From an uncultured Prevotellaceae bacterium (GTDB lineage: Bacteria > Bacteroidota > Bacteroidia > Bacteroidales > Bacteroidaceae), in assembly GCA_900318995.1 (NCBI GenBank), contig ONMR01000002.1:110943-174942 (forward strand): a stretch of DNA of 64,000 bases, written 5' to 3'. A program made the position numbers and the translations under genes. A model generated the notes under the pieces. That model was not told the DNA's origin and did not search any database. It saw nothing but the letters and a program-made list of their open reading frames with translations. Positions 1 through 64,000 of the stretch are shown one piece after another (within the stretch, counting starts at the first letter, position 1; the number at the start of each line of letters is the position of its first letter).

Positions 1-13
1 TTGAAGTCCTCAT
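1..13 (-). CDS. start of a downstream ABC transporter gene, cut by the window edge
   Basis: An ATG on the minus strand at 13-11 overlaps the TGA stop of the FecCD-type permease gene in an ATGA arrangement and stays open to the window edge. In this transporter class the gene after the permease usually encodes the ATPase subunit. Only four codons are visible, so this rests on position alone. Confidence 0.35.
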
Positions 14-1050
14 AATGATAATTGGTTATATCTGTTTTTTAATAGCACGTAAAGTATCACCGGAGCACCTATGGCAGGGGTGATGGCATTGAGCGGAATC
101 AAGCCGCGGTTGCCCGGAATTGAACTGAGCACATTGCACAGAAGCGCCACTACGGCACCGGTCAGAATGGTTACCGGCATCAGGCTGCGGTGGTTGCTTG
201 ACTGCAGCATCAGGCGCCCTATGTGCGGCACGGCCAGGCCGATGAACGATACCGGACCGCAATACGCCGTAATGATGGCCACCAACAGACTGGTTGACAG
301 CAACAGCCAGTTACGCGTACGTATTATATTGACACCCAGATTCTCGGCATACATATCGCCCAGCAGCAGCGCATTGAGTGGCTTGATAAGTGACACCGCA
401 ATGACCAAGCCTATGGCCGTAACCATGCAATAGACGGGAAGTTGTCCCATTGACACCCCGCCAAAGTTACCCATGCCCCACATTGTATATGAGTGTACTC
501 CCTCGGCCGTGGAGAAGAAATTGAGCAGTGATATCAGAGCCGATGCCAGATAACTCACCATGAGACCCACAATGAGCAGCATGACCGGATTCTTGAGTCT
601 GGCCGAAAGGTAAAGCACCAGCGCAGTCACCGCAATAGCACCCACAAAAGCGCCCAACACGACAGAGAGCGATCCTCCTATCGTAAGGTTTCCCATAGTG
701 ATGTTTCCGCCGAACAGCAGCATCACCAATGCCACGCCAAGCCCGGCACCGCCGTTTATGCCCAGTATGTCAGGACCTGCCAGAGGGTTGCGGAACGCAG
801 TCTGCAGCATCAGACCCGATGCGGCCAGCGACGCACCTGCCAAAAGAGCCGTTACGGCAGCCGGCAATCGGGACTCCCTGATAATGAAATCCCAGCTCTC
901 ACGACTGGCTCCCGCACCCGTCAGCGATGCAATCACATCCTTAAAAGGTATATGAACGGTTCCCAGACACAAATTCAGGAAAAACAACGCCAGCACCGCT
1001 ACAGCCATTATAGCAACCAGAAATACGGATTTGTTCCTTTCTCCTTTCAT
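10..1050 (-). CDS. FecCD/BtuC-family ABC transporter permease
   Basis: Inner-membrane permease for import of iron-siderophore, haem or cobalamin, working with a periplasmic binding protein and an ATPase. The 346-residue length is normal for the family. After a short basic N-terminus it has about ten hydrophobic segments. The region GPVSFIGLAVPHIGR near residue 265 is the typical cytoplasmic loop that contacts the ATPase, and the PLAGPDILGINGGAG segment near residue 90 is also typical. No binding-protein gene lies upstream; the next gene is divergent. The 4-nt overlap with the following start suggests an operon that continues out of the window. The substrate cannot be decided from sequence. 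Confidence 0.93.
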   Translation of the reverse strand: MKGERNKSVFLVAIMAVAVLALFFLNLCLGTVHIPFKDVIASLTGAGASRESWDFIIRESRLPAAVTALLAGASLAASGLMLQTAFRNPLAGPDILGINGGAGLGVALVMLLFGGNITMGNLTIGGSLSVVLGAFVGAIAVTALVLYLSARLKNPVMLLIVGLMVSYLASALISLLNFFSTAEGVHSYTMWGMGNFGGVSMGQLPVYCMVTAIGLVIAVSLIKPLNALLLGDMYAENLGVNIIRTRNWLLLSTSLLVAIITAYCGPVSFIGLAVPHIGRLMLQSSNHRSLMPVTILTGAVVALLCNVLSSIPGNRGLIPLNAITPAIGAPVILYVLLKNRYNQLSL

Positions 1051-1157
1051 AATGTATCAATGTGACTACAAAAATAGCAAACAAGTCGGTTATTACAGAC
1101 TTTATGTCTAACTTTCGGTCCATTTTGGAATTTATCACACAATTAATACTAACAACA

Positions 1158-1679
1158 ATGAAGAAAATCTTTCTCGCAGCAGCCTTAATGGCTTTGTTTT
1201 CAGTGAATGCAAACGCACAGTTCGGATTCGGAGCTCCCCAGCAGCAGAACGGTGAGCCAAAAGCCCCTGAACTTGAATATGTAGTACGTCTCAACGTCAG
1301 CCTGGGCCAGGCCTATTCATCGGGCGACAACGGCAAGGGAACCCGCACCATCATACCCATCACCGGCGGCACATTCGAGGGCCCCGACATCAAGGGCGAG
1401 GTTCTGCCCGGCGGTGCCGATTACCAGCTGGCAGTTGACGGCCGCAACGAGGTGGAGGCCATCTACTGCATCCGCACCGATGACGGCGTAACCATCCACG
1501 TCCGCAACAACGGCATCATCAAGATGGGTCAGGGCGGCATGTATTTCCGCTGCGCTCCCAAGTTCGAAGCCCCCAAGGACAGCAAGTACGCCTGGATGAA
1601 CGAATGTCTCTTCCTCTGTCAGCCCGGTTTCGGCGGCGCCGGCGGCGGCATCACCCTTGACGTCTGGAAAGTCAAGTAA
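1158..1679 (+). CDS. small secreted protein of unknown function
   Basis: A 173-residue protein. I chose the ATG at 1158 over upstream in-frame codons because it begins a clean signal peptide: MKK, a hydrophobic stretch IFLAAALMALFSV, then NANAQ as the cleavage site. The mature part is rich in Gly and Pro and appears beta-rich, with a conspicuous glycine run (FGGAGGGITLD) close to the C-terminus. It contains no cysteine pattern or catalytic motif I recognise. It is monocistronic, divergent from the permease gene and convergent with leuB; a long inverted repeat lies between it and leuB. Likely periplasmic or exported; function unknown. Confidence 0.75.
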   Translation: MKKIFLAAALMALFSVNANAQFGFGAPQQQNGEPKAPELEYVVRLNVSLGQAYSSGDNGKGTRTIIPITGGTFEGPDIKGEVLPGGADYQLAVDGRNEVEAIYCIRTDDGVTIHVRNNGIIKMGQGGMYFRCAPKFEAPKDSKYAWMNECLFLCQPGFGGAGGGITLDVWKVK

Positions 1680-1689
1680 GTAAGCTCCA

Positions 1690-1822
1690 GAAAAATTCAG
1701 GGTATATAGTCTCCAGAACTACGGGCCTTTGGCCCTATCCCTCCCACCGCTCCGCGGCGGGCCCCTCCCTCTGACGCGCCGAGGGTGGCGACGGTTCTGA
1801 GACTATATACCCTGAATTTTTC
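1690..1822. repeat. structured intergenic repeat element, copy 1 (E1)
   Basis: A 133-bp element between the convergent ends of the secreted-protein gene and leuB. Its outer arms (1690-1719 and 1794-1822) are inverted repeats pairing over about 28 bp with one bulge. Inside are a GGGCC-TTT-GGCCC hairpin, the conserved stretch CTATCCCTCCCAC, a GC-rich hairpin and then GGGCCCCTCCC. A second copy with the same internal plan but different paired bases lies at 42830-42958. It may act as a bidirectional terminator here, but its size and internal hairpins suggest a REP-like or miniature mobile element. Confidence 0.8.
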
Positions 1823-1823
1823 T

Positions 1824-2885
1824 TCAGTGAGAATGGATGAAGTCTGCAATCCACTGGCCGACCTCGCGGGTGCCGTAAGTGGCGCCACCGGAAACCTGGA
1901 TCTCGGGGGTGCGGACACCAGCATCGAGTGAGGCCTGGACCGCGCGGCGTATCAGGGCGCCTTCCTCGTTGAGACCGAAGTACTCAAACATCATGGCGGC
2001 GCTAAGTATCTGGGCTATGGGATTGGCAATGTTCAGGCCCTTGCCCTGCGGCCAAGAACCGTGTACGGGCTCAAAGACCGGAGTATGCTCACCGGTTGAT
2101 GCGCTGGGCAGCAGACCCATGGAGCCGGTAATGCACGATGCCTCATCGGTCAGGATATCGCCGAATGTATTCTCGGTAACAATCACGTCAAAGAACCGCG
2201 GCTCCTGGATCATACGCATGGAGGCGTTGTCTACAAACATGAAATCGGTCGTAACCTCGGGGTACTCCTTCATTACCTCCATGGCAACGTTGCGCCACAG
2301 ACGGGAGCTGGCCAGCACGTTTGCTTTATCTACAACGGTAAGGTGTTTCTTGCGGACCAGAGCATACTTGTAGCCCACACGCAGTATTCGCTCCACCTCA
2401 GCGCGGCTGTACAGATTCGTATCGTATGCCTCATCGGCCCCCTCTTTCTTGGGGCCGAAATACATGCCGCCGGTAAGTTCACGGATGCAGATGAAATCGG
2501 CACCGCTCACTATCTCATCCTTAAGGGGTGACTTGTGCACCAGGCAGTCAAACGTCTCTATAGGACGGATGTTAGCATACAGGCCCAACTTCTTGCGCAT
2601 GGCCAGCAGACCCTGCTCGGGACGTACTTTCGATGTGGGGTTGTTGTCATACTTGGGGTCACCCACGGCGGCAAACAGCACGGCATCACATTCCATGCAG
2701 GTTCGGAAAGTATCCTCCGGGAAGGGATCGCCTACCTTGTCAATGGCATGGGCACCGCAAATAGCCTCACGGTACTCTATCTCATGTCCGAACTTGCGTG
2801 CCACGGCATTTACAACTGCCACACCCTGCTCCATTATCTCGGGGCCGATACCATCGCCGGCCAATACAGCTATCTTAAGTTTCAT
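1824..2885 (-). CDS. leuB: 3-isopropylmalate dehydrogenase
   Basis: NAD-dependent oxidative decarboxylation of 3-isopropylmalate to the leucine 2-oxo acid; homologues also act on the methyl analogue in the citramalate route to isoleucine. The 353 residues match the usual length. The N-terminus [18 protein letters not shown], the substrate loop ELTGGMYFG near residue 137, and [13 protein letters not shown] followed by PVHGSWPQ in the C-terminal half are all typical. The start overlaps the end of the leuD-cimA fusion by 4 nt, and it is the last gene of the operon. The stop lies against the inverted repeat at 1690-1822, which probably ends the transcript. Confidence 0.97.
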
Positions 2886-5026
2886 ATCATTGTCTCTATT
2901 TTGTTCATCATCTTAACGGTTGCCTTGATTGCGGCCTCGGTCTGGTCGGCATCCAGACCGCGGGTCTTGAATTCGGTGCCTTTAAAGTTCCATGTGATGA
3001 TGGTCTGCACAAAGGCATCGGTGCGGCCGCCGGGCGGGATTGACACGGTGTAGTTGGTCAGTACCGGGAATGGTTTGTCCAGGCCGGCATATATCTTGCG
3101 CAGGGCTCGCACAAAAGCATCGTACTGACCGTCACCGGTAGCGGCCTCCTGATAGGGCTGTCCGTCTATCTCAATCTTGACGGTTGCCTGCGGACGCAGT
3201 CCCTGAGTAAGGCTGAGCGAATAGTTCAGCACACGGATGCGCTGCTCCTCCTGTTCGTGATGCAGCACGTCATGCACAATGTACGGCAGGTCATCCTGTG
3301 TTACCTGCTCCTTCTTTACGCCCAGTTCAATTATGCGGTCGGTCACCTTGCGCATGGACTCCTCGTCAAGCTCAATACCCATGGCCATAAGGTTCATCTG
3401 GATATTGGCCTTGCCGCTGTTCTTACCCAGAGCATACTCACGCACACGGCCGAACCGCTCCGGCAGCAGGGCATTGAAATAGAGGTTGTCCTTCCTGTCA
3501 CCGTCGGCATGAACGCCGGCGCACTGCGTAAAGACAAATTCACCCACCACCGGCATGTTGTGCGGGATATGTATGCCGCTGTCCAGCTCCACCTGACGGC
3601 TCACCTTGAACAGGCGGCTCTCATTGAGCCCCGTATCCACACCCATCTGGTCCTTGAGCATTGCCATAACACTGCCCAGCGGCGCGTTACCTGCCCTCTC
3701 GCCCAGACCGTTCACAGTCACATGCACGCCCTTGACTCCGGCCTTGACTGCCGCATAGACATTGGCCACGGCCAGATCATAATCATTATGTGCATGAAAA
3801 TCAAAATGTATCATGGGATAGCGCTCCACCATGCGGCGGCAGTACTCCAGCGTGGTATCGGGGTTGAGAATACCCAGCGTATCGGGCAGCATCACACGCT
3901 TTACCGGCATTGCAGCAAGGGCATCCATCAGGTCAAACACGTATTTGGATGAGCGTTTCATGCCGTTACTCCAGTCTTCCAGATAGACGTTCACCTCCAT
4001 ACCGCGGCTCACTGCGTACTCAACGGTGCTCCGGATATCGCGGATATGCTCATCGGCAGTCTTACCCAACTGTGCGGTAACGTGCTTGAGACTGCCCTTG
4101 CAGAGCAGGTTCATAACCCGGCAACCGGCCTCCATTATCCAATCGGCCGAGCGGTTCCGGTCAACAAATCCCAGCACCTCGACGCGTCCCAGCAGACCGT
4201 TTCGATGCGCCCAATCGGCAATCCCCTTCACGCAATCCTGCTCGCGGTCCGATACCATGGCCGATGCAATCTCCACGCGATCCACATTCAGGTCCGACAG
4301 CAAAGACTGCACAATGCTCAGCTTCTCCTGATTAGAGAAACTTACGCCCGAAGTCTGCTCGCCGTCACGCAGCGTGGTATCCAGAATCTCTATGTAACGC
4401 CCGCGGGATGCACGGCCCTCATACGCCTCGATATCGGCCTTACGGCTAAGCAGATAGTCAATGTCATCATAGCCGTTAAGCAGGCAGAGTTTCTTGTAGC
4501 TGTCTATATCAAACTTCTCGTAGTGTCCGGAGCCCAGGTTGGTAACTGTCTGCTCCTGCAGGTCAACACGTACCACAGCCTTTGGGTTTGATGTCACAGT
4601 CCGCACCAGCTCATCGCGGAAAGCGGTGCTTACCGTAACCGGCAGCACAAAGCAGTTCAGCAGGTTGCCGCGGTGTATATCGGCAAAGCGGTCCGATATC
4701 ACCACCCTTATACCGTATCCTGCAATCGCCCAGGCGGCGTGCTCGCGGCTGGAGCCCGATCCCCAGTTAGTGCCGGCAATAACTATCTCGTGACAGCCTT
4801 TGTGCGGACGCTCGCTGTAATCGGGGTTATTTAGCACAAACTCCTGCACCGGCTTGCCGTCTACCCCGTAACGCAGGTCATGCATGAACGCATCGCCAAA
4901 ATAGCCCAGGTCACGGGTGGTGGCAGCCATATACCGGGCCGGTATTATAAGGTCCGTATTGCAGTTGTCTATATTTATGGGAATGCAGGTTGATTCCACT
5001 ATATTCATTTTCCTTTCCATAGTCAC
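2882..5026 (-). CDS. leuD-cimA: fused isopropylmalate isomerase small subunit (LeuD) and citramalate synthase-like protein (CimA)
   Basis: One open frame of 714 residues. Residues about 7-200 are LeuD, with the swivel-domain motif GSGSSREHA and the family end [15 protein letters not shown]. Residues about 208-714 form a complete HMGL-like synthase with a LeuA-type regulatory domain, starting [18 protein letters not shown] and carrying [12 protein letters not shown] and NGLGERAGN. The segments VYLEDWSNG and [10 protein letters not shown] resemble, as I recall it, the characterised citramalate synthase of Leptospira rather than ordinary LeuA. The two domains are joined by a short linker (EGRASRGR) with no stop or internal frameshift. 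In relatives these are normally separate genes. It overlaps leuC and leuB by 4 nt each. The citramalate activity is inferred. Confidence 0.9.
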
Positions 5027-6420
5027 AAGAGTTTACGGGGGTCAGTTATCACTCCGGTTATAGCGCTGGCAGCCACAGTGAGCGGACTGGCCAGAACGGT
5101 TCTGGAGCCGGGCCCCTGACGGCCCACAAAGTTGCGGTTTGAGGTGGATATGCACAGCTTACCTGCCGGAACCTTATCGGGGTTCATGGCCAGACAGGCC
5201 GAGCATGACGGCAGACGCAGTTCAAAACCTGCATCCTCCAGTATCTTGTCTATTCCCTCCTCTATTATCTGACGGCGTACTGCCCATGATCCGGGCACCA
5301 GCCATGCCGTCACGCCGGGAGCCTTGCGGCGTCCCTGAACCACGCTTGCAAAGGCGCGAAAATCCTCAATGCGGCCGTTGGTGCAGGCGCCCAGGAAACA
5401 CCAATCTACAGGTGTGCCCTCCAGTTTCTGCCCTGGCTTGAACTGCATGTAGTCCAACTGAACTTTCAGCTGCCCACGCTCCGCATCAGACAATCCATCA
5501 TATACGGGAACGGTGCCGTCAATTGCAATTCCGGCACCCGGATTGGTTCCGTAGGTAATACGCGGTGCAATGTCATCGGCATAGAATGTTACCTCGCGGT
5601 CAAAACGGGCGTCGTCATCAGTGCGCAGCTCGCGCCAGGTGGCTACCGCACGGTCCCAATCGGCACCCTTGGGCGCATACTCGCGCCCGCGCAGCCAGCT
5701 GAACGTGGTCTCATCGGGGGCAATCAGACCGGCACGGCTGCCCATCTCAATGGACAGGTTGGACAGCGTGAGCCTGCCCTCCATAGACATATCGCGCACC
5801 ACCTGTCCTGCATACTCCACTGCATATCCCGTTGCACCCGATGTGGTCATCTGCGCCATGATATAGAGTGCCACATCCTTGGCCGTAACACCCTTGCTGA
5901 GCTTACCTTCAATGTTGATGCGCATGGTCTTGGGCTTGAACTGAAGTATGCACTCTGATGCCAGTATCTGCGCCACCTGTGATGTGCCTATACCCATTGC
6001 CACAGCACCCAGCGCACCGTGTGTTGAGGTGTGCGAGTCGCCACACATGATTGTCATTCCGGGCAGCGACAACCCTTTCTCCGGGCCCACCACATGGATT
6101 ATTCCGTTATCGGGAGTACCCATACTGAAACATTTTATCCCAAACTCGCGGCAGTTACGCTCCAGTGTCTCCACCTGTTTGCGGCCCACGGGGTCTTCTA
6201 TGCGGTCCTGGCAGTGTGACGGCGTATTGTGGTCGGGCATAGCAAACACCTTGTCGGGTCGCAGCACTCCGCAGCCTTTGTCGCGGATGGCATCGAACGC
6301 CTGCGGGGTGGTAACCTCGTGGCAATACAGGCGGTCTATATAAAGTACGTCAGGTCCGTTGGGGACTGACTGCACCACATGGGCGCTCCATATCTTGTCA
6401 AACAGCGTCTTTCCCATCAC
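5023..6420 (-). CDS. leuC: 3-isopropylmalate dehydratase large subunit
   Basis: Aconitase-family [4Fe-4S] enzyme that isomerises 2- to 3-isopropylmalate with LeuD, and probably citramalate to 3-methylmalate. At 465 residues it has the usual length. Visible family signatures are [25 protein letters not shown] near residue 125, and the cluster cysteines in [13 protein letters not shown] and [11 protein letters not shown]. The start overlaps the end of leuA by 23 nt, so the two genes are translationally coupled. Its partner subunit is encoded immediately downstream as the N-terminal half of a fusion. Confidence 0.97.
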
Positions 6421-7924
6421 TCTCCGGTTTGAATTTGTTTATACAGTCTATATATGCCTCCACGCTGGCGGTAACTATATCGGTATCCGACCCGAATCCG
6501 TAGTACAGATGTCCGTCATTCTCCACCTGCATGTGTACCTTACACATATCGTCCGATCCCTTAGACAACGCCTGGATTGTCATCTCCTTAAGCGTCATGG
6601 TGCGACGGATTATCTGCTTGAGCGCCTTGATGGATGCATCCAGCGGGCCGTTTCCGGTTGACTGGGCACTGAACGAACGGCCATCAACGTTCAGACGTAT
6701 GGTGGCATCAGGTACCACACCCTTACCGGTAGTCACCTCCAGCGCCTCCAGCTTTACATGACGCTTGGCGGCCACATCGGCCCCTGCCAGCATCAGTATG
6801 TCATCATCGGTAAGTTCCTTCTTCTTGTCGGCAAGTTTGAGGAAAGCCTCGTATATGCGGTTCATTGCCACTGCATCAACCTTGACACCCAGAGCATTGA
6901 GACGGTGTTTGAGTGCTGCGCGTCCCGAGCGGGCGGTCAGTACTATGTTGGCCTCCTCCAGGCCCACATCCTTGGGGTTGATTATCTCATATGTACTGGT
7001 GTTCTTGAGCACGCCGTCCTGGTGTATGCCGCTGGAGTGCGCAAATGCGTTACGGCCCACTATTGCCTTGTTGAACTGCACCGGCATGCTCATGAGCGAT
7101 GACACCAGACGGCTGGCGGCGGTTATGCGCTGGGTGTTGATTCCGCACTCCAGCGGTATATTATGGTGGCACTTGAGTATCATGGCAATCTCCTCGAGCG
7201 ACGTGTTGCCGGCTCTCTCGCCCACTCCGTTTATGGTCACCTCTACCTGGCGGGCTCCGTTCAGGATTCCGCTCATGGTGTTGGCTGTGGCCATTCCCAG
7301 GTCATTGTGGCAATGTGTGGAGAGTATGGCCTTACCGTTAGCCAGGCCATCTACATGCTCCATCAGGTACTTTATCTTGGCTCCGAACTCATCGGGCAAG
7401 CAGTAACCTGTGGTATCGGGTATATTTATTATGGTGGCACCGGCCTTTATTGCGGCCTCGGCCACGCGTGCCAGGTATTCATTATCGGTACGTCCGGCAT
7501 CCTCGGCGTAGAACTCCACCTCACAGTGCTTGGACGCTGCATACTTTACGGCTGCCACGGCTCGCTCCAGGATCTCGTCACGGGTGCTGTTGAACTTGTA
7601 GCGGATGTGCTCATCACTTGTACCTATTCCGGTGTGGATACGCTTTAGCCTGGCGTACTGCAGGGCATCGGCGGCTGCGTCTATATCGGCCTCAACGGCA
7701 CGGGTCAGGGCGCAGATAATAGGGTTGCTCACGGCTTTTGATATCTCCACTACCGAGTTGAAATCGCCCGGGCTGCTTACCGGAAATCCGGCCTCAATCA
7801 CATCCACGCCCAGCTGCTCGAGCTGGCGTGCCACCTCAATTTTCTCAATGGTGTTGAGCTGGCAGCCCGGGACCTGTTCGCCGTCCCGGAGTGTGGTGTC
7901 AAAGAAAATGATCCTGTCTGACAT
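6398..7924 (-). CDS. leuA: 2-isopropylmalate synthase
   Basis: Condenses 2-oxoisovalerate with acetyl-CoA in the first committed step of leucine synthesis. I placed the start at ATG 7924 ([17 protein letters not shown]). An in-frame TTG at 7951 would fall inside the U-tract of the upstream terminator. The product has 508 residues. The catalytic barrel shows [26 protein letters not shown] and [11 protein letters not shown], and the C-terminal regulatory domain ends with the conserved [21 protein letters not shown], which in this family binds leucine for feedback inhibition. It is the first structural gene of the operon and lies behind the Ile-codon attenuator. Confidence 0.96.
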
Positions 7925-7950
7925 ACTAATTTGTTTGTTAATGTTGGTCA

Positions 7951-7988
7951 AACAAAAAAGCCTCTCTCACATCTGTGAGAAAGGCTTT
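7951..7988 (-). terminator. attenuator terminator of the leu operon
   Basis: On the minus strand AAGCCTTTCTCAC (7987-7975) pairs with GTGAGAGAGGCTT (7970-7958) around a 4-nt loop, followed by a U-rich tract, 27 nt before the leuA start. The 5' arm can instead pair with a segment at the end of the leader peptide gene (8026-8035), so terminator and antiterminator are mutually exclusive. Confidence 0.85.
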
Positions 7989-8020
7989 TGCATTTATTTT
8001 AACTCTGTCAGATATATGCG

Positions 8021-8086
8021 TCAGGCTTCCTCACACCGGCAGTCCGGAATGATAATGGAAATAATAATGAAGCCCTGCAGTCGCAT
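8021..8086 (-). CDS. leuL: leu operon leader peptide rich in isoleucine codons
   Basis: A 21-codon open frame between the promoter and the terminator. After MRLQG it reads FIIISIIIP, with six Ile codons in eight positions, then ends with a Cys/Arg/Glu-containing tail and TGA. RNA segments fit classical attenuation. GGCTTC (8074-8069) pairs with GAAGCC (8029-8024) when the leader is fully translated. If a ribosome stalls on the Ile codons, TGTGAGGAAG (8035-8026) is free to pair with CTTTCTCACA (7983-7974), the 5' arm of the terminator, over ten pairs including one G-U. Only one Leu codon is present, so charged tRNA-Ile looks like the sensed signal. Confidence 0.85.
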   Translation of the reverse strand: MRLQGFIIISIIIPDCRCEEA

Positions 8087-8118
8087 AAATCTTTCTAGTC
8101 GTTTTCTCTTAAATCGGC

Positions 8119-8151
8119 GCAAAGATAAACACACAAATCAAAACGAACAAC
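8119..8151 (-). promoter_or_regulatory. leu operon promoter, Bacteroidota type
   Basis: On the minus strand GTTG (8151-8148), a 20-nt spacer and TATCTTTGC (8127-8119) match the Bacteroidota consensus TTTG-N19/20-TAnnTTTGY with one mismatch in the -33 box. Transcription would start near 8112, giving a leader of about 26 nt before the leader peptide. Confidence 0.75.
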
Positions 8152-8166
8152 TTATCATCCGATTTT

Positions 8167-8199
8167 TTTGTTTTTCTTGATTACATTATATATCTTTGT
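8167..8199 (+). promoter_or_regulatory. promoter of the hipBA-peptidase-exporter operon
   Basis: TTTG (8167-8170), a 20-nt spacer and TATCTTTGT (8191-8199) match the Bacteroidota consensus perfectly. It is divergent from the leu promoter, with 15 bp between the two -33 boxes, and lies 36 bp before the hipB start. HipB-type regulators commonly repress their own promoter, so operators are expected here; I saw no clear palindrome. Confidence 0.78.
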
Positions 8200-8235
8200 A
8201 ATTGATAATATTTGATTCTTTTACTAATAGATTAA

Positions 8236-8574
8236 ATGGATACAAATAATATATTATCACTTCTTGACGAATATGTTATGGAATCGGCCGATGATATAGC
8301 AATCAAAATGGCACATGATTTCAGGAACAGAAGAATCGAGAAGAACCTGACCCGCGAACAGATCGCAGAGCAGGCACAGGTTGCCGTCAGCAACATAATA
8401 CGCTTTGAGCAGAAGGGTCTTATCTCATTAAAGAATCTGATAGCTATTGCAATGGTTTTGAATTACACATCTGAGATCAAGAGCATATTCCAAACCCCCA
8501 AATATGCAACCATGGAAGAGTTGACACAGATACGTCGCAACACCGGCAAGAAGAAAGCCCATAAAATAGTATGA
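8236..8574 (+). CDS. hipB: HipB-like helix-turn-helix regulator (XRE family)
   Basis: A 112-residue protein with one Cro/C1-type helix-turn-helix at about residues 26-80: RNRRIEKNLTREQIAEQAQVAVSN forms the first helices, followed by IIRFEQKGLISLKNLIAIAMVL. It probably represses the divergent intergenic promoter and acts as antitoxin or partner of the HipA-like kinase 4 nt downstream. It is the first gene of a six-gene, tightly spaced operon. The basic tail GKKKAHKIV is not part of the fold. The HTH assignment is firm; the antitoxin role follows from position and family. Confidence 0.88.
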   Translation: MDTNNILSLLDEYVMESADDIAIKMAHDFRNRRIEKNLTREQIAEQAQVAVSNIIRFEQKGLISLKNLIAIAMVLNYTSEIKSIFQTPKYATMEELTQIRRNTGKKKAHKIV

Positions 8575-8578
8575 CCGC

Positions 8579-9682
8579 ATGGACAGACTCACAGTGAAAT
8601 ACCACGACCGTACAGTGGGAACGCTCTCACTTACCCCCGACAATAAGCTGTGCGCATTTGAATATGACAGCAGCTGGTTGGCCGACGGATTCAGCATTTC
8701 ACCTTTGGAATTGCCTTTGCGTCAGGGATTGTTTATTGCCAAACCGCAACCTTTTGGTGGTAATTTTGGCATTTTTGAGGATAGTCTGCCCGATGGTTAC
8801 GGCCGGTATCTGCTTCATAAGGAGTTGATGCGCCAAGGCATCAATGACTCAAACCTTTCATCTATTGACCGCTTGAGTATGGTTGGAACTAACGGGATGG
8901 GCGCTTTGACCTATCATCCACAGACAAATATCCATCTGGAAAACCAGAACCTTGATTTCGACCTGCTGCAAGCCAAGGCTCTTGAAGTTCTCAAGGAGAA
9001 GCAGGACACTGATGCAGGACTGCTTTTATACAACAGCGGCAACAGTGGCGGCGCTCGCCCCAAAGCAGTTTTCAGCGATGTACACGGTCATTGGCTTGTC
9101 AAGTTCTGTCACACATATGACCCTTTTGACATGGGCCGTCAGGAATATCATTACAACGAAATAGCCCGCAAGTGCGGTATTCAGGTTCCTGATTTCAGGC
9201 TTATAAACGACAAGTATTTTGCTACACGCCGTTTTGACATCGGACCGGACAACCAACGGATCCATACCGCCACCGCCGGCGGACTGTTGTGTGTGTCAAT
9301 GTCAGCACCCATACTTGACTATAACAATCTGCTTGCACTGACCGGGTATCTTACCCAAAACCCGTATGATGTAGAACAGATGTTCAGGCGCATGATATTC
9401 AACTATCTGACACAAAACAAGGATGACCATAGCAAAAACTTCAGTTTCATCATTCAGCGCACAGACAATGGCCAATACCGCTGGCACCTTGCGCCCGCTT
9501 ATGACCTGACTCTATGTGCCGAAGGATACAACGGAGAGCATGCCACCTCGGTGAACGGGACAGGACATCCTGCTCTTGATGATTTCGTAGCAGCAGGAAC
9601 CAAAATCAAGATAAAAAAACAACGTTGTTTGGAAATTTACGATGAGATACACTCATCTTGCGGAGACTTTCTATCCATATGA
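8579..9682 (+). CDS. hipA: HipA-family serine/threonine kinase
   Basis: Members of this family phosphorylate protein targets, in Escherichia coli the glutamyl-tRNA synthetase. The 367-residue protein contains both the small N-terminal domain (residues 1-110) and the kinase core. The ATP-loop NSGGARPK is at 155-162, the catalytic loop NKDDHSKNFSF at 280-290 and the metal-binding APAYDLT at 305-311, so all key residues are present. It is shorter than E. coli HipA (about 440). The stop overlaps the start of the S26-like peptidase gene by 4 nt, tying it to a peptide-processing and export cassette, which is unusual for a plain toxin-antitoxin pair. Confidence 0.9.
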   Translation: MDRLTVKYHDRTVGTLSLTPDNKLCAFEYDSSWLADGFSISPLELPLRQGLFIAKPQPFGGNFGIFEDSLPDGYGRYLLHKELMRQGINDSNLSSIDRLSMVGTNGMGALTYHPQTNIHLENQNLDFDLLQAKALEVLKEKQDTDAGLLLYNSGNSGGARPKAVFSDVHGHWLVKFCHTYDPFDMGRQEYHYNEIARKCGIQVPDFRLINDKYFATRRFDIGPDNQRIHTATAGGLLCVSMSAPILDYNNLLALTGYLTQNPYDVEQMFRRMIFNYLTQNKDDHSKNFSFIIQRTDNGQYRWHLAPAYDLTLCAEGYNGEHATSVNGTGHPALDDFVAAGTKIKIKKQRCLEIYDEIHSSCGDFLSI

Positions 9683-10125
9683 CCGATGAGATTATCATAA
9701 AAGAGGCTGTCCGATTGGTAGCAGACGGAGTAAGCGTAACCTTCCCTGTTAAGGGACGGAGCATGATTCCGTTTATAATAGGCGGACGCGAAAGCGTAAT
9801 CCTGCAACAGCCCACAAATCTCAAGGTCGGACATGTGGTTCTTGCTAAGGTAGGCCCGGAGCGATATGTAGTTCACCGCATAATACGCATCAGTTCCAAT
9901 GGGCGAATTACCCTTATGGGCGATGGAAACATTCGCGGCACGGAGAGCTGCAAAGCAAAGGATGTCCTGGCCCGCGCCACCCATGTGGTTGATTCACAGG
10001 ACAGGCGGCGTCCTTTGGATTCACGTGGACAACTGTTTAAAGCCAGGATATGGTATTTTATCCGCCCTATGCGCCGATATCTGCTTGCCGGTATGCGTTT
10101 ACTCAAACCAAGTATCTATAAATGA
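9679..10125 (+). CDS. S26/S24-like signal peptidase family protein
   Basis: A 148-residue protein; start at ATG 9679 overlaps the hipA stop. The motif VKGRSMIPFI places a candidate nucleophile at Ser28. RYVVHRII places a His at position 66, where bacterial leader peptidases have Lys, so it resembles the Ser-His (ER/archaeal) type. GDGN follows at 81-84. There is no N-terminal membrane anchor; a hydrophobic segment near the C-terminus (YLLAGMRLL) may associate with the membrane. It overlaps the next gene by 4 nt. Because HprK-like, PqqD-like and exporter genes follow, it may cleave a leader peptide. The substrate is unknown. Confidence 0.78.
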   Translation: MTDEIIIKEAVRLVADGVSVTFPVKGRSMIPFIIGGRESVILQQPTNLKVGHVVLAKVGPERYVVHRIIRISSNGRITLMGDGNIRGTESCKAKDVLARATHVVDSQDRRRPLDSRGQLFKARIWYFIRPMRRYLLAGMRLLKPSIYK

Positions 10126-10979
10126 AAGGAACCCGATATTACATAGTAGCTGAGCATACTTTCTGTGTCAAAGCGGCGGATAACAATCTGGCGCTGATGC
10201 AGAACTATGAGCCTTTCAGAACTGCTCCGATTGAGGATCTCCTGTTTGGACTTACCGTGACCGACGGAAGTCCGGTTGACTACATCGAGGAGTGGCGACA
10301 AGATGAGGAGGGACAGGACACCATTTGCGGACATACTGAGCAGGGAGAGCCTGTGTTTGAGTTCCGGTTTGGAGGCAAGACTGCGGGATGGTTGGTTTGT
10401 ACACCCGGTTACAGGGATGCAACACTTCATTTGAGCGGATTCCAGTCCAAAGCCGCGCTTGACAACTCCCTGATGATACAGTTTGCAATGTCATCAGCCT
10501 GTTTGGGAACGGTGCTGTTCCATGCGGCAGTAGTGAGTCTTGAGGGACGCGGATATATGTTCCTTGGCAAGAGTGGTACGGGTAAGAGCACCCATGCAAG
10601 ACTGTGGCTTGAGAACATTCCCGGCACTGAGCTGATGAATGATGACAACCCTGCGGTTCGCGTAAAGCCGGACGGCACGGCTGTGGTCTATGGTACCCCC
10701 TGGAGCGGCAAGACTCCATGTTACCGCAACGTAAGCGCCCCGCTTGGAGGCATTGTGCTTCTGAGTCAGGCACCATACAACAAGATAGTACAACTCAAAG
10801 GCATAGGTGCTTATGCGGCAGTTGTGCCCAGCATATCGGGCAAGCGTTGGGATGAACGCATTGCAGATGGTTTGCACGAGACTGAGAATGCTTTGGCAAG
10901 CAATATACCGGTATGGCATCTGGACTGCCTGCCCGATGCTAATGCCGCTCTGATTTGTAAAGAGACAATAACACAATAG
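10122..10979 (+). CDS. HPr kinase-like P-loop kinase
   Basis: A 285-residue protein with the C-terminal fold of HPr kinase/phosphorylase: the conserved histidine in LFHAAVV near residue 134, Walker A GKSGTGKST at 149-157, NDD at 173-175 and GTPWSGK at 191-197. It lacks the N-terminal domain of true HprK. Related kinases occur in peptide natural product clusters; in some lasso peptide clusters they phosphorylate a precursor serine. The gene overlaps the S26-like gene by 4 nt and lies 3 nt before the PqqD-like gene. A role in phosphorylating a peptide is inferred from family and context; HPr itself is an unlikely substrate in this operon. Confidence 0.82.
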   Translation: MKGTRYYIVAEHTFCVKAADNNLALMQNYEPFRTAPIEDLLFGLTVTDGSPVDYIEEWRQDEEGQDTICGHTEQGEPVFEFRFGGKTAGWLVCTPGYRDATLHLSGFQSKAALDNSLMIQFAMSSACLGTVLFHAAVVSLEGRGYMFLGKSGTGKSTHARLWLENIPGTELMNDDNPAVRVKPDGTAVVYGTPWSGKTPCYRNVSAPLGGIVLLSQAPYNKIVQLKGIGAYAAVVPSISGKRWDERIADGLHETENALASNIPVWHLDCLPDANAALICKETITQ

Positions 10980-10982
10980 GAT

Positions 10983-11252
10983 ATGAAGATAAAGAAAGGA
11001 TATATACTGCGCACAGTCTGCGGTGAGAACGTGATAGTTGGAGAAGGCCTGGATGCAATAAACTTTGGCCGCATGCTCTCTCTGAATGAGACTGCCGCAT
11101 GGCTCTGGAAAAAAGCAATGGAATACGGTGACTTTACAGCCGATAGCCTGGCCGACGCACTTTGTCAGGAGTATGACGTGGATCAGGTGCAGGCACTTAA
11201 TGACGTAAAGGAAACCCTGGACAACTGGACTAAACTGGGAGTGATAGAATGA
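10983..11252 (+). CDS. PqqD-like peptide-binding protein
   Basis: An 89-residue PqqD-family protein, the winged-helix fold known as the RiPP recognition element that binds leader peptides. Typical features are the start KIKKGYILRTVCGENVIVG, the segment MLSLNETAAWLWKKAM (family pattern 'LN.t...iW') and an acidic helix-rich end with FTADSLADALCQEYDVD and VKETLDNWTKLGVIE. It sits between the HprK-like kinase and the exporter genes and overlaps the latter by 4 nt. The natural reading is that it delivers a peptide to the kinase, peptidase or exporter. Confidence 0.85.
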   Translation: MKIKKGYILRTVCGENVIVGEGLDAINFGRMLSLNETAAWLWKKAMEYGDFTADSLADALCQEYDVDQVQALNDVKETLDNWTKLGVIE

Positions 11253-12868
11253 AATACTGGAGTTGGATATGGCGTAACACACAGGGAATCCGCTGGAACA
11301 CGGCGGTCCGCATAGTGGCAGGCACGGCGCAGGTAGTGCTGGGTCTCATGATGGTCTGGCTCAGCCGCCGGTTCATTGATGAGACCATTCATACCGGATC
11401 GGTCCATGACATAACAGTCATGATTATCTGGCTGGTGCTGACCGTAATTGGCGGAGTTCTGCTACGCCAGATATATTTCCTGCTCACCACCAAGGCAAGC
11501 ATACGCCAGACAAATGCCATTCGCCTCAAGATGTTCAGCGGTCTTTTCCGCCGCCAGCTCTATGAGGACAAGGAGATTCACTCCGGTGACATCAGCTCCC
11601 GCCTTACCAAGGATATTGAGGTGGTATCCGAAACCACAACCGAGACCCTGCCACAGATGTGTATTACCTGCATACAGTTGGTAGGTGCATTCCTGCTACT
11701 GCATTATTTTGACCGATGGCTGGCCTGGGCGCTGCTCATATTGACGCCGATGGCCATACTCATGGCCAAGTTCATCGGTCGTAAACTCCGTCAGATGACA
11801 CTCGATATCCGTCAGGACGAGAGCCGCATCCAGATGCAGGTGCAGGAGGGCATGGAGAACAACGCCGTGCTTCGCGCCATGGGCAGCGAGGAGTGGATGA
11901 CCGACCGTCTGGACACCATGCAGCAGCAACTCAAGGGCAATATTATGCGCCGCACCCGCTTTACCATAATGATACGCATCATTCTGGGCAGCGCATTCGG
12001 TTTGGGTTATCTGCTGGCATTCGTATGGGGAGGTTTGCAGTTAAGAAACGGTGCCATCACGTTCGGTATCATGACATCGTTCCTGCAACTGGTAGGCCAG
12101 ATCCAGCATCCCGTAATGCAGCTGCTCAATCTGGTGCCGCAGGTGATACACTCCACCGCCAGCATAGACCGTCTGCATGAACTTGAAACCATTGAAACGG
12201 AGGCCGATGCCTCAACCCTCCACCCCGACCTTCAGGGTATCCGGTTTGATGATGTGAGTTTCAGATACGCCGGCGGAGACCGTCAGATACTCTCCGGCTT
12301 TACGCATGATTTCCGGCCCGGCACCAAGACCGCCATTATGGGTGAGACCGGCATAGGCAAGACCACCCTATTCCGTCTGATGCTGGGATTCATCAGCCCT
12401 GACAGCGGCACCATCAACCTGTATGGGAAAGACGGCAGTACCATACCTGCGGGCGCAGAGACCCGTCCTGACTTTGTGTTCGTACCTCAGGGCAACACCC
12501 TTATGAGCGGCACAATCCGGTTTAACCTTCAAGTTGCCAGACCCGAAGCATCGGATCAGGAACTTCTTGAAGCCCTGCACACAGCCTGCGCCGGTTTTGT
12601 ACAGGAACTCCCTGACGGTCTGGACACCCTGCTGGGCGAGCGCGGCAGCGGCCTTAGCGAAGGCCAGGCCCAAAGAATAGCAATAGCCCGGGGCTTGCTG
12701 CGCCCGGGCTCCATATTGCTGCTTGATGAGATAAGTTCATCTCTCGATCCCGATACAGAGGCCGAGCTCTACCGCCGCCTCTTCAAGGCTTATCCCAGCA
12801 AGACTATGATCTTTATTACTCACCGCACCGCCATCACCACCCTCTGCGACTCGGTGCTCACGCTCTAG
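11249..12868 (+). CDS. ABC exporter half-transporter (permease fused to ATPase)
   Basis: A 539-residue type IV exporter. Residues 1-310 hold six membrane segments and the permease coupling loop. The ATPase follows: Walker A GETGIGKTT at 365-373, signature LSEGQ at 469-473, Walker B ILLLDE at 489-494 and the switch His in ITHR near 525. There is no N-terminal C39 peptidase domain, so leader removal, if any, needs a separate protease; the S26-like protein of the same operon is a candidate. It would act as a homodimer in the inner membrane. Its last 4 nt overlap the 3' end of micro-ORF A on the other strand. Confidence 0.92.
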   Translation: MKYWSWIWRNTQGIRWNTAVRIVAGTAQVVLGLMMVWLSRRFIDETIHTGSVHDITVMIIWLVLTVIGGVLLRQIYFLLTTKASIRQTNAIRLKMFSGLFRRQLYEDKEIHSGDISSRLTKDIEVVSETTTETLPQMCITCIQLVGAFLLLHYFDRWLAWALLILTPMAILMAKFIGRKLRQMTLDIRQDESRIQMQVQEGMENNAVLRAMGSEEWMTDRLDTMQQQLKGNIMRRTRFTIMIRIILGSAFGLGYLLAFVWGGLQLRNGAITFGIMTSFLQLVGQIQHPVMQLLNLVPQVIHSTASIDRLHELETIETEADASTLHPDLQGIRFDDVSFRYAGGDRQILSGFTHDFRPGTKTAIMGETGIGKTTLFRLMLGFISPDSGTINLYGKDGSTIPAGAETRPDFVFVPQGNTLMSGTIRFNLQVARPEASDQELLEALHTACAGFVQELPDGLDTLLGERGSGLSEGQAQRIAIARGLLRPGSILLLDEISSSLDPDTEAELYRRLFKAYPSKTMIFITHRTAITTLCDSVLTL

Positions 12869-12996
12869 CCTAGCTCGCCGCCGAAACCAGGAATCGTGAA
12901 GAAATCCTCATCCTCGCCGCTAACACACAGTATCCTGGTGGGCAGTATATTGATAACCTCTGTCGTGGGTTTGAAATATTCCTTTTTCATAATCAT
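12865..12996 (-). CDS. micro-ORF A, candidate precursor peptide (43 aa)
   Basis: Starts MIMKKEYFKPTTEVINI, continues RILCVSGEDEDFF and ends IPGFGGELG. It is paralogous to micro-ORFs B (24435-24572) and C (53624-53782). The pattern K(K/R).Y..P.TE.I...(R/K)IL.(C/V).SG followed by acidic residues is shared and the C-terminus varies. It lies 13 nt downstream of the 492-residue secreted protein gene, on the same strand, and ends tail to tail with the ABC exporter gene. There is no signal peptide. I recall similar short ORFs beginning 'MKK.YI.P..EV' as common, uncharacterised genes in Bacteroidales. Function unknown; a RiPP-like or phosphopeptide precursor is a hypothesis. Confidence 0.72.
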   Translation of the reverse strand: MIMKKEYFKPTTEVINILPTRILCVSGEDEDFFTIPGFGGELG

Positions 12997-13009
12997 CTCA
13001 GTTTAAAGG

Positions 13010-14488
13010 TTATCGGATAACAACTTTTTTACCGTTGCCGTTAATATAAATGCCAGGTTCGGTGGGACATTCCTCCAAAGGACGTCCTGTCAGGTCAAAC
13101 CAACGCTCAACATAAACCTCACCTGTCTTCATATCCAAGGTACCTACACCAGTAACTGTACCGTCCCATGCAAGCAGACGTACCAGAATCCTGTCAGGTA
13201 TTTCCTCAGAATCGTCTCTTGAAGGGGCCCGATATGCGGAACCGTCACCCGAATAGGTAAGATATGCACGGAACGGCGGCATGTAAGCACCCGTTCCTGC
13301 CTTGACAAACTGACCTGCTGTAACTGCAGTCACTCCATCTGTAGCCGTGCCACCGCTGGCGGCAAAGCCGAATACCCTGCCCGTAAGTGGAGCAGTACCA
13401 TAGGTAAGGCGCTCATATGTTCCATGGAAAGCCCATGTTCCGCCAGTCACATCACTCTCGCTTAGGCCGGCATCAACTGTAAGGTCATTGGGCACTGTAC
13501 CACCGAATTCAACCGTACCAGTTGCGTTCGGCACATACAGATATGGTTTGCCTGCTTCTGTGGCAGTGAGCATATTTCCGGCAGAGGGTGTGGCGTCAAT
13601 CATAGTTGCAACCCACACATTGCCCTCCTTTGAAATATCACGGAACTCATACACCTTGCCGCCCGGGATGCTCGTCATGGGGAACGGCAGGCATATAGTC
13701 GATGCCTTGCCGCCGGTAAACGAGCGGGTAAACCTCACCTCCTTGCCCTGAATGTCATACACACTGTAGGGAGTGACTCCCGTGCTCTCACTCAAATCAA
13801 GAATCACCGGCTCCATCTTATAGGTTATCTGAATGTTTACGGGATCGGCAGGCATTGTAAAGGTAAACGACGTGGCACTGGTCCTTATAAACTCCGTCTC
13901 AGTATCATACAGACCGTCTACCCTCTCATATACCTTAACGCCATCAATCATATATCCGGCTGATGGTGATGCCGTAACCGTCACCGTCTCACCGGCCATG
14001 GCCCTGTTCTTGTCCGTACTGACGGTACCATTCTCGGCCGATGCCCTTGTAATGTCATATTGGGCTGAACCTGAAAGGTACAACGCTTCTATCTCAACGT
14101 TTCTGGCCGGCATGGTAAAAGTATAATTAATACCCTCGGTAACTTCAACCGGATCATTTTCATGTCCGTCAATATTCCAAATATCCAGACGGTAACTGAA
14201 ACCGGTTGCTCGGGTCCGCAGGATTGTACGTGACGATTGCGCTGCCCACCATTCGGATTCAGAGCACTGGTAATAAACATGAAAACTATTGAATATTGCA
14301 CCTAAAGCAGGATAGATGGTTACCGTAACGACCTCATCGGCACTGTAATTATCCTTTTGGGGCGATACAACCACGGTGCATTTCTGCTGTTCCGCCACAC
14401 TCACGGTGTATGTCTGTGCACCTGCAGGTATGATAAGACAGCAACCCAGAATGATTGCAACAGCCCTTTTCATCTTGTTCTTATTCAT
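13010..14488 (-). CDS. secreted surface protein with Bacteroidales C-terminal module
   Basis: A 492-residue protein with signal peptide (KMKRAVAIILGCCLIIPAGAQ). Residues about 25-230 carry two beta-rich repeats of the InlB/'tunneling' type (VSVAEQQKCTVVVSP and ITRASAENGTVSTDKN, each followed by 'GY/FSYR' and 'FTMPA'). Residues about 255-430 are a module shared with the 399-residue protein: CLPFPMTSIPGGKVYEF, KPYLYVPNATGTVEF, AFHGTY, QFVKAGTGAYMPPFRAYLTYSG. The tail GRPLEECPTEPGIYINGNGKKVVIR resembles a type IX sorting signal. Its ATG overlaps the stop of the giant gene upstream by 8 nt. Probably cell-surface; ligand unknown. Confidence 0.85.
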   Translation of the reverse strand: MNKNKMKRAVAIILGCCLIIPAGAQTYTVSVAEQQKCTVVVSPQKDNYSADEVVTVTIYPALGAIFNSFHVYYQCSESEWWAAQSSRTILRTRATGFSYRLDIWNIDGHENDPVEVTEGINYTFTMPARNVEIEALYLSGSAQYDITRASAENGTVSTDKNRAMAGETVTVTASPSAGYMIDGVKVYERVDGLYDTETEFIRTSATSFTFTMPADPVNIQITYKMEPVILDLSESTGVTPYSVYDIQGKEVRFTRSFTGGKASTICLPFPMTSIPGGKVYEFRDISKEGNVWVATMIDATPSAGNMLTATEAGKPYLYVPNATGTVEFGGTVPNDLTVDAGLSESDVTGGTWAFHGTYERLTYGTAPLTGRVFGFAASGGTATDGVTAVTAGQFVKAGTGAYMPPFRAYLTYSGDGSAYRAPSRDDSEEIPDRILVRLLAWDGTVTGVGTLDMKTGEVYVERWFDLTGRPLEECPTEPGIYINGNGKKVVIR

Positions 14489-17400
14489 TGCTCATAATCT
14501 TTTTACCGTTATGGATATAGATACCGCTCTCCGGTTTGCCCGGCAACTCACGTCCGTAGAGGTCATAGTAACGCTCAGTACCATCTGCGTCAATAGTACG
14601 TATAGTGTCTATGCCGGTAGCGTCACCGTCTGACAAGAACATCGTCAGTCCACGCATAGGTGCACCTGAACCTCCGCTTTGCAGCATGTATGCGCGGAAC
14701 GGAGCGACATAGGCATTGGCATTGTTTGCCGGAATCGGAGTCCAATCACCGTCTGTAAGCAACATGGCACCTATTTGTGCGGCTTCGGTGTTGTCAATGC
14801 GCTCCAAACTGCCACGCATGACATAACCAGGAACATCCCACTGGTTCTGAGCGGCCACAAGTGCTCCAGATGATGCAGGAATGGTTCGGGCATCATTAGC
14901 ATTAAGTGTCAGACTCTTGCCTGTCAACCTTATGACGTATGGCTTTAAGGCTTCAATCGTGTTCCCCTCAACTTGACGGAATGTAATCATATTACCTTCA
15001 CGCTCAGCCGGTTTATAGACTATTGCCTCGCTGGGATCAAGCGCAAGTTCATAGGGCAGGAATGCGGTATATGCCTCACCCTTGCCGATAAGTTTACGCG
15101 TGTTCACCACACTTTGTGCCTCAAACTGATATGGTACGCAGTATTCCTTGTCATCAAGCAGACGGAATGTCTCTGCACTCAATTTGGTGCCGTTGTCAAC
15201 CACCACGTTCACACCCTGCGCCTCGCCATATTCCTGTGGCAGATACACCAGAGTCTTCTGGGTATCAATACCCAGTCTTGCCAAACCATGAGCCTTGATA
15301 TCATCCTCTATCAATGTGCTGTTACACATAAGCATATCCACATAACGCAGATTGGGTGACTGGGAGAATACTCTATCCTCTATGCTATCCAGCACGCCAG
15401 GCAGTGTCACCTTCTCCAACTGTGTCAGTTTCTGCATATCCTGGGCACGGAGCACGTCAATAGCCGTGTAACCCAGTGCCGTGAGGTCACGTACACCGGT
15501 GTGGTTGTCAAACCAGCCTTCCACGCTATATACCTCGGTAAGGTCATCAATCGTGGCAGCTGCATGGGCACCGAATACGGCAAATGACTCGTCGTCCTGG
15601 AAGTCACCTGTAGATATGTTGTTTGTCTTCTGACCGTCTACCGTGTAAACATCATCGCTGATATATTGCTGATAAAGACTGGGGCGAACATAGAAAGCAT
15701 CAAACGTGGGGCTGTAGTTGTTACACATCGCATTCCATAGAGCCAGTCCCGATGAAATACCAACCTTCTGTGTAGCCAGGATATACATGCGCGTGAGCAT
15801 GGCATCATCGTCCAATGCGTTCCAGTTGAAATCTGTCATGTCATCACCAAGCACCAGCGTCTCAAGCCCCTCGCACTCCTGCAGGGCACGTTCCTCTACC
15901 TCAGCGCATGTGCGTGGCAGGATGAGAGTCTTCAGGTTGTAGGCACGCAGGAATGCGTGGTATGGCAGATAGTTGTCACGTACTACCTTGTAAAGTTTGA
16001 AGTTCTCGGCCATATAGAAACTGGTGCTGCTCTTGTAATAACCCGACACGCCCACATCGGTTGCCTTAAGCTGAGCATCATACAGATCTAGGTACTCCAA
16101 CTTGCCGCTGTAGTTTCGGGTATCGGCCCACGGGCAGTAGCCGGAAAGATAGCGCAGCACGTCAAGGTCGCCGCCCGAAATCGGGCCAATGACCTTCAAC
16201 TTGTATATGTGGCTGTAGTCACCCTTCAGGCTGTTCACATAGCTGCCGCCTTGGCCGGTGGCCCATTCTGTAGTCACTGTCAGTCCCAACGCAGCAGCCA
16301 GCGTGTTAGGCTCTGTCACGGTTACTGTGACAATCTCCTCGTCAGCATTAACGGTTTTGTCAGGATTGATATGGTCAGCATACTGTGTCCACCGCTCGCG
16401 GTAAAGCTTGCAGTACTCCTTGGGTACCAGGATCCTGAAGTCGGCGGGCAAATCCCTGAAAGCATCTGCGGCCAGTGTAGGCAGCACAAACTGAGGCTTG
16501 GACTCTGGGCTTCCGGGAGCAGCGTTTTCATCGGCATCAATCACATTCACACTGCTTATGTGGATGGTCTTGAGATTAGTACAGCCGGCAAAGGCATCCA
16601 CGCCTATGCAATCTATTCCTGACGGCAGAGTGATGGTCTCCAGATTGGTCATGCCGCTGAATGCCGATTTCAGTTCCTTCACGTTCTGGAACTGACAGAA
16701 CTCGTCAAAGTCCTTAATGGTAGTGTTGTCCTTGAAGATGTTCTCCACACTTTCCAGCTCCAGATACTCTGATGGGAAGAAGTGGCCCTTGTCGGCCAGC
16801 GCCCACATCACCTCATCCGTAGAGAACGGGCTGGTTATGTCCTGTGCCTGTCGTGTCAAGTTGACATCACCCATATAGTCGCCTAACTGCGACGGCAACG
16901 TATAGACTTGCTGTATGGGAGCCTCCCACGGGTCACTGCTCTCGCTCGTGGCGTGGCTTGCGGTAAGGAATACCAGCTCCTCAATGCCAGTGAGGTCCTG
17001 TAGCAGGTCACGGGTATACTTTGATGTGTTTCGTCCCACGGCGATGCGCTTAAGGCCGTAAGCCTCCTGGAAAGTATTCTCACCAATCTCAGTTACGCTC
17101 TTGGGCAGTATGACGGTCTCTAAGGCGTTGCAGTTGTGGAACATGTATTCGCCCACCCAGTTATCCTTTTCCAGGTACTCATCCACGCCGTAGCCGTTGT
17201 AGCTATTCTCGTCATCCCGGCGCAAATCGGCATCCCAGAGGTTCAGATAACGAAGCTGACCGTCTGTGAACTCGCTCTCCCATGCGTTGGCACCCATCAG
17301 ATGGCGCAACACGGCCACATCCTCACCGTTCAACGGACCAATTACAGTCAGTGAATCGTACTTGGCGTACGGAGCATTTATAAAGCGCAACTTGTCGTCT

Positions 17401-20400
17401 TCTTTCATCAGCGACTGAGTCGCAAAGCCGAGCTTATCGGCCAGCTGCCCGGGCTCAGTGACAGTCACTACCTTGTTGACTTTATAGGTGTCGTCACCAA
17501 CGATGAACTGAGCATATTGACTCCACGCCGTTTTGTATTCATCCACCTTGGCGGCAGGGACGTAAATTTTAAGGAAAGTGTACGGCTGGAACGCATTCGC
17601 ACCTAATTCTGCGGGAGTCTCACTCCTGACCAGGATGGTGTTCATATACGTACCTTTAAAGGCATTCGGGCCGATGTAGGTCACAGAAGCCGGCAGTTCT
17701 ATTTCCTTAAGTGCACAATAACTGAACGCAGCCTCCTCAATGCGCTTGATGGTGGATGGCAGTACGATATTGCCCAGAAAGATACAGTCTGAGAACCATA
17801 AGACACCTACATAATCCAGCCCCACGCTCTCAAAATACTTGAATTCGGCGAACGAGTGAATAGACGTGCCCCTGAGCTTGCCGTCTAACCATGAGAAACC
17901 GGCGCCTGCTATACGGGCCATATCAAGATAGTCATCCCACAGAGCCGGGTCGGTACCCGTATTGGCGGGGTCATAGTAAGCCATATCCTTTAACGCAAAC
18001 TTAAGGAACGGGTCAGTGAAACGCACCACGCAGGGCATGAAACGGTCCTTGTATTCTGCCCAAGATGAGTCGGCCTCAAACCATGCAACCTGCTGGGGCA
18101 TCATCTTGATCCGTGCGGGCGAATCCTTGAACACATCCTTACCAATGCTGATCATCTGCGGTGTCATAGGCTCTATGTGGTTATCACCGTCGGTCACCAT
18201 GTACAGAAGGTCCAGATCGGCCAGGTTGGAACACCCTTGGAATGCACGGTCACCTATATGTACCTGTAGATCCGTGTAGCAATCACCGGTTATGCCTGCT
18301 CCATAAAGGTCTACAAATGATACTGAACGCAGGTTCAGGTTATCCTTGAAAGCCTCGGGCATCACCTCATCCAACTGATAGTTGTTATATACACCTATAT
18401 CGTTGCACAACTTGACGGCACCCTGATGACCGGTAATAAAATCATTGTCCGGACCAGTCACGATAGTGTGCTCAATCAGATGGCCCTGAACCTTGTTCTC
18501 CTTCTTAATGGAGTTCTGCTCATAGGCATAGGCATACTGTGCACCGTATTCGTTGTACTTGGAAGCCGGCTGGGCACTCTGGTAGGTAAAGTATCTCTCA
18601 AGCGGTTTCCATGACTCGTTCTCAAGGTAATCCTCCTTGCGCAATGGGTCAATGACAATATGGAATTTTGTAGAATCCAGTCCTGCAAATATGCTGTCAC
18701 CCGCCAGAATGAAATTCTCGGGGCCGAGTGCGCGGGTTCCGTTACCGTCGGTCTGCAAGAGCGTGCTGAACTCCGTCAGGCCCGTACAGCCCTTGAACGC
18801 TTCATCAGGTATTGTAAACAGGAACGACATACCTGTATTGCTTGACTGGTTGCTTATGTCGTGGAACTTTACCGTTTTAAGGTTCGTCTTGTCCCTGAAT
18901 ACCGATGGCAGGAATGTCATGGTGCGGTTTGACGTGTTGCTGTTGTTGTCGTTGTCAAATCCGGCATAGATGACCGCATCAGTTACATCATTACCCACAC
19001 TCTTGATGTAGGTGTGATATACCAGATTTTTCTGCGGGGTGGTGATGACGTATCCGCCACCCACAAGGCCCACCTGGTGTATGTTTGAAAGGATGTTCTC
19101 CCTCATGCCCTTGTTCATGGCGTCGGCATTGTATGTGCCGCTGCCACCCCAGCACTGTGACGATATCAGGCCGGCGGTGGATGTGGCTACCGCCGCAGGA
19201 TTGACGGCATAGCGCAATGCTTTCAGGCCTTTGAGAGAAAGGTTCATTCTACCTATTAACACTTGCCTGAGTGTTACTGTGCGCCAGGCCTGCTCGGCAG
19301 CCTTGAGCAGGGCTTGCTTTGAAGCCAAAGTGGCGGCGGCATTGGTTACCTGCTGTTCGGCTAATTTCAACATAGCACCATGCACTATGGACAGTTGACC
19401 GGTATTTAAAAGGGCAAGTTTAGTGAGAGGGGCTGTGAGTGTTCCAGTAACTTCATCAACAACTCCCATACTCACCAACTCATTGAAGGTGGCTTGAGTG
19501 ACAAGTTCCTTTACGGAACCCATCAAGCCTTCGTTGACGACATACCGGTTGAGAGTAGTAACTATCTGCAGCTTCTCCATTTGGAGTATGTTTAATCCGG
19601 CTAACGATGTCACTCGGTTCTCGGCAGACTGCACGGCAACCTGCTGGGCGGATACCTCTTGGCCGGCTTTAAAGAACTCGCCCCATGCCTGTGAACTGGC
19701 TGTATTGGCCGATTCCACAAGTCCTTGCTTGGAAACGAAAGTACCTAAGGTATATGCCGCCATCGCCACCTCTATGGCAATGCGCGGTGCCGTCCACCAT
19801 GACACATCCTGACTCACCACCTGGCTGGTCTGCATGATACCGCCCGGCGACGTCATGTAGTCATATGTCAAACCTCCATTTGAGAATTCACCTCTTGCGG
19901 TAGGAGAATAATCCACCGGCTCTATGTAGGCCAAGTATGGCAGCCAGTTGGGATCATCCTTGAAGTCCGGATAGAGTTCAGTTGAAACAAGTATCTTGAA
20001 GCCGTCCGGACGCAGGCTAATCTGCTCTTCTCTCTGCTCATCGGTCATCTCTACCAGATCGTCGACTGTGGCAAGTCCGAATATATTGTCGCCTGGGATA
20101 ACATCCTTGGGGCCAAGGGCCATCCAGCGGTTCTTGCCATCCATCACATAATAGAACAGGCGCAGTTCCTTCAGGTTGGTACACCCCTTGAATGCACCGT
20201 TGGGAATGACCATCTTCAGTTCACTGTAGGAGTTCTCGCTTCGGCCGTTGGTCTGGTAGAACTCAATGTTTTTGACGTGGGTGTTACCCGCTATGGCATT
20301 GCGTCCCAGTTGGATAGTCTTGTAGTTGTAGTATGAGCCCGGATCGTTGTATATCTTCATGGTGCCGCCTTCATCGTCGATGTCATCGTCATCAACTCCG

Positions 20401-23400
20401 ATGATTGCGGCATAATAAACGTTGCAGTCATCCTTAGTGTCAAGCAGTGTGGCGGCGTTGAACTGCTGGTAGTCGGCGTTCCACGAGCGTATCTGCTCCA
20501 TCATCAGGAGCTTGCCCTCATCATCATTCTTCAGATCTTTGGTCTGGTCATTGCTGCGGTACCAATGATACTTCACACCATCCACGGTAAAATCCTCGGT
20601 AGTGGCCTCGTAGATGATGAAACGGTTCTGGTGCTTTTTCCAGATGGAGGATGCAAGATAGGCCTGGTATTGATCGTTCTGTGCACTGATCTTCAAGTTC
20701 GTGCAGCCATTGAAGGCATCATCGGCCACACGGAAGGTCTGCGTTGGGGTCAGCGCCTTCCAGTGGTTGTCGCCCTTTGTGGTGTACTGCATCATCTTCA
20801 GCTCACTGAAGTTGAAGCAGCCCTCAAAAGCACCTTGATCTATGAAGAAGTCAAAGGGTAACAGCGTGTTATAGTTGTTGGCATCCGTGTCCTTGAAGTA
20901 CATCGTCTGCAGGGCGGAACTGTTACGGAACGCATGGGGTGCAATCATGCCCAAGTGCGTATGTGCACGCCAGTCACCCACCAGGTCATTATGTATCTGA
21001 ACGCCGTCGCTGTTGTAGTCGCTCTCCTTGTAGCCTACCACGGCTGTAATCTCCGATGCATTATTGTTGGAATCATAAACCACCATGTTGGCATCGTTAT
21101 CATCACTCTCAAATGTCCAGCCTTTAGCCACACGGTCCTCGTCACTTATATAGAAATGATAATCGCGGCGAGACAGATAGCGGTATGTCACACCCCACAG
21201 CGTGCGCTCCGTTTCGGCCTCAGGAATGGACGATGTATATGGATTCAAACCGGGCTTGTGGCTCAGGTCCTTAAGCTGGTGCAGACCGTTACGTGTCCAC
21301 GGGTCACTTATGAAACAGCCGCTTACTCCGTCCTGCCAGTGGTCAAACGGGATGCTGAGATCAAGTGTAGTGCGTATCCAGCAACCGCTCCTGTAATAAC
21401 CGCGTCCATTGAAAGTCACGTCCGGATCACCTACAAACTCGTATGATACACCATCGGAGGTATACAACTCGTCCACGACGAAGGTACCTTGCTGTGAACC
21501 GTCAAAATTGAAGGTGGTATAGCAATCCTGCAAGGAAAGCTTGCTGTAGTCTGCCATGCGGACAAAATTGTTACCGCTGGTTATAACTTCGGCAAACGAC
21601 AGGTTGCTTGGGTCAAACAGACTCTCACTGATGGTGACGGGCACGTTTGACCAACCCACAAATCCGCCGCAGTTGGTGGTTTGATAGAACCACTTATGTA
21701 GGTTGCCGGTGAATGAGCAGCGCTCAATTAAGAGCCGCTCTGCATTGGAGACCGCACCCACCAGACCGCCGTTTGATGCATCACCGTCAATGGTAGAGAC
21801 AATAGTTACGGACGAGTGGCAGTCGTTCAGGCTCGTAACACCCGAACTTCCTATCACCTGCGATATAATGCCGCCCGAATACTGCGCGCAGGAGTATATC
21901 TTGCCGGTGGTGTGCAGATGGCGGAAGGTCGCTCCACTAACTGCCATGAAAGGAGCTATGACAGTTGAGTATGGCTGGAACTGCGTGCCTGAGTTGAAAA
22001 TCAGCGTGTGACCGTCGCCGTCAAACGTGCCGCTGAAACGATTGGCCAGATTACCCACGCTCATACCAACGCAGTCTATGTCCTGCGTCATGCGGAACAC
22101 CTTGCCTGCGTAGCTGTTGCCGCCCAATACATCCACGGCCAGTTTCACCCATTCGGTTGTGTTGCGGATGAGGAAAGGATCGGCCTCGGTGCCGGTGCCG
22201 ACAAAGGGTTGATCGCTGGTGATGGTAGCAGTGACCAAAACAGACGAGTTAACCATATTTCCCGGCAACTCCAGGTTATATTTGTTGGTTTGACCAACCC
22301 GATAGAACGAACTCCCATCAACACCCACGGCGGCATTGATAATCCGGAGGCCGTCAGGTACGTTCAGATAGAAGCCGTAGGTACCGCCCGTAGTCGCACA
22401 AATGATATCATCAATTAAAAGGATGGAACCAAAACTGTCGGCTGTGAGGTGACTGGTGGTATAGACAACCGAATCCGGATTGTTAACGGAGATGGTCATG
22501 CCCGGCGTTCCGCTGCTGAGCGTAATCAGACGGCTGCCCACGACGCCGGAGGGACCGTAAGTGTTTTTAGCCATACCGCAAGTGACGGTGCCGGTCTGGT
22601 CGTAGATGAGGTCGGATTTACATCCGTTGCCCCCGACGCTGAGAGTTTGGGAGTAACTATAAGCCAGACAGTCGTACAATTTGATATTATTGGCACTAGT
22701 GCACCAGCCGATGAGGTAGCCTATGTAGGTCAGGTTGCTGCCCGTAATCTTTCCGTCAAAGAGGCAGCCGCGCAGCGTGGTTTTGGATGAAGAAGCGTGA
22801 CCCACAAAACCGCCTGCATGAGTTCCTGTACATGAAATGGTGGCCGATACACGGCAGTTCTCTATCAGGTTCTGGTTGTCATTGCCAGGTATGCCTCCCA
22901 CGAGTCCAGAGGTGTGCAAACCACCGCTGATTTCACCATCAACATGCAGGTTGCGGATGGTGCCGCCGTCAATCTTGTAGAATAGACTGGTGTAGTCACC
23001 ACCGCTAAGATGAGCTGTGACGGTATGGCCACCGCCGTCCAGAATGCCCCTGAAGCAGGGATATGTGTCACTGCCCACCCGGACATAAACGTCAATGTCA
23101 TCGGTCAAAAGGAAAAACTTTCCTGCATAGTCATTGCCGCTACCTACCCGCATGGCAAACAACTGCCAGCAGCTGGCATCGACTAACAGGTAGGGAGACT
23201 CCTCAGTTCCGTTGCCCGTCCACTCCTTTCCAAGCGCCAGACGGACATCGCCGGCCGGCATCTCAAACGTATAATAGCTGGAGTTGAGGCTTTCCAGGAC
23301 CACGTCTGTGGACAGTACAGTAAAGTAGCCGTCAGGAATAGTCGACGAGAAACACACCCTCTCGCCATTGCCGGCATAATAGGTGCCATCAAGAGTCAGT

Positions 23401-24302
23401 CCCTTAACATTTGAAAGATATATGTCATAATCAAGGTTCAGGCGGGGGACAGAGATACCCGATGTGGGATATTCTTTTGTGGCTACGCCATAGTCCGGGC
23501 TATAGCCCTCATTCAGGATCTTCACCTGGTAGGCGTGCTTTACCTCGCTCCAGTTGTGACTAAGCGAATAACTGTTTTCGCAATATATTTCATTTGCCGA
23601 AGCCGGATTATTTGGAATATATGTATAGTTCATGCCGGCATGGCTGATATTGACATAACTGCCGTTCTCAACGCAGTTCCTCACTTTAATGTACGTTGCA
23701 TCATTACACCAGCCAACGATAGCACCGGCATAACTCTCGCTGATGCTGCTTGTAGCGGTTATGGTACCGTCAAACAGACAGCCTTCGATGGTCAGGTCAG
23801 AACTGTTTCCATGGCCTACAAAACCTGCCGCTGTTATCAGGTTGTCCTCATTGAACGTGGTGATTTGTGCCGATACCCGGCAGTCCGTTATTGTACTCGT
23901 ACCCAAAACACTACCCGCGATTCCTGCCGTATGGAGACCACCCTGTATGACACCATTCACATACAGATGGCTGATGGTGGCATCGGTCACATAGGCAAAG
24001 GGGGCAATAAGACCACTATTGGCAGAGAGACTGGCGGTAATCGTGTGGCCGTCACCGTCAAAAACGCCTGTGAACCTGTGGTCAGGAGTGCCAACAGGAG
24101 TCTTGATTGTAATATCTCCCAATAACTTGAAAGCGGTACCGTCCGTCACATTTCCTGCAGCTACCTGGGTAGCCATTGTCTGCCAATCGGCCGAATTACG
24201 AATCAGATATGGATTTGCTGTTGTACCTGAGCCATCCCATGCATAAAGGCCCTGCACCAGCATAAACAACAGCGCAATGAATGATATCGATCTCCTTATC
24301 AC
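14481..24302 (-). CDS. giant secreted adhesin-like protein (3,273 aa) with GLUG-like and BspA-like repeats
   Basis: I start it at GTG 24302 (MIRRSISFIALLFMLVQGLYA, a signal peptide), 7 nt after an AGGA box; upstream in-frame codons would put about 40 polar residues before the signal. Residues up to about 950 are repeated beta-helix-like units with 'FTGVFDGDGHTITA', 'GGLHTAGIAG' and 'ITDCRVSA' (GLUG-like). Much of the rest is BspA/LRR_5 repeats ('AFKGCTNLKEL'). Between them at about 19190-19830 is an alanine-rich helical segment. The end has the polar module ('AFLPYELAL', 'APFRAYMLQSGG') and the tail GRELPGKPESGIYIHNGKK. Likely surface-anchored and involved in adhesion or matrix binding. Confidence 0.87.
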   Translation of the reverse strand: MIRRSISFIALLFMLVQGLYAWDGSGTTANPYLIRNSADWQTMATQVAAGNVTDGTAFKLLGDITIKTPVGTPDHRFTGVFDGDGHTITASLSANSGLIAPFAYVTDATISHLYVNGVIQGGLHTAGIAGSVLGTSTITDCRVSAQITTFNEDNLITAAGFVGHGNSSDLTIEGCLFDGTITATSSISESYAGAIVGWCNDATYIKVRNCVENGSYVNISHAGMNYTYIPNNPASANEIYCENSYSLSHNWSEVKHAYQVKILNEGYSPDYGVATKEYPTSGISVPRLNLDYDIYLSNVKGLTLDGTYYAGNGERVCFSSTIPDGYFTVLSTDVVLESLNSSYYTFEMPAGDVRLALGKEWTGNGTEESPYLLVDASCWQLFAMRVGSGNDYAGKFFLLTDDIDVYVRVGSDTYPCFRGILDGGGHTVTAHLSGGDYTSLFYKIDGGTIRNLHVDGEISGGLHTSGLVGGIPGNDNQNLIENCRVSATISCTGTHAGGFVGHASSSKTTLRGCLFDGKITGSNLTYIGYLIGWCTSANNIKLYDCLAYSYSQTLSVGGNGCKSDLIYDQTGTVTCGMAKNTYGPSGVVGSRLITLSSGTPGMTISVNNPDSVVYTTSHLTADSFGSILLIDDIICATTGGTYGFYLNVPDGLRIINAAVGVDGSSFYRVGQTNKYNLELPGNMVNSSVLVTATITSDQPFVGTGTEADPFLIRNTTEWVKLAVDVLGGNSYAGKVFRMTQDIDCVGMSVGNLANRFSGTFDGDGHTLIFNSGTQFQPYSTVIAPFMAVSGATFRHLHTTGKIYSCAQYSGGIISQVIGSSGVTSLNDCHSSVTIVSTIDGDASNGGLVGAVSNAERLLIERCSFTGNLHKWFYQTTNCGGFVGWSNVPVTISESLFDPSNLSFAEVITSGNNFVRMADYSKLSLQDCYTTFNFDGSQQGTFVVDELYTSDGVSYEFVGDPDVTFNGRGYYRSGCWIRTTLDLSIPFDHWQDGVSGCFISDPWTRNGLHQLKDLSHKPGLNPYTSSIPEAETERTLWGVTYRYLSRRDYHFYISDEDRVAKGWTFESDDNDANMVVYDSNNNASEITAVVGYKESDYNSDGVQIHNDLVGDWRAHTHLGMIAPHAFRNSSALQTMYFKDTDANNYNTLLPFDFFIDQGAFEGCFNFSELKMMQYTTKGDNHWKALTPTQTFRVADDAFNGCTNLKISAQNDQYQAYLASSIWKKHQNRFIIYEATTEDFTVDGVKYHWYRSNDQTKDLKNDDEGKLLMMEQIRSWNADYQQFNAATLLDTKDDCNVYYAAIIGVDDDDIDDEGGTMKIYNDPGSYYNYKTIQLGRNAIAGNTHVKNIEFYQTNGRSENSYSELKMVIPNGAFKGCTNLKELRLFYYVMDGKNRWMALGPKDVIPGDNIFGLATVDDLVEMTDEQREEQISLRPDGFKILVSTELYPDFKDDPNWLPYLAYIEPVDYSPTARGEFSNGGLTYDYMTSPGGIMQTSQVVSQDVSWWTAPRIAIEVAMAAYTLGTFVSKQGLVESANTASSQAWGEFFKAGQEVSAQQVAVQSAENRVTSLAGLNILQMEKLQIVTTLNRYVVNEGLMGSVKELVTQATFNELVSMGVVDEVTGTLTAPLTKLALLNTGQLSIVHGAMLKLAEQQVTNAAATLASKQALLKAAEQAWRTVTLRQVLIGRMNLSLKGLKALRYAVNPAAVATSTAGLISSQCWGGSGTYNADAMNKGMRENILSNIHQVGLVGGGYVITTPQKNLVYHTYIKSVGNDVTDAVIYAGFDNDNNSNTSNRTMTFLPSVFRDKTNLKTVKFHDISNQSSNTGMSFLFTIPDEAFKGCTGLTEFSTLLQTDGNGTRALGPENFILAGDSIFAGLDSTKFHIVIDPLRKEDYLENESWKPLERYFTYQSAQPASKYNEYGAQYAYAYEQNSIKKENKVQGHLIEHTIVTGPDNDFITGHQGAVKLCNDIGVYNNYQLDEVMPEAFKDNLNLRSVSFVDLYGAGITGDCYTDLQVHIGDRAFQGCSNLADLDLLYMVTDGDNHIEPMTPQMISIGKDVFKDSPARIKMMPQQVAWFEADSSWAEYKDRFMPCVVRFTDPFLKFALKDMAYYDPANTGTDPALWDDYLDMARIAGAGFSWLDGKLRGTSIHSFAEFKYFESVGLDYVGVLWFSDCIFLGNIVLPSTIKRIEEAAFSYCALKEIELPASVTYIGPNAFKGTYMNTILVRSETPAELGANAFQPYTFLKIYVPAAKVDEYKTAWSQYAQFIVGDDTYKVNKVVTVTEPGQLADKLGFATQSLMKEDDKLRFINAPYAKYDSLTVIGPLNGEDVAVLRHLMGANAWESEFTDGQLRYLNLWDADLRRDDENSYNGYGVDEYLEKDNWVGEYMFHNCNALETVILPKSVTEIGENTFQEAYGLKRIAVGRNTSKYTRDLLQDLTGIEELVFLTASHATSESSDPWEAPIQQVYTLPSQLGDYMGDVNLTRQAQDITSPFSTDEVMWALADKGHFFPSEYLELESVENIFKDNTTIKDFDEFCQFQNVKELKSAFSGMTNLETITLPSGIDCIGVDAFAGCTNLKTIHISSVNVIDADENAAPGSPESKPQFVLPTLAADAFRDLPADFRILVPKEYCKLYRERWTQYADHINPDKTVNADEEIVTVTVTEPNTLAAALGLTVTTEWATGQGGSYVNSLKGDYSHIYKLKVIGPISGGDLDVLRYLSGYCPWADTRNYSGKLEYLDLYDAQLKATDVGVSGYYKSSTSFYMAENFKLYKVVRDNYLPYHAFLRAYNLKTLILPRTCAEVEERALQECEGLETLVLGDDMTDFNWNALDDDAMLTRMYILATQKVGISSGLALWNAMCNNYSPTFDAFYVRPSLYQQYISDDVYTVDGQKTNNISTGDFQDDESFAVFGAHAAATIDDLTEVYSVEGWFDNHTGVRDLTALGYTAIDVLRAQDMQKLTQLEKVTLPGVLDSIEDRVFSQSPNLRYVDMLMCNSTLIEDDIKAHGLARLGIDTQKTLVYLPQEYGEAQGVNVVVDNGTKLSAETFRLLDDKEYCVPYQFEAQSVVNTRKLIGKGEAYTAFLPYELALDPSEAIVYKPAEREGNMITFRQVEGNTIEALKPYVIRLTGKSLTLNANDARTIPASSGALVAAQNQWDVPGYVMRGSLERIDNTEAAQIGAMLLTDGDWTPIPANNANAYVAPFRAYMLQSGGSGAPMRGLTMFLSDGDATGIDTIRTIDADGTERYYDLYGRELPGKPESGIYIHNGKKIMSNE

Positions 24303-24323
24303 GACTAGTCCTTTTTTATTATT

Positions 24324-24356
24324 ACAAATATGTAAAGATATGAACAAAGTAACAAA
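24324..24356 (-). promoter_or_regulatory. promoter of the 3,273-residue protein gene
   Basis: On the minus strand TTTG (24356-24353), a 20-nt spacer and CATATTTGT (24332-24324) fit the Bacteroidota consensus with one mismatch. It lies between the terminator of the upstream unit and the GTG start at 24302, which supports separate transcription. Confidence 0.5.
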
Positions 24357-24374
24357 CTCGCTCATAAACATGGC

Positions 24375-24416
24375 AAAAAAAATTCTCCTGGCTCCAGTTC
24401 TGGAAGCCAGGAGAAT
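24375..24416 (-). terminator. Rho-independent terminator after micro-ORF B
   Basis: On the minus strand ATTCTCCTGGCT (24416-24405) pairs with AGCCAGGAGAAT (24393-24382) and runs into seven to eight T residues. It closes the unit ending with micro-ORF B, 19 nt after its stop. Confidence 0.85.
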
Positions 24417-24434
24417 AAAAGTGTGCAATTAGGT

Positions 24435-24572
24435 TTAGAGAAATTCTCCACCCCAATCCGGGATCTCGAACAGATCCTCAATATCATCCTCACCGCTAAA
24501 GCAAAGAATCTTGGTGGGTTGTATTTTGATAACCTCTGTCGTGGGTCTGATATATTCCTTTTTCATAATCAT
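24435..24572 (-). CDS. micro-ORF B, candidate precursor peptide (45 aa)
   Basis: Starts MIMKKEYIRPTTEVIKI, continues KILCFSGEDDIEDLF and ends IPDWGGEFL. It is the closest paralogue of micro-ORF A; the upstream flank (24549-24613 versus 12971-13037) is nearly identical at nucleotide level. It lies 13 nt after the 399-residue protein gene and just before a strong terminator, so it is the last gene of that unit. Start codon choice among the two ATGs (24572, 24566) is uncertain. No function is known; conserved leader-like half, conserved Ser-Gly-acidic motif and variable end suggest a processed peptide. Confidence 0.72.
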   Translation of the reverse strand: MIMKKEYIRPTTEVIKIQPTKILCFSGEDDIEDLFEIPDWGGEFL

Positions 24573-24585
24573 CTCAGTTTAAAGG

Positions 24586-25785
24586 TTATCGGATAACAAC
24601 TTTCTTACCGTTGCTGTTAATGTATATACCAGGTTCGGTTGGAACGCCTTCCAGAGGACGGCCACTCAAATCAAACCAACGCTCCATTACAGCTTCACCT
24701 GTCGTCATATCAAGTGAACCGACACCTGTCACAGCACCGGACTTGCTTACAAGCTTAACCGTAATGCGATTGGGAATGCCCGATGTGCCGGCACCTCCCC
24801 TTGCGGGGGCCTGCAGTGCATTCTTGCTGCCAGAGTAAGTCAGGTATGCGCGGAAAGCAGGCATATATGCACCTGTTCCGGCCTTGACAAACTGGCCGGC
24901 TATCACCTCGGTCTTACCGTCTATTGATGTACCGTTTGTGGCTGCAAAACCGAACACAGTACCCGTAAACGGATCCGTGCCGTATGTAAGTTTAGTGTAC
25001 GTTCCATGATATGTCCAGTCTCCGCTGGTCGTAATACCTGCAGTAATGGTTGCCGGAACATCCGATACGATGCCATCAAAAACTACTGAGCCCGTTGCAT
25101 CAGGCAAAAACAGATATGGCTTGTTGGCATCGGTTGTAAACACCTGATTACCATCGGGAGTGGCATCACTCATGGTTGCCACCCACCCTTCGGTAGGATC
25201 ACATTCCACGTTCACAAACTCATAAACCTTACCACCCTGAACGCTAGTCATAGCAAACGGAAGGCAGATGGTCGACGCCAAGCCAGCGGTAAACGAACGC
25301 TCAAAGCTTACATTTCCTGCCGCAGTCAGGTTGGTCACACCGGTAGACTCTGTAAGGATAATTGTCCTTTCAGAATCATCCAGAATCAGTTCATAGGGAC
25401 TAAGCGGAGATCCGATTTTGCCGTTATACTTGTATTTCTGGCCATAATCTTTCTCATATGTGAATCCGGTAGATTTATCAAATACCTTGAAATAGAGTTT
25501 CTCTCCTTTCTTGTTTCCATAAACCGTCAGGTAAGTCACACCGGGCTTCTGAGGATTGCTTGGACTGGCCTTTCCCCTTAACTCATTGCCGCTATAGACT
25601 GCAACGACAACATTCTGAAGTGCCTCACTACCCTTTTTAACTTTCACCGTCACGCTCATATTACCATAATAGGCATATGGATTGACTTTGGGGAAAGGAT
25701 CGGAATTATCAGCCCAGAGGCCGGCACTCCAGTTAAGGAGCGCCAGCACACTGACCAATATTTTATTTAAGGCTTTAAACTTCAT
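24586..25785 (-). CDS. secreted surface protein with Bacteroidales C-terminal module
   Basis: A 399-residue protein. The signal peptide (ALNKILVSVLALLNWSAGLWA) is followed by a beta-sandwich-like domain of about 115 residues (YYGNMSVTVKVKKGSEALQN to YEKDYGQKYKYNGKIGSPLSPYELIL). Then comes the module shared with the 492-residue protein (CLPFAMTSVQGGKVYEF, KPYLFLPDATGSVVF, YHGTYTKLTYGTDPFTG, AGQFVKAGTGAYMPAFRAYLTYSG) and the tail GRPLEGVPTEPGIYINSNGKKVVIR. It starts 4 nt after the 3,243-residue protein gene and is followed by micro-ORF B, so these genes appear co-transcribed. Cell-surface role likely; ligand unknown. Confidence 0.85.
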   Translation of the reverse strand: MKFKALNKILVSVLALLNWSAGLWADNSDPFPKVNPYAYYGNMSVTVKVKKGSEALQNVVVAVYSGNELRGKASPSNPQKPGVTYLTVYGNKKGEKLYFKVFDKSTGFTYEKDYGQKYKYNGKIGSPLSPYELILDDSERTIILTESTGVTNLTAAGNVSFERSFTAGLASTICLPFAMTSVQGGKVYEFVNVECDPTEGWVATMSDATPDGNQVFTTDANKPYLFLPDATGSVVFDGIVSDVPATITAGITTSGDWTYHGTYTKLTYGTDPFTGTVFGFAATNGTSIDGKTEVIAGQFVKAGTGAYMPAFRAYLTYSGSKNALQAPARGGAGTSGIPNRITVKLVSKSGAVTGVGSLDMTTGEAVMERWFDLSGRPLEGVPTEPGIYINSNGKKVVIR

Positions 25786-25789
25786 CCTG

Positions 25790-28700
25790 TTACTTAATCA
25801 CAGCCCTCTTCTGTCCGTCAATGATAAAGATACCATTTTCAAGTTCCGATGAACCAGACTGAGTTTCAACCTTGCGTCCCTGCAGGTCATATACAGTTCC
25901 GGTCTCACCGTTGGCATCAACACCATCAATACCTGTTGGGGTACCCAGTTTGATTACCATCGGATTCTTGGGAGTTCCATAAACAGCATCGGTCTCATAA
26001 GTGAGAGTCTCGGCTGTCTGATAGATATCATCACACCAAGCCACCTTGAAGGTAAGCGTTGCAGCAGCATCACCGGGAATGGTGAGATATGCTACGCCCT
26101 TATCATTGGTAACGGCAACCGCACGACATTCGTCATCGGCAAAGATAGCTATTTCGGCATTAGTAACGGGTACATTGTCCTTGACAATCTTAGCCGACAT
26201 AATGGCATTACCTGAGTAATTGCGGAAATCAACCGGATGGAATGTGAATGAGTCATTTGCATCGGAGTCGGCATCACGGTGAATGGGTGCACGCAACGGA
26301 GCATGCGATACAGTTGATCCGGGATAGCTGAACGGCTTTATTTCGCCAGGATTGATTCCTGCAAAAATCATATAACCTACACCGGGCTCCATCATCACGA
26401 GTGAACCTGTCCACTCATACTGATCATAGTAAGCCACACCGGTCTGACCCTTAAGGATATCGCCGTCTTCAGGTGACATATCGGCAAGAGCATCGGCAAC
26501 ACTTGCCACCTGGCGACCATAGTAACCGACCCAGTTCCAACCGCCTCTCAGATTGATAGGACTCTCAGCGGGAACAACAGGCTGGCCTACAAGACGCAAC
26601 GTACGGTCATTCTTCAACTTGACAGTGTACATCTGGTCATTGGTAAGTTTTCCGGTAAGATTACCGTCCCAATTGCCGTCCTCATTCATAAGCCAACCCT
26701 GCTGGCTCTTTATGATCTCAACATCATCTGCAATCTTTGAAAGCAGTGACTTGGGACTCATATCATCGGTCTTGACATATAATGACAGCCAGTTCCAACC
26801 CTTCTTGAGTTCGGTAGACTGCTCTATCTTGTCAAGAGCCGTAAGTACTACCGGATCTGCATAAGAACCCTCAAGTGTAAGAGACTCAAAGCTGATCTCA
26901 AAGTCGGGCAGAACCTCAGGATAGAGTGTGCCGGTTGAAGCATCATATGCACGGAATGTCACAAGGGTATCTTCGTCAATTTCATCACCGAAGATATCAA
27001 TAGTCACATAATAGTTGTCATAACGTGAACTGTAAACAGGATGAGCCAAACCGCGGCATTCCTCACCTACGAATGCAGCCACAATATCATCAGGATCATC
27101 CATAGGTATGCCCTGTACCATAACACGGCCAATAACGTTCATTGAGTTCTCAAAGTCATTGACATTTACGTTCCAGGTAGGCACCTGACCCGTAACGGTC
27201 ACATTCAGTGTTAGCGGGGTCTCAATACCGTTATTGCTCTTAAGGTAGACAGTCTCCTGATACTTGCCGATAGGAGTAGCTGGGCTTACGGTGAAGGTAA
27301 CCTTTGACTGAGCCAGCGGGTTGGTGGTACCGTACTCGCTGCTTGCGGTGAGCCATGAAGGCAGACCGCTCAAGGTCCACATCTGCTGTGTTCCGCTCTT
27401 GTTTACGATAGTAGCCGTCACGCTGCTCTCATCCTTAACCTGCTGCTTGACACCAAGCTCATCCTCATCCCAAGCAAGCTCCTTGCGGTTAACGAATGCG
27501 CTCCAGACTGCAGGAACAGAGTAGTTTCCGTTCTCATCACGAACATCACGAACCGTAAAGTTCAGTGTGCATCCCTCAATGATGGCGGGATCCTCATCAA
27601 TGTTGATGACCACCTTCTCATTGCTGGCCACGAAGGTGAAGCTTACGTTGGTCTCAGTAGGCTTCTGGCGCATTGCAGGTGCCTCATCAGAATAATTGAT
27701 TGAAGCGGAATCAGCAAAGAGATCCAAAACCTGTGCGCTCAAGCTGCTGCTCAGGTCAGCGGCATTACCTACTGATACCACCTGATTACCCTCGTCAAGA
27801 GTCTGTTTCTCAAACGGATAGTAAGCCACAAGACCATCCTCTCTGCCTGTCAGGCGTACCTTTCGGTTCTTGATAAGCATTTCACCGTTCATGGTAGCAT
27901 TCCAGATACGTACCTCATCAATCTGTCCTATAAAGCATCGGTTATATGAGTATGCTCCAGACTCTAAGGTTCTGTGGGCACCCAGAATCAGATTGTTGGT
28001 ATTAATTGACCCAACATTTTCAGAACTGGTTGTAAGGCGACGTACACCGTCAACATAGACAGCTGTTGCACCCTGACGCAGCACATTCACTGCAATATGA
28101 TGCCAAGCATTGTCTGTCAGGTTTGCGGCATTGGTAACCATAGTCTGAGGAGCATCATTATAGACACTCTTGCCTATGAATTGCAGTTTGCCGTCAGCAG
28201 TAACCATCAGACCTATCTCACCCATCTGCATGAGCTGCTGGTCAACACTTTGCTTAGCGCCGCGCATCCAGAACTCTACTGCATAATCATCATCAATACA
28301 TACAGGGAGTTGTGATGCATCAATGCTCAGATAGTGCTGACCATCCAATACAATACTCTTGTTTGCGTTATTGAGATACCAAGTAGCATTGATCATAGTC
28401 ATGTGACGATTACGTGAATAGTCACGAATGCTAGTTCCTTCACCCTCGTCCATCTTCCAGTAACCAATAAGGTGACGTGTTGATGGATTCTTGGTTATGC
28501 TACGGTTAAGCAGAGCAGTAGTCATATCATGAGCCTCATCCCAAAGCAGCAGTTCATGAATTGAACCAGTCAGGTTCTTACCCACTGCAAGAGGACCGTT
28601 TCCATTATACTTGACAACAGCTACATCATCAAACAGTTTGATCTCATATGCATCATATGCAACATTTGCATTCAGAATACCACCGTTTGCGGTGTTCTTG

Positions 28701-31700
28701 TAGCTTAAGGTAAGGAATGACCATTTACCTACGGGAACACTATTGGCCGATGTATATGTCTGTCCTGCAATAGTAACTGTCAGTTTATTGTCAGCAGTAA
28801 TACCTGCAGCAAATCTGGCTGTACCGCTACCATGACTTAGCAATGTACCGGCACCGGCAGAAAGGTTAACCCATGTATCAAATGAGAAATCCTTACCGGC
28901 CAAGTTGATATTGGCCTCCGTTGAGGCTGTTGCAACAGCAGTATTCTGCATACTCATAGCGGTCCAATGAGCTACCGGTGCGCCATTCAGGACACCAGTC
29001 ACCTTGAAATTGGCGGTCTTAGTCAGTTCACCCTTCAGGATAATCTCATTGAAAGTTACGCTCAGGTCATCACCTATGTTAAGGATACCGTTTGAAGGCT
29101 CAGGCTGTCCAAGCGGAGTAGGACGTTGCATATCCTTACTCATAGTCAATTCTTCACTGTATCTGTAAACCTCACCGGTACCATATGTGCTGGCTGATAC
29201 CACACGGAATGTGTACTCTCCGTCAGAGTATGATGACATAGGCAGTTTGTAACTTACTGTAGCTCCGGTAGAGGGAAGCATCAGATTGTTTTCAGTCTTA
29301 TTGCCAGAATCCAGGACATACTCCATAATCTGAGTCCAATCTGTTGCACCCTGTCTCTTAAACTGCAGACGGAATGCCTTCAGATTATTATAGTTACGGT
29401 CAAAATCCTTGAATGTCAGAGTAAGGTCAGTACCTGTCTGAGTATTCATTATTGAATTTGATAGAGCCAATGATACGGGTGATGATGACGGTGTGAATCT
29501 TGCTGTGATAAACACTGTATCAGCAATATCCTCAGGCTGTGACTCAGATGCGAATACAATACCGATACCCTTTTCAAAAAGTTCATTATCTGGCCTATCG
29601 TTTCCAAAATAGTCAAGCACGTCCTGTTTCGTCTGACGCAACTGGAGTGACTTGGAAACTGTCTGACCGCCGGGAACGTTAATGAGACGTCCCTCAGTCA
29701 GCACCTGACCGTCAACGCTGATCTGTGCACCATCAGGGTTGGTGCCGTCAAGTACAAATAGTTTATAGGTTACATCCTTGTTCACTTCGCTGGCATTACC
29801 TAATCGCAATGTGTAGTTGGCTGCAGAACCTGTAGGAACATCACTCATAATTGGTACATCCACATCAATTTGGGGTACCTCAATCTGCATGGTAGCATCC
29901 ATGATGGTGGTGCCAGGTTGGTAATACTTGGTCACTACCTTTCCTTCATAAGGTGCGCTGGTCTGACCGCCACGTGTACGGAATATGGGACCATATTTTC
30001 CATATTTATATACATCAACGGAAAGAGCATCGTCAATACCTGATTCTGCTAATGTATAATTGAAAGACACCACCTTAGTATCAGAAGAATCACGTTCATG
30101 CTTATAACCGGCAGAAACATTAGTGCCGATATCAACTACAACACCGCACTTGTTCAATGTAAAACCGGTTTTAAGATTAAAATGAATTCCGGCTTCTCCA
30201 TGAACCATAATTTTGTAACCCTCAGCTGATTCTTTATTATAGCTGTTAGTAACTCTTGTACCAGCGTCGAATGAGATGTTCTGATATTCCTTCACCTTAC
30301 TTTTATCATTGCGATACTCAAATGCCTCGACTTTTTCCTGCTCATTTATAGCCAGATAGTTTATCCAGTTGGTTATCTGACTATTGCACCACATCACCTG
30401 GTCAGTATAGTTCTCATCTTTATTAATAGGAACTACCATCTTATATGATGGTCCTTCAGGACTGAAGGTTGCTGTAGCCAAGTCTCCCCATACAATCGAG
30501 TCGTTATTGTCTGATCCAAATCTTGGGTCATCTTTTTCAAGTAAAGTAATATAGACAGGGTCATTCTCATCATTCACAAAAGCATCATATTTAGCCTGGG
30601 TAAGAGTTCTCAAATAAGAGTTACGTAATTTAATCAGACCAGGAATGAGTTCATTCTCAATGTAGTTCTGCGTATAATTGAACGCAGTTCCAAATGACAG
30701 ACCTGTTGTGACAACGTTCTTCAAATTCAGTTGCAACTCATCACTATTTGCATTAATGCGTTCAAAGCCAATATTACGCGCTTCTCCAACAATGACGTTA
30801 GTAGCCTGTCCGATGAAGACATCACCTTGTGCTCCGACAAAATCGCTTTCATCACTCGTAGAGATAGTCTTGGTAGTCTCAATGGTGCGGCTGAAAGTGT
30901 CACCACCCTCAAATTCTTCCTTTGCAATGAGACCCAGTTCCAGATCTGCTGTCGACTCCACTTCCTCAATTTTCATAAACCCAATACCACCTGAACCCGC
31001 AGTGACCTTTTGCCCAATCTTGGTTGTTGTATTTATAAGACCTTCAAAACTCTGTGCAGCCATCTTAGCCTGTGTCATGGAAGTGATTGTACCAGAAGTC
31101 CATTCTGCTGAGGAACCTGACCCAGGAGGATCACGAAGAATCATGTCTATCACATCGGGACCGGAAGTGACAAAGTTATTACCCGTAGGCAGTGAGCCTA
31201 AGATGACACCCTCCATACCATTGCCACTCCACGGATATGTGCGATCGCCAATATCGTAGGTCATAGAAATAGTACGAGAATAAGGACTGGTAATATTGGG
31301 CAGACCGGCTATCCAGCTGTAGGTTGCCTTACCCTCTTCATTTAATTGCAACTGATTGCTTTTCAGATCTACTATCTGTCCTTCTTTTACAACTATTCCT
31401 TCATCAGTTGTTCCACCTTCAGAACAAACAGCTTGTTCATTTGACAGTTCATTGTTAATTGTCACAATAACGCCAGACAGAGGAACATGGTCTTTGACAA
31501 CCGTTGCCGCATCTCTGTTTTCATACTCTTCATAAGCCTCAATATCGAACGAATAACGGTCATTCATCACAAATAAGGCAGCTCCTTCAGTTCCACCATA
31601 TTTGTAAACAGGCTTGCCGTTTACTATAGAATATATATCATTGATAATTACCTCGCCGTTATCATCTTTGAATCTATAGTTCCTAATTCCAAAAGCGCCA

Positions 31701-34700
31701 TCATTGATCTCTGTGATTGCATCTTCATGACCTTGTTGGGTCACAATGAATGTAGGAATGTTATGATATGCATGCTTTAGAACTGTATTATATGCGTAGA
31801 GTATGTCTGTACCATCATCGTTGTGTAAAGTGTCATTGTATTCTGCTAACGGATTAGACAAATCAATGGTTACAGGATCACCAACAGACTCCTGGCTTTT
31901 TACAATCTTCATACTCACAATGGAATACTCCAGAGGAGGCAACATGGCAGAAAACTCGCCCGTTATGGAATCTGTGCGGATAAATAATTTGCGACAGTCA
32001 TCAGCTCCTGCGCCACGCCATGCATTGCTGGCAATACGATTGGTAGCCGAGGCGATGGGCACTGTATTAGCATTGGTTTCGTAACTATAAGTGGTTTCCG
32101 TTACTTCCTTCACCACGTTCATTCGCGGAACAGTGTTCAATGGAGTGAGCACCAGCTCGGTCACACCGATATTATTTTTGCTGAAACCAAAACCAACGGC
32201 CTTTTCACCTTCAATGTCACCACCTACTACACGTCCGGTAAAGTTAACAAGAGTCTCGTCAATAAATTCAAGATTTTTTATCTCACGATCAAAAGTATGT
32301 TTGGTTCCCACATCATTTGGATCAGCAGGATATCGTCCTGAATTGGTAAATACATGACCATTTTTCTTCACCGTGATAAAGTGGTCGCCTATAGGCACGC
32401 TGATTGTAAACTCACCTTGATCGTTTGACTGAATCATCTCACCGTCCTTTGAGCAAATAACTCCGTCCACATAGAAAGTAGCTCCTTCAAGCGAATAGTC
32501 AGTGCCGGCATAAAATACCGTACCACTGACGGGGAATGAAGATACGTCTTTAAAATCAACAGCACTGTGATTAAGTGTTGACATGCTGATATAACGTGAT
32601 TGCTTTGCGGGCGAGAACTCATGGATACCTAAAGTAGGAATTACGCTATAGCTTGTACCTTCACCAGAGAATGGAACACCGCGAATCTCATAGTAGCCGT
32701 TCACATCTGTGTATGACATCAGACTCAGCTGATTCTCAGAGGGCAGAACGGTTGCGCTGCTGCTTGCCGGTACCTTTGTAGTACCATGACGGCCATTGCT
32801 TACTCCGTTTTTCTTGGAGAAGTCATATGCAACTCTCTGTTCTTTTATGCCTTCATCCAAAGGATAGTAAATAGCCAAACCATCCTCATTTCCTGCCAAA
32901 GGATGATTGTAGTTGCGTAAGATCTCCAATTCCGTAAGAGCTTTAGTCCAGAATCGGAATTCATCAATGTAACCGTCATACCAATTATTGGAAAGGAATG
33001 TTTGGGTATTACCGATAATCAGGTTTTCAGCAGAAGCATTACCCCATATTGAGGAGGAAGTAGTTGTTGCCACTTCTTCTGATTCGGTTGCATCACTCTG
33101 TGCAATATAAGCTGTCAACTGTTTGGAACTACTGCCATAAACTATTGAAAGTTGGTTCCATTCATTAGCCAAAACTGCTAATGATGAAGTTATCTGTGCA
33201 CCAGCTATACTGCCAGCAAGATTGTAGGTATTATCACTTGCATTATACTTAAGTTTTATGTCAAGCACATCTTCAACATACAGCAGTTGGTAATCGTCGC
33301 CATTTTCAGACATAACCTGATTGTTTGGTTTGATATACATCTGCACAGAAAAATCATTTTCGAATAATGATTTCAGCGCATCGCTTTTTGCACCGTAGCT
33401 GATACCGGAACCGTAACCGCCTAATTTCAATGAGTGCATACCACTGACCATAGTGCCGTCGGCACTCTGTTGCTTGATCATTACCTTGGCACCTTCAACA
33501 GCTGTGCCGGTACCATAGGTAATATTACCGCTTATGATTCCTGAAGATACACTGAATCCGTCAGTAATTCTGGAATCATCAACCAACTGTGTAACAACAC
33601 CGGTGTTATTATCCTTCTCTTCACTCCATATTATTATCTTATACTCATTGAAACTGCCTGGCAAAGCCGTCTCGTCATCATAGCTGTAACTGGTAACTGT
33701 TCCTGAAGTAGCATAAATATCAGCCCAATCCCTCTCTTCTCTGCTACCCAAAGGACGACGCTGAATGATAAAGTTTGTAGCATTTGTTCCAGCCTGCTTT
33801 ACGGTCCATTGCAGTTTTACCATGCTGCTATAGTTGCCACGCGTAGCTGAGAATGACTTAATCTTAGAACCGCCTAAACGAGCCGATGCAATAGGACTAT
33901 AAACTACCATATCCATAACATTGGCTTTTATACGGTAGTAATAGGTAGTATTGGCATTCTGATTGCTATGGTCGTTATACTGTCCTTCAACAGTTGTTTT
34001 ATCTTTGATGGTCTTGTCGAAGCCGTCAATGTCCGTCCAAGTACCATCTTGAGTCGATGTGCTATAGTTTGTGCTTCGCTGTAAAATGAGAGAATACGGT
34101 TTAGTGCCTGAAGCATCTTCTATGGCATTATGAGACCAACTCAGGTCTATTCCGGCATTATCTCCATCACTTACAGCAGCTTCAAGATTAGTAAAACTCC
34201 AACTAGGAACTATCTTGGCCTTCAGTGCGGACCAAAGCGACAGATTCTGTTCACTGGGATCTGGCATGTCTTTGGGGGCAAATAAGACACGAATATTGTT
34301 GACGTAATTCTCATCGCCAACAGAATAACCATCCAACTCTATTTCTCCATACTTAGTGGAATAATCATTGACTCTGACGGATGCGCCTGTATTTGTATTC
34401 TTGATTATCCATGATCCTTCCTTACTGCGAGGGTAGCTTGTACCTTCAGCATCCGTACAATTCTCTTGTGCTTCCCACTTTACCTTAATCTTCTTACTCC
34501 ACTGGTCTGTAACCTCATAAGAGAGATTCTTTGGATAAGAAAAACCAGGCACGTATACGGAATGCCATCCATATACTATCATATCATTCATAGTGAATGT
34601 ATTAGTAGTAGAATATGACTTTGTATAAGAGACAGTACAACTGTATTGTACAGGTATATTGCATCCCTTGGAGTAATCAAAACCATAAGGGGTTGCCGTA

Positions 34701-35521
34701 GGACTCTCGCTCTGACTGAATGACGTTTTTCCCTTGTCATACTGCTTTTTGGCACTTGTATTAAAATCAGTAGTATATCCCGATGGAGCCGTGGCTTTTT
34801 TGGTGTATATACCCACAGTTGTTGGTCCGTATGAACTGGGCAACGAACCACTCAAAGTAACCGTGTTATAATTGGTCATCTTTGCAGTAGGCTTAGGCCA
34901 GATGGCGGACAAAGCAGTAAATGCATTAGTTGTCACAGACTTGGACTGATTCGTACCAGCTGATCCTTTCACTGCCCATTCACCGCCAATTCTTATAGTA
35001 TGTGTCTTACCTACTTCCCAATATTTGAGAAAGACATACATAGATACGCGGTAGTGCCCGGCGTTTTCTGAATCTTTGTAAGGATTCCAGAATTTGATAG
35101 TATAGGTGTTTTCGGAACGCTCTTTTGTATAGGTATGTTCACCGTCCCACTGGTTGTCCTGAGAGTTAACAACCCACCAACCTTCTTTTTTTGTTTCATC
35201 TTCGGCTGTTTGCTGGTGTGTATTCCAACACAATTCTCCTCCAGGCGAGCAAATATAATAACCGTCCACATATACTGCAGGACCTTCCTGATCGCCCTCA
35301 TACGGATCTTTGGTAAAGTAACTGTCGGTACCATGGGCATCAAAATAGAGAACATCCACAACGATGTAAGGTTCTGAAATTGAAGGATGATGAGTAATCT
35401 TCATCGTCGCATCTTTGAATTGGATTTCGGCTTGTAGTACGCTGCTACCTGTCAGCAGGCACACAACCAGCACCAGCAGCTCTCGCCACCAATGCGTCAG
35501 TCTGATTCGTTTTAGGTTCAT
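25790..35521 (-). CDS. giant secreted multi-domain surface protein (3,243 aa) with FnIII, LamG-like and BACON-like domains
   Basis: The signal peptide is ELLVLVVCLLTGSSVLQA near residues 14-31. Fibronectin III-like repeats lie at about 330-680. A LamG/concanavalin-like domain is at about 715-900 (SLKLGGYG ... DEFRFWTKALTELEILRNYNHPLAG), followed by carboxypeptidase-regulatory-like segments at about 950-1070. Two more LamG-like domains lie at about 2190-2560 (DEVRIWNATMNGEMLIKNRK), then a BACON-like stretch (WTLSGLPSWLTASSEYGTTN). The C-terminus YDLQGRKVETQSG...NGIFIIDGQKRAVIK resembles a type IX sorting signal. The middle, about 1440-1800, is poorly conserved with helical segments. The 5' half is visibly richer in A+T than the neighbouring housekeeping genes, consistent with horizontal origin. 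Confidence 0.87.
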   Translation of the reverse strand: MNLKRIRLTHWWRELLVLVVCLLTGSSVLQAEIQFKDATMKITHHPSISEPYIVVDVLYFDAHGTDSYFTKDPYEGDQEGPAVYVDGYYICSPGGELCWNTHQQTAEDETKKEGWWVVNSQDNQWDGEHTYTKERSENTYTIKFWNPYKDSENAGHYRVSMYVFLKYWEVGKTHTIRIGGEWAVKGSAGTNQSKSVTTNAFTALSAIWPKPTAKMTNYNTVTLSGSLPSSYGPTTVGIYTKKATAPSGYTTDFNTSAKKQYDKGKTSFSQSESPTATPYGFDYSKGCNIPVQYSCTVSYTKSYSTTNTFTMNDMIVYGWHSVYVPGFSYPKNLSYEVTDQWSKKIKVKWEAQENCTDAEGTSYPRSKEGSWIIKNTNTGASVRVNDYSTKYGEIELDGYSVGDENYVNNIRVLFAPKDMPDPSEQNLSLWSALKAKIVPSWSFTNLEAAVSDGDNAGIDLSWSHNAIEDASGTKPYSLILQRSTNYSTSTQDGTWTDIDGFDKTIKDKTTVEGQYNDHSNQNANTTYYYRIKANVMDMVVYSPIASARLGGSKIKSFSATRGNYSSMVKLQWTVKQAGTNATNFIIQRRPLGSREERDWADIYATSGTVTSYSYDDETALPGSFNEYKIIIWSEEKDNNTGVVTQLVDDSRITDGFSVSSGIISGNITYGTGTAVEGAKVMIKQQSADGTMVSGMHSLKLGGYGSGISYGAKSDALKSLFENDFSVQMYIKPNNQVMSENGDDYQLLYVEDVLDIKLKYNASDNTYNLAGSIAGAQITSSLAVLANEWNQLSIVYGSSSKQLTAYIAQSDATESEEVATTTSSSIWGNASAENLIIGNTQTFLSNNWYDGYIDEFRFWTKALTELEILRNYNHPLAGNEDGLAIYYPLDEGIKEQRVAYDFSKKNGVSNGRHGTTKVPASSSATVLPSENQLSLMSYTDVNGYYEIRGVPFSGEGTSYSVIPTLGIHEFSPAKQSRYISMSTLNHSAVDFKDVSSFPVSGTVFYAGTDYSLEGATFYVDGVICSKDGEMIQSNDQGEFTISVPIGDHFITVKKNGHVFTNSGRYPADPNDVGTKHTFDREIKNLEFIDETLVNFTGRVVGGDIEGEKAVGFGFSKNNIGVTELVLTPLNTVPRMNVVKEVTETTYSYETNANTVPIASATNRIASNAWRGAGADDCRKLFIRTDSITGEFSAMLPPLEYSIVSMKIVKSQESVGDPVTIDLSNPLAEYNDTLHNDDGTDILYAYNTVLKHAYHNIPTFIVTQQGHEDAITEINDGAFGIRNYRFKDDNGEVIINDIYSIVNGKPVYKYGGTEGAALFVMNDRYSFDIEAYEEYENRDAATVVKDHVPLSGVIVTINNELSNEQAVCSEGGTTDEGIVVKEGQIVDLKSNQLQLNEEGKATYSWIAGLPNITSPYSRTISMTYDIGDRTYPWSGNGMEGVILGSLPTGNNFVTSGPDVIDMILRDPPGSGSSAEWTSGTITSMTQAKMAAQSFEGLINTTTKIGQKVTAGSGGIGFMKIEEVESTADLELGLIAKEEFEGGDTFSRTIETTKTISTSDESDFVGAQGDVFIGQATNVIVGEARNIGFERINANSDELQLNLKNVVTTGLSFGTAFNYTQNYIENELIPGLIKLRNSYLRTLTQAKYDAFVNDENDPVYITLLEKDDPRFGSDNNDSIVWGDLATATFSPEGPSYKMVVPINKDENYTDQVMWCNSQITNWINYLAINEQEKVEAFEYRNDKSKVKEYQNISFDAGTRVTNSYNKESAEGYKIMVHGEAGIHFNLKTGFTLNKCGVVVDIGTNVSAGYKHERDSSDTKVVSFNYTLAESGIDDALSVDVYKYGKYGPIFRTRGGQTSAPYEGKVVTKYYQPGTTIMDATMQIEVPQIDVDVPIMSDVPTGSAANYTLRLGNASEVNKDVTYKLFVLDGTNPDGAQISVDGQVLTEGRLINVPGGQTVSKSLQLRQTKQDVLDYFGNDRPDNELFEKGIGIVFASESQPEDIADTVFITARFTPSSSPVSLALSNSIMNTQTGTDLTLTFKDFDRNYNNLKAFRLQFKRQGATDWTQIMEYVLDSGNKTENNLMLPSTGATVSYKLPMSSYSDGEYTFRVVSASTYGTGEVYRYSEELTMSKDMQRPTPLGQPEPSNGILNIGDDLSVTFNEIILKGELTKTANFKVTGVLNGAPVAHWTAMSMQNTAVATASTEANINLAGKDFSFDTWVNLSAGAGTLLSHGSGTARFAAGITADNKLTVTIAGQTYTSANSVPVGKWSFLTLSYKNTANGGILNANVAYDAYEIKLFDDVAVVKYNGNGPLAVGKNLTGSIHELLLWDEAHDMTTALLNRSITKNPSTRHLIGYWKMDEGEGTSIRDYSRNRHMTMINATWYLNNANKSIVLDGQHYLSIDASQLPVCIDDDYAVEFWMRGAKQSVDQQLMQMGEIGLMVTADGKLQFIGKSVYNDAPQTMVTNAANLTDNAWHHIAVNVLRQGATAVYVDGVRRLTTSSENVGSINTNNLILGAHRTLESGAYSYNRCFIGQIDEVRIWNATMNGEMLIKNRKVRLTGREDGLVAYYPFEKQTLDEGNQVVSVGNAADLSSSLSAQVLDLFADSASINYSDEAPAMRQKPTETNVSFTFVASNEKVVINIDEDPAIIEGCTLNFTVRDVRDENGNYSVPAVWSAFVNRKELAWDEDELGVKQQVKDESSVTATIVNKSGTQQMWTLSGLPSWLTASSEYGTTNPLAQSKVTFTVSPATPIGKYQETVYLKSNNGIETPLTLNVTVTGQVPTWNVNVNDFENSMNVIGRVMVQGIPMDDPDDIVAAFVGEECRGLAHPVYSSRYDNYYVTIDIFGDEIDEDTLVTFRAYDASTGTLYPEVLPDFEISFESLTLEGSYADPVVLTALDKIEQSTELKKGWNWLSLYVKTDDMSPKSLLSKIADDVEIIKSQQGWLMNEDGNWDGNLTGKLTNDQMYTVKLKNDRTLRLVGQPVVPAESPINLRGGWNWVGYYGRQVASVADALADMSPEDGDILKGQTGVAYYDQYEWTGSLVMMEPGVGYMIFAGINPGEIKPFSYPGSTVSHAPLRAPIHRDADSDANDSFTFHPVDFRNYSGNAIMSAKIVKDNVPVTNAEIAIFADDECRAVAVTNDKGVAYLTIPGDAAATLTFKVAWCDDIYQTAETLTYETDAVYGTPKNPMVIKLGTPTGIDGVDANGETGTVYDLQGRKVETQSGSSELENGIFIIDGQKRAVIK

Positions 35522-35527
35522 AATTAT

Positions 35528-35725
35528 TTAAAAGGATTTATTTGTTTTGTTCATTTTACTGTTATTTCCTGAACCGGCCCGATTATCCTCAAATTGGGGA
35601 GGGTATGTCATATTGAACTCATCCTGATGCTCACGCATATATTTGGTAGCCTTGCACAGACACCATATTATGTACAGTACGCAACATACCAGGATACTGG
35701 TCAAAATGATTTCAAATGCTATCAT
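35528..35725 (-). CDS. small single-pass membrane protein
   Basis: A 65-residue protein with one hydrophobic segment near the N-terminus (FEIILTSILVCCVLYIIWCL) and a polar tail (KATKYMREHQDEFNMTYPPQFEDN, then Asn/Lys-rich). It ends 6 nt before the giant 3,243-residue protein gene and is first in that minus-strand unit. It could be a membrane helper or regulator of the large secreted protein. I do not recognise the family. Coding status is supported by position, spacing and the clean membrane segment. Confidence 0.55.
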   Translation of the reverse strand: MIAFEIILTSILVCCVLYIIWCLCKATKYMREHQDEFNMTYPPQFEDNRAGSGNNSKMNKTNKSF

Positions 35726-35857
35726 ACAAACAAAAGAATTGGAAAAGGACTATCCTTCCCCATTACGGAACGGAGAAGGCTGTTGAGTTGAGAGATAAGA
35801 CAAATATTGCTCATAGTTTTAAAACCAGAGCAAAGTTCGGAGGCACAGAAAAAAAGC

Positions 35858-35955
35858 CTGTCAAATCGGGTAAAAAAGACGGGATGGTTTTGTCAAAATC
35901 GGTAAAAATTTTAACCCGCTTGTAACGTCTCAGTAAATTTTACTGATTTTGACAG
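35858..35955. promoter_or_regulatory. three operator-like repeats between the AraC gene and the adhesin unit
   Basis: CTGTCAAATCGGGTAAAAAA (35858-35877) and TTGTCAAAATCGGTAAAAAT (35890-35909) are direct repeats 32 bp apart. A third, inverted copy is at 35931-35955, containing TTTTACTGATTTTGACAG. All lie 130-230 bp upstream of the small membrane protein and giant adhesin genes and just beyond the 3' end of the AraC-type regulator gene. AraC-type proteins bind spaced direct repeats, so this is a candidate operator for that regulator. Confidence 0.55.
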
Positions 35956-35971
35956 TATGGAAATTGCATCG

Positions 35972-37102
35972 TTATTCCAACTGACGGCGCACATTGTAGT
36001 ATGACTGGCGGGAACCGAAGCCTGATGCTGTTGCAATCTCTTCGATGGAAGTATCTGGCTGCTGGACTTTGAGGCGGGCTACATGGGCCAGGCGGCATCG
36101 GTTTACATATGTATAGAATCCGCCCATACGCTCGGTTATCACCTGTGACAGATAGGTGCGGTTAACTCCGCAGGTGCGTGACAGACTGGTAAGCGTCAGA
36201 TGGCTGTCCAGATATGCCTGCTCATCCTCAACATGACGGCGTATTATACTTACAATCTCATCCTTACGCTCCTGCGACAGGGTTTCTTCCTCAATCACAG
36301 GTTCGGGTTCAGGCTCAGCAATCTGCGGCTCGGGCAGATCAGGAACCGCCTCTATCTGGAGCTCGCCTGACTCCAGGCGCTCCACTTCCATGGTGCGATG
36401 AGGTGCCAGTGCGCCTATAAGGAAAATCACTCCTATCACTGACAATAACAGCATGCCGATTGATAAGGCAGTAATTGAGCCTATTGAAGTAGTTACCCAA
36501 CTCACCACAAGATGCAATATGGGCAGCCATATTATACCTTTGGCAAACTGGCGCGGGAAATCATCGGGATTGGAGTAGTTCTCCTCCTGAAAACGGCGCA
36601 TGGCGCGGGCCACCATAATGACAGCCAGCATAAAACAAGCCAGATATACCAGGGCCAATACGCCCGATATACTGAAGAACCATGTACAGAAACTGCCTTT
36701 TATCTGGGTACCGGGCATTAAGGTCAGCACCAGAGCGGTAATGGCCATAATACTGAACGGTATGTAGAGAGCAATTACCGGATTGCGCCACCAACCCACT
36801 TTGAGTACCTTGCCGAAATAGCTGAACAGGAGTGCTGCGCAGAATAAGGGTGACGCCAGAATCAGCATCATTCTAAGATACATGATCGCATCGGTATCGG
36901 TAGGCATAAGGACTATGGGAAACAGCAGCAAGTCTGACATATAGCACACCACAACCACCTTCCAGGCCGGATAATAGTAATCGGCATAGCGGGCGTAAGG
37001 TTCACACTTGTGTCCCCATCTTATTGCACCTATGCACACGCTGACAGCGATATAGACCGCTACCGACGCGCAAAACATCATATCCTGAAATGAATACATC
37101 AT
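35972..37102 (-). CDS. membrane-bound AraC-family transcriptional regulator
   Basis: A 376-residue protein. Residues about 1-235 contain seven or so membrane segments. A Pro/Glu-rich linker (PDLPEPQIAEPEPEPVIEEE) spans about 255-275. An AraC/XylS double helix-turn-helix follows at about 285-376: LTLTSLSRTCGVNRTYLSQVI and TSIEEIATASGFGSRQSYYNVRRQ. This architecture suggests a regulator tethered to the inner membrane that senses an envelope signal. Its start overlaps the MetH-activation gene by 4 nt, placing it at the end of the thr operon. The repeats directly downstream, in front of the adhesin unit, make that unit the likely target. Confidence 0.88.
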   Translation of the reverse strand: MMYSFQDMMFCASVAVYIAVSVCIGAIRWGHKCEPYARYADYYYPAWKVVVVCYMSDLLLFPIVLMPTDTDAIMYLRMMLILASPLFCAALLFSYFGKVLKVGWWRNPVIALYIPFSIMAITALVLTLMPGTQIKGSFCTWFFSISGVLALVYLACFMLAVIMVARAMRRFQEENYSNPDDFPRQFAKGIIWLPILHLVVSWVTTSIGSITALSIGMLLLSVIGVIFLIGALAPHRTMEVERLESGELQIEAVPDLPEPQIAEPEPEPVIEEETLSQERKDEIVSIIRRHVEDEQAYLDSHLTLTSLSRTCGVNRTYLSQVITERMGGFYTYVNRCRLAHVARLKVQQPDTSIEEIATASGFGSRQSYYNVRRQLE

Positions 37103-37794
37103 ACAACCCTTCTTTTATAACAGTCCTTCTTATCGCATATTCCGCATGTATAAGGCAGATATCTTACATCGGGCCCGATGCCGATGACGCCGCTGACCGA
37201 TTTCATGGGGAGCATGAGGCAGGACTCCGTGAGTTCTATGCCGCAGGGGTTCTGCTCCGGGAACAGGCTGAACAGTTTGGGCTGTTCCGATACGTGCCAG
37301 CCGCAGTATCCGGGACTGAAGCGGTTGGTGTGTTTGAATCCGGCGGGATCAATCTCTTTCTGCAGCACGGTCTCCATATAATCGGCCACACTCTCCACAA
37401 TCTGGCTGCCCACACAGTCCATAGCGTAGGTCTGGAACATGTCGTCACGACGCTTTACGGCATCGGACCACTGGAAATAGCCGTTGCCCACCGTTGCCAC
37501 AAATACTGCATATTTCTGTGCTCCGCGCAGCTGGCGGCATATTATCTTACCTGCATCAAAAGTTACGGGACCTCCCTGCCCTATCAGTGTAAGCTTGTTG
37601 TTCTCCAGGTCCAGGCTGCCATCTACCAGCACATACTTGAACTGGGGGCGCAGGAACTGGGCGCTCTCACGCAGCAGATACTCAACAGCACGCAGGGTAT
37701 CAGCTTCAGGCTCGCTGTCCTTGTACCCCATAAAGGAATAGACCTCCTTTAAAGGTATCTCAAGACGGTTCATACTGAGCTGCTCCCAGGCCAT
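37099..37794 (-). CDS. stand-alone methionine synthase activation domain protein
   Basis: A 231-residue protein matching the reactivation domain of cobalamin-dependent methionine synthase (MetH). The segment RFSPGYCGWHVSEQPKLFSLF is the family hallmark, and the fold normally binds S-adenosylmethionine for reductive methylation of cob(II)alamin. In most bacteria it is the C-terminal domain of MetH; here it is a separate gene. The C-terminus adds CGICDKKDCYKR, a Cys-rich end that may bind a metal. It lies 3 nt after thrC and overlaps the AraC regulator gene. Start could instead be the second Met (37776). It probably serves a MetH encoded elsewhere. Confidence 0.88.
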   Translation of the reverse strand: MAWEQLSMNRLEIPLKEVYSFMGYKDSEPEADTLRAVEYLLRESAQFLRPQFKYVLVDGSLDLENNKLTLIGQGGPVTFDAGKIICRQLRGAQKYAVFVATVGNGYFQWSDAVKRRDDMFQTYAMDCVGSQIVESVADYMETVLQKEIDPAGFKHTNRFSPGYCGWHVSEQPKLFSLFPEQNPCGIELTESCLMLPMKSVSGVIGIGPDVRYLPYTCGICDKKDCYKRRVV

Positions 37795-37797
37795 TGC

Positions 37798-39102
37798 TTA
37801 CTTTGACTCGTTAAACAGGAACTGACGGAAGTCTGCGTAGTCCTTACTTATCTCCACACTCTGCTTGGTGCCCTTCATGAAGGCCTGCAGGCGGGCGGGA
37901 ATCTCCACATCACCGCCGGTTATGGCATCCACCTTCTCCTTGAACTTGGCGGGATGCGCGGTCTCCAGGAACACACCGTACTCTCCGGGCTGCAGCTGCT
38001 CACGCAGGGCGCGGTAGCCGCAGGTTCCGTGCGGGTCAAGCAGGTAACCGGTGCGCTCAAAGCACTCCTTGAGAGTCTCCTTTATCTGGTCATCGGTATA
38101 TGTTGCACCGCTTATATGACCTGCAATATCCTTATGTGAGCCGCCGTACAGGGCAAGCACACGTGCAAAGTTGCTGGGATCACCCACATCCATTGCGTTG
38201 GCCAGTGTCTGGACCGATGGTTTGGGGCTATATACTCCGGTCTGCAGGTAGTTGTAGAATATGTCGTTGGCGTTGTTGGCGGCAATGAAACGCTTTACGG
38301 GCAGTCCCAAGAACCAACCAAAGAGACCGGCTGTGATATTTCCGAAGTTACCGCTGGGCACACATATTACCAGATTATCGGCTTTACCCAGACGTTTCAT
38401 CTGTGCGTAGGCATTGAAGTAGTAGAATGCCTGAGGCAGGAAACGGGCCACGTTGATTGAGTTGGCCGATGTCAGTTTCATCCTCTGGTTGAGTTCTGCA
38501 TCCATAAAGGCGTTCTTGACCAGAGCCTGGCAGTCATCAAACACGCCATCCACCTCAACTGCGGTGATGTTGCGGCCCAGAGTGGTGAACTGGCACTCCT
38601 GGATGGGGCTGACCTTGCCTTTGGGATAGAGCACATACACGTGCACGCCCTCCACGCCCAGGAATCCGTTGGCAACGGCGCTTCCGGTATCGCCCGATGT
38701 AGCCACCAGCACATTGACCAGCTGTTTCTCCTCCTTGTTGAAGTATCCCAGCAGGCGGGCCATAAAGCGGGCGCCAACATCCTTGAATGCAAGTGTGGGA
38801 CCGTGGAACAGTTCCAGCGAGTAGATATTGTCATCAACCTTGACAACGGGAGTCTCAAAAGCAAGAGTATCATAGACAATACGCTTAAGGTCATCGGCCG
38901 GGATATCCTCACCGAAAAATGCCTTGGCTACCTCAAATGACATCTCCTGGAACGTCATCTTGTCTATGCCGTCAAAAAACTCCCTGCTCAGTTTGTTAAG
39001 ACGCTCCGGCATGTAAAGGCCGCGGTCAGGGGCAAGTCCGCGAACCACCGCATCACGCAGTGTAACGTCACCGGACTTATGGTTTGTGCTGTAGTATTTC
39101 AT
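37798..39102 (-). CDS. thrC: threonine synthase
   Basis: PLP enzyme converting O-phosphohomoserine to threonine. It has 434 residues, normal length for this class. The PLP lysine is Lys107 in LAFKDVGARFMARL, followed by VATSGDTGSAVANGF and PSGNFGNITAG, which bind cofactor phosphate and substrate. The ATG overlaps the end of the upstream phosphoglycerate mutase-like gene by 4 nt. It is part of the thrA-apgM-thrC unit. Confidence 0.97.
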   Translation of the reverse strand: MKYYSTNHKSGDVTLRDAVVRGLAPDRGLYMPERLNKLSREFFDGIDKMTFQEMSFEVAKAFFGEDIPADDLKRIVYDTLAFETPVVKVDDNIYSLELFHGPTLAFKDVGARFMARLLGYFNKEEKQLVNVLVATSGDTGSAVANGFLGVEGVHVYVLYPKGKVSPIQECQFTTLGRNITAVEVDGVFDDCQALVKNAFMDAELNQRMKLTSANSINVARFLPQAFYYFNAYAQMKRLGKADNLVICVPSGNFGNITAGLFGWFLGLPVKRFIAANNANDIFYNYLQTGVYSPKPSVQTLANAMDVGDPSNFARVLALYGGSHKDIAGHISGATYTDDQIKETLKECFERTGYLLDPHGTCGYRALREQLQPGEYGVFLETAHPAKFKEKVDAITGGDVEIPARLQAFMKGTKQSVEISKDYADFRQFLFNESK

Positions 39103-40313
39103 CGTAGTGATAGGAAAATCTTAGTGAATTCTGTACCCTCAATGTTGCCGTAGCCGCCCTGTTTGCAACTCTCCTCGTCAAAAGCAGTCACGCCGTCAGC
39201 CTCCAGTCCCGGGGCATAGATAAGGAACGGAATGGGGTCCGATGTATGCGTGCGGTGTGCGCAGGGCGTAGGATGGTCTGGCAGAACGGCAATGGCCACC
39301 GGCTCATTCCATTTGCTTACCTCCTCATAGATGGGACCTATCAGGCGGCTGTCCAGATCCTCAACGGTGCGGTTCTTAAGGGTAAAGTTGCCTTCATGTC
39401 CGGCCTCATCGGGGGCCTCAACATGCACATACACAAAATCATCGGTCTTAAGGGCATCTATTGCAGCCTGTGCCTTGCCCTCATAATTGGTATCAAACAG
39501 ACCTGTTGCGCCCTCCACGTCGATCACCTTCATTCCGGCGTAATGACCTATTCCCTTTATAAGGTCCACGGCCGATATCACCGAACTCCTGCGTACATTG
39601 GGATAGAGCTCACTGATGGGCTGCATGGACGGACGGTAACCGGGTGACCAGGGCCAGATGCTGTTGGCGGGGTCCTTACCTTCTGCCACACGCTTAAGGT
39701 TTACCGGATGCTTGGAGAGTATCTCCTGTGAACGCAGTATCAAATCGTTGAGCAACTGTGCGGTAGGCTCTGCAGCGGGTGTGGTTGCCTTTACCATCAG
39801 GTCACGGAACGGCTGGCCCGGAACATCATGAGGCGGAGTGCAGATAAGCTCCTTGCAGCCTCCATCTATCACCAGCAGATGGCGATACTGGATGCCGGTA
39901 TGGAAATGCACCTTATCCGTGCCCAGTTCCTTGTCCAGAGCTTTGATAAGCTCATCTGCCTCGGGGGTGGTTATATGTCCTGCCGAGTGGTTCTTGATAA
40001 GTCCGTTCTCTATGCAGATTATGTTGCAGCGCATGCCCATCTGTCCGGGCTTAATATCTACGCCTATGTTTGCGGCCTCAAGCACGCCGCGGCCCTCGAA
40101 TGACTTTGTTACGTCATAGCCCATCACGGTCATGTTGGCCACCTCGCTGCCGGGGTGGAATCCGTCAGGGACTGTCTTGAGCATACCTGTGCGGCCTTTG
40201 CGCGCAAGCATGTCCATATAGGGTTTGCGGGCGTTCTGGAGTATGGTCTTACCGCCAAACTCCTTTACCGGCCAATCTGCCATTCCGTCACCCAAGATGA
40301 TAATGTATTTCAT
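39099..40313 (-). CDS. ApgM-like phosphotransferase, probable homoserine kinase
   Basis: A 404-residue member of the cofactor-independent phosphoglycerate mutase (ApgM) branch of the alkaline phosphatase superfamily: IIILGDGMADWPV at the start with the metal-binding Asp, HPGSEVANMTVMGYD with the likely catalytic Ser, and late metal ligands HVEAPDEAGHEGN and LPDHPTPCAHRTHTSDPIPF. No GHMP-type thrB is present between thrA and thrC, and this gene takes its place. Such proteins are often annotated as proposed homoserine kinase. The kinase role here is inferred from the operon; glycolytic mutase activity is the alternative. Confidence 0.88.
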   Translation of the reverse strand: MKYIIILGDGMADWPVKEFGGKTILQNARKPYMDMLARKGRTGMLKTVPDGFHPGSEVANMTVMGYDVTKSFEGRGVLEAANIGVDIKPGQMGMRCNIICIENGLIKNHSAGHITTPEADELIKALDKELGTDKVHFHTGIQYRHLLVIDGGCKELICTPPHDVPGQPFRDLMVKATTPAAEPTAQLLNDLILRSQEILSKHPVNLKRVAEGKDPANSIWPWSPGYRPSMQPISELYPNVRRSSVISAVDLIKGIGHYAGMKVIDVEGATGLFDTNYEGKAQAAIDALKTDDFVYVHVEAPDEAGHEGNFTLKNRTVEDLDSRLIGPIYEEVSKWNEPVAIAVLPDHPTPCAHRTHTSDPIPFLIYAPGLEADGVTAFDEESCKQGGYGNIEGTEFTKIFLSLR

Positions 40314-40334
40314 TTTTGGAAAAGACTGTTTATA

Positions 40335-42761
40335 TCAGATATTAGCAATACTCATTATGTCTGCGAATACACCTGCTGCGGTTACTGCGGCGCCTGCACC
40401 GTAACCCTGAATCATCATGGGATACTCCTTGTAGCGCTCGGTGGTGAGCAGGATTATGTTGTTGCTGCCCTGCAGGTTATAGAACGGGTGGTACTTGTTT
40501 ACCTCGGCCAGCGATATGCTTGCCTTGCCGTTCTCCAGACGGGCCACAAAACGCATGCGCTTGCCCTCCTTCTCCACACGTGCACGGCGCTGCTCAAAAT
40601 CTGCATCCAGCTGCGGCAGTTTCTTCCAGAACTGGTCAATGGTGCCGTCAAACAATTCCTGCGGTATGAACAGCTCACTCTTGACATCATTCTGCTCAAT
40701 GGCGTAACCGCTCTCACGAGCCAGTATCACCAGCTTGCGCAGCACATCCTTACCGCTCAGGTCAATGCGCGGATCGGGCTCGCTGTAACCCTTCTCCTTG
40801 GCCAGGCGGATGGTCTGGCTCAGGGGGCAGTCGGCACTCAGGGTGCTGAATATAAAGTTCAGTGTACCGCTCACCACAGCCTCAATCTTGAGGATACGGT
40901 CACCGCTGTTTATCAAATCATTGATGGTATTGATAACCGGCAGGCCTGCGCCCACATTGGTCTCAAACAGGAACTTGACACCGCGGCGGCGGGCCGTTTT
41001 CTTAAGTTCCATATACTTGTCATACTCCGATGAGGCCGCAATCTTGTTGGCTGCCACAACCGATATGTTATGATCCAGGAAATCACGGTAAAGTCCGGCC
41101 ACATCGGCACTGGCGGTGCAATCCACAAATACGGAATTGAATATGTTCATGCCGATGACCTCGTCGTGCAAGATCTTTATGTTACTTGCGGGAGCCTTCT
41201 CCAGCTGCTCGCGGTAAGTATCCAGGTCAATGCCCTCACGGCAGAACATAGCCTTGCTGCCGCGTGCAATACCCACCACGTTAAGTTTGAGTCCGCGCTC
41301 CTGCATCAGTTTCCCACGCTGGCCGCGAATCTGCTCCAGCAGGCTGCTGCCCACGGTACCCACACCACAGATAAAGAGGTTGAGCACCTGATACTCGGAC
41401 AGGAAGAACGAGTCATGGATTACGTTCAGTGACTTGCGCAACGAGCTTTTCTGCACCACAAATGATATGTTGGTCTCGGATGCACCCTGAGCGCAGGCAA
41501 TCACGTTGATACCGTTGCGTCCCAGAACGCTGAACAGCTTACCGGCAATACCCGGGCTGCGTTTCATGTTCTCGCCCACGATAGCCACCGTAGCCAGATC
41601 CATCTCGGCCGATATGGGGAATATGGCACCCAGTGCAATCTCCTTGCTGAACTCGCGGTTCAGGAGCTCGCACGCCAGCGCCGCATCCTCATTGCGTACA
41701 CCTATTGAGGTACTGTTCTCGGACGATGCCTGTGACACCAGGAACACACTGATGCCGTTCTCGGCCAGAGTCTTGAATATGCGGTAGTTAACACCTATCA
41801 CGCCCACCATACCTAAGCCACGCATGGTGATAAGGGCGGTGTTGCCTATGCTTGATATACCCTTGATGGCCTTGGTTCCGGCAGGAAGTTCGTTCACTAT
41901 CTCAGTGCCGCGGGCCGTGGGGTTGAATGTATTCTTTATCAGAATGGGTATGTTCTTCTGGCAGACCGGATAGATGGTAGGCGGATAGACCACCTTGGCT
42001 CCGAAGTTGCAGAGTTCCATTGCCTCCACGTAACTCAACTCATCAATCGTGTATGCTGTGGATATCACTCTGGGATCGGCCGTCATGAATCCATCGACAT
42101 CGGTCCATATCTCCAGCACGCTGGCATCCAGAGCCGCAGCCAGGAGCGATGCGGTATAGTCAGATCCTCCGCGGCCCAGGTTGGTTATCTCGCCCGTCTG
42201 GGCATCGGCCGATATGAATCCGGGTGCCAGAGCCTTGTGGGGCATATCCTTGAATGTCTCGCGGATAAGGCGGTAGGTAAGGTCGCTGTCTATGGAATGG
42301 TTGTGGCCGTTGTGCTCGGTCTTTATGAATTCACGTGAGTCATAGAGCTTGATGTCATCTATGAGCTGCGCCACTATCTGTGATGACAGGCGCTCGCCGT
42401 AACTCACTATTGTATCCATGGTCTTATCCGAAAGGTCGTGCAGCAGGTACAGGCCCTGCATTATCTCCTTGAGTTCACCAAAGAGCTTGCGTACCTGGTT
42501 GTACGCCTTGCGGCGACGCTCGGGCGCCACCACATCATGTATCATCTGCTCATGACGTGCCAGCATAGCCTCAGTCTCAGCCTCATACTGACGCTCGCCC
42601 TTGGCAGCCATCCTGGCCGTAGCAATAAGCTTGTCAGTAATTCCGCCCAGAGCCGAAACCACTACTATCACATCATCCTGTTGTGACTCTACAATCTGTT
42701 TAAGGTTGGTGATGCTCTCCTTAGATCCTACGGACGAGCCACCGAATTTAAGTACTTTCAC
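40335..42761 (-). CDS. thrA: bifunctional aspartate kinase/homoserine dehydrogenase
   Basis: I start it at GTG 42761 (MKVLKFGGSSVGSKE), which fits the family start; the in-frame TTG at 42788 overlaps the likely promoter. The product has about 808 residues. Aspartate kinase occupies residues 1-280 (KFGGSS, ISADAQTGEITNLGRGGSDYTA), two ACT regulatory domains 300-455, and homoserine dehydrogenase about 460-808 (FICGVGTVGSSLLEQIRG nucleotide site, GTLNFIFSTL, SEPDPRIDLSGKDVLRKL). It provides the first and third steps from aspartate to threonine and methionine and is first in the operon. No leader peptide is visible upstream. Confidence 0.95.
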   Translation of the reverse strand: MKVLKFGGSSVGSKESITNLKQIVESQQDDVIVVVSALGGITDKLIATARMAAKGERQYEAETEAMLARHEQMIHDVVAPERRRKAYNQVRKLFGELKEIMQGLYLLHDLSDKTMDTIVSYGERLSSQIVAQLIDDIKLYDSREFIKTEHNGHNHSIDSDLTYRLIRETFKDMPHKALAPGFISADAQTGEITNLGRGGSDYTASLLAAALDASVLEIWTDVDGFMTADPRVISTAYTIDELSYVEAMELCNFGAKVVYPPTIYPVCQKNIPILIKNTFNPTARGTEIVNELPAGTKAIKGISSIGNTALITMRGLGMVGVIGVNYRIFKTLAENGISVFLVSQASSENSTSIGVRNEDAALACELLNREFSKEIALGAIFPISAEMDLATVAIVGENMKRSPGIAGKLFSVLGRNGINVIACAQGASETNISFVVQKSSLRKSLNVIHDSFFLSEYQVLNLFICGVGTVGSSLLEQIRGQRGKLMQERGLKLNVVGIARGSKAMFCREGIDLDTYREQLEKAPASNIKILHDEVIGMNIFNSVFVDCTASADVAGLYRDFLDHNISVVAANKIAASSEYDKYMELKKTARRRGVKFLFETNVGAGLPVINTINDLINSGDRILKIEAVVSGTLNFIFSTLSADCPLSQTIRLAKEKGYSEPDPRIDLSGKDVLRKLVILARESGYAIEQNDVKSELFIPQELFDGTIDQFWKKLPQLDADFEQRRARVEKEGKRMRFVARLENGKASISLAEVNKYHPFYNLQGSNNIILLTTERYKEYPMMIQGYGAGAAVTAAGVFADIMSIANI

Positions 42762-42784
42762 AGTAGCAACGTTTTTTTCAAACT

Positions 42785-42793
42785 GCAAAAATA
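42785..42793 (-). promoter_or_regulatory. possible -7 box of the thr operon
   Basis: TATTTTTGC on the minus strand matches TAnnTTTGY and lies 24 nt before the GTG start. The best -33 candidate (ATTG at 42820-42817) is 23 nt away, longer than usual, so support is weak. Confidence 0.35.
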
Positions 42794-42829
42794 CTCCTTT
42801 TCCTGCAAAACTTCTGCAATTTAGGGGGA

Positions 42830-42958
42830 GAACTTAAGGGATATGGTATCTGAAACTACGCGCTTCGCGCTATCCCTCCCACGCCCTACGGGCGCGGGCC
42901 CCTCCCGTTCACAAGCCCACGGGCGGCCATGGTTTCCGATACCATATCCCTTAAGTTC
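42830..42958. repeat. structured intergenic repeat element, copy 2 (E2)
   Basis: A 129-bp element whose outer arms (42830-42856 and 42931-42958) pair over about 27 bp with one mismatch. The interior reads ACTACG, hairpin GCGC-TTC-GCGC, CTATCCCTCCCAC, hairpin CGCCC-TA-GGGCG, then GGGCCCCTCCC and a GCCCACGGGC hairpin. It has the same order and spacers as E1 (1690-1822), with stem bases changed on both sides. It lies upstream of thrA, so it is not merely a terminator of convergent genes. Confidence 0.8.
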
Positions 42959-42977
42959 AGCTCACCTGGAAAGTCTA

Positions 42978-43122
42978 GTTACCCCCTTACCTTAGGGAGC
43001 CGCAACGCACGTAGGGCCATTTTCATCCCTAAGGTGAGCGGAAAATACGCCAGTACCTGCGTTACCCCATCACCTTAGGGAACTGTAACGCAGGTACTAA
43101 CGATTTCTTCCCTAAGGTGCAC
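42978..43122. repeat. two tandem 62-bp degenerate palindromic units
   Basis: Units 42978-43039 and 43061-43122 both start GTTACCCC and contain ACCTTAGGGA followed about 30 bp later by TCCCTAAGGT. The second also forms AGTACCTGCGTTAC / GTAACGCAGGTACT (43052-43065 and 43086-43099). They lie between thrA and the PCMD lipoprotein gene. No gene or binding protein is evident. Confidence 0.65.
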
Positions 43123-43181
43123 TCGCACAATCCGCATTAATATAGATTAACGCACAAACCGCTTGCAGTTCCATCGGCTTA

Positions 43182-43212
43182 GATACAAAAGGGGTCTGTC
43201 CCCTTTTGTATC
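43182..43212. terminator. perfect hairpin with GGGG-TCTGT-CCCC core
   Basis: A 13-bp stem, GATACAAAAGGGG with its complement around TCTGT, followed on the plus strand by ATTTTTTG. It lies 21 bp after the end of the PCMD lipoprotein gene (minus strand). Related hairpins occur at about 46968-46991 and 50252-50282. Confidence 0.55.
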
Positions 43213-43233
43213 ATTTTTTGTGACTCGGATTGT

Positions 43234-44085
43234 TCAATAGTTGAAACGAAATTCGTCAAGATAGAGAGCCGATCCGTCACCGCCCGTGAAATAATCTCCG
43301 AGCACACTTGATGCGGCAACTATGACCACATACTTAGGAGTCCTGTCATTGCGGTATTCAATATCGATGACAAACTTCTCATAGTCATCCATGTAATGGT
43401 CAAAAGCTACCCTGCCGTATCCGATTATCCCCGGATCGTTATCGGTATCCAGGAACTTGCCTTTGCCTGAATCAACTATGAACTGTCCGTCCCAGTCGGC
43501 CAGGACCACGAAGATGTGTCCGGTGTCCATATCCCCCTTCTTGCTTTCATACGGAGATTTAGTCACATCTATCTTTACCGGACGATAGCAGGCATATCCC
43601 TCCATTGTTTTTGGCCGACCTGTAAACGGTATTCCCCACTTAAGCGATGCATTCATGGTCGAAAGGTTAATATCCCCCATCTGACCCGTGAACAACGTTC
43701 CGGCTGCAAGTTTTTTGGTCAGAACCATATTTATCAGTCTGGACTGAATCATGGCTGCACTCTTGCCCGGTCCTTCAACTGCCACAAAACCTGTCTCCGC
43801 CATGTATGTGGGTCTGCCAAGGCCGGCTGTCGTCTTATTGGGGGTACCCCATACCGTACGTTCCTCCTGACTGGCATCGGCAGAATAACAGACATAGGCG
43901 CTGCCCTCCTTGCTCCAATCGTCAAAAGACATGTTGTACAGTTGTCCGGACCCGGTTACATATGATACTGATGACGTGTCAGGAGTGTTTTCAGCCTGCT
44001 TATCATCAATAATGTAGATATCATTCTTCCACTCTCCGCAGGAATAAAGAGCAGCAATCAGCAACAACAGACAATATCTTTTCAT
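43234..44085 (-). CDS. PCMD-domain lipoprotein
   Basis: A 283-residue lipoprotein: signal MKRYCLLLLIAALYSCG with the lipobox Cys at residue 16. The segments SFDDWSKEGSAYVCYS, VWGTPNKTTAGLG, AAMIQSRLINMV, LAAGTLFTGQM and RPKTMEGYACYRP match the Bacteroidota putative carbohydrate metabolism domain (PCMD), a jelly-roll fold often found with glycan-related genes. It lies 7 nt after the beta-barrel gene, so the two are probably co-transcribed and cooperate at the outer membrane. A glycan-binding role is inferred. Confidence 0.85.
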   Translation of the reverse strand: MKRYCLLLLIAALYSCGEWKNDIYIIDDKQAENTPDTSSVSYVTGSGQLYNMSFDDWSKEGSAYVCYSADASQEERTVWGTPNKTTAGLGRPTYMAETGFVAVEGPGKSAAMIQSRLINMVLTKKLAAGTLFTGQMGDINLSTMNASLKWGIPFTGRPKTMEGYACYRPVKIDVTKSPYESKKGDMDTGHIFVVLADWDGQFIVDSGKGKFLDTDNDPGIIGYGRVAFDHYMDDYEKFVIDIEYRNDRTPKYVVIVAASSVLGDYFTGGDGSALYLDEFRFNY

Positions 44086-44092
44086 GCTTTAA

Positions 44093-44821
44093 TCAGAAAT
44101 GATAAACGATACCGGTCTTTAGTGACATCAGAGACGGCTTGAAACGCACAAAGCCATGGCTTGTGATTGAGTTGCCGGATTCCGTCCCGCTCCCGTTCTG
44201 CCAATTGTAACCAAGTTCAAATAAAGGCAGGGACACCTCGAATGATATATCTTGGGTAGCAAAAACGCTGATCCCGGGATATACACCTAACATCACTCTG
44301 CCCAGATCACTGTAGGTACCCTCCTTCCTGCCATCGGCCATCTTATAGCTCTTAAGATAACCAGTACGCCCTGACAGACGCCCCTCTGCAAACATTGCAA
44401 TGATTTTTCCGTTGAACAACGGCAGATACTGCCTCAAGGAAATGGAGCCGCTCAATGCCTGACGGAAAAGATGACGGTCAGACTCATTGTTACCCAGGAA
44501 GCTCACCGAATCAACGGCTGCACGCATATCGGTATAACCTATTGCAACGCCAACCGAGGTATTGTCCCTGATGAACCATGATCCCGATGCGGATATATCA
44601 AAGTTATGCACATGACCTTCCAGGCCGGTTATCAGGCCAAGCAAATCGGAGCCTTCATCACCATCGGCCCCCCAATGCTCCCAACCAAACTGCAGACCTG
44701 CCGACTTGGTTCCTTTCTCTATAAAGACAGCCTCCGGATTACTCATTCCGCGCCCCTGCGCAGACAGTCTGCAGGAGACCCAACAAAGCAAAACACATAG
44801 TATGATCAGGCCTTTTCTCAT
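44093..44821 (-). CDS. outer membrane beta-barrel protein of unknown function
   Basis: A 242-residue protein with signal peptide (IILCVLLCWVSCRLSAQG). The mature part has alternating hydrophobic strands (SAGLQFGWEHWG, FDISASGSWFIRDNTSVGVAIGYTDM, LSGSISLRQYLPLFNGKIIAMFAEGRL, FVRFKPSLMSLKTGIVYHF) and ends in Phe, as outer membrane barrels often do. About eight to ten strands are possible. It sits between radA and the PCMD lipoprotein gene on the same strand. No specific family recognised. Confidence 0.75.
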   Translation of the reverse strand: MRKGLIILCVLLCWVSCRLSAQGRGMSNPEAVFIEKGTKSAGLQFGWEHWGADGDEGSDLLGLITGLEGHVHNFDISASGSWFIRDNTSVGVAIGYTDMRAAVDSVSFLGNNESDRHLFRQALSGSISLRQYLPLFNGKIIAMFAEGRLSGRTGYLKSYKMADGRKEGTYSDLGRVMLGVYPGISVFATQDISFEVSLPLFELGYNWQNGSGTESGNSITSHGFVRFKPSLMSLKTGIVYHF

Positions 44822-44836
44822 TTTATCAGCTTTTCT

Positions 44837-46243
44837 TTATCCAAACAGGTGTTTGAATGCTTCCTCTACTTTTGTTACAGGAATAATCCCGATTCCAAGT
44901 TTACGTTTCTCCAGTCCGTGCTTGTTGCCCGAAGGTATTATTATCCGCTCAAATCCCAGCTTTGCCGCCTCGGATATACGCTGCTCAATACGGCTTACGG
45001 GACGGATCTCACCCGAAAGGCCTACCTCGCCGGTCATGCATACGGTGCGGTCAACGGCAATATCCAGACTGCTGGACAGGATTGCGCTTATCACGGCCAA
45101 ATCAATTGCAGGATCGCTGACTTTAAGTCCTCCGGCTATATTCAGGAACACATCCTTCTGCCCCAGTTTAAAGCCCACACGTTTTTCCAGTACGGCCAGC
45201 AGCATGTTCATGCGACGCACATCAAAACCGATGGCACTGCGCTGCGGCGTTCCGTAAACTGCGGTGCTTGCCAGCGCCTGAACCTCAATCAGGAACGGGC
45301 GCACGCCTTCAATAGTGCAGGCAATCGATACGCCGCTCATGCCCTTATGGCTGTCAGTAAGCAGCAGCTCACTGGGGTTGCTCACCTGACGCAGACCGGT
45401 CTCCAGCATCTCATAGATACCTAACTCGGCAGTGCTTCCAAAACGGTTCTTAATAGGCCTTAGTATGCGGTAAAGGTAATGCTGGTCACCCTCAAACTGC
45501 AGCACCGCATCAACTATATGCTCCAGAATCTTGGGGCCGGCTATCGATCCGTCTTTGGTAATATGGCCTATCAGCAGCACCGGGGTTCCGCTCTCCTTGG
45601 CAAACTTGAGCAGTGATGCGGCGCACTCACGCACCTGCGTAATACTTCCCGCCGATGAATCCACGTACTCGCTGCTTATGGTCTGGATTGAATCAATCAC
45701 CACAAGTTGAGGCTTTACGGCTTTTATATGTTCATATATCTTTTCGAGCGATGTCTCGCAGAGGACTAGTAAACTTTGGCTATTGGCTGTTGGCTGTTGG
45801 CTGTTGGCCAGACGCTGGGCGCGCATCTTTATCTGGCGGGCACTCTCCTCGCCCGATACGTACAGCACCTTGAGGTCCTCAAGGCGCATCACGGTCTGCA
45901 GCGTCAGGGTGGATTTGCCTATTCCGGGCTCACCGCCCAGCAATACAATCGATCCCTGCACCAGTCCGCCTCCCAGTACGCGGTTAAGCTCATCATCATG
46001 CATATCGATGCGGGGCTCCATGGCGCTGTCAATCTCGCTCAGGGTATGCGGGCGGCTCTCATCGGCCTTGCCCGATGCGCTCTTACGTGCCGCGGCGGTC
46101 ACAGTCTGTGCGGTGGGAGCCTTTACGGTCATCTCCTTCATGGTGTTCCACATGCCGCACGACGGGCACTTGCCGCTCCACTTGGGCGAGTCAAAGCCGC
46201 ACTCGGAGCATACAAAAACGGTCTTATCCTTTATCGATGCCAT
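44837..46243 (-). CDS. radA: DNA repair protein RadA (Sms)
   Basis: A RecA-like helicase promoting branch migration in recombinational repair. The 468 residues show the zinc finger C12-x2-C15 ... C26-x2-C29, Walker A GGEPGIGKST at 102-111, the RadA motif KNRFGS and a C-terminal Lon-like domain (DVFLNIAGGLKVSDPAIDLAV). Residues about 145-156 (LANSQQPTANSQ) are an insertion encoded by a heptanucleotide tandem repeat. Changing the number of 7-bp units would shift the frame. The gene starts 3 nt after pnuC ends. Confidence 0.95.
   Translation of the reverse strand: MASIKDKTVFVCSECGFDSPKWSGKCPSCGMWNTMKEMTVKAPTAQTVTAAARKSASGKADESRPHTLSEIDSAMEPRIDMHDDELNRVLGGGLVQGSIVLLGGEPGIGKSTLTLQTVMRLEDLKVLYVSGEESARQIKMRAQRLANSQQPTANSQSLLVLCETSLEKIYEHIKAVKPQLVVIDSIQTISSEYVDSSAGSITQVRECAASLLKFAKESGTPVLLIGHITKDGSIAGPKILEHIVDAVLQFEGDQHYLYRILRPIKNRFGSTAELGIYEMLETGLRQVSNPSELLLTDSHKGMSGVSIACTIEGVRPFLIEVQALASTAVYGTPQRSAIGFDVRRMNMLLAVLEKRVGFKLGQKDVFLNIAGGLKVSDPAIDLAVISAILSSSLDIAVDRTVCMTGEVGLSGEIRPVSRIEQRISEAAKLGFERIIIPSGNKHGLEKRKLGIGIIPVTKVEEAFKHLFG
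45775..45808. repeat. heptanucleotide tandem repeat inside radA
   Basis: TTTGGC, TATTGGC and three TGTTGGC units run in tandem within the radA frame. The unit is 7 bp, so slippage by one unit would frameshift radA. The encoded residues are not part of the conserved core. Confidence 0.85.
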
Positions 46244-46246
46244 ACG

Positions 46247-46933
46247 TTACGCTTTTTTGGACATTTTGCTCCACCACACTATTCCATAGATGGAGTTCAT
46301 CATGTAAAAGACATACTGAACCACCATGATGGGCGCAAACTGCACGCCGCGTGTGGCAGCGATTGCCCACATCACCAGATTGGCGCCGTTCACCACTATC
46401 CACATGAACCACTGCTCGATAAACGCGAACGTCAGAAGGAACTGAGCGCCCACGGCCACGGTCATGGCAAGTGCGTCAGATACGGGCTGAGGATCGTCGG
46501 TCCTGAGCAACAATCGGCTTATGCCCCAGACTGCAGCAGCGCTTAAAACTATAAGCAGCGCCCTCTGAGGCCAGGTCATCCAACGGGTCCTGATGCCCTC
46601 GCTGCCGCCGCCAAGCGCACGTTTTCGCCACTGGGCCCAACCCACGAACTGCATCGGCACGTTATAAAGAAGAAACAGCACCGCATTGGCATAAAGTCCG
46701 CTGCGCAGAGCCATATATCCCTGTATGCATGATCCCAGGAATCCGAAAAGGAAATTCAGCACGCTGCCCTTAACGCCAAAGATCACACACAGCACGCTGC
46801 ACGTTCCCGCTATAAAACTCAGCACATTGAAATCACCCCTGAGCACGCTCACCGCAACGCTCACCGTCAAGAATCCCAGTATCAGGAACCAGTCCCACCA
46901 CGAAAAACCTGGTATTTCTATCTTTTTACTCAT
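46247..46933 (-). CDS. pnuC: PnuC-family nicotinamide riboside transporter
   Basis: A 228-residue inner membrane protein with seven or eight hydrophobic segments. FLFGFLGSCIQGYMALRSGLYANAVLFLLYNVPMQFVGWAQWRK and the late EQWFMWIVVNGANLVMW match the family. These facilitators take up nicotinamide riboside or thiamine. No thiamine kinase or nicotinamide-nucleotide gene is adjacent, so the substrate is undecided. It lies 3 nt upstream of radA on the same strand. Confidence 0.9.
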   Translation of the reverse strand: MSKKIEIPGFSWWDWFLILGFLTVSVAVSVLRGDFNVLSFIAGTCSVLCVIFGVKGSVLNFLFGFLGSCIQGYMALRSGLYANAVLFLLYNVPMQFVGWAQWRKRALGGGSEGIRTRWMTWPQRALLIVLSAAAVWGISRLLLRTDDPQPVSDALAMTVAVGAQFLLTFAFIEQWFMWIVVNGANLVMWAIAATRGVQFAPIMVVQYVFYMMNSIYGIVWWSKMSKKA

Positions 46934-46971
46934 CTTTTTTCTTTTCCACGCGAAGATAACAAAAAAGTATG

Positions 46972-47003
46972 ATTGAGGGGACAGACCCTTTTTTTACCTT
47001 TGT
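46972..47003 (+). promoter_or_regulatory. promoter of the gls operon overlapping a GGGG/CCC hairpin
   Basis: ATTG (46972-46975), a 19-nt spacer and TACCTTTGT (46995-47003) fit the Bacteroidota consensus with one mismatch, 26 nt before the glsA ATG. The spacer contains GAGGGGACAGACCCTTTTTT, related to the hairpins at 43182-43212 and 50252-50282. Confidence 0.55.
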
Positions 47004-47028
47004 ATGTTTTTTTAGACAAGAAGGACCG

Positions 47029-47844
47029 ATGCAGGAAAACAAGAGCGTTACCATTGATGTGGATGCTATCCTAAAGAATAAATTCGGTGAAAGGAAAATA
47101 CCCGGACCCATCAGATACCTGATCAGAAGAATACTTCATCAGGACGATTTCAATGAATATTTCCGCAAGGGAGATGTAGGGTATGAATTCGTGGAGGGTT
47201 TCATAAGATTTATTAATGTCCGGATAGATGTGATCGGGCAGGAGAACATACCTGCCCAAGGCCGGTTTACCTTTGTCTCCAACCATCCTCTGGGCATGCT
47301 TGACGCCGGTTTCGAGACGGCTTGGCTTGCCCGCAGATACAATGGGAATGTGGCGGTTCCGGCCAATGATTTCATGATGTCCATCAAACAGGTGGGAGCC
47401 TATCTGATTCCTGTCAATAAAGTCGGTGCCCAGGACCGCAGTCTGGGTGAAATCCTCAACGATGCTTTCAGAAGTGACAGACAGATGCTTTTCTTTCCTG
47501 CCGGAAGTTGCTCCCGCCAGATAAACGGCGTGATAACCGATACCCCATGGAAGAAAACTTTCCTTACCAGAAGCAGGGAGACACAACGCGACATAATCCC
47601 GATATGGTTTTCGGGGCAGAACTCCAAGCGGTTCTACAGGATTGCAAAGTGGTGCAAACGTTTGGGAATAAAGACCAACTATGCCATGTACACGCTTCCC
47701 GATGAGTTATTCCGCAGCCGTGGCAAACAATACAAAATGGTTATAGGCAAGCCCATCCCATATACCATATTTACTCCCGATAAGACTGACTCGCAATGGG
47801 TTTCGTATGTTCGCGATCAAGTCTATTCATTAAAGCAGGATTGA
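47029..47844 (+). CDS. glsA: GlsA-like O-acyltransferase of glycine lipid synthesis
   Basis: I start it at ATG 47029, after AAGGAC. The 271-residue protein is a PlsC-type acyltransferase: SNHPLGMLDAG puts His86 and Asp92 in the catalytic motif, and FFPAGSCSR is the acyl-acceptor loop. The order with the GNAT gene 1 nt downstream matches the glsA/glsB pair I recall from Bacteroides thetaiotaomicron. There GlsB makes N-acyl-(3-hydroxy-acyl)glycine and GlsA adds the second acyl chain. The role here is inferred from that pair. Confidence 0.85.
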   Translation: MQENKSVTIDVDAILKNKFGERKIPGPIRYLIRRILHQDDFNEYFRKGDVGYEFVEGFIRFINVRIDVIGQENIPAQGRFTFVSNHPLGMLDAGFETAWLARRYNGNVAVPANDFMMSIKQVGAYLIPVNKVGAQDRSLGEILNDAFRSDRQMLFFPAGSCSRQINGVITDTPWKKTFLTRSRETQRDIIPIWFSGQNSKRFYRIAKWCKRLGIKTNYAMYTLPDELFRSRGKQYKMVIGKPIPYTIFTPDKTDSQWVSYVRDQVYSLKQD

Positions 47845-47845
47845 C

Positions 47846-48733
47846 ATGGAGCCAATAATAGAGGAGATAGACAAATCACTTCTCGCGGAGGAAATAAAAC
47901 GGCAGGTCTGCCTTTCAGAACTCACCCGTGGCAATATGGAGTTGTATGTGGTCCAAGGGCATAAGGCTCCCGCCCTTATGAGAGAGATAGGCCGCAGGCG
48001 TGAGATTGCCTTCCGGACTGCCGGTGGCGGAACCGGCCTGAGTTGTGATGTTGACCGATATGACCTGGACCCCGAATCGGGATTCCGTCAACTAATCTGC
48101 TGGGACAGTAAGAATTGCGAGGTAATGGGCGGATACCGTATCCTGTTCGGAAAAGATTGCCGCCTTGATTTAAACGGACAGCCCGATATGCCGTCGGCAC
48201 ATCTGTTCCGTTTTTCGGAGCAATTTATCAGTGAGCAACTGCCCGATATGATGGAGATGAGCCGCTCATTCACTTCAACCCCCAATATCTTTACACTACA
48301 GATGCTGTTCTGCGGCTTGGCGGTGTTGTGCAAACGCAATGATATACATAGTCTGTTTGGAAAGGTTACCTTTTACCCTTCATATCCCAGCGAGGCACTG
48401 GGGTTGCTGGAAGCCTTCTTTACAAAGCATTGTCCCGATCCTGATTCCTGGATCGTTCCGCATAATCCATACGTTGTGCCTATTCCTGATTATGCCGGCA
48501 GCGTTTTGGTAAACGATAGTTATGAAGCTGACCTTAAGGCACTTACCGGAGCCTTACATGACAGGGGGTTCCATATGCCTCCAATCCTCAAATCATATCT
48601 GAGGTTGTTCCGGGGCTTCAGGGTATTCGGCACCGCCGTCAATGACATTTTCGGGAATGTCATGGAGACCGGTATGTTCTGTTATCTTGATGATTTATCG
48701 GCCCGGATTTTTATGCCATATCTAAGAAACTGA
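47846..48733 (+). CDS. glsB: GlsB-like N-acyltransferase of glycine lipid synthesis
   Basis: A 295-residue GNAT-fold protein of the OlsB/hemolysin-like group. REIAFRTAGGGTGLSCDVDRYDLD is the family signature, followed by VMGGYRILFG, FRFSEQF and MMEMSRSFT. In Bacteroides the homologue transfers a 3-hydroxy fatty acid from acyl carrier protein to glycine. The gene begins 1 nt after glsA and its TGA overlaps the ATG of the GH3 gene by one base (TGATG), so all three are probably translated as a unit. Confidence 0.87.
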   Translation: MEPIIEEIDKSLLAEEIKRQVCLSELTRGNMELYVVQGHKAPALMREIGRRREIAFRTAGGGTGLSCDVDRYDLDPESGFRQLICWDSKNCEVMGGYRILFGKDCRLDLNGQPDMPSAHLFRFSEQFISEQLPDMMEMSRSFTSTPNIFTLQMLFCGLAVLCKRNDIHSLFGKVTFYPSYPSEALGLLEAFFTKHCPDPDSWIVPHNPYVVPIPDYAGSVLVNDSYEADLKALTGALHDRGFHMPPILKSYLRLFRGFRVFGTAVNDIFGNVMETGMFCYLDDLSARIFMPYLRN

Positions 48734-50253
48734 TGGATCTGATCACATCTATAGTACGTGCAGTAATGCATTACAGAGTCCGTGCCATACGCCGTTATGC
48801 CACTGATTTTGAGAGCATTCAACGCAAGACATTGAGGCGGCTCGTAAGGCAGGCTTCAGGTACAAGTTGGGGGAAACAGTACGGTTATGACTCCATACGC
48901 AACTACGCAGATTATGCAGAACGCGTTCCAGTAAACAACTACTCATCCATCAAGCCTTATGTAATGCGGATGATTGACGGAGAACCCGATGTGCTGTGGC
49001 CGGGACTCATACCGTTTTTTGCTAAATCCAGCGGCACCACATCCGATACCTTCAAATTCATCCCCGTATCAAGACAAGGCCTCAAACATTGTCACCTGAT
49101 GGGCGGCAAGGATGTCACAGCCACATTCCTTGATACCCACCCCAACTCACATGCCGGTCTGGGTTACTCACTTGTGCTGGCCGGTGAATGTGAGCCTATA
49201 AAACCCGGTTCCGGGATTATAGCGGGCGATATCAGTTCCATCATGTCCAAGGCTATACCAGGTTTCTTCCGCAGAATGCTTCACCTGATTCCTCCGGCCG
49301 GAATGTTGGAGCGTATCCATGACTATAAAGACCGGCAGGAAACAATATCTCTTTATATAGCAGGAAAACGTCTGGTTTCATTCAGCGGTTTGCCAGGATG
49401 GAATCTGCCACTGTTACAAAAGACCGTCCAAATGATGGGAAAGCAGAATGCAGAACAACTCTGGCCTCACATGGAGATGTTTGCACACGGTGGTTGCAGT
49501 ATTTCTCCTTATAAGCCGATAATAGAGAAACTGTTTCCATCCGGCAGTCTTGTATGCATTGAGAACTATAATGCATCCGAGGGGTTCTTTGGCGTTCAGA
49601 CCGACAGCAATGACCCGTCGATGATGCTCATGCTTGATTATCAGGTCTTTTATGAGTTCATCCCCATGAAAGAGTATGGCATTGCCGATGCACGGGTGCT
49701 CCCTTTATGGGAAGTGGATACAGACGAGGACTACGCAATAATAATAACCACCTCATCGGGCTTATGGCGTTACGAGATTGGTGATGTAATCCGATTTGTC
49801 AGGAAAAAGCCGTATAAATTCATTTTTGTGGGACGGACAGCCCTGACACTCAATATCTGCAGTGAAAAATTAAGCATCCGTCAGGCCGATCTGGCCATTG
49901 AACAAGCCTGCCGGACAACAGGTTGCATTGTCCGGGAATACACCGTTGCCCCTGACAGTGAAACATATAATAATAACAGTTTCCATCAGTGGCTGGTGGA
50001 ATTTGATAAGGAGCCGGACAACATCCGCAAGTTTGCATCAGTCCTCCAGGATTGTGTGGAGCAATTCGATTATAATTACATGAGAATGATGGAAAGCGGT
50101 TCAATCAACCCCCTTCAGATAATCAAAGCCCGTCCCGGCCTCTTCTATGACTGGCTGGAATCAAAAGGTAAACTGGGCGGTCAGCACAAAGTTCCCCGTC
50201 TGTCCCAGTCCCGCAAACTGATTGAGGAGTTACTCTCTATGAATTCAAAATGA
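48733..50253 (+). CDS. GH3-family acyl-acid amido synthetase
   Basis: A 506-residue member of the GH3 (auxin-responsive) branch of adenylate-forming enzymes. SSGTTSDTFKF at 99-109 binds ATP phosphate, NYNASEGFFGVQ near 280 is the acyl-adenylate motif, and WRYEIGDVIRFV near 345 is typical. Plant GH3 enzymes join amino acids to carboxylic acids through an acyl-adenylate. Located directly after glsA and glsB, this enzyme could amidate the free carboxyl of glycine lipid with a second amino acid such as serine, which would give the serine-glycine lipodipeptides known in Bacteroidota. Family assignment is firm; substrate is hypothesis. Confidence 0.88.
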   Translation: MDLITSIVRAVMHYRVRAIRRYATDFESIQRKTLRRLVRQASGTSWGKQYGYDSIRNYADYAERVPVNNYSSIKPYVMRMIDGEPDVLWPGLIPFFAKSSGTTSDTFKFIPVSRQGLKHCHLMGGKDVTATFLDTHPNSHAGLGYSLVLAGECEPIKPGSGIIAGDISSIMSKAIPGFFRRMLHLIPPAGMLERIHDYKDRQETISLYIAGKRLVSFSGLPGWNLPLLQKTVQMMGKQNAEQLWPHMEMFAHGGCSISPYKPIIEKLFPSGSLVCIENYNASEGFFGVQTDSNDPSMMLMLDYQVFYEFIPMKEYGIADARVLPLWEVDTDEDYAIIITTSSGLWRYEIGDVIRFVRKKPYKFIFVGRTALTLNICSEKLSIRQADLAIEQACRTTGCIVREYTVAPDSETYNNNSFHQWLVEFDKEPDNIRKFASVLQDCVEQFDYNYMRMMESGSINPLQIIKARPGLFYDWLESKGKLGGQHKVPRLSQSRKLIEELLSMNSK

Positions 50254-50286
50254 CACAATTGGGGTCAGGCCCCTTTTGTATCATTT
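50252..50286 (+). terminator. terminator of the gls operon
   Basis: ACAATTGGGG and CCCCTTTTGT pair around TCAGG, followed by a T-rich stretch. The hairpin begins at the GH3 stop and ends at the stop of the convergent DUF2461 gene. Confidence 0.65.
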
Positions 50287-50964
50287 TTCTTCTTTTGCCC
50301 AGGTAACGGCACGATTTATGAAATCCAGAAAAGGTTTGGTTGTCTTAAAGAGGTCTGCCACACGCTGTGCCAAGTCAGGCGCCAGGATGAAATCGTCATC
50401 AGGTGTGTAGGCCATGCAGAAACGCTTGAGACGGTAATAATCTGAGTCGGGGGTATCAGCGGGGAATCCGGCAGGAACCTTCTTGAGAGCGCCCTCAAAA
50501 TCCAATTCAAAACCGGGAGCGGCCTGGGCCAGGATCTTGCGGAAACCGCCGTCGCTCATCTCAATATCCTCGCGCAGAATGGCCAGCACCTTGGGGTCAC
50601 ACCAATAGTCACCGGCGGCCAGCATGTGGGTTCCCTCCCAGCTGTCACTGGCCGATGCGCTCACCTGGAAATAGTATCCGCTGTAGGCCGATTTCTTGCC
50701 GCCCGGGCAGATATACACGCCCATATGGGTCTTATACGGGGATTTATCGGCCGAAAACCTTACGTCGCGGTATATGCGGTAGGTTATATCGTTAAGCTGA
50801 AGGTCACCGATGGCAGGATCAAACTTGCGGATATCGGCCAACAACTCAAGGGCAAAGGCATCGAACCGCTCCTTGGCCCTCTTGTACTCATCCTTATGCT
50901 CCAGGAACCAGCTGCGTTCATTGTTACAGCTGAGCCTCCTCAGGAAATCCAGTATCTCTTTCAT
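50281..50964 (-). CDS. DUF2461 protein
   Basis: A 227-residue protein matching the DUF2461/TIGR02453 family: FLRRLSCNNERSWFLEHKDEYKRAKERF at the start, ITYRIYRDVRFSADKSPYKTHMGVYI in the middle and YYFQVSASASDSWEGTHMLAAGDYWCDP. The conserved Arg-Asp-Arg-Phe and Lys-Pro-Tyr-Lys patterns suggest a small-molecule or nucleotide site, but the function of the family is unknown. It is monocistronic and convergent with the gls operon. Confidence 0.88.
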   Translation of the reverse strand: MKEILDFLRRLSCNNERSWFLEHKDEYKRAKERFDAFALELLADIRKFDPAIGDLQLNDITYRIYRDVRFSADKSPYKTHMGVYICPGGKKSAYSGYYFQVSASASDSWEGTHMLAAGDYWCDPKVLAILREDIEMSDGGFRKILAQAAPGFELDFEGALKKVPAGFPADTPDSDYYRLKRFCMAYTPDDDFILAPDLAQRVADLFKTTKPFLDFINRAVTWAKEEK

Positions 50965-51021
50965 AACTCTTGTCTTAACTACGGATAAAGGTACTGCTTT
51001 TTTAGTAAATTCGCGGCATAT

Positions 51022-52608
51022 ATGATAAAGGAGGTACAGCTAAGGGTAGAGCCGCAGTTTGCGTATAACGAGCAGGTGCTCAAGGAGACTGTCTCAAGGC
51101 AGTGCGGACTTGACGTGCGCACCATAACGGCCGTCAGAACGCTCAAGAAGAGCATCGATGCCCGCCAGCGCACCATTTTCGTAAACCTCACCCTGAGGGT
51201 TTTCATTAATGAGCAGCCGCCCAAGGACGAGTTTACCCGGATAGACTACCGTCCAGTTGACGGCAAGCCCGCAGTCGTAGTGGTAGGCGCAGGCCCCGGA
51301 GGTCTGTTCGCAGCGCTGCACCTTATTGAACTTGGACTTAGACCGATTGTCCTTGAGCGCGGCAAGAACGTGCATGACCGCAAGATTGACATAGCCGCCA
51401 TAAGCCGTACCCATAAGGTCAACCCGGAATCCAACTACAGTTTTGGCGAGGGCGGTGCCGGTGCCTACTCCGACGGCAAACTGTACACCCGCAGCAAGAA
51501 ACGCGGCAGCACTGACCGCATCCTGAACATATTCTGCCAGCACGGCGCAAGCCCCACAATATTGTCCGATGCCCACCCCCACATAGGTACGGACCGCCTA
51601 CCTCGCGTAATCGAGAACATCCGCAACACCATAATAAACTGCGGCGGCGAGGTTCACTTTGAAACCCTGATGACCAGCTTCATACTGCAGGGCAACCGCG
51701 TAATCGGTGTAAACGCCACTCACTCAGGTCAGCAATGCACATTCATGGGCCCGGTAATACTGGCCACCGGCCACAGCGCCCGCGATGTATACCGTTACAT
51801 GGCCGCCCAGAACTTCAATATTGAGGCCAAGGCACTTGCCGTAGGATGCCGATTGGAACACCCTTCGCAGCTTATCGACTCCATACAATACCACAACCGC
51901 GCCGGCCGAGGCAAATATCTGCCCGCCGCCGAGTACAGTTTCGTAACCCAGGTTGACGGACGCGGAGTCTACAGTTTCTGCATGTGCCCCGGCGGATTCG
52001 TGGTTCCGGCTGCATCGGGCCCTCAGCAGATTGTGGTGAACGGAATGTCACCATCGGGCCGAAACTCCCGCTGGAGCAACTCCGGAATGGTGGTTGAGAC
52101 CCGCATTGAGGATGTAGCGCAATCAGACAGCGACCTCAAAGACCCGCTGCTGATGATGCGCTTCCAGGAAAAGCTGGAGCATGACTGCTGGCAGGCCGGC
52201 AACATGCGTCAGACCGCACCCGCCCAGCGAATGGCCGATTTTGCAAACCGCCGCCTCAGCTATGACCTCCCGGAATCATCCTACTCGCCCGGCCTCATAT
52301 CATCCCCGCTCCATTTCTGGATGCCCAAGTTCGTAACGGAGCGCCTCAAGCAGGGATTCCTGCAGTTCGGCAAAAGCAGTCACGGATTCCTTACCAACGA
52401 CGCCGTAATGATTGCCGTCGAGACCCGCACATCATCGCCCGTACGCATACCGCGTGACAACGAAACCCTCCAGCACATCGGCCTTGAAGGCCTCTTCCCC
52501 TGCGGTGAGGGTGCCGGTTACGCCGGTGGAATAGTCTCCTCCGCCATAGACGGCGAGCGTTGCGCCGAAGCAGTAGCACAAAAGTATCGTTTCCCTGTGT
52601 CGCAATGA
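51022..52608 (+). CDS. FAD-dependent oxidoreductase with palindrome-derived C-terminus
   Basis: A 528-residue flavoprotein of the family of uncharacterised NAD(P)/FAD dehydrogenases. An about 80-residue N-terminal domain precedes the Rossmann motif VVVVGAGPGGLFAALH at 85-100; FGEGGAGAYSDGKLYTR and GEGAGYAGGIVSSAIDGERCAEAVA are typical. The last ten codons (from 52576) and the stop lie inside a 26-bp perfect palindromic repeat, giving the tail QKYRFPVSQ in place of a native end. A separate fragment at 58848-58900 reads GERCAESAAHFATSAL and looks like a native C-terminus of such a gene. Substrate unknown. Confidence 0.88.
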   Translation: MIKEVQLRVEPQFAYNEQVLKETVSRQCGLDVRTITAVRTLKKSIDARQRTIFVNLTLRVFINEQPPKDEFTRIDYRPVDGKPAVVVVGAGPGGLFAALHLIELGLRPIVLERGKNVHDRKIDIAAISRTHKVNPESNYSFGEGGAGAYSDGKLYTRSKKRGSTDRILNIFCQHGASPTILSDAHPHIGTDRLPRVIENIRNTIINCGGEVHFETLMTSFILQGNRVIGVNATHSGQQCTFMGPVILATGHSARDVYRYMAAQNFNIEAKALAVGCRLEHPSQLIDSIQYHNRAGRGKYLPAAEYSFVTQVDGRGVYSFCMCPGGFVVPAASGPQQIVVNGMSPSGRNSRWSNSGMVVETRIEDVAQSDSDLKDPLLMMRFQEKLEHDCWQAGNMRQTAPAQRMADFANRRLSYDLPESSYSPGLISSPLHFWMPKFVTERLKQGFLQFGKSSHGFLTNDAVMIAVETRTSSPVRIPRDNETLQHIGLEGLFPCGEGAGYAGGIVSSAIDGERCAEAVAQKYRFPVSQ

Positions 52609-52632
52609 CACAGGGAAACGATACTTTTGTGC
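52576..52632. repeat. perfect 26-bp inverted repeat (repeat R, two arms)
   Basis: GCACAAAAGTATCGTTTCCC and six further bases (52576-52601) are repeated as an exact inverted copy at 52607-52632 around a 5-nt loop. It could terminate transcription in both directions. The right arm with two preceding bases (28 nt, 52605-52632) recurs at 58820-58847. Confidence 0.9.
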
Positions 52633-52647
52633 CCCCTCGGTCACTTA

Positions 52648-53187
52648 TTAGAACTGTCTGCCTCTGGGAATGGGTTGTTCTTTTTTCTCAGTAACTCCAA
52701 ATACTGTATCTAAGCAGCGTGTAATTGCTATCCTAACATTATCCGCTTCAGTATCCCCTTGGCCTTCTCCTGTTACAGAACATACTAGAGCATGTGATGC
52801 AGCAGAAGTAAATTGCATGGTTACTTCTGTCGCATACCCCAAATTAAGTTCACGCTTACCTGTTTCACCATAGCTAATTACAAGTGTTTTATCACTAATC
52901 TTCTCATCGATTTCAGCAATGCGGACATATCCTAATTTCATTAGATACCCGGATATGATATCAATAGGATCTGTAGATGTGGTAGTTGTTGCGCCAAACA
53001 CCCCATAACCATTGTTGGTTACAATTCCAGTGCTACTGTTTTTTGACCCCGTTGGATTAACAAAGAAATATGTATAGTTCTTCAAATCATCACTTGGATT
53101 GCGGTTTATCGTGGTGGGCTTTACGCTTCCACACCCAGATAATATGGATGCTATCGCTATTATTAAAATTACCGTTTTATTCTTCAT
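52648..53187 (-). CDS. lipoprotein of unknown function
   Basis: A 179-residue lipoprotein: signal KTVILIIAIASILSGCG with the lipobox Cys at residue 19. Features are TYFFVNPTGSKNSSTG, DPIDIISGYLMKLGYVRIAEID and LVISYGETGKREL, a small alpha/beta domain, then a GEGQGDTEADNVRIAITRCLD segment and a C-terminal EKKEQPIPRG. It resembles the general plan of DUF4136-type periplasmic lipoproteins but I cannot assign it. It is relatively A+T-rich. It lies between repeat R and the inverted repeat at 53277-53549. Confidence 0.72.
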   Translation of the reverse strand: MKNKTVILIIAIASILSGCGSVKPTTINRNPSDDLKNYTYFFVNPTGSKNSSTGIVTNNGYGVFGATTTTSTDPIDIISGYLMKLGYVRIAEIDEKISDKTLVISYGETGKRELNLGYATEVTMQFTSAASHALVCSVTGEGQGDTEADNVRIAITRCLDTVFGVTEKKEQPIPRGRQF

Positions 53188-53276
53188 ATGTTCTAACGTT
53201 GTCCTTCTTCAAATTTGGTACAAACTTACATAAAAGAAATCGTCTATGGCAATTTATGAATCCCAAATTGAGTTTT

Positions 53277-53549
53277 CCAGTTGCAGGAGCGGGGCTGGTG
53301 GGATTGGGGACACAACGCTCCGAGGCTACGCTGGCGCGTAGCCCAGCCTTGTTTTATTTTGCTACGCAAAAGCGCGGCGTTGCCGCTTAGCTTCTTCCAG
53401 TCGCGTTACCATTCGCAGGCTTTTGCCTCCCCTGCGGAGCCTTTACATTCGTCAGACAAGTGCCGTTCTTAACGGGATCCTCCAAGGCTCTCCGCTTCAC
53501 ACCTTCCGCAAATGCCCCAATCCCCGATGCTCCCTCTCTCTGCAACTGG
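53277..53549. repeat. long imperfect inverted repeat with internal hairpins
   Basis: The ends CCAGTTGCAG (53277-53286) and CTGCAACTGG (53540-53549) are inverted repeats. Inside them GGGATTGGGG (53300-53309) faces CCCCAATCCCC (53515-53525). The 270-bp interior has GGCTACGC-TGGC-GCGTAGCC and GCGGC-GTT-GCCGC hairpins and is G+C-rich. It has no coding sequence. It fills most of the gene-free stretch 53188-53623. It could be a non-autonomous mobile element or a structured RNA. Confidence 0.6.
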
Positions 53550-53564
53550 CCAACTGTTTTTATA

Positions 53565-53602
53565 CAAAAAGAAACCGCACAGCCTTCCAGCCGCGCGGTT
53601 CC
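53565..53602 (-). terminator. terminator after micro-ORF C
   Basis: On the minus strand AACCGC ... GCGGTT with additional inner pairs is followed by TTCTTTTTG. It lies 22 nt beyond the stop of micro-ORF C. Confidence 0.6.
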
Positions 53603-53623
53603 ATAATATCTAAGTACGGTATC

Positions 53624-53782
53624 TCAAGCAAGCTTATCTACATCGGCCGGATTCCTCCCCGGTGCATAGCCCCAGTAGTCATCTTCTAAGCCGCTCATCA
53701 CAAGTATTCTGCCGCTCATTTTAAAGTCAATAGCCTCAGTAATAGGCTTCATGTATCTTCTCTTTTCCATAGTCATTATCAT
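53624..53782 (-). CDS. micro-ORF C, candidate precursor peptide (up to 52 aa)
   Basis: Contains MEKRRYMKPITEAIDF, GRILVMSGLEDDYWG and the tail YAPGRNPADVDKLA. Three in-frame ATGs (53782, 53776, 53770) precede it. It shares the pattern Y..P.TE.I ... (R/K)IL..SG plus acidic residues with micro-ORFs A and B, but the Cys of the 'ILC' position is replaced by Val and the C-terminus is unrelated. It begins 8 nt after the 1,212-residue secreted protein gene and is followed by a terminator, repeating the arrangement of A and B. Function unknown. Confidence 0.65.
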   Translation of the reverse strand: MIMTMEKRRYMKPITEAIDFKMSGRILVMSGLEDDYWGYAPGRNPADVDKLA

Positions 53783-53790
53783 TTTAGCGT

Positions 53791-56700
53791 TCATTCCACA
53801 GTAATATAAACCTTCTTGCCGTTATTGATGTAAAGGCCAGTCTTGGAGGGCCTGCCGTCAAGCTTGGTGCCATATATGCTGTACCAGGCGTCATCCTCAT
53901 AGATTTGGCCTGTGCGTGTGTCCATCATGACTGTGGTACCGGGTATGCCGCTACCGCCCAACCATACAATCTCAATCACATCGGGCAGAGCATCGCCTGT
54001 GGCGCGTGTACCCGCACGCAGCTGTACGTGTGATGCCGGGTTCGTATCATCCAGATTACCATTATACTCCAACCAGCAGCTGAAAGGCCTCAGCACCGTG
54101 CGCCTGCGTGCCTTGACAAACTGGCCCACCGCCTGCCCGTCATTCTCCTTCATCATGAATCCGTATATGGTGCCACCGGTCACAGCAGCGTCATCAGCCT
54201 CCCAAACCTTCTGCTCGTATGTGCCGTGGAATGTGAATCCCTCCACATCATCCACCGTCTTCGGGTCTGCGCCGATGCTGATGGCCACGTCGCTGAACGT
54301 GATGCTCGTCACCTCACTCGTCGCCTCAAATATGTACGGCGTGTTGGCTGAGAGCGTGGCCGGGCTTGTAATCTCCGTCATCACTGCCTTCTTCAAGCCG
54401 CTTTCCTCGCTGATGCCCGTGAATTGCCATACCTTGCCGTGGGTCAGCAGTGCCGTCGGGTCGAACGGCAGGCACACCGTCTGCTTCCGTCCGGCGGGGA
54501 ACGTGCGGGTCAGCGTCACATCAGCCACCTTTCCGTCCAGATTAGTCAAGTCGTTGGTGATGCCCGTGGCGCCCGTCCCATCAATCGTCACAGCGTTCTC
54601 TATCCACGTTGCGTAGATGGTTGCGCTGTTGTTGCTGAGGGCGGGTATGGCGTTTACTTCGTCGCCCGTGCCGTCGTTGGCGGTGTTCCAGCCGTTGAAT
54701 GTATAGCCGTCGCGGGTCGGTTCAGTGATGCGGAGCGCAGCACGCAGGGCGCCGTTGTCATCGGTGCGTCCCGCCGTCAGCAGGCCACTTGTCGTGGCCA
54801 GGGCATCGTATGTCCCCTCGAACGAGACCTTCGTGTCATGGCTCTTCACGCTGCCGGGTTCAGTGGCGGTGATGAACACGCCGTTAAACATGGGGTTGTC
54901 AATGGGGTCGCCAGCCGTCGCCCACCTCACAAGGTAAGGCGTACCGGCCTCAATACTGCTCACCTCCGTGAAGGAAAGGTTCAGCGTGCCGTCATCATCA
55001 AGGCGTGTCTTGTATTTCTTGTTACTGCCCGTGCCAGTAGTTCCCGTCGTGTTAAGCTTTATCACCGTCGCCCCTTCCAGCGGCGTACCCGTGAGGCTCC
55101 TCAGCGTAAAGGGCAGGCACAGTGTGTTCCAGTTGCCGTCCTTCCACAGCCTGCGGCCGATGAGCGTCACCGTATGCGGTTGTACGTAGTTATTTCTGTC
55201 TATCTGCCTGCTGTTGTCGTCACTGTCATCATAAAGCCACACGTCCGCATAACCCTCCTCGGGTAAGACGAAGTAGTACAGGTTGATGGTGACGCTGCCC
55301 GTGGGCGTAAACTTATAGCTCGCAGTGCTTGCATCTACGTAGGTTGTCACGCCGTTGTTCTCGATGATCATGGCGCAGCCCTGCCCGCTGCCCGGCTCAA
55401 CCGTCAGCGTCAGGTCGTAGGCCGTGCTCCAGAACTGTTCCGACCCGTCGTTCACCTTCGCCAGCGTCTCACCATTGCCCGTGTATGAGTGTGCAGGGGT
55501 GTTGCTGTCATTCAGCGTAAAAGTCCCAGCCGTAGCCGTGCCGTCCGTCGTCTTGTTGACGTACACCTGATACGTGTTCATTTCGCTGAACGTGACGCTC
55601 ACGGCCAGGTCCTTTGCCGTCAGGTCTATCGGCATCGAGAGCGTGCTGCTGCCGCCTATGCTGAAGTCCGTCGAGCCGCCGCCGTTGCGCACCGTCAGCG
55701 TATACGTCCCCGTGAACGAATACCCGCTCTGGGGTGTCACCGTCAGCGTGTAATGCCCGGGCATGAAGCGTCCGTCGCCGTCGGGCGTGCGCCCCTTCGC
55801 GTCGCTGAGCGCCACGGTGCCGCCCGCGCTGGCCGTCAGCGTGCAGTACCCCGCCTCGGCCCACTTGGCGTAGAGCGTGAAGCTGTGGTCAACGGCCGTC
55901 GTGAAGTCGTAGGCCTCGGTGCAGCCCGCGTCGGTGTACCAGCCCTCGATGCCCATGTCCTTGTTCGCCGTCGCGTCGTGGTAGTACCGCACGTCGGGCT
56001 CCGTCGCCGTCTGCCCCGTGGTCAGCGTCTGCGCGTCGATGGCCGTGCCCTTGCCGCCCGTGTCGAACGTCACCACGTTGTCCGTCCGCGGCGTCCACTT
56101 GGCGTAGATGGTCATGTTGTCGCTCAGAGCCGCGCCGAAGTCGTAGTCCACGGTGCAGCCCGCATCGCCGTACCAGCCGCCGAAGTCCCAGCCCTGCGCC
56201 GTCGGATCGCTCGCCGGAGCCGTCAGCGCACTGGCCACGCCCGAATACACGGTTTGCGCAGCCGGAGCCGAGCCGTGCCCCTGCATGTCGAAGGTCGCCG
56301 TGCAGCGCCAGTGGATGATGGTGATGGAAGGTATGGCATTCTCTCCTTTATATACCATGCTCTCCCAGCGTCCCTTCTGGCCGGCATAATACAGATTTCT
56401 CAGGCCACTACCAGCAAAAGCCCACTTATCTATTGTCACGACACTATAAGGTAGCGTTATTTGGGCGATAGGGCATTGGAAGAAAGCGTATTCCTCGATG
56501 GTTGTGATATTGCCGTTGATAGTGACGTTGGCAAGACTTATGCAACCGTCAAAGGTTTGCTTGCCAATGATGGACACCTCGCTCGGAATAGTGATGCTAC
56601 TCAGACTGGTACATTGGTAGAAGGCGCAGTCTTCGATGGTTTTGACACTATTGGGCAACGTGAAGTCAGACAGCATATGACATTCTTTGAATGCTTCCTG

Positions 56701-57429
56701 CCCGATTGTTATGATATTGCCTTCCAGTGTGACGCTGGCAAGTTTTTCGCATTTTTTAAAAGTCTGCCTGCCAATGGCTGTCACTCCGCTCGGGAGCGTG
56801 ATGCTGGTCAGTTTTTTACACCCATAGAAAGCACCGTTCCCGATGCTGCTGACGCTGCCGGGCAGCGTGATGGCGGTTAGGCTTGTACATAGGCTAAAGG
56901 CATCCGCGCCGATAGACGTGACATTGCCGTTGAAGGTGACGCTGGCAAGACTAGTGCAATTGTTAAAGGTTCCGTCGCCAATAGCTGTCACATGGCTCGG
57001 CAGGGTGATGCTGGGCAATTTGGTACAAGAAGAGAATGCATAATCCCCGAGGGTATTGAGGGTGCTGGGAAGCGTGACGCTCTCCAGGTTCGTGCATGAG
57101 GAAAAAGCGTATTCGCCAATGTATTCAACCCCCTCAGAAATCACGATACTCTCCGCCGTCACTTCTACAAAACATCTGTCTTCAATCCTCGTGACGGAAT
57201 AATCTTTAAAATTATGCCTTATCGTGGTCGGTGTCGTGATGCTCGTGGCAGAACCATCGTAAGAGACCAGCATTACGCTGTAGGCATCAAGGATTCTGTA
57301 TCCCCAGCCGTTATAGTCGTAAGTTGTTTGCGCATAACTCCCCACGGGCCATGCCGTCATCACCGCGAGCAGTAGCGTCACTACCGCCCGCCGTGTCATC
57401 TCTCTGAATATATTTCCAACTCTTTCCAT
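53791..57429 (-). CDS. BspA-like leucine-rich repeat surface protein (1,212 aa)
   Basis: Signal peptide TRRAVVTLLLAVMTAWPVGSYAQ; the start may be ATG 57396 rather than 57429. Residues about 60-355 are LRR_5/BspA repeats ('IGDGTFNNCTSLASVTFNGN'). Two or three Listeria-Bacteroides (InlB_B) repeats follow at about 370-560 (GWDFGGWYGDAGCTVDYDF ... IYAKWT), with another fragment near 880 (GYTFNGWNTANDGTGDE). The final region has the polar module (CLPFDPTALLTHGKVWQF, FTFHGTYEQK, VGQFVKARRRT) and a tail YGTKLDGRPSKTGLYINNGKKVYI. Probably a surface protein involved in adhesion. The InlB-like part (about 55500-56300) is much richer in G+C than its surroundings. Confidence 0.88.
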   Translation of the reverse strand: MERVGNIFREMTRRAVVTLLLAVMTAWPVGSYAQTTYDYNGWGYRILDAYSVMLVSYDGSATSITTPTTIRHNFKDYSVTRIEDRCFVEVTAESIVISEGVEYIGEYAFSSCTNLESVTLPSTLNTLGDYAFSSCTKLPSITLPSHVTAIGDGTFNNCTSLASVTFNGNVTSIGADAFSLCTSLTAITLPGSVSSIGNGAFYGCKKLTSITLPSGVTAIGRQTFKKCEKLASVTLEGNIITIGQEAFKECHMLSDFTLPNSVKTIEDCAFYQCTSLSSITIPSEVSIIGKQTFDGCISLANVTINGNITTIEEYAFFQCPIAQITLPYSVVTIDKWAFAGSGLRNLYYAGQKGRWESMVYKGENAIPSITIIHWRCTATFDMQGHGSAPAAQTVYSGVASALTAPASDPTAQGWDFGGWYGDAGCTVDYDFGAALSDNMTIYAKWTPRTDNVVTFDTGGKGTAIDAQTLTTGQTATEPDVRYYHDATANKDMGIEGWYTDAGCTEAYDFTTAVDHSFTLYAKWAEAGYCTLTASAGGTVALSDAKGRTPDGDGRFMPGHYTLTVTPQSGYSFTGTYTLTVRNGGGSTDFSIGGSSTLSMPIDLTAKDLAVSVTFSEMNTYQVYVNKTTDGTATAGTFTLNDSNTPAHSYTGNGETLAKVNDGSEQFWSTAYDLTLTVEPGSGQGCAMIIENNGVTTYVDASTASYKFTPTGSVTINLYYFVLPEEGYADVWLYDDSDDNSRQIDRNNYVQPHTVTLIGRRLWKDGNWNTLCLPFTLRSLTGTPLEGATVIKLNTTGTTGTGSNKKYKTRLDDDGTLNLSFTEVSSIEAGTPYLVRWATAGDPIDNPMFNGVFITATEPGSVKSHDTKVSFEGTYDALATTSGLLTAGRTDDNGALRAALRITEPTRDGYTFNGWNTANDGTGDEVNAIPALSNNSATIYATWIENAVTIDGTGATGITNDLTNLDGKVADVTLTRTFPAGRKQTVCLPFDPTALLTHGKVWQFTGISEESGLKKAVMTEITSPATLSANTPYIFEATSEVTSITFSDVAISIGADPKTVDDVEGFTFHGTYEQKVWEADDAAVTGGTIYGFMMKENDGQAVGQFVKARRRTVLRPFSCWLEYNGNLDDTNPASHVQLRAGTRATGDALPDVIEIVWLGGSGIPGTTVMMDTRTGQIYEDDAWYSIYGTKLDGRPSKTGLYINNGKKVYITVE

Positions 57430-57450
57430 AAAGCGTATAGTTTAACTCAA

Positions 57451-57492
57451 TTAAAAACAGGAAACCACGCGACAACCCTGCAGGCTCGCGTG
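57451..57492 (-). terminator. hairpin in the 5' region of the BspA-like gene
   Basis: On the minus strand ACCACGCGA pairs with TCGCGTGGT, followed by TTCCTGTTTTT, about 20 nt before the start of the 1,212-residue protein gene. It may terminate transcription arriving from upstream or act in the 5' leader. Confidence 0.45.
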
Positions 57493-58245
57493 GTTATAGT
57501 TTCATAAAATAAACATAATAAATTAATTACAAGCTGCTTACTCCCCCCTAAGCTCTCATAGGGAAGCCCGTCGGAAAAGGATATGGCGTAAGGTCTGAAC
57601 ATCTCATCAACTTTTCTGAGCCGCAAATTTCGCAAAAAAATCGCGTACCAACCCACCAGAACCGCATATAAATTCACACCATTTTCTGCAGGTGATACCA
57701 GCTATGGTGCTGCGCATCTCAGGATGGATGTAGGTGGTGTAAAATATAACATGAAAGTAACTCTGTTGAAATTTCCCACATACCACAAGCTCAGTAAAGA
57801 CAAAGATGGAGTTCACGGATATGGGGCATTAGGAACGAATGTTCTAGGTGATAACCCTATACTGCTCTCCAATACAAATAAAAAACTGATTCTTTTTGGC
57901 TGGTATTGATTATGCCAGGGCACACCCGCCATCACCCCAAGACACACCGTTCCAATCACAGAAAATCCGGCCGTTTTGAGTGGGCTATTCCAAGACTGCA
58001 GACCTGATCTTTACTTCATACAAACCACCATCGGCCAACCGTCATCCAAGTAAGCAACCGTTCTCGTAAGCAGCACATATCGGCTAATCAGGATCCACGT
58101 TGTGGGCTGTCATCCGGAGTACCAGGAATAACACCCGCCATACACCAACCAAGAAACCCCCATCAATCCCGCATCCGCCAACTGCATCACACCTGGTACA
58201 CCGGACAAAAAAAAGTGCAAGGGAGTCCGCCTCCCTTGCACAAGC
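57493..58245. other. gene-free stretch
   Basis: About 750 bp with no convincing coding sequence. Short frames on both strands lack family signatures, signal peptides or sensible spacing. The stretch lies between the BspA-like gene and the decayed mobile-element scar and may itself be degenerate mobile DNA. Confidence 0.5.
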
Positions 58246-58417
58246 TGCACAAACTTTGCACAAACTTTAAAAGTGTTGCACAAGTTGCACAAGCTGCACA
58301 AACCCAGTGGACTGTTTGTTGTAGAATATCGATTATCAGCATATTAGAGGTTCTTATGCACAGTGTGCGCTCACGCGTTTTTGTGCAAGTTTGTGCAAGT
58401 TGTGCAAGTTGTGCAAC
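58222..58417. repeat. iteron-like GCACAA repeats in two opposed clusters
   Basis: A hairpin GTGCAAGGGAG / CTCCCTTGCAC is followed by about six GCACAA units (to 58301), spaced mostly 9-11 bp apart (TTGCACAA, CTGCACAA). After a 75-bp spacer, four units run in the opposite orientation (TTGTGCAAG type, 58377-58416). They lie directly beyond the 3' end of the DUF3987 fragment. Confidence 0.65.
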
Positions 58418-58431
58418 GTTTTTCATCTTTC

Positions 58432-58821
58432 TTATTTGTATCTCCTCTCGTAATGACCTCTCTGGGTCAGTATAAAGAAGTCGGTCGTCAGCCAGCTTTT
58501 GAATGTCCTCTCACCCATACCCATGGCCACCGCAATCTCCACGCCCTCGCCGGTGGTGAATGTTACCGGTATCCTCTTGTAGATTCTCTTCTGCAGGATG
58601 CTCAGTTTCGTCAGCGGGTCATACTTGAAATTCTCTCTGGCCTTCATCCCGCAAATAAGGTAATAATCCACCAGCTTCAGGGCGCCTTCCATAGCCCATC
58701 CGGACAGCTCTATGATGGGCTTGCCGTCGCAGCCGTAACGCATCGCGTCCAGGACGATGGCCAACCGCACAATATACTTCTCCATCTTGGTGGCGGCCAT
58801 GCGGTAAATGGAGCCCTCCAT
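58432..58821 (-). pseudogene. C-terminal fragment of a DUF3987-like (primase/helicase-type) protein
   Basis: About 129 residues from MEGSIYRMAATKMEKYIVRL to GERTFKSWLTTDFFILTQRG. The part KYIVRLAIVLDAMRYG ... WAMEGALKLVDYYLICGM resembles the helical C-terminal region of DUF3987 proteins, which are common in Bacteroidota plasmids and integrative elements. The expected several hundred N-terminal residues are missing: homology stops where the 28-nt repeat R begins at 58820. The frame stays open through R upstream but without homology. I read it as a remnant of a mobile element truncated by rearrangement. Confidence 0.6.
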
Positions 58822-58847
58822 GACACAGGGAAACGATACTTTTGTGC
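58820..58847. repeat. third copy of repeat R (28 nt)
   Basis: Identical to 52605-52632, which is the right arm of the palindrome plus two preceding bases. Here only one arm is present. It marks the junction between the DUF3987 fragment and a fragment resembling the end of an FAD oxidoreductase gene. Confidence 0.9.
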
Positions 58848-58900
58848 GCGGAGAACGTTGCGCCGAATCCGCCGCCCATTTCGCCACATCGGCACTCTAA
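58848..58900 (+). pseudogene. orphan 3' end of an FAD oxidoreductase-like gene
   Basis: In frame it reads GERCAESAAHFATSAL followed by TAA. The intact gene ending at 52608 has GERCAEAVA at the same family position, and the 12 bp CGTTGCGCCGAA is identical in both. Synonymous differences in the Gly-Glu codons show this is not a fresh target duplication. It probably represents the original or a paralogous C-terminus separated by rearrangement at repeat R. Confidence 0.5.
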
Positions 58901-58947
58901 TTAGCCACAATTATTCATTCACGCACTCCCGCACACACGCGAGAGGG

Positions 58948-58956
58948 TATATTTGC
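58948..58956 (+). promoter_or_regulatory. possible -7 box of the SDR-ALDH-mrp unit
   Basis: TATATTTGC matches TAnnTTTGY, 22 nt before the SDR start. No good TTTG box lies at the right distance upstream. Confidence 0.4.
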
Positions 58957-58977
58957 ACCTGTTATTGAAATGAAACT

Positions 58978-59787
58978 ATGAGATTCAATGGTGCAAATGT
59001 GCTTATCACCGGTGGAGCATCGGGCATAGGCAGAATAATGGGCCGCATGGCCCTGGAGAGAGGTGCTGCAAGACTTATCATCTGGGACATAAACGAGAGC
59101 AACATAGAGTTGGTCAAAAAAGAGCTGTCCGGCAAAGGTCAGGTAAGCGGACTCTGCGTGGATGTATCGGACAACGACATTATTGAGAATGCTTACCGGT
59201 CAACCGTCAATATGTACGGACCGGTGGACATACTTATCCAGTGTGCCGGTATAGTGACCAGCAATGCCACATTCGACAGTCTGACCCCGCGCGACATAGA
59301 GCGCACCATGATGATAAACGCAGTGGCTCCCATGAACGTAGCCCACGTGATGTTGGCCGATATGATCAAGCGGGACAAGGGCCACATCTGCAACATAGCA
59401 TCGGCTGCAGGCATGCTCTCCATGCCCAAGATGAGTGTCTATGCCGCCAGCAAGTGGAGCGTGATAGGCTGGTCCGACTCGGTCCGCATAGAACTGGCCA
59501 AGATGAAGTCAAAGGTACGATTCACCACCGTAGCCCCCTACTTTATCAATACAGGAATGTTTGACGGCGTATCATCGCCCATTTTCCCCATACTGGACCC
59601 TGAAAACACTGCCCGCAAGATTGTCCGTTCTATTGAAAAGAACAAGGATTTCCGCGGCATACCTTTCGGTTCCCATTTTATAAGATTCTGGCAGGCTCTG
59701 CTGCCCGTATGCTTGTTTGATTTTGTATTTGGCACTATCTTTGGAATCTATCACACAATGGATCACTTTACCGGAAGGAAAAAATGA
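58978..59787 (+). CDS. short-chain dehydrogenase/reductase
   Basis: A 269-residue classical SDR. The NAD(P) motif TGGASGIG is at 11-18, CAG at 89-91, catalytic Ser142 in NIASAAG and the YAASK motif at 155-159. Asp37 after the second strand (IIWDIN) suggests NAD preference. The C-terminus has a hydrophobic stretch (FWQALLPVCLFDFVFGTIFGIY), as in membrane-associated retinol or 17-beta-hydroxysteroid dehydrogenase-like members, so a lipophilic alcohol is plausible. It overlaps the aldehyde dehydrogenase gene by 4 nt, suggesting successive oxidation of an alcohol or aldehyde. Confidence 0.92.
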   Translation: MRFNGANVLITGGASGIGRIMGRMALERGAARLIIWDINESNIELVKKELSGKGQVSGLCVDVSDNDIIENAYRSTVNMYGPVDILIQCAGIVTSNATFDSLTPRDIERTMMINAVAPMNVAHVMLADMIKRDKGHICNIASAAGMLSMPKMSVYAASKWSVIGWSDSVRIELAKMKSKVRFTTVAPYFINTGMFDGVSSPIFPILDPENTARKIVRSIEKNKDFRGIPFGSHFIRFWQALLPVCLFDFVFGTIFGIYHTMDHFTGRKK

Positions 59788-61181
59788 CAATAGAGAACAC
59801 CCCGCAAGAGAGAATTGAAGCGATAATAGCCTCACAGAAAGAGTTCTTCAAGACAGGAGCCACGCTTGATGTGGAGTTCCGCAAGAATCAGTTGCGCAAG
59901 CTGGCACAAGCCCTGCAGGAGTTTGAGAAACCGTTGGCCGATGCCCTCTGGACCGATCTGCACAAATCCTTTCAGGAGGCCTACCTGACAGAGATCGGGC
60001 TTGTCAAGGCCGAGATACGCGAGCACCTTAAAGGTGTAAGCCGATGGTCACGACGCAAACGGGTCCACACCCCTCTGACACTCTTTCCCTCAAGCTCATT
60101 CATAGTAAAGGAGCCGCTGGGGTGTGCACTGATTGTATCGCCATGGAACTACCCCGTACAGTTGCTGCTCAACCCGCTGGTAGGCGCTATCTCAGCAGGA
60201 TGCACAGCCGTACTCAAACCCTCGCCCTACGTACCAGGCGTATCGGCTGTACTTGAGGAACTGATCCGCACCGCGTTCCCTGAGAACTACATTGCAGTGG
60301 TTCAGGGAAACCGTGATGTAAACAAAGTGCTGTTCAACAGCCGGTTTGACATGATCTTCTTTACCGGCAGCCCCGCTCTGGGCCGACAGGTAATGGCGGC
60401 GGCATCACAGCATCTCACTCCTGTTGTTCTGGAACTTGGAGGCAAGAGTCCCTGTATAATTGACAAGAGCGCCAACATAAAACTGGCGGCCCGACGTGTA
60501 GCCTGGGGCAAGACCCTCAACGCTGGCCAGACCTGCATCGCCCCTGACTACATACTTATCCATGAAGATGTAAAGGAGGCCTTTGTCAAACAGTTTGCCG
60601 CACAGGTTAAACGCCTGCACGGCAAAGAGATAAAGGAGTCCGGACACTTTGTACGCCTGGTAACTGACAAGGCCTTTGAGCGCGTCAAGAGTTACCTCCA
60701 GGACGGCGACATAGTATATGGCGGCCGCGCTGACAGCAGCACCCGGTTCATAGAGCCCACCCTGCTGGACAACGTAAGTCCCGATGCCCCCGTCATGACC
60801 GATGAGATTTTCGGCCCCATATTTCCTATGATTACCGTCAGCCCCCGGAACGGCAGTTTCAGTGATCAGGTAGCAGAGTTCATTACAGGCAGGGAAAAGC
60901 CTCTGGCATTCTACTACTTTGGCTCTGAGGCCGATGGCTGGGACCTGATACACCGTACATCATCGGGCGGCGGATGCATCAACGACACCATCATGCACAT
61001 AGCCAACGGTAACGTACCGTTTGGCGGCGTCGGCAACTCGGGTATGGGTCACTACCACGGCAAACTGAGCTTTGACGCTTTCACCCACGAGCGCTCAATA
61101 GTGAAAGCCCCCACATGGATAGACCTGCCCTTCCGCTACATGCCCTACAAATTCTTTGCAATCATCAAGCGTATGATGTAA
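59784..61181 (+). CDS. aldehyde dehydrogenase (ALDH3-like)
   Basis: A 465-residue NAD(P)-dependent aldehyde dehydrogenase. PWNYP near 121 holds the active-site Asn, ELGGKSPCIID provides the general base Glu217, and NAGQTC gives catalytic Cys251. The length and the ending (HERSIVKAPTWIDLPFRYMPYKFFAIIKRMM, basic and hydrophobic) fit the class 3/fatty aldehyde branch. The coupled SDR upstream suggests a two-step oxidation of a long-chain substrate; this is inferred from context. Confidence 0.94.
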   Translation: MTIENTPQERIEAIIASQKEFFKTGATLDVEFRKNQLRKLAQALQEFEKPLADALWTDLHKSFQEAYLTEIGLVKAEIREHLKGVSRWSRRKRVHTPLTLFPSSSFIVKEPLGCALIVSPWNYPVQLLLNPLVGAISAGCTAVLKPSPYVPGVSAVLEELIRTAFPENYIAVVQGNRDVNKVLFNSRFDMIFFTGSPALGRQVMAAASQHLTPVVLELGGKSPCIIDKSANIKLAARRVAWGKTLNAGQTCIAPDYILIHEDVKEAFVKQFAAQVKRLHGKEIKESGHFVRLVTDKAFERVKSYLQDGDIVYGGRADSSTRFIEPTLLDNVSPDAPVMTDEIFGPIFPMITVSPRNGSFSDQVAEFITGREKPLAFYYFGSEADGWDLIHRTSSGGGCINDTIMHIANGNVPFGGVGNSGMGHYHGKLSFDAFTHERSIVKAPTWIDLPFRYMPYKFFAIIKRMM

Positions 61182-61194
61182 CTTTGCAGCCACT

Positions 61195-62295
61195 ATGGCA
61201 TTATATCCCAATCTGATAAAAGAGGCCTTGCAGACGGTGCGCTATCCGGGCACCGGCAAGGACATCATCTCAATGAAGATGCTTGAGGACGATATCCGTA
61301 TAGACGGAAACTCAGTATCGTTCTCACTTATTTTTGACAAGCCCACCGATCCGTTCATCAAATCGATAGTAAAGTCGGCCGAGACCGCAATAAAGCTCAA
61401 GGCCGGTGATGACGTTCAGGTAGAGGTTAAGGTAAAGACCCGTCAGGCACCCCGTCCCGAGGGCCCCGAACTTTTGCCCGATGTCAAGAACATCATAGCC
61501 GTAGCATCCGGAAAAGGCGGTGTAGGCAAGTCCACAGTAGCAGCCAACCTGGCAGTCGCACTGGCAGGCATCGGCTACAAGGTAGGACTGCTTGATGCCG
61601 ATATATTCGGCCCCTCCATGCCCAAGATGTTCAACACCGAAGGCGCACGTCCGTATGCCGAAAACAAAGGCGGACGCGACCTGATAATCCCCGTAGAGCA
61701 GTACGGAATAAAGTTACTCTCGATAGGTTACTTTGTTGACCCTGAGCAGGCTGTCCTGTGGCGCGGCGCCATGGCCAGCAACGCACTCAAGCAACTCATT
61801 GCCGATGCTGACTGGGGTGAGTTGGACTACTTTATCATAGACATGCCTCCCGGCACAAGCGATATCCACCTCACCCTGGTACAGACACTTGGTATAACCG
61901 GAGCCGTAGTGGTAAGCACCCCGCAGGAGGTTGCCCTGGCCGATGCCCGCAAGGGGATAGATATGTTCCGCAACGAGAAGGTCAACGTACCTGTATTAGG
62001 TTTGGTTGAAAATATGGCCTGGTTTACTCCGGCTGAACTGCCGCAGAACAAGTACTATCTGTTCGGTAAGGAGGGATGCAAACGTCTGGCCGAAGAGCTG
62101 AAAGTTCCTCTGCTGGGACAGATTCCAATCGTACAGAGCATCTGCGAGGGCGGTGACAACGGCACCCCGGTGGCTCTCAACCCCGATACCATAACCGGCC
62201 TGGCATTCCGCGAACTTGCACAGTCAGTAGCCGTCGCTACCGATGCCCGCAACCATCAGCAACCGCCCACAAAGGCAGTAAGTACTCATTCCTGA
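61195..62295 (+). CDS. Mrp/NBP35-family Fe-S cluster carrier ATPase
   Basis: A 366-residue P-loop protein. A short N-terminal MIP18-like domain (residues 1-80) precedes the deviant Walker A GKGGVGKST at 106-114, then LLDADIFGPSMPKMF, DMPPGTSDIHLTLVQT and VVVSTPQEVALADARKGIDMF. It probably binds and transfers [4Fe-4S] clusters. The usual C-x-x-C of Mrp is not present around ENMAWFTPAELPQNKYYLFG, a variant I recall from other Bacteroidota. It lies 13 nt after the aldehyde dehydrogenase gene. Confidence 0.93.
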   Translation: MALYPNLIKEALQTVRYPGTGKDIISMKMLEDDIRIDGNSVSFSLIFDKPTDPFIKSIVKSAETAIKLKAGDDVQVEVKVKTRQAPRPEGPELLPDVKNIIAVASGKGGVGKSTVAANLAVALAGIGYKVGLLDADIFGPSMPKMFNTEGARPYAENKGGRDLIIPVEQYGIKLLSIGYFVDPEQAVLWRGAMASNALKQLIADADWGELDYFIIDMPPGTSDIHLTLVQTLGITGAVVVSTPQEVALADARKGIDMFRNEKVNVPVLGLVENMAWFTPAELPQNKYYLFGKEGCKRLAEELKVPLLGQIPIVQSICEGGDNGTPVALNPDTITGLAFRELAQSVAVATDARNHQQPPTKAVSTHS

Positions 62296-62300
62296 GCGGT

Positions 62301-64000
62301 TTATTCAGACTTTGATCCTTCGGGTGGAACTACAGGAACCTCAAATATAAATCTGGCTCCTCCATTTGTGTATGTAGTGTCAAGATAGACATTGGCACCC
62401 ATAAGTGTGGCTATCTCGCGGCAGATACTCAGGCCCAGTCCTGTACCCTGTACAAAACTGTTCAGCTTGGTAAAACGGTCAAATATAGCCTCTGCCTGAT
62501 CAGCCGGGACACCCGGGCCGGTATCAGTGACACTGAACGTCACATACCCGGGCTTGGCAGTAAGCGAACTGGACAGTACAATCTGCCCCGATGAGGTATG
62601 CTTGCAGGCGTTTGTCAGCAGATTGATAAGGATCTGCTGGACACGCTGCGGGTCTGTCCTGAAAGTAAACGGCTCTTCCGAATCAGGCTCATATAACATC
62701 CGAACCCCGGGATGCAGACGGTGCTCTGAACTCGTTATAGCCGAACGGCACATATAATGGACTTCACCATCATCGTATGTTATCTTGTATTGGCCGTTAT
62801 CCATATCGGTAGTATTCAGGATGTCCTCAAGCAGCATTATCAGAATCTTGGTGTTGTTCATGATATGGTTTGAGAACTCCTGTTTTTCCTCAGGCGAGAG
62901 TGCATCATCAGGAAGTGACAGCAACTGGGAGAAACCCACAATCGCATTGAGCGGAGTGCGCACCTCATGACTCATGTTCTGCACAAAACGGGTCTTGGCT
63001 GCGTTGGCAATCTCAGCCTTGCGGTTGGCGGCAGTCAGTTCATTGATCATCTTCTGGTCACGTATCCTGCGGCGTCTCAAGCCTATTACCTGACTGTATG
63101 AGAATGCCAGAAGACCAAGCAGCACCGCCGTCACCAACATGGTAAGTATCAGGGTGGTCCGGTCCAGTTGCCGTGATTTTTCTTCCAGATCAGCTGTCAG
63201 CACCTTGTTGCCCATCTTTGCGTCAAATTCAGCCATATTAAGCTGGTTGGACTTGGCAAAATTGCTTTCCATCAGTTCCATCAGGCGCTTCTCCAGGCGG
63301 AAAGCGGCGTTCTCATATCCGTAAAGCTCGGCAATATTGATAACGAACTTCATCTCACGTATTTTGGAAAGGGCTTCAATACGATCCAAATCCTTGTTGT
63401 TGATTGTACCATCTATAATCTCATCAATGAGATGGAACATGTTCCTTGCTGTTACTGAAATCAGGCGCAACTGTCCATCGGCCAAACAACGGTCACGTAG
63501 TTCCGTGTACTTGCGTGTATCCTTATCCAGCGCCGCTATGACAGCCAGATAATAGTTACAGCGTAGAGTATCATTGTGGCTCATTGATACTTCAAAAGCC
63601 TTGTCTATATATATCCTCATGGAATCACTCAAAACAGGATATGTATTGGCCAGGTCACAGTATGCATTGGTTAGTGACTGACGTCTTACCGTAGGATCAT
63701 CGGTCTCATTATAGACCCTGATGCCCTCCAGGATATATTTCTTGGCCGTTACGTAATCGTTCATGGCTGTATACAGCGAAACCATATATCGGGAGCTGTA
63801 CCACATACCGTAAGCATCATTCTGCTCAATGGCGTATGCCTGCATCTCCTGCAGCAACTCAATAGAGGTGTTGGGCATTCCATTGTTGTAATAAAAGTTT
63901 TGGGTCAGCTCGTAAGCGTAGTAGAAATACTGCCTGTAGCCGTATGAAAGAGCTATTGCCTTAAGTTCCTCAATTTCTTCCTCATGAATTTCATTTTCTT
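62301..64000 (-). CDS. sensor histidine kinase, 5' end beyond the window
   Basis: The frame stays open from the Met at 63878 to the window edge, with in-frame text such as EEIEELKAIALSYGYRQ and YYAYELTQNFYYNNG, so the gene is incomplete here. The visible N-terminal part is helical and TPR-like. A membrane segment (LILTMLVTAVLLGLLAFSYS) precedes the HisKA motif FVQNMSHEVRTPLNAIVGFS with the phospho-acceptor His, then the ATPase boxes LINLLTNACKHTSSGQ, VTDTGPGVP and GTGLGLSI. No response regulator lies downstream. This is the TPR-type hybrid-like kinase architecture common in Bacteroidota; signal unknown. Confidence 0.92.
   Translation of the reverse strand, partial: ENEIHEEEIEELKAIALSYGYRQYFYYAYELTQNFYYNNGMPNTSIELLQEMQAYAIEQNDAYGMWYSSRYMVSLYTAMNDYVTAKKYILEGIRVYNETDDPTVRRQSLTNAYCDLANTYPVLSDSMRIYIDKAFEVSMSHNDTLRCNYYLAVIAALDKDTRKYTELRDRCLADGQLRLISVTARNMFHLIDEIIDGTINNKDLDRIEALSKIREMKFVINIAELYGYENAAFRLEKRLMELMESNFAKSNQLNMAEFDAKMGNKVLTADLEEKSRQLDRTTLILTMLVTAVLLGLLAFSYSQVIGLRRRRIRDQKMINELTAANRKAEIANAAKTRFVQNMSHEVRTPLNAIVGFSQLLSLPDDALSPEEKQEFSNHIMNNTKILIMLLEDILNTTDMDNGQYKITYDDGEVHYMCRSAITSSEHRLHPGVRMLYEPDSEEPFTFRTDPQRVQQILINLLTNACKHTSSGQIVLSSSLTAKPGYVTFSVTDTGPGVPADQAEAIFDRFTKLNSFVQGTGLGLSICREIATLMGANVYLDTTYTNGGARFIFEVPVVPPEGSKSE

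Follow-up and report, generated by a model that had tools for sequence, protein, structure and literature searches.

Organization of the locus

The window, by which we mean the whole stretch of 64,000 nucleotides that was analysed, comes from an uncultured Prevotellaceae bacterium and contains a row of six genes, all open on the + strand. The row starts with a hipB-like HTH antitoxin or regulator (8236-8574, 112 aa; HTH_3, 30.7 bits) and a hipA-like kinase (8579-9682, 367 aa; HipA_C, 143.8 bits; Couple_hipA, 65.6 bits). These are followed by a soluble S26/S24-type serine peptidase (9679-10125, 148 aa), an HprK/PEPCK-fold P-loop kinase (10122-10979, 285 aa), a PqqD-type RiPP recognition element (RRE; 10983-11252, 89 aa; PF05402, 55.7 bits) and an ABC exporter half-transporter (11249-12868, 539 aa) that matches ABC_membrane and ABC_tran. 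All six ORFs lie where the original prediction had placed them. Along the row the spacings are +4, -4, -4, +3 and -4 nt; the prediction had these values right but their order wrong. The hipA product carries NKDDHSKN and YDL, which we take to be the HipA catalytic motifs, and together with the adjacent HTH gene it makes up a HipBA pair.

The strong promoter predicted in front of the row is there as a Bacteroidota-type pair, TTTG-N20-TATCTTTG, before hipB (8167-8198, + strand). It was found by a motif scan for the Bacteroidota -33/-7 consensus, with TTTG as the -33 element and TATCTTTG (8191-8198) as the -7 box. The sigma-70 reading of the region fared less well, with 12 promoters found against 10.0 expected, which is chance level. 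No palindromic operator of at least 8 nt with at most one mismatch was found before hipB in 8117-8236.

Core enzymes and their conservation

The peptidase and the HprK-like kinase score below family cut-offs, and their assignments rest on motif and fold. The peptidase matches Peptidase_S24 at 19.4 bits, under the cut-off of 23.3, and its Ser28, His66 and Asp82 are invariant in 37 aligned sequences. A Foldseek search with its AlphaFold model gave three LexA-domain matches at E<=0.001; the resemblance to type I signal peptidase is weaker (E about 0.01). As modelled, a catalytic Ser with His and Asp partners fits the S26/S24 fold. For the kinase, family matches are all sub-threshold (Hpr_kinase_C, 16.4 bits; ScmC, 25.1 bits), but the motifs GxSGTGKSTH, NDD and PWSGKT are invariant in 35 aligned sequences, and all 50 PDB matches listed for its AlphaFold model are PEPCK (best E 3.8e-7, TM about 0.5). 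Searching both proteins against PDB sequences with phmmer gave zero matches. The PqqD protein scores 24.9 and 18.2 bits against the NCBIfam lasso PqqD models, whose cut-offs are 70 and 80, and the ABC protein has no peptidase domain match. A defence system was considered and rejected, since PADLOC gave just ATPase-type matches for the ABC protein (best mad3, 3e-20); its matches for the HipA and HipB proteins were weak.

The S26, HprK, PqqD and ABC genes form a real unit. An HprK-like gene is present in 31 of 37 genomes of the genus and in 206 of 251 of the family, spanning 25 of the 30 genera sampled. At 19 of 20 genus loci HprK, S26 and PqqD occur together, with ABC in 17; at 18 of the 20 they do so without hipBA (ABC seen in 16 of these), an arrangement usual in the genus that the original prediction had overlooked. 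Among 80 named loci, of which just 43 extend for 9 kb in both directions from HprK, S26 lies within 9 kb of it at 71, PqqD at 72, ABC at 62, an NTP_transf_5-like gene at 26 and hipA at one. Thirteen of the 80 are Fibrobacter-titled, and the gene set is present in rumen Fibrobacter MAGs. At L230, from the rumen strain Prevotella ruminicola KHT3, HprK is likewise accompanied by PqqD, S26 and ABC. The window's genome has no match to the nucleotidyltransferase family (PF14907), so the corresponding step is not general. Inspection by eye revealed no radical SAM gene next to the cluster.

Precursor-like peptides

Three short genes on the - strand of the window, also overlooked by the original prediction, encode precursor-like peptides. 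Peptide 1 (12865-12990, 41 aa) has a YxxP leader and is convergent with the ABC gene; peptide 2 (24435-24566) has 43 aa; peptide 3 (53624-53770, 48 aa) ends in -LA. The start pattern of such peptides occurs twice in the window against 0.01 expected. Their plan, over about 34-59 aa, leads from YxxP through a hydrophobic pair and a Ser to an acidic tail. In a set of 64 distinct peptides, for which Y/FxxP was an entry requirement, 62 have YxxP and two FxxP. The hydrophobic pair and Ser occur in all 64, with the Ser 16-17 residues after the Pro in 57, and the tail is acidic in 62. A Sec-like hydrophobic stretch is found in one peptide and a C-terminal Ser in one, while 16 of the 64 end in -LA, compared with 25 of 3413 background ORFs. 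The signal-peptidase -3/-1 rule was tried at the conserved Ser and was unconvincing by eye; position -3 varies in Fibrobacter. Pooled pN/pS for the leader is 0.43, and two near-identical peptides of the window (pS 0.09, pN 0.11) give no signal of constraint. Judged by sequence, then, a ribosomal precursor with a conserved leader and a variable core appears to lie beside an RRE gene, as is general for RiPPs.

Pairing with T9SS-like surface proteins

Each window peptide is encoded directly after a secreted protein on the same strand. A 492-aa secreted protein (13010-14488) with a T9SS short-CTD-like end (about 13013-13192) stands 19 nt before peptide 1, a 399-aa secreted protein (24586-25785) with a short-CTD-like end 19 nt before peptide 2, and a 1212-aa BspA-LRR/List_Bact_rpt surface protein (53791-57429), also short-CTD-like, about 20 nt before peptide 3. 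Two giant surface proteins on the - strand accompany them: a BspA-type LRR protein of 3315 aa (14481-24428; its TTG start is uncertain) with a CTD-like end (E 2.9e-10), and a laminin-G-type protein of 3243 aa (25790-35521) whose C-terminus is related by eye only. The window's genome encodes a T9SS translocon (SprA_N, 643 bits).

The short CTD of T9SS cargo is described, in the available part of PMC11969387, as 43-55 aa with motifs B, D and E and a T/G(I,V) site. Compared by eye with that portion of the paper, the cargo C-termini of the window have motifs B, D and E. The proteins at 13010-14488 and 24586-25785 have a T/GV site, from which 46 aa lead to the end, and that at 53791-57429 has no clear T/G(I,V) site. 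Pfam and NCBIfam CTD models gave no match by sequence to the cargo C-termini. A strict CTD regex was positive in 16 of 34 cases in one set (background 26 of 850) and in 15 of 30 in the other; the yield is low because variants like GTYYHNGK and GMYIHNG escape the regex, which was replaced by a CTD HMM.

With this HMM the pairing extends beyond the window. For 30 peptides at named loci an upstream ORF was available in 27 cases, 22 of them distinct, and all 22 have a CTD; the HMM was built from 11 rows (eight from named loci and three from the window), and 14 of the 22 ORFs are independent of it. In the genus, where the best 70 CTD rows were used, 40 CTDs reach E<=1e-15, three of them the window's own; a peptide follows 32 of the 40, whereas chance would give about 1.5e-4 per CTD. 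Conversely, among the peptide matches listed 32 reach E<=1e-8, and 29 of these have a CTD before them. Many of the genus pairs are orthologous copies and so are not independent events. Looser cut-offs weaken the pairing to 46 of 70 CTDs (again the best 70 rows) and 42 of 75 peptides among those listed.

Since the peptides are encoded directly after short-CTD-like secreted proteins, each most likely works with the protein before it. The peptide could instead be a narrow-spectrum bacteriocin or a pheromone-like signal, and the CTD proteins could serve as its adhesins, receptors or immunity factors. Such a role would suit the variability of the tails next to the conserved leader, the presence of several paralogues in a genome, and the company of an RRE, a protease and an exporter. 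Typical bacteriocins, however, are cationic, whereas these tails are short and nearly always acidic; no immunity-like gene was noticed in passing, and what recurs beside the peptides is a T9SS-like surface protein whose N-terminal content is very varied. We regard a bacteriocin or signal as unlikely, although it is the strongest of the alternatives.

Linkage of the peptides to the operon

A peptide HMM whose training set consisted solely of peptides from the window, the genus and the family was applied to the 75 named loci that lie outside this genus, excluding matches above E 0.5 in the locus survey and above 0.05 in the distance count. In the 285 kb scanned no farther than 2 kb from HprK it found 18 peptides, and in the 925 kb at distances of 2-10 kb it found 12, an enrichment of about fivefold near HprK. 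All 18 peptides up to 2.5 kb upstream of HprK, from 13 of the 75 loci, are on the HprK strand; at L176 and L233 the peptides within 2.5 kb lie downstream of HprK on the opposite strand.

At the level of genomes the co-occurrence of HprK and peptides is weak. At E<=0.01 a peptide is present in 26 of 31 genus genomes with HprK and in three of six without. Some genomes with no HprK match have many MKKxYxxP starts, G168 for example 16, and five HprK-bearing genomes lack a peptide: G011, in which HprK stands alone, G015, G016, G017 and G020. Paralogues are common, with up to 12 matches in one genome (G014), and many copies lie far from the operon. These observations would fit a pair and an operon that are separate systems and often neighbours, the operon acting on, for example, a surface glycan or another protein. 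At 61 of the 75 named loci the 2 kb around HprK contain no peptide, and by eye, flippase-like and glycosyltransferase-like ORFs stand among the genes of the cluster at L077 and L078. Against such a separation stand the enrichment and the uniform strand of the upstream peptides, the YxxP that is expected for a PqqD-type reader, and the scarcity of Sec-like stretches, which means that the peptides need an exporter. Separate systems seem to us improbable, slightly more so than a bacteriocin or signal.

The hipBA block

The original prediction had HipB regulating the pathway and the HipA kinase taking part in it or protecting it. The tight overlaps do suggest a single hipBA-operon transcript in this lineage, and two genomes share the arrangement. 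Elsewhere it disappears: hipBA stands ahead of the operon at one of 20 genus loci and at one of the 80 named loci, both of them in G009 and in fact one contig (L031 and L158). It is absent from the other 19 genus loci and the other 79 named loci (37 of which fall short of 9 kb on a side); none was seen in 20 family loci. On gene order, therefore, the S26, HprK, PqqD and ABC genes occur mostly without hipBA, which is the first of the two findings, the other being a separate promoter in transcript data, that the original prediction said would make the linkage accidental.

A counterpart of the block occurs in G036, where a HipA with 81% identity and its hipB form a stand-alone cassette at an unrelated locus. 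DNA homology to this hipBA, on contig 27 of G036, is confined to 8190-9667 (+ strand; 76.8% identity over 1480 columns), and the block, starting at 8190, includes the -7 box. Of 14 loci lacking hipBA, nine have a -7-like box some 9-31 nt ahead of the presumed start of HprK, and none has a complete -33/-7 pair by the strict pattern. The comparison indicates that hipBA is a recent insertion, which brought its own -7 box and sits as a passenger at the front of the operon, outside the pathway. It resembles HipBA toxin-antitoxin modules in its HTH and HipA kinase pair and differs in being a passenger here, with no constant part in the operon. Synteny and the stand-alone homologue led us to reject hipBA as regulator or effector, a role that we consider very improbable. 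What the locus does display is a toxin-antitoxin module taking the lead position of a resident operon.

Comparison with known systems

The nearest relatives in gene content are the paeninodin and pseudomycoidin lasso clusters (K, N, B1, D), which likewise have a YxxP leader, a discrete PqqD, an HPr-kinase homologue, an ABC exporter and sometimes a nucleotidyltransferase. YxxP has been published as the RRE motif of lasso peptides (PMC12710340), and lasso clusters offer precedents for the kinase and the nucleotidyltransferase, the characterised kinases acting on a C-terminal Ser. Here, in contrast, an S26-type protease takes the place of B2, and the precursors are without the terminal Ser and paired with T9SS-like cargo genes. 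For all the shared parts, a genuine lasso cluster with a distant cyclase is the least credible of the alternatives and was rejected, as the B2 protease Transglut_core3 (PF13471) has no match in the window's genome (87% complete, so that the absence is not final) and the Asn-synthetase-like cyclase (PF00733) is missing beside the precursor, its matches (one 571-aa frame and two weaker) lying only on contigs 40, 14 and 9, while the window lies on contig 24.

The HPr-rel-A (TIGR04352/TIGR04353) and SynChlorMet ScmC (TIGR04249) systems also combine an HprK-related kinase with a PqqD-family chaperone; the scores here are far under their cut-offs (15.7 of 200, 19 of 35 and 25.1 of 125 bits), and the cluster differs in having no radical SAM gene seen beside it. 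Bacteroidales PCAT/GG-leader RiPP clusters share the export of leader peptides by an ABC protein, but in the portion of PMC10352776 available they have peptidase-containing transporters and GG leaders, whereas here the ABC protein has no peptidase domain and the S26 protein is separate. Short-CTD cargo of Prevotella intermedia agrees with the cargo here in its Y/F-D-L-x-G-R, GxYI and basic motifs at the C-terminus; the available part of that paper (PMC11969387) makes no mention of a companion peptide, which here adjoins the cargo. A literature search that covered few subscription papers and no bioRxiv preprints found no paper on PqqD with HprK and none on type IX secretion with PqqD.

A proposed pathway and its significance

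The compact peptide modification and export system of the original prediction is supported by the adjoining YxxP peptides and by gene sets conserved in many species. We consider it probable that the operon is a lasso-like but cyclase-less RiPP-type maturation and export system serving peptides linked to T9SS cargo, with hipBA outside the pathway. PqqD would recognise small peptides, encoded alongside and elsewhere in the genome, by binding their YxxP leader, and the HprK-like kinase would phosphorylate the peptide, to which the nucleotidyltransferase (NTP_transf_5) of those relatives that have one may add a further group. Leader removal would fall to the soluble S26-type peptidase with its Ser-His-Asp residues, which would probably cut close to the conserved hydrophobic-pair-x-x-Ser site; the ABC protein would export the acidic product, which most likely acts with the neighbouring surface protein outside the cell. 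It had been suggested that the modification may be phosphorylation alone; the NTP_transf_5-like gene (26 of 80 named loci) and the rarity of a C-terminal Ser (one of 64 peptides) both bear on this.

A bolder version, which we put forward tentatively and with rather less than even confidence, is a maturation pathway dedicated to T9SS, in which short-CTD cargo comes with RiPP-like peptides that the PqqD-HprK-S26-ABC operon would make and export as surface partners or anchors. In its boldest form, the trimmed peptide may be the amine that a PorU-type sortase joins to the cargo, may replace the N-seryl and N-alanyl sugars of Porphyromonas and P. intermedia, and may be attached with the involvement of its recurrent C-terminal -LA.

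In the literature searched, the parts of this operon were found joined only in lasso clusters, although the HprK-like gene spans most of the genera sampled of this gut family. If the proposed pathway is true, these peptides would make up an additional RiPP-like class, one with a kinase but no cyclase, and their pairing with short-CTD cargo would connect RiPP chemistry with surface display by the T9SS.

Gene Composition of the Operon

The six open reading frames on the + strand at 8236-12868 were checked and form one row with the junction values of the original prediction, which in gene order are +4, -4, -4, +3 and -4 nt. In family profile searches HipB is an HTH_3 protein and HipA carries both HipA domains. 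The third gene encodes a soluble S26/S24-type peptidase, whose Pfam score lies slightly below threshold; residues Ser28, His66 and Asp82 are invariant among 37 sequences, and its AlphaFold model (mean pLDDT 86.5) resembles LexA domains (three matches at E ≤ 0.001) and, with less significance, type-I signal peptidases (E ~0.01). The fourth encodes an HprK-like kinase with family-model scores below cut-off, in which GxSGTGKSTH, NDD and PWSGKT are invariant (35 sequences). The HprK kinase fold is common to PEPCK, and PEPCK is found in all 50 structure matches listed for the model (pLDDT 95). The fifth gene encodes PqqD (55.7 bits) and the sixth an ABC half-transporter, in which family profile search found no peptidase domain.

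Distribution of the Operon

Within the genus, 31 of 37 genomes have the HprK-like protein; in the family it occurs in 206 of 251 genomes and 25 of 30 genera. A scan of named genomes gave at least 582 relatives. The best 80 of them are for the most part Prevotella/Segatella along with further Bacteroidales, largely as MAGs from herbivores such as ruminants, and include 13 Fibrobacter-titled records (50-58% identity); single MAGs may be mis-binned. Within 9 kb of HprK in the same 80 loci lie S26 (71), PqqD (72), ABC (62) and an NTP_transf_5-like gene (26). Both NTP query proteins belong to PF14907 by family profile search, and the window's own genome has no PF14907 gene. S26, PqqD and ABC recur with HprK in these loci, mostly without hipBA. 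In six loci of other genera (L075, L083, L086, L088, L089 and L090), a small secreted protein of 142-167 aa recurs near HprK/S26, with a motif that by eye resembles YMFGFSASFTDSIV; the L088 copy matches no Pfam family over cut-off.

hipBA at the Head of the Operon

Among 20 fetched loci of the genus, 18 have HprK, S26 and PqqD in that order without hipBA (ABC detected after them in 16), one has HprK alone (L046), and one, from genome G009, has hipBA and the altered order S26-HprK of the window; leuA lies inside the fetched stretch in 11. Among the best 80 of at least 582 named relatives, 43 with 9 kb on both sides of HprK, hipA is near HprK once, on the same G009 contig, and hipBA was not seen among ORFs within 5.5 kb of HprK in 20 loci from other genera. 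The nearest HipA outside the window's genome and G009 (81% identical) lies with its own hipB at an unrelated locus of another relative, G036. DNA homology to that copy begins at 8190, immediately upstream of the -7 box, and stops at 9667, 15 nt short of the hipA end; on the leu side the intergenic region is common to relatives up to 8087-8116. The separate G036 locus, the homology edges and the shared leu-side DNA together argue that a hipBA cassette, bringing its -7 box along, was inserted ahead of an operon already in place. Of 14 hipBA-less loci, 9 have a -7-like box close to the presumed start of HprK, and none has a strict -33/-7 pair. The original prediction held that HipB regulates, and HipA participates in or protects, the peptide pathway; nothing was found in support, hipBA being absent from most loci and free-standing in G036, and we regard such a functional coupling as very unlikely. 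By these sequence comparisons HipBA is a passenger, and that half of the prediction reflects a recent accident.

Several observations concern the surroundings of hipBA. L268 (G036 contig 27) has two back-to-back hipBA pairs at 7526-11011, apparently a small toxin-antitoxin island. On the - strand upstream of leuA, an Ile-rich leader peptide, MRLQGFIIISIIIPDCRCEEA (8086-8021), precedes a terminator-like hairpin (7989-7956) whose stem is the longest in the scan; the two probably form a transcription attenuator of the leu operon, and this DNA (7956-8086) is common to relatives. By leuA, 165 bp (7952-8116) are 100% identical to G029 (L044, 7648-7812), the operons differing, and G009 matches a longer stretch at 97.6%; the 165-bp identity may point to recent recombination at the border of the hipBA insertion.

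Candidate Precursor Peptides

The peptide-system half of the prediction gained support from candidate precursors. Short ORFs starting MKKxYxKP adjoin the ABC gene in the window and in relatives; this start occurs twice in the window (0.01 expected) and four times in the whole genome. A profile of eight peptides found five further loci and a third window copy (E 0.002). By hand, a peptide lies within ~1.6 kb of a window-like ABC gene in 12 of 16 genus loci, window included; L040, L041 and L043 have none within that distance, and L037 is cut by a contig end. Pooled over ten sequences, leader codons give pN/pS of 0.43; no constraint is apparent when the two closest window copies are taken by themselves. 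Outside the genus (75 named loci), 18 peptides are found no more than 2 kb from HprK (285 kb scanned) and 12 at 2-10 kb (925 kb scanned); 61 of these loci have no peptide within 2 kb. All 18 peptides within 2.5 kb upstream of HprK (13 named loci) are on its strand; two further peptides, in L176 and L233, are downstream of HprK and on the opposite strand.

YxxP is described as the recognition motif of lasso RREs (PMC12710340). Among 64 distinct peptides, a set from which rows without Y/FxxP were dropped, every one has a hydrophobic pair and then a Ser, which stands 16-17 residues after the Pro in 57; 62 have an acidic tail and one a Sec-like stretch. Characterised lasso-peptide kinases act on a C-terminal Ser, with which only one of the 64 peptides ends. 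An -LA end is found in 16 of 64, against 25 of 3413 in the background, some rows of the model itself also ending so; it recurs, often as D-x-x-LA, in Prevotella-type and Fibrobacter peptides. Three Prevotella loci (L202, L210 and L235) have two neighbouring HprK-like stretches or an additional weak PqqD, and peptides with Cys-rich cores (that of L202 ends CASCPTDCGSDVCLFYDPDCTYN); they may represent a variant whose chemistry differs.

Pairing with T9SS-Like Cargo

Each of the three peptides of the window begins ~20 nt downstream of a gene whose secreted product shares a C-terminal domain with the other two. An upstream ORF is present for 27 of 30 peptides in named loci, where one ORF may precede two or three peptides in Fibrobacter records; all 22 distinct ORFs carry the domain by HMM, 14 of them outside the model-building set. 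In the reverse direction, 22 of 26 domain-bearing ORFs have a peptide in the 400 nt behind them. In the genus (37 genomes), a peptide comes after 32 of the 40 domains with E ≤ 1e-15, and 29 of the 32 peptides with E ≤ 1e-8 have a domain ahead of them; with the most permissive cut-offs used, 46 of 70 domains and 42 of 75 peptides are paired, against a chance expectation of ~1.5e-4 per domain. The genus counts use the best 70 domain rows, and many pairs are orthologous.

The domain has the motifs T-G-V/I, W-Y/F-x-L-x-G, P-x-x-x-G-x-Y-x and NGKK-x-x-I-K/R, and by eye resembles the short CTDs described for T9SS cargo of Prevotella intermedia, which are 43-55 aa long, are cleaved at PT/GI and carry motifs B, D and E (PMC11969387). 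Counted by hand, the T/GV site lies 46 residues from the end in the cargo at 13010-14488 and 24586-25785; the third window cargo has no clear T/G(I,V) site. The window's own genome encodes the T9SS translocon SprA. Scanned partner proteins have BspA-type LRR, List_Bact/InlB-type repeats, GLUG (sub-threshold), laminin-G or no domain. On the - strand at 12865-35521, convergent with the exporter gene, stand two tandem triads of a giant surface protein (3243-3315 aa), a CTD protein of 399-492 aa and a YxxP peptide.

A Model for Peptide Maturation and Export

We consider it rather probable that the operon is a RiPP-type, cyclase-less maturation and export system for T9SS-cargo-linked peptides, of which hipBA is no part. 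PqqD would capture the leader of the peptide, the HprK-like kinase, joined in some relatives by the nucleotidyltransferase, would modify it, the S26 peptidase would remove the leader, and the ABC protein would export the product. Counting against this, a peptide (E ≤ 0.01) is found in 26 of 31 HprK-positive and 3 of 6 HprK-negative genomes, a weak co-occurrence perhaps partly due to incomplete genomes, and some genomes, such as G168, have many MKKxYxxP starts and no HprK match. Peptide-CTD pairs and operon might then be separate systems that are only often neighbours, which we regard as unlikely; in G011, a single case that fits a joint system, HprK stands alone and no peptide was found.

The boldest version of the joint maturation system, with the peptide as sortase acceptor or anchor, is at most chemically thinkable, given the N-seryl sugar described for the Porphyromonas linker (PMC13086638) and the N-alanyl sugars for P. 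intermedia linkers (PMC11969387). What is new here, and of most interest, is that the peptides are paired with T9SS-like cargo; by implication, the product would act together with a T9SS surface protein.
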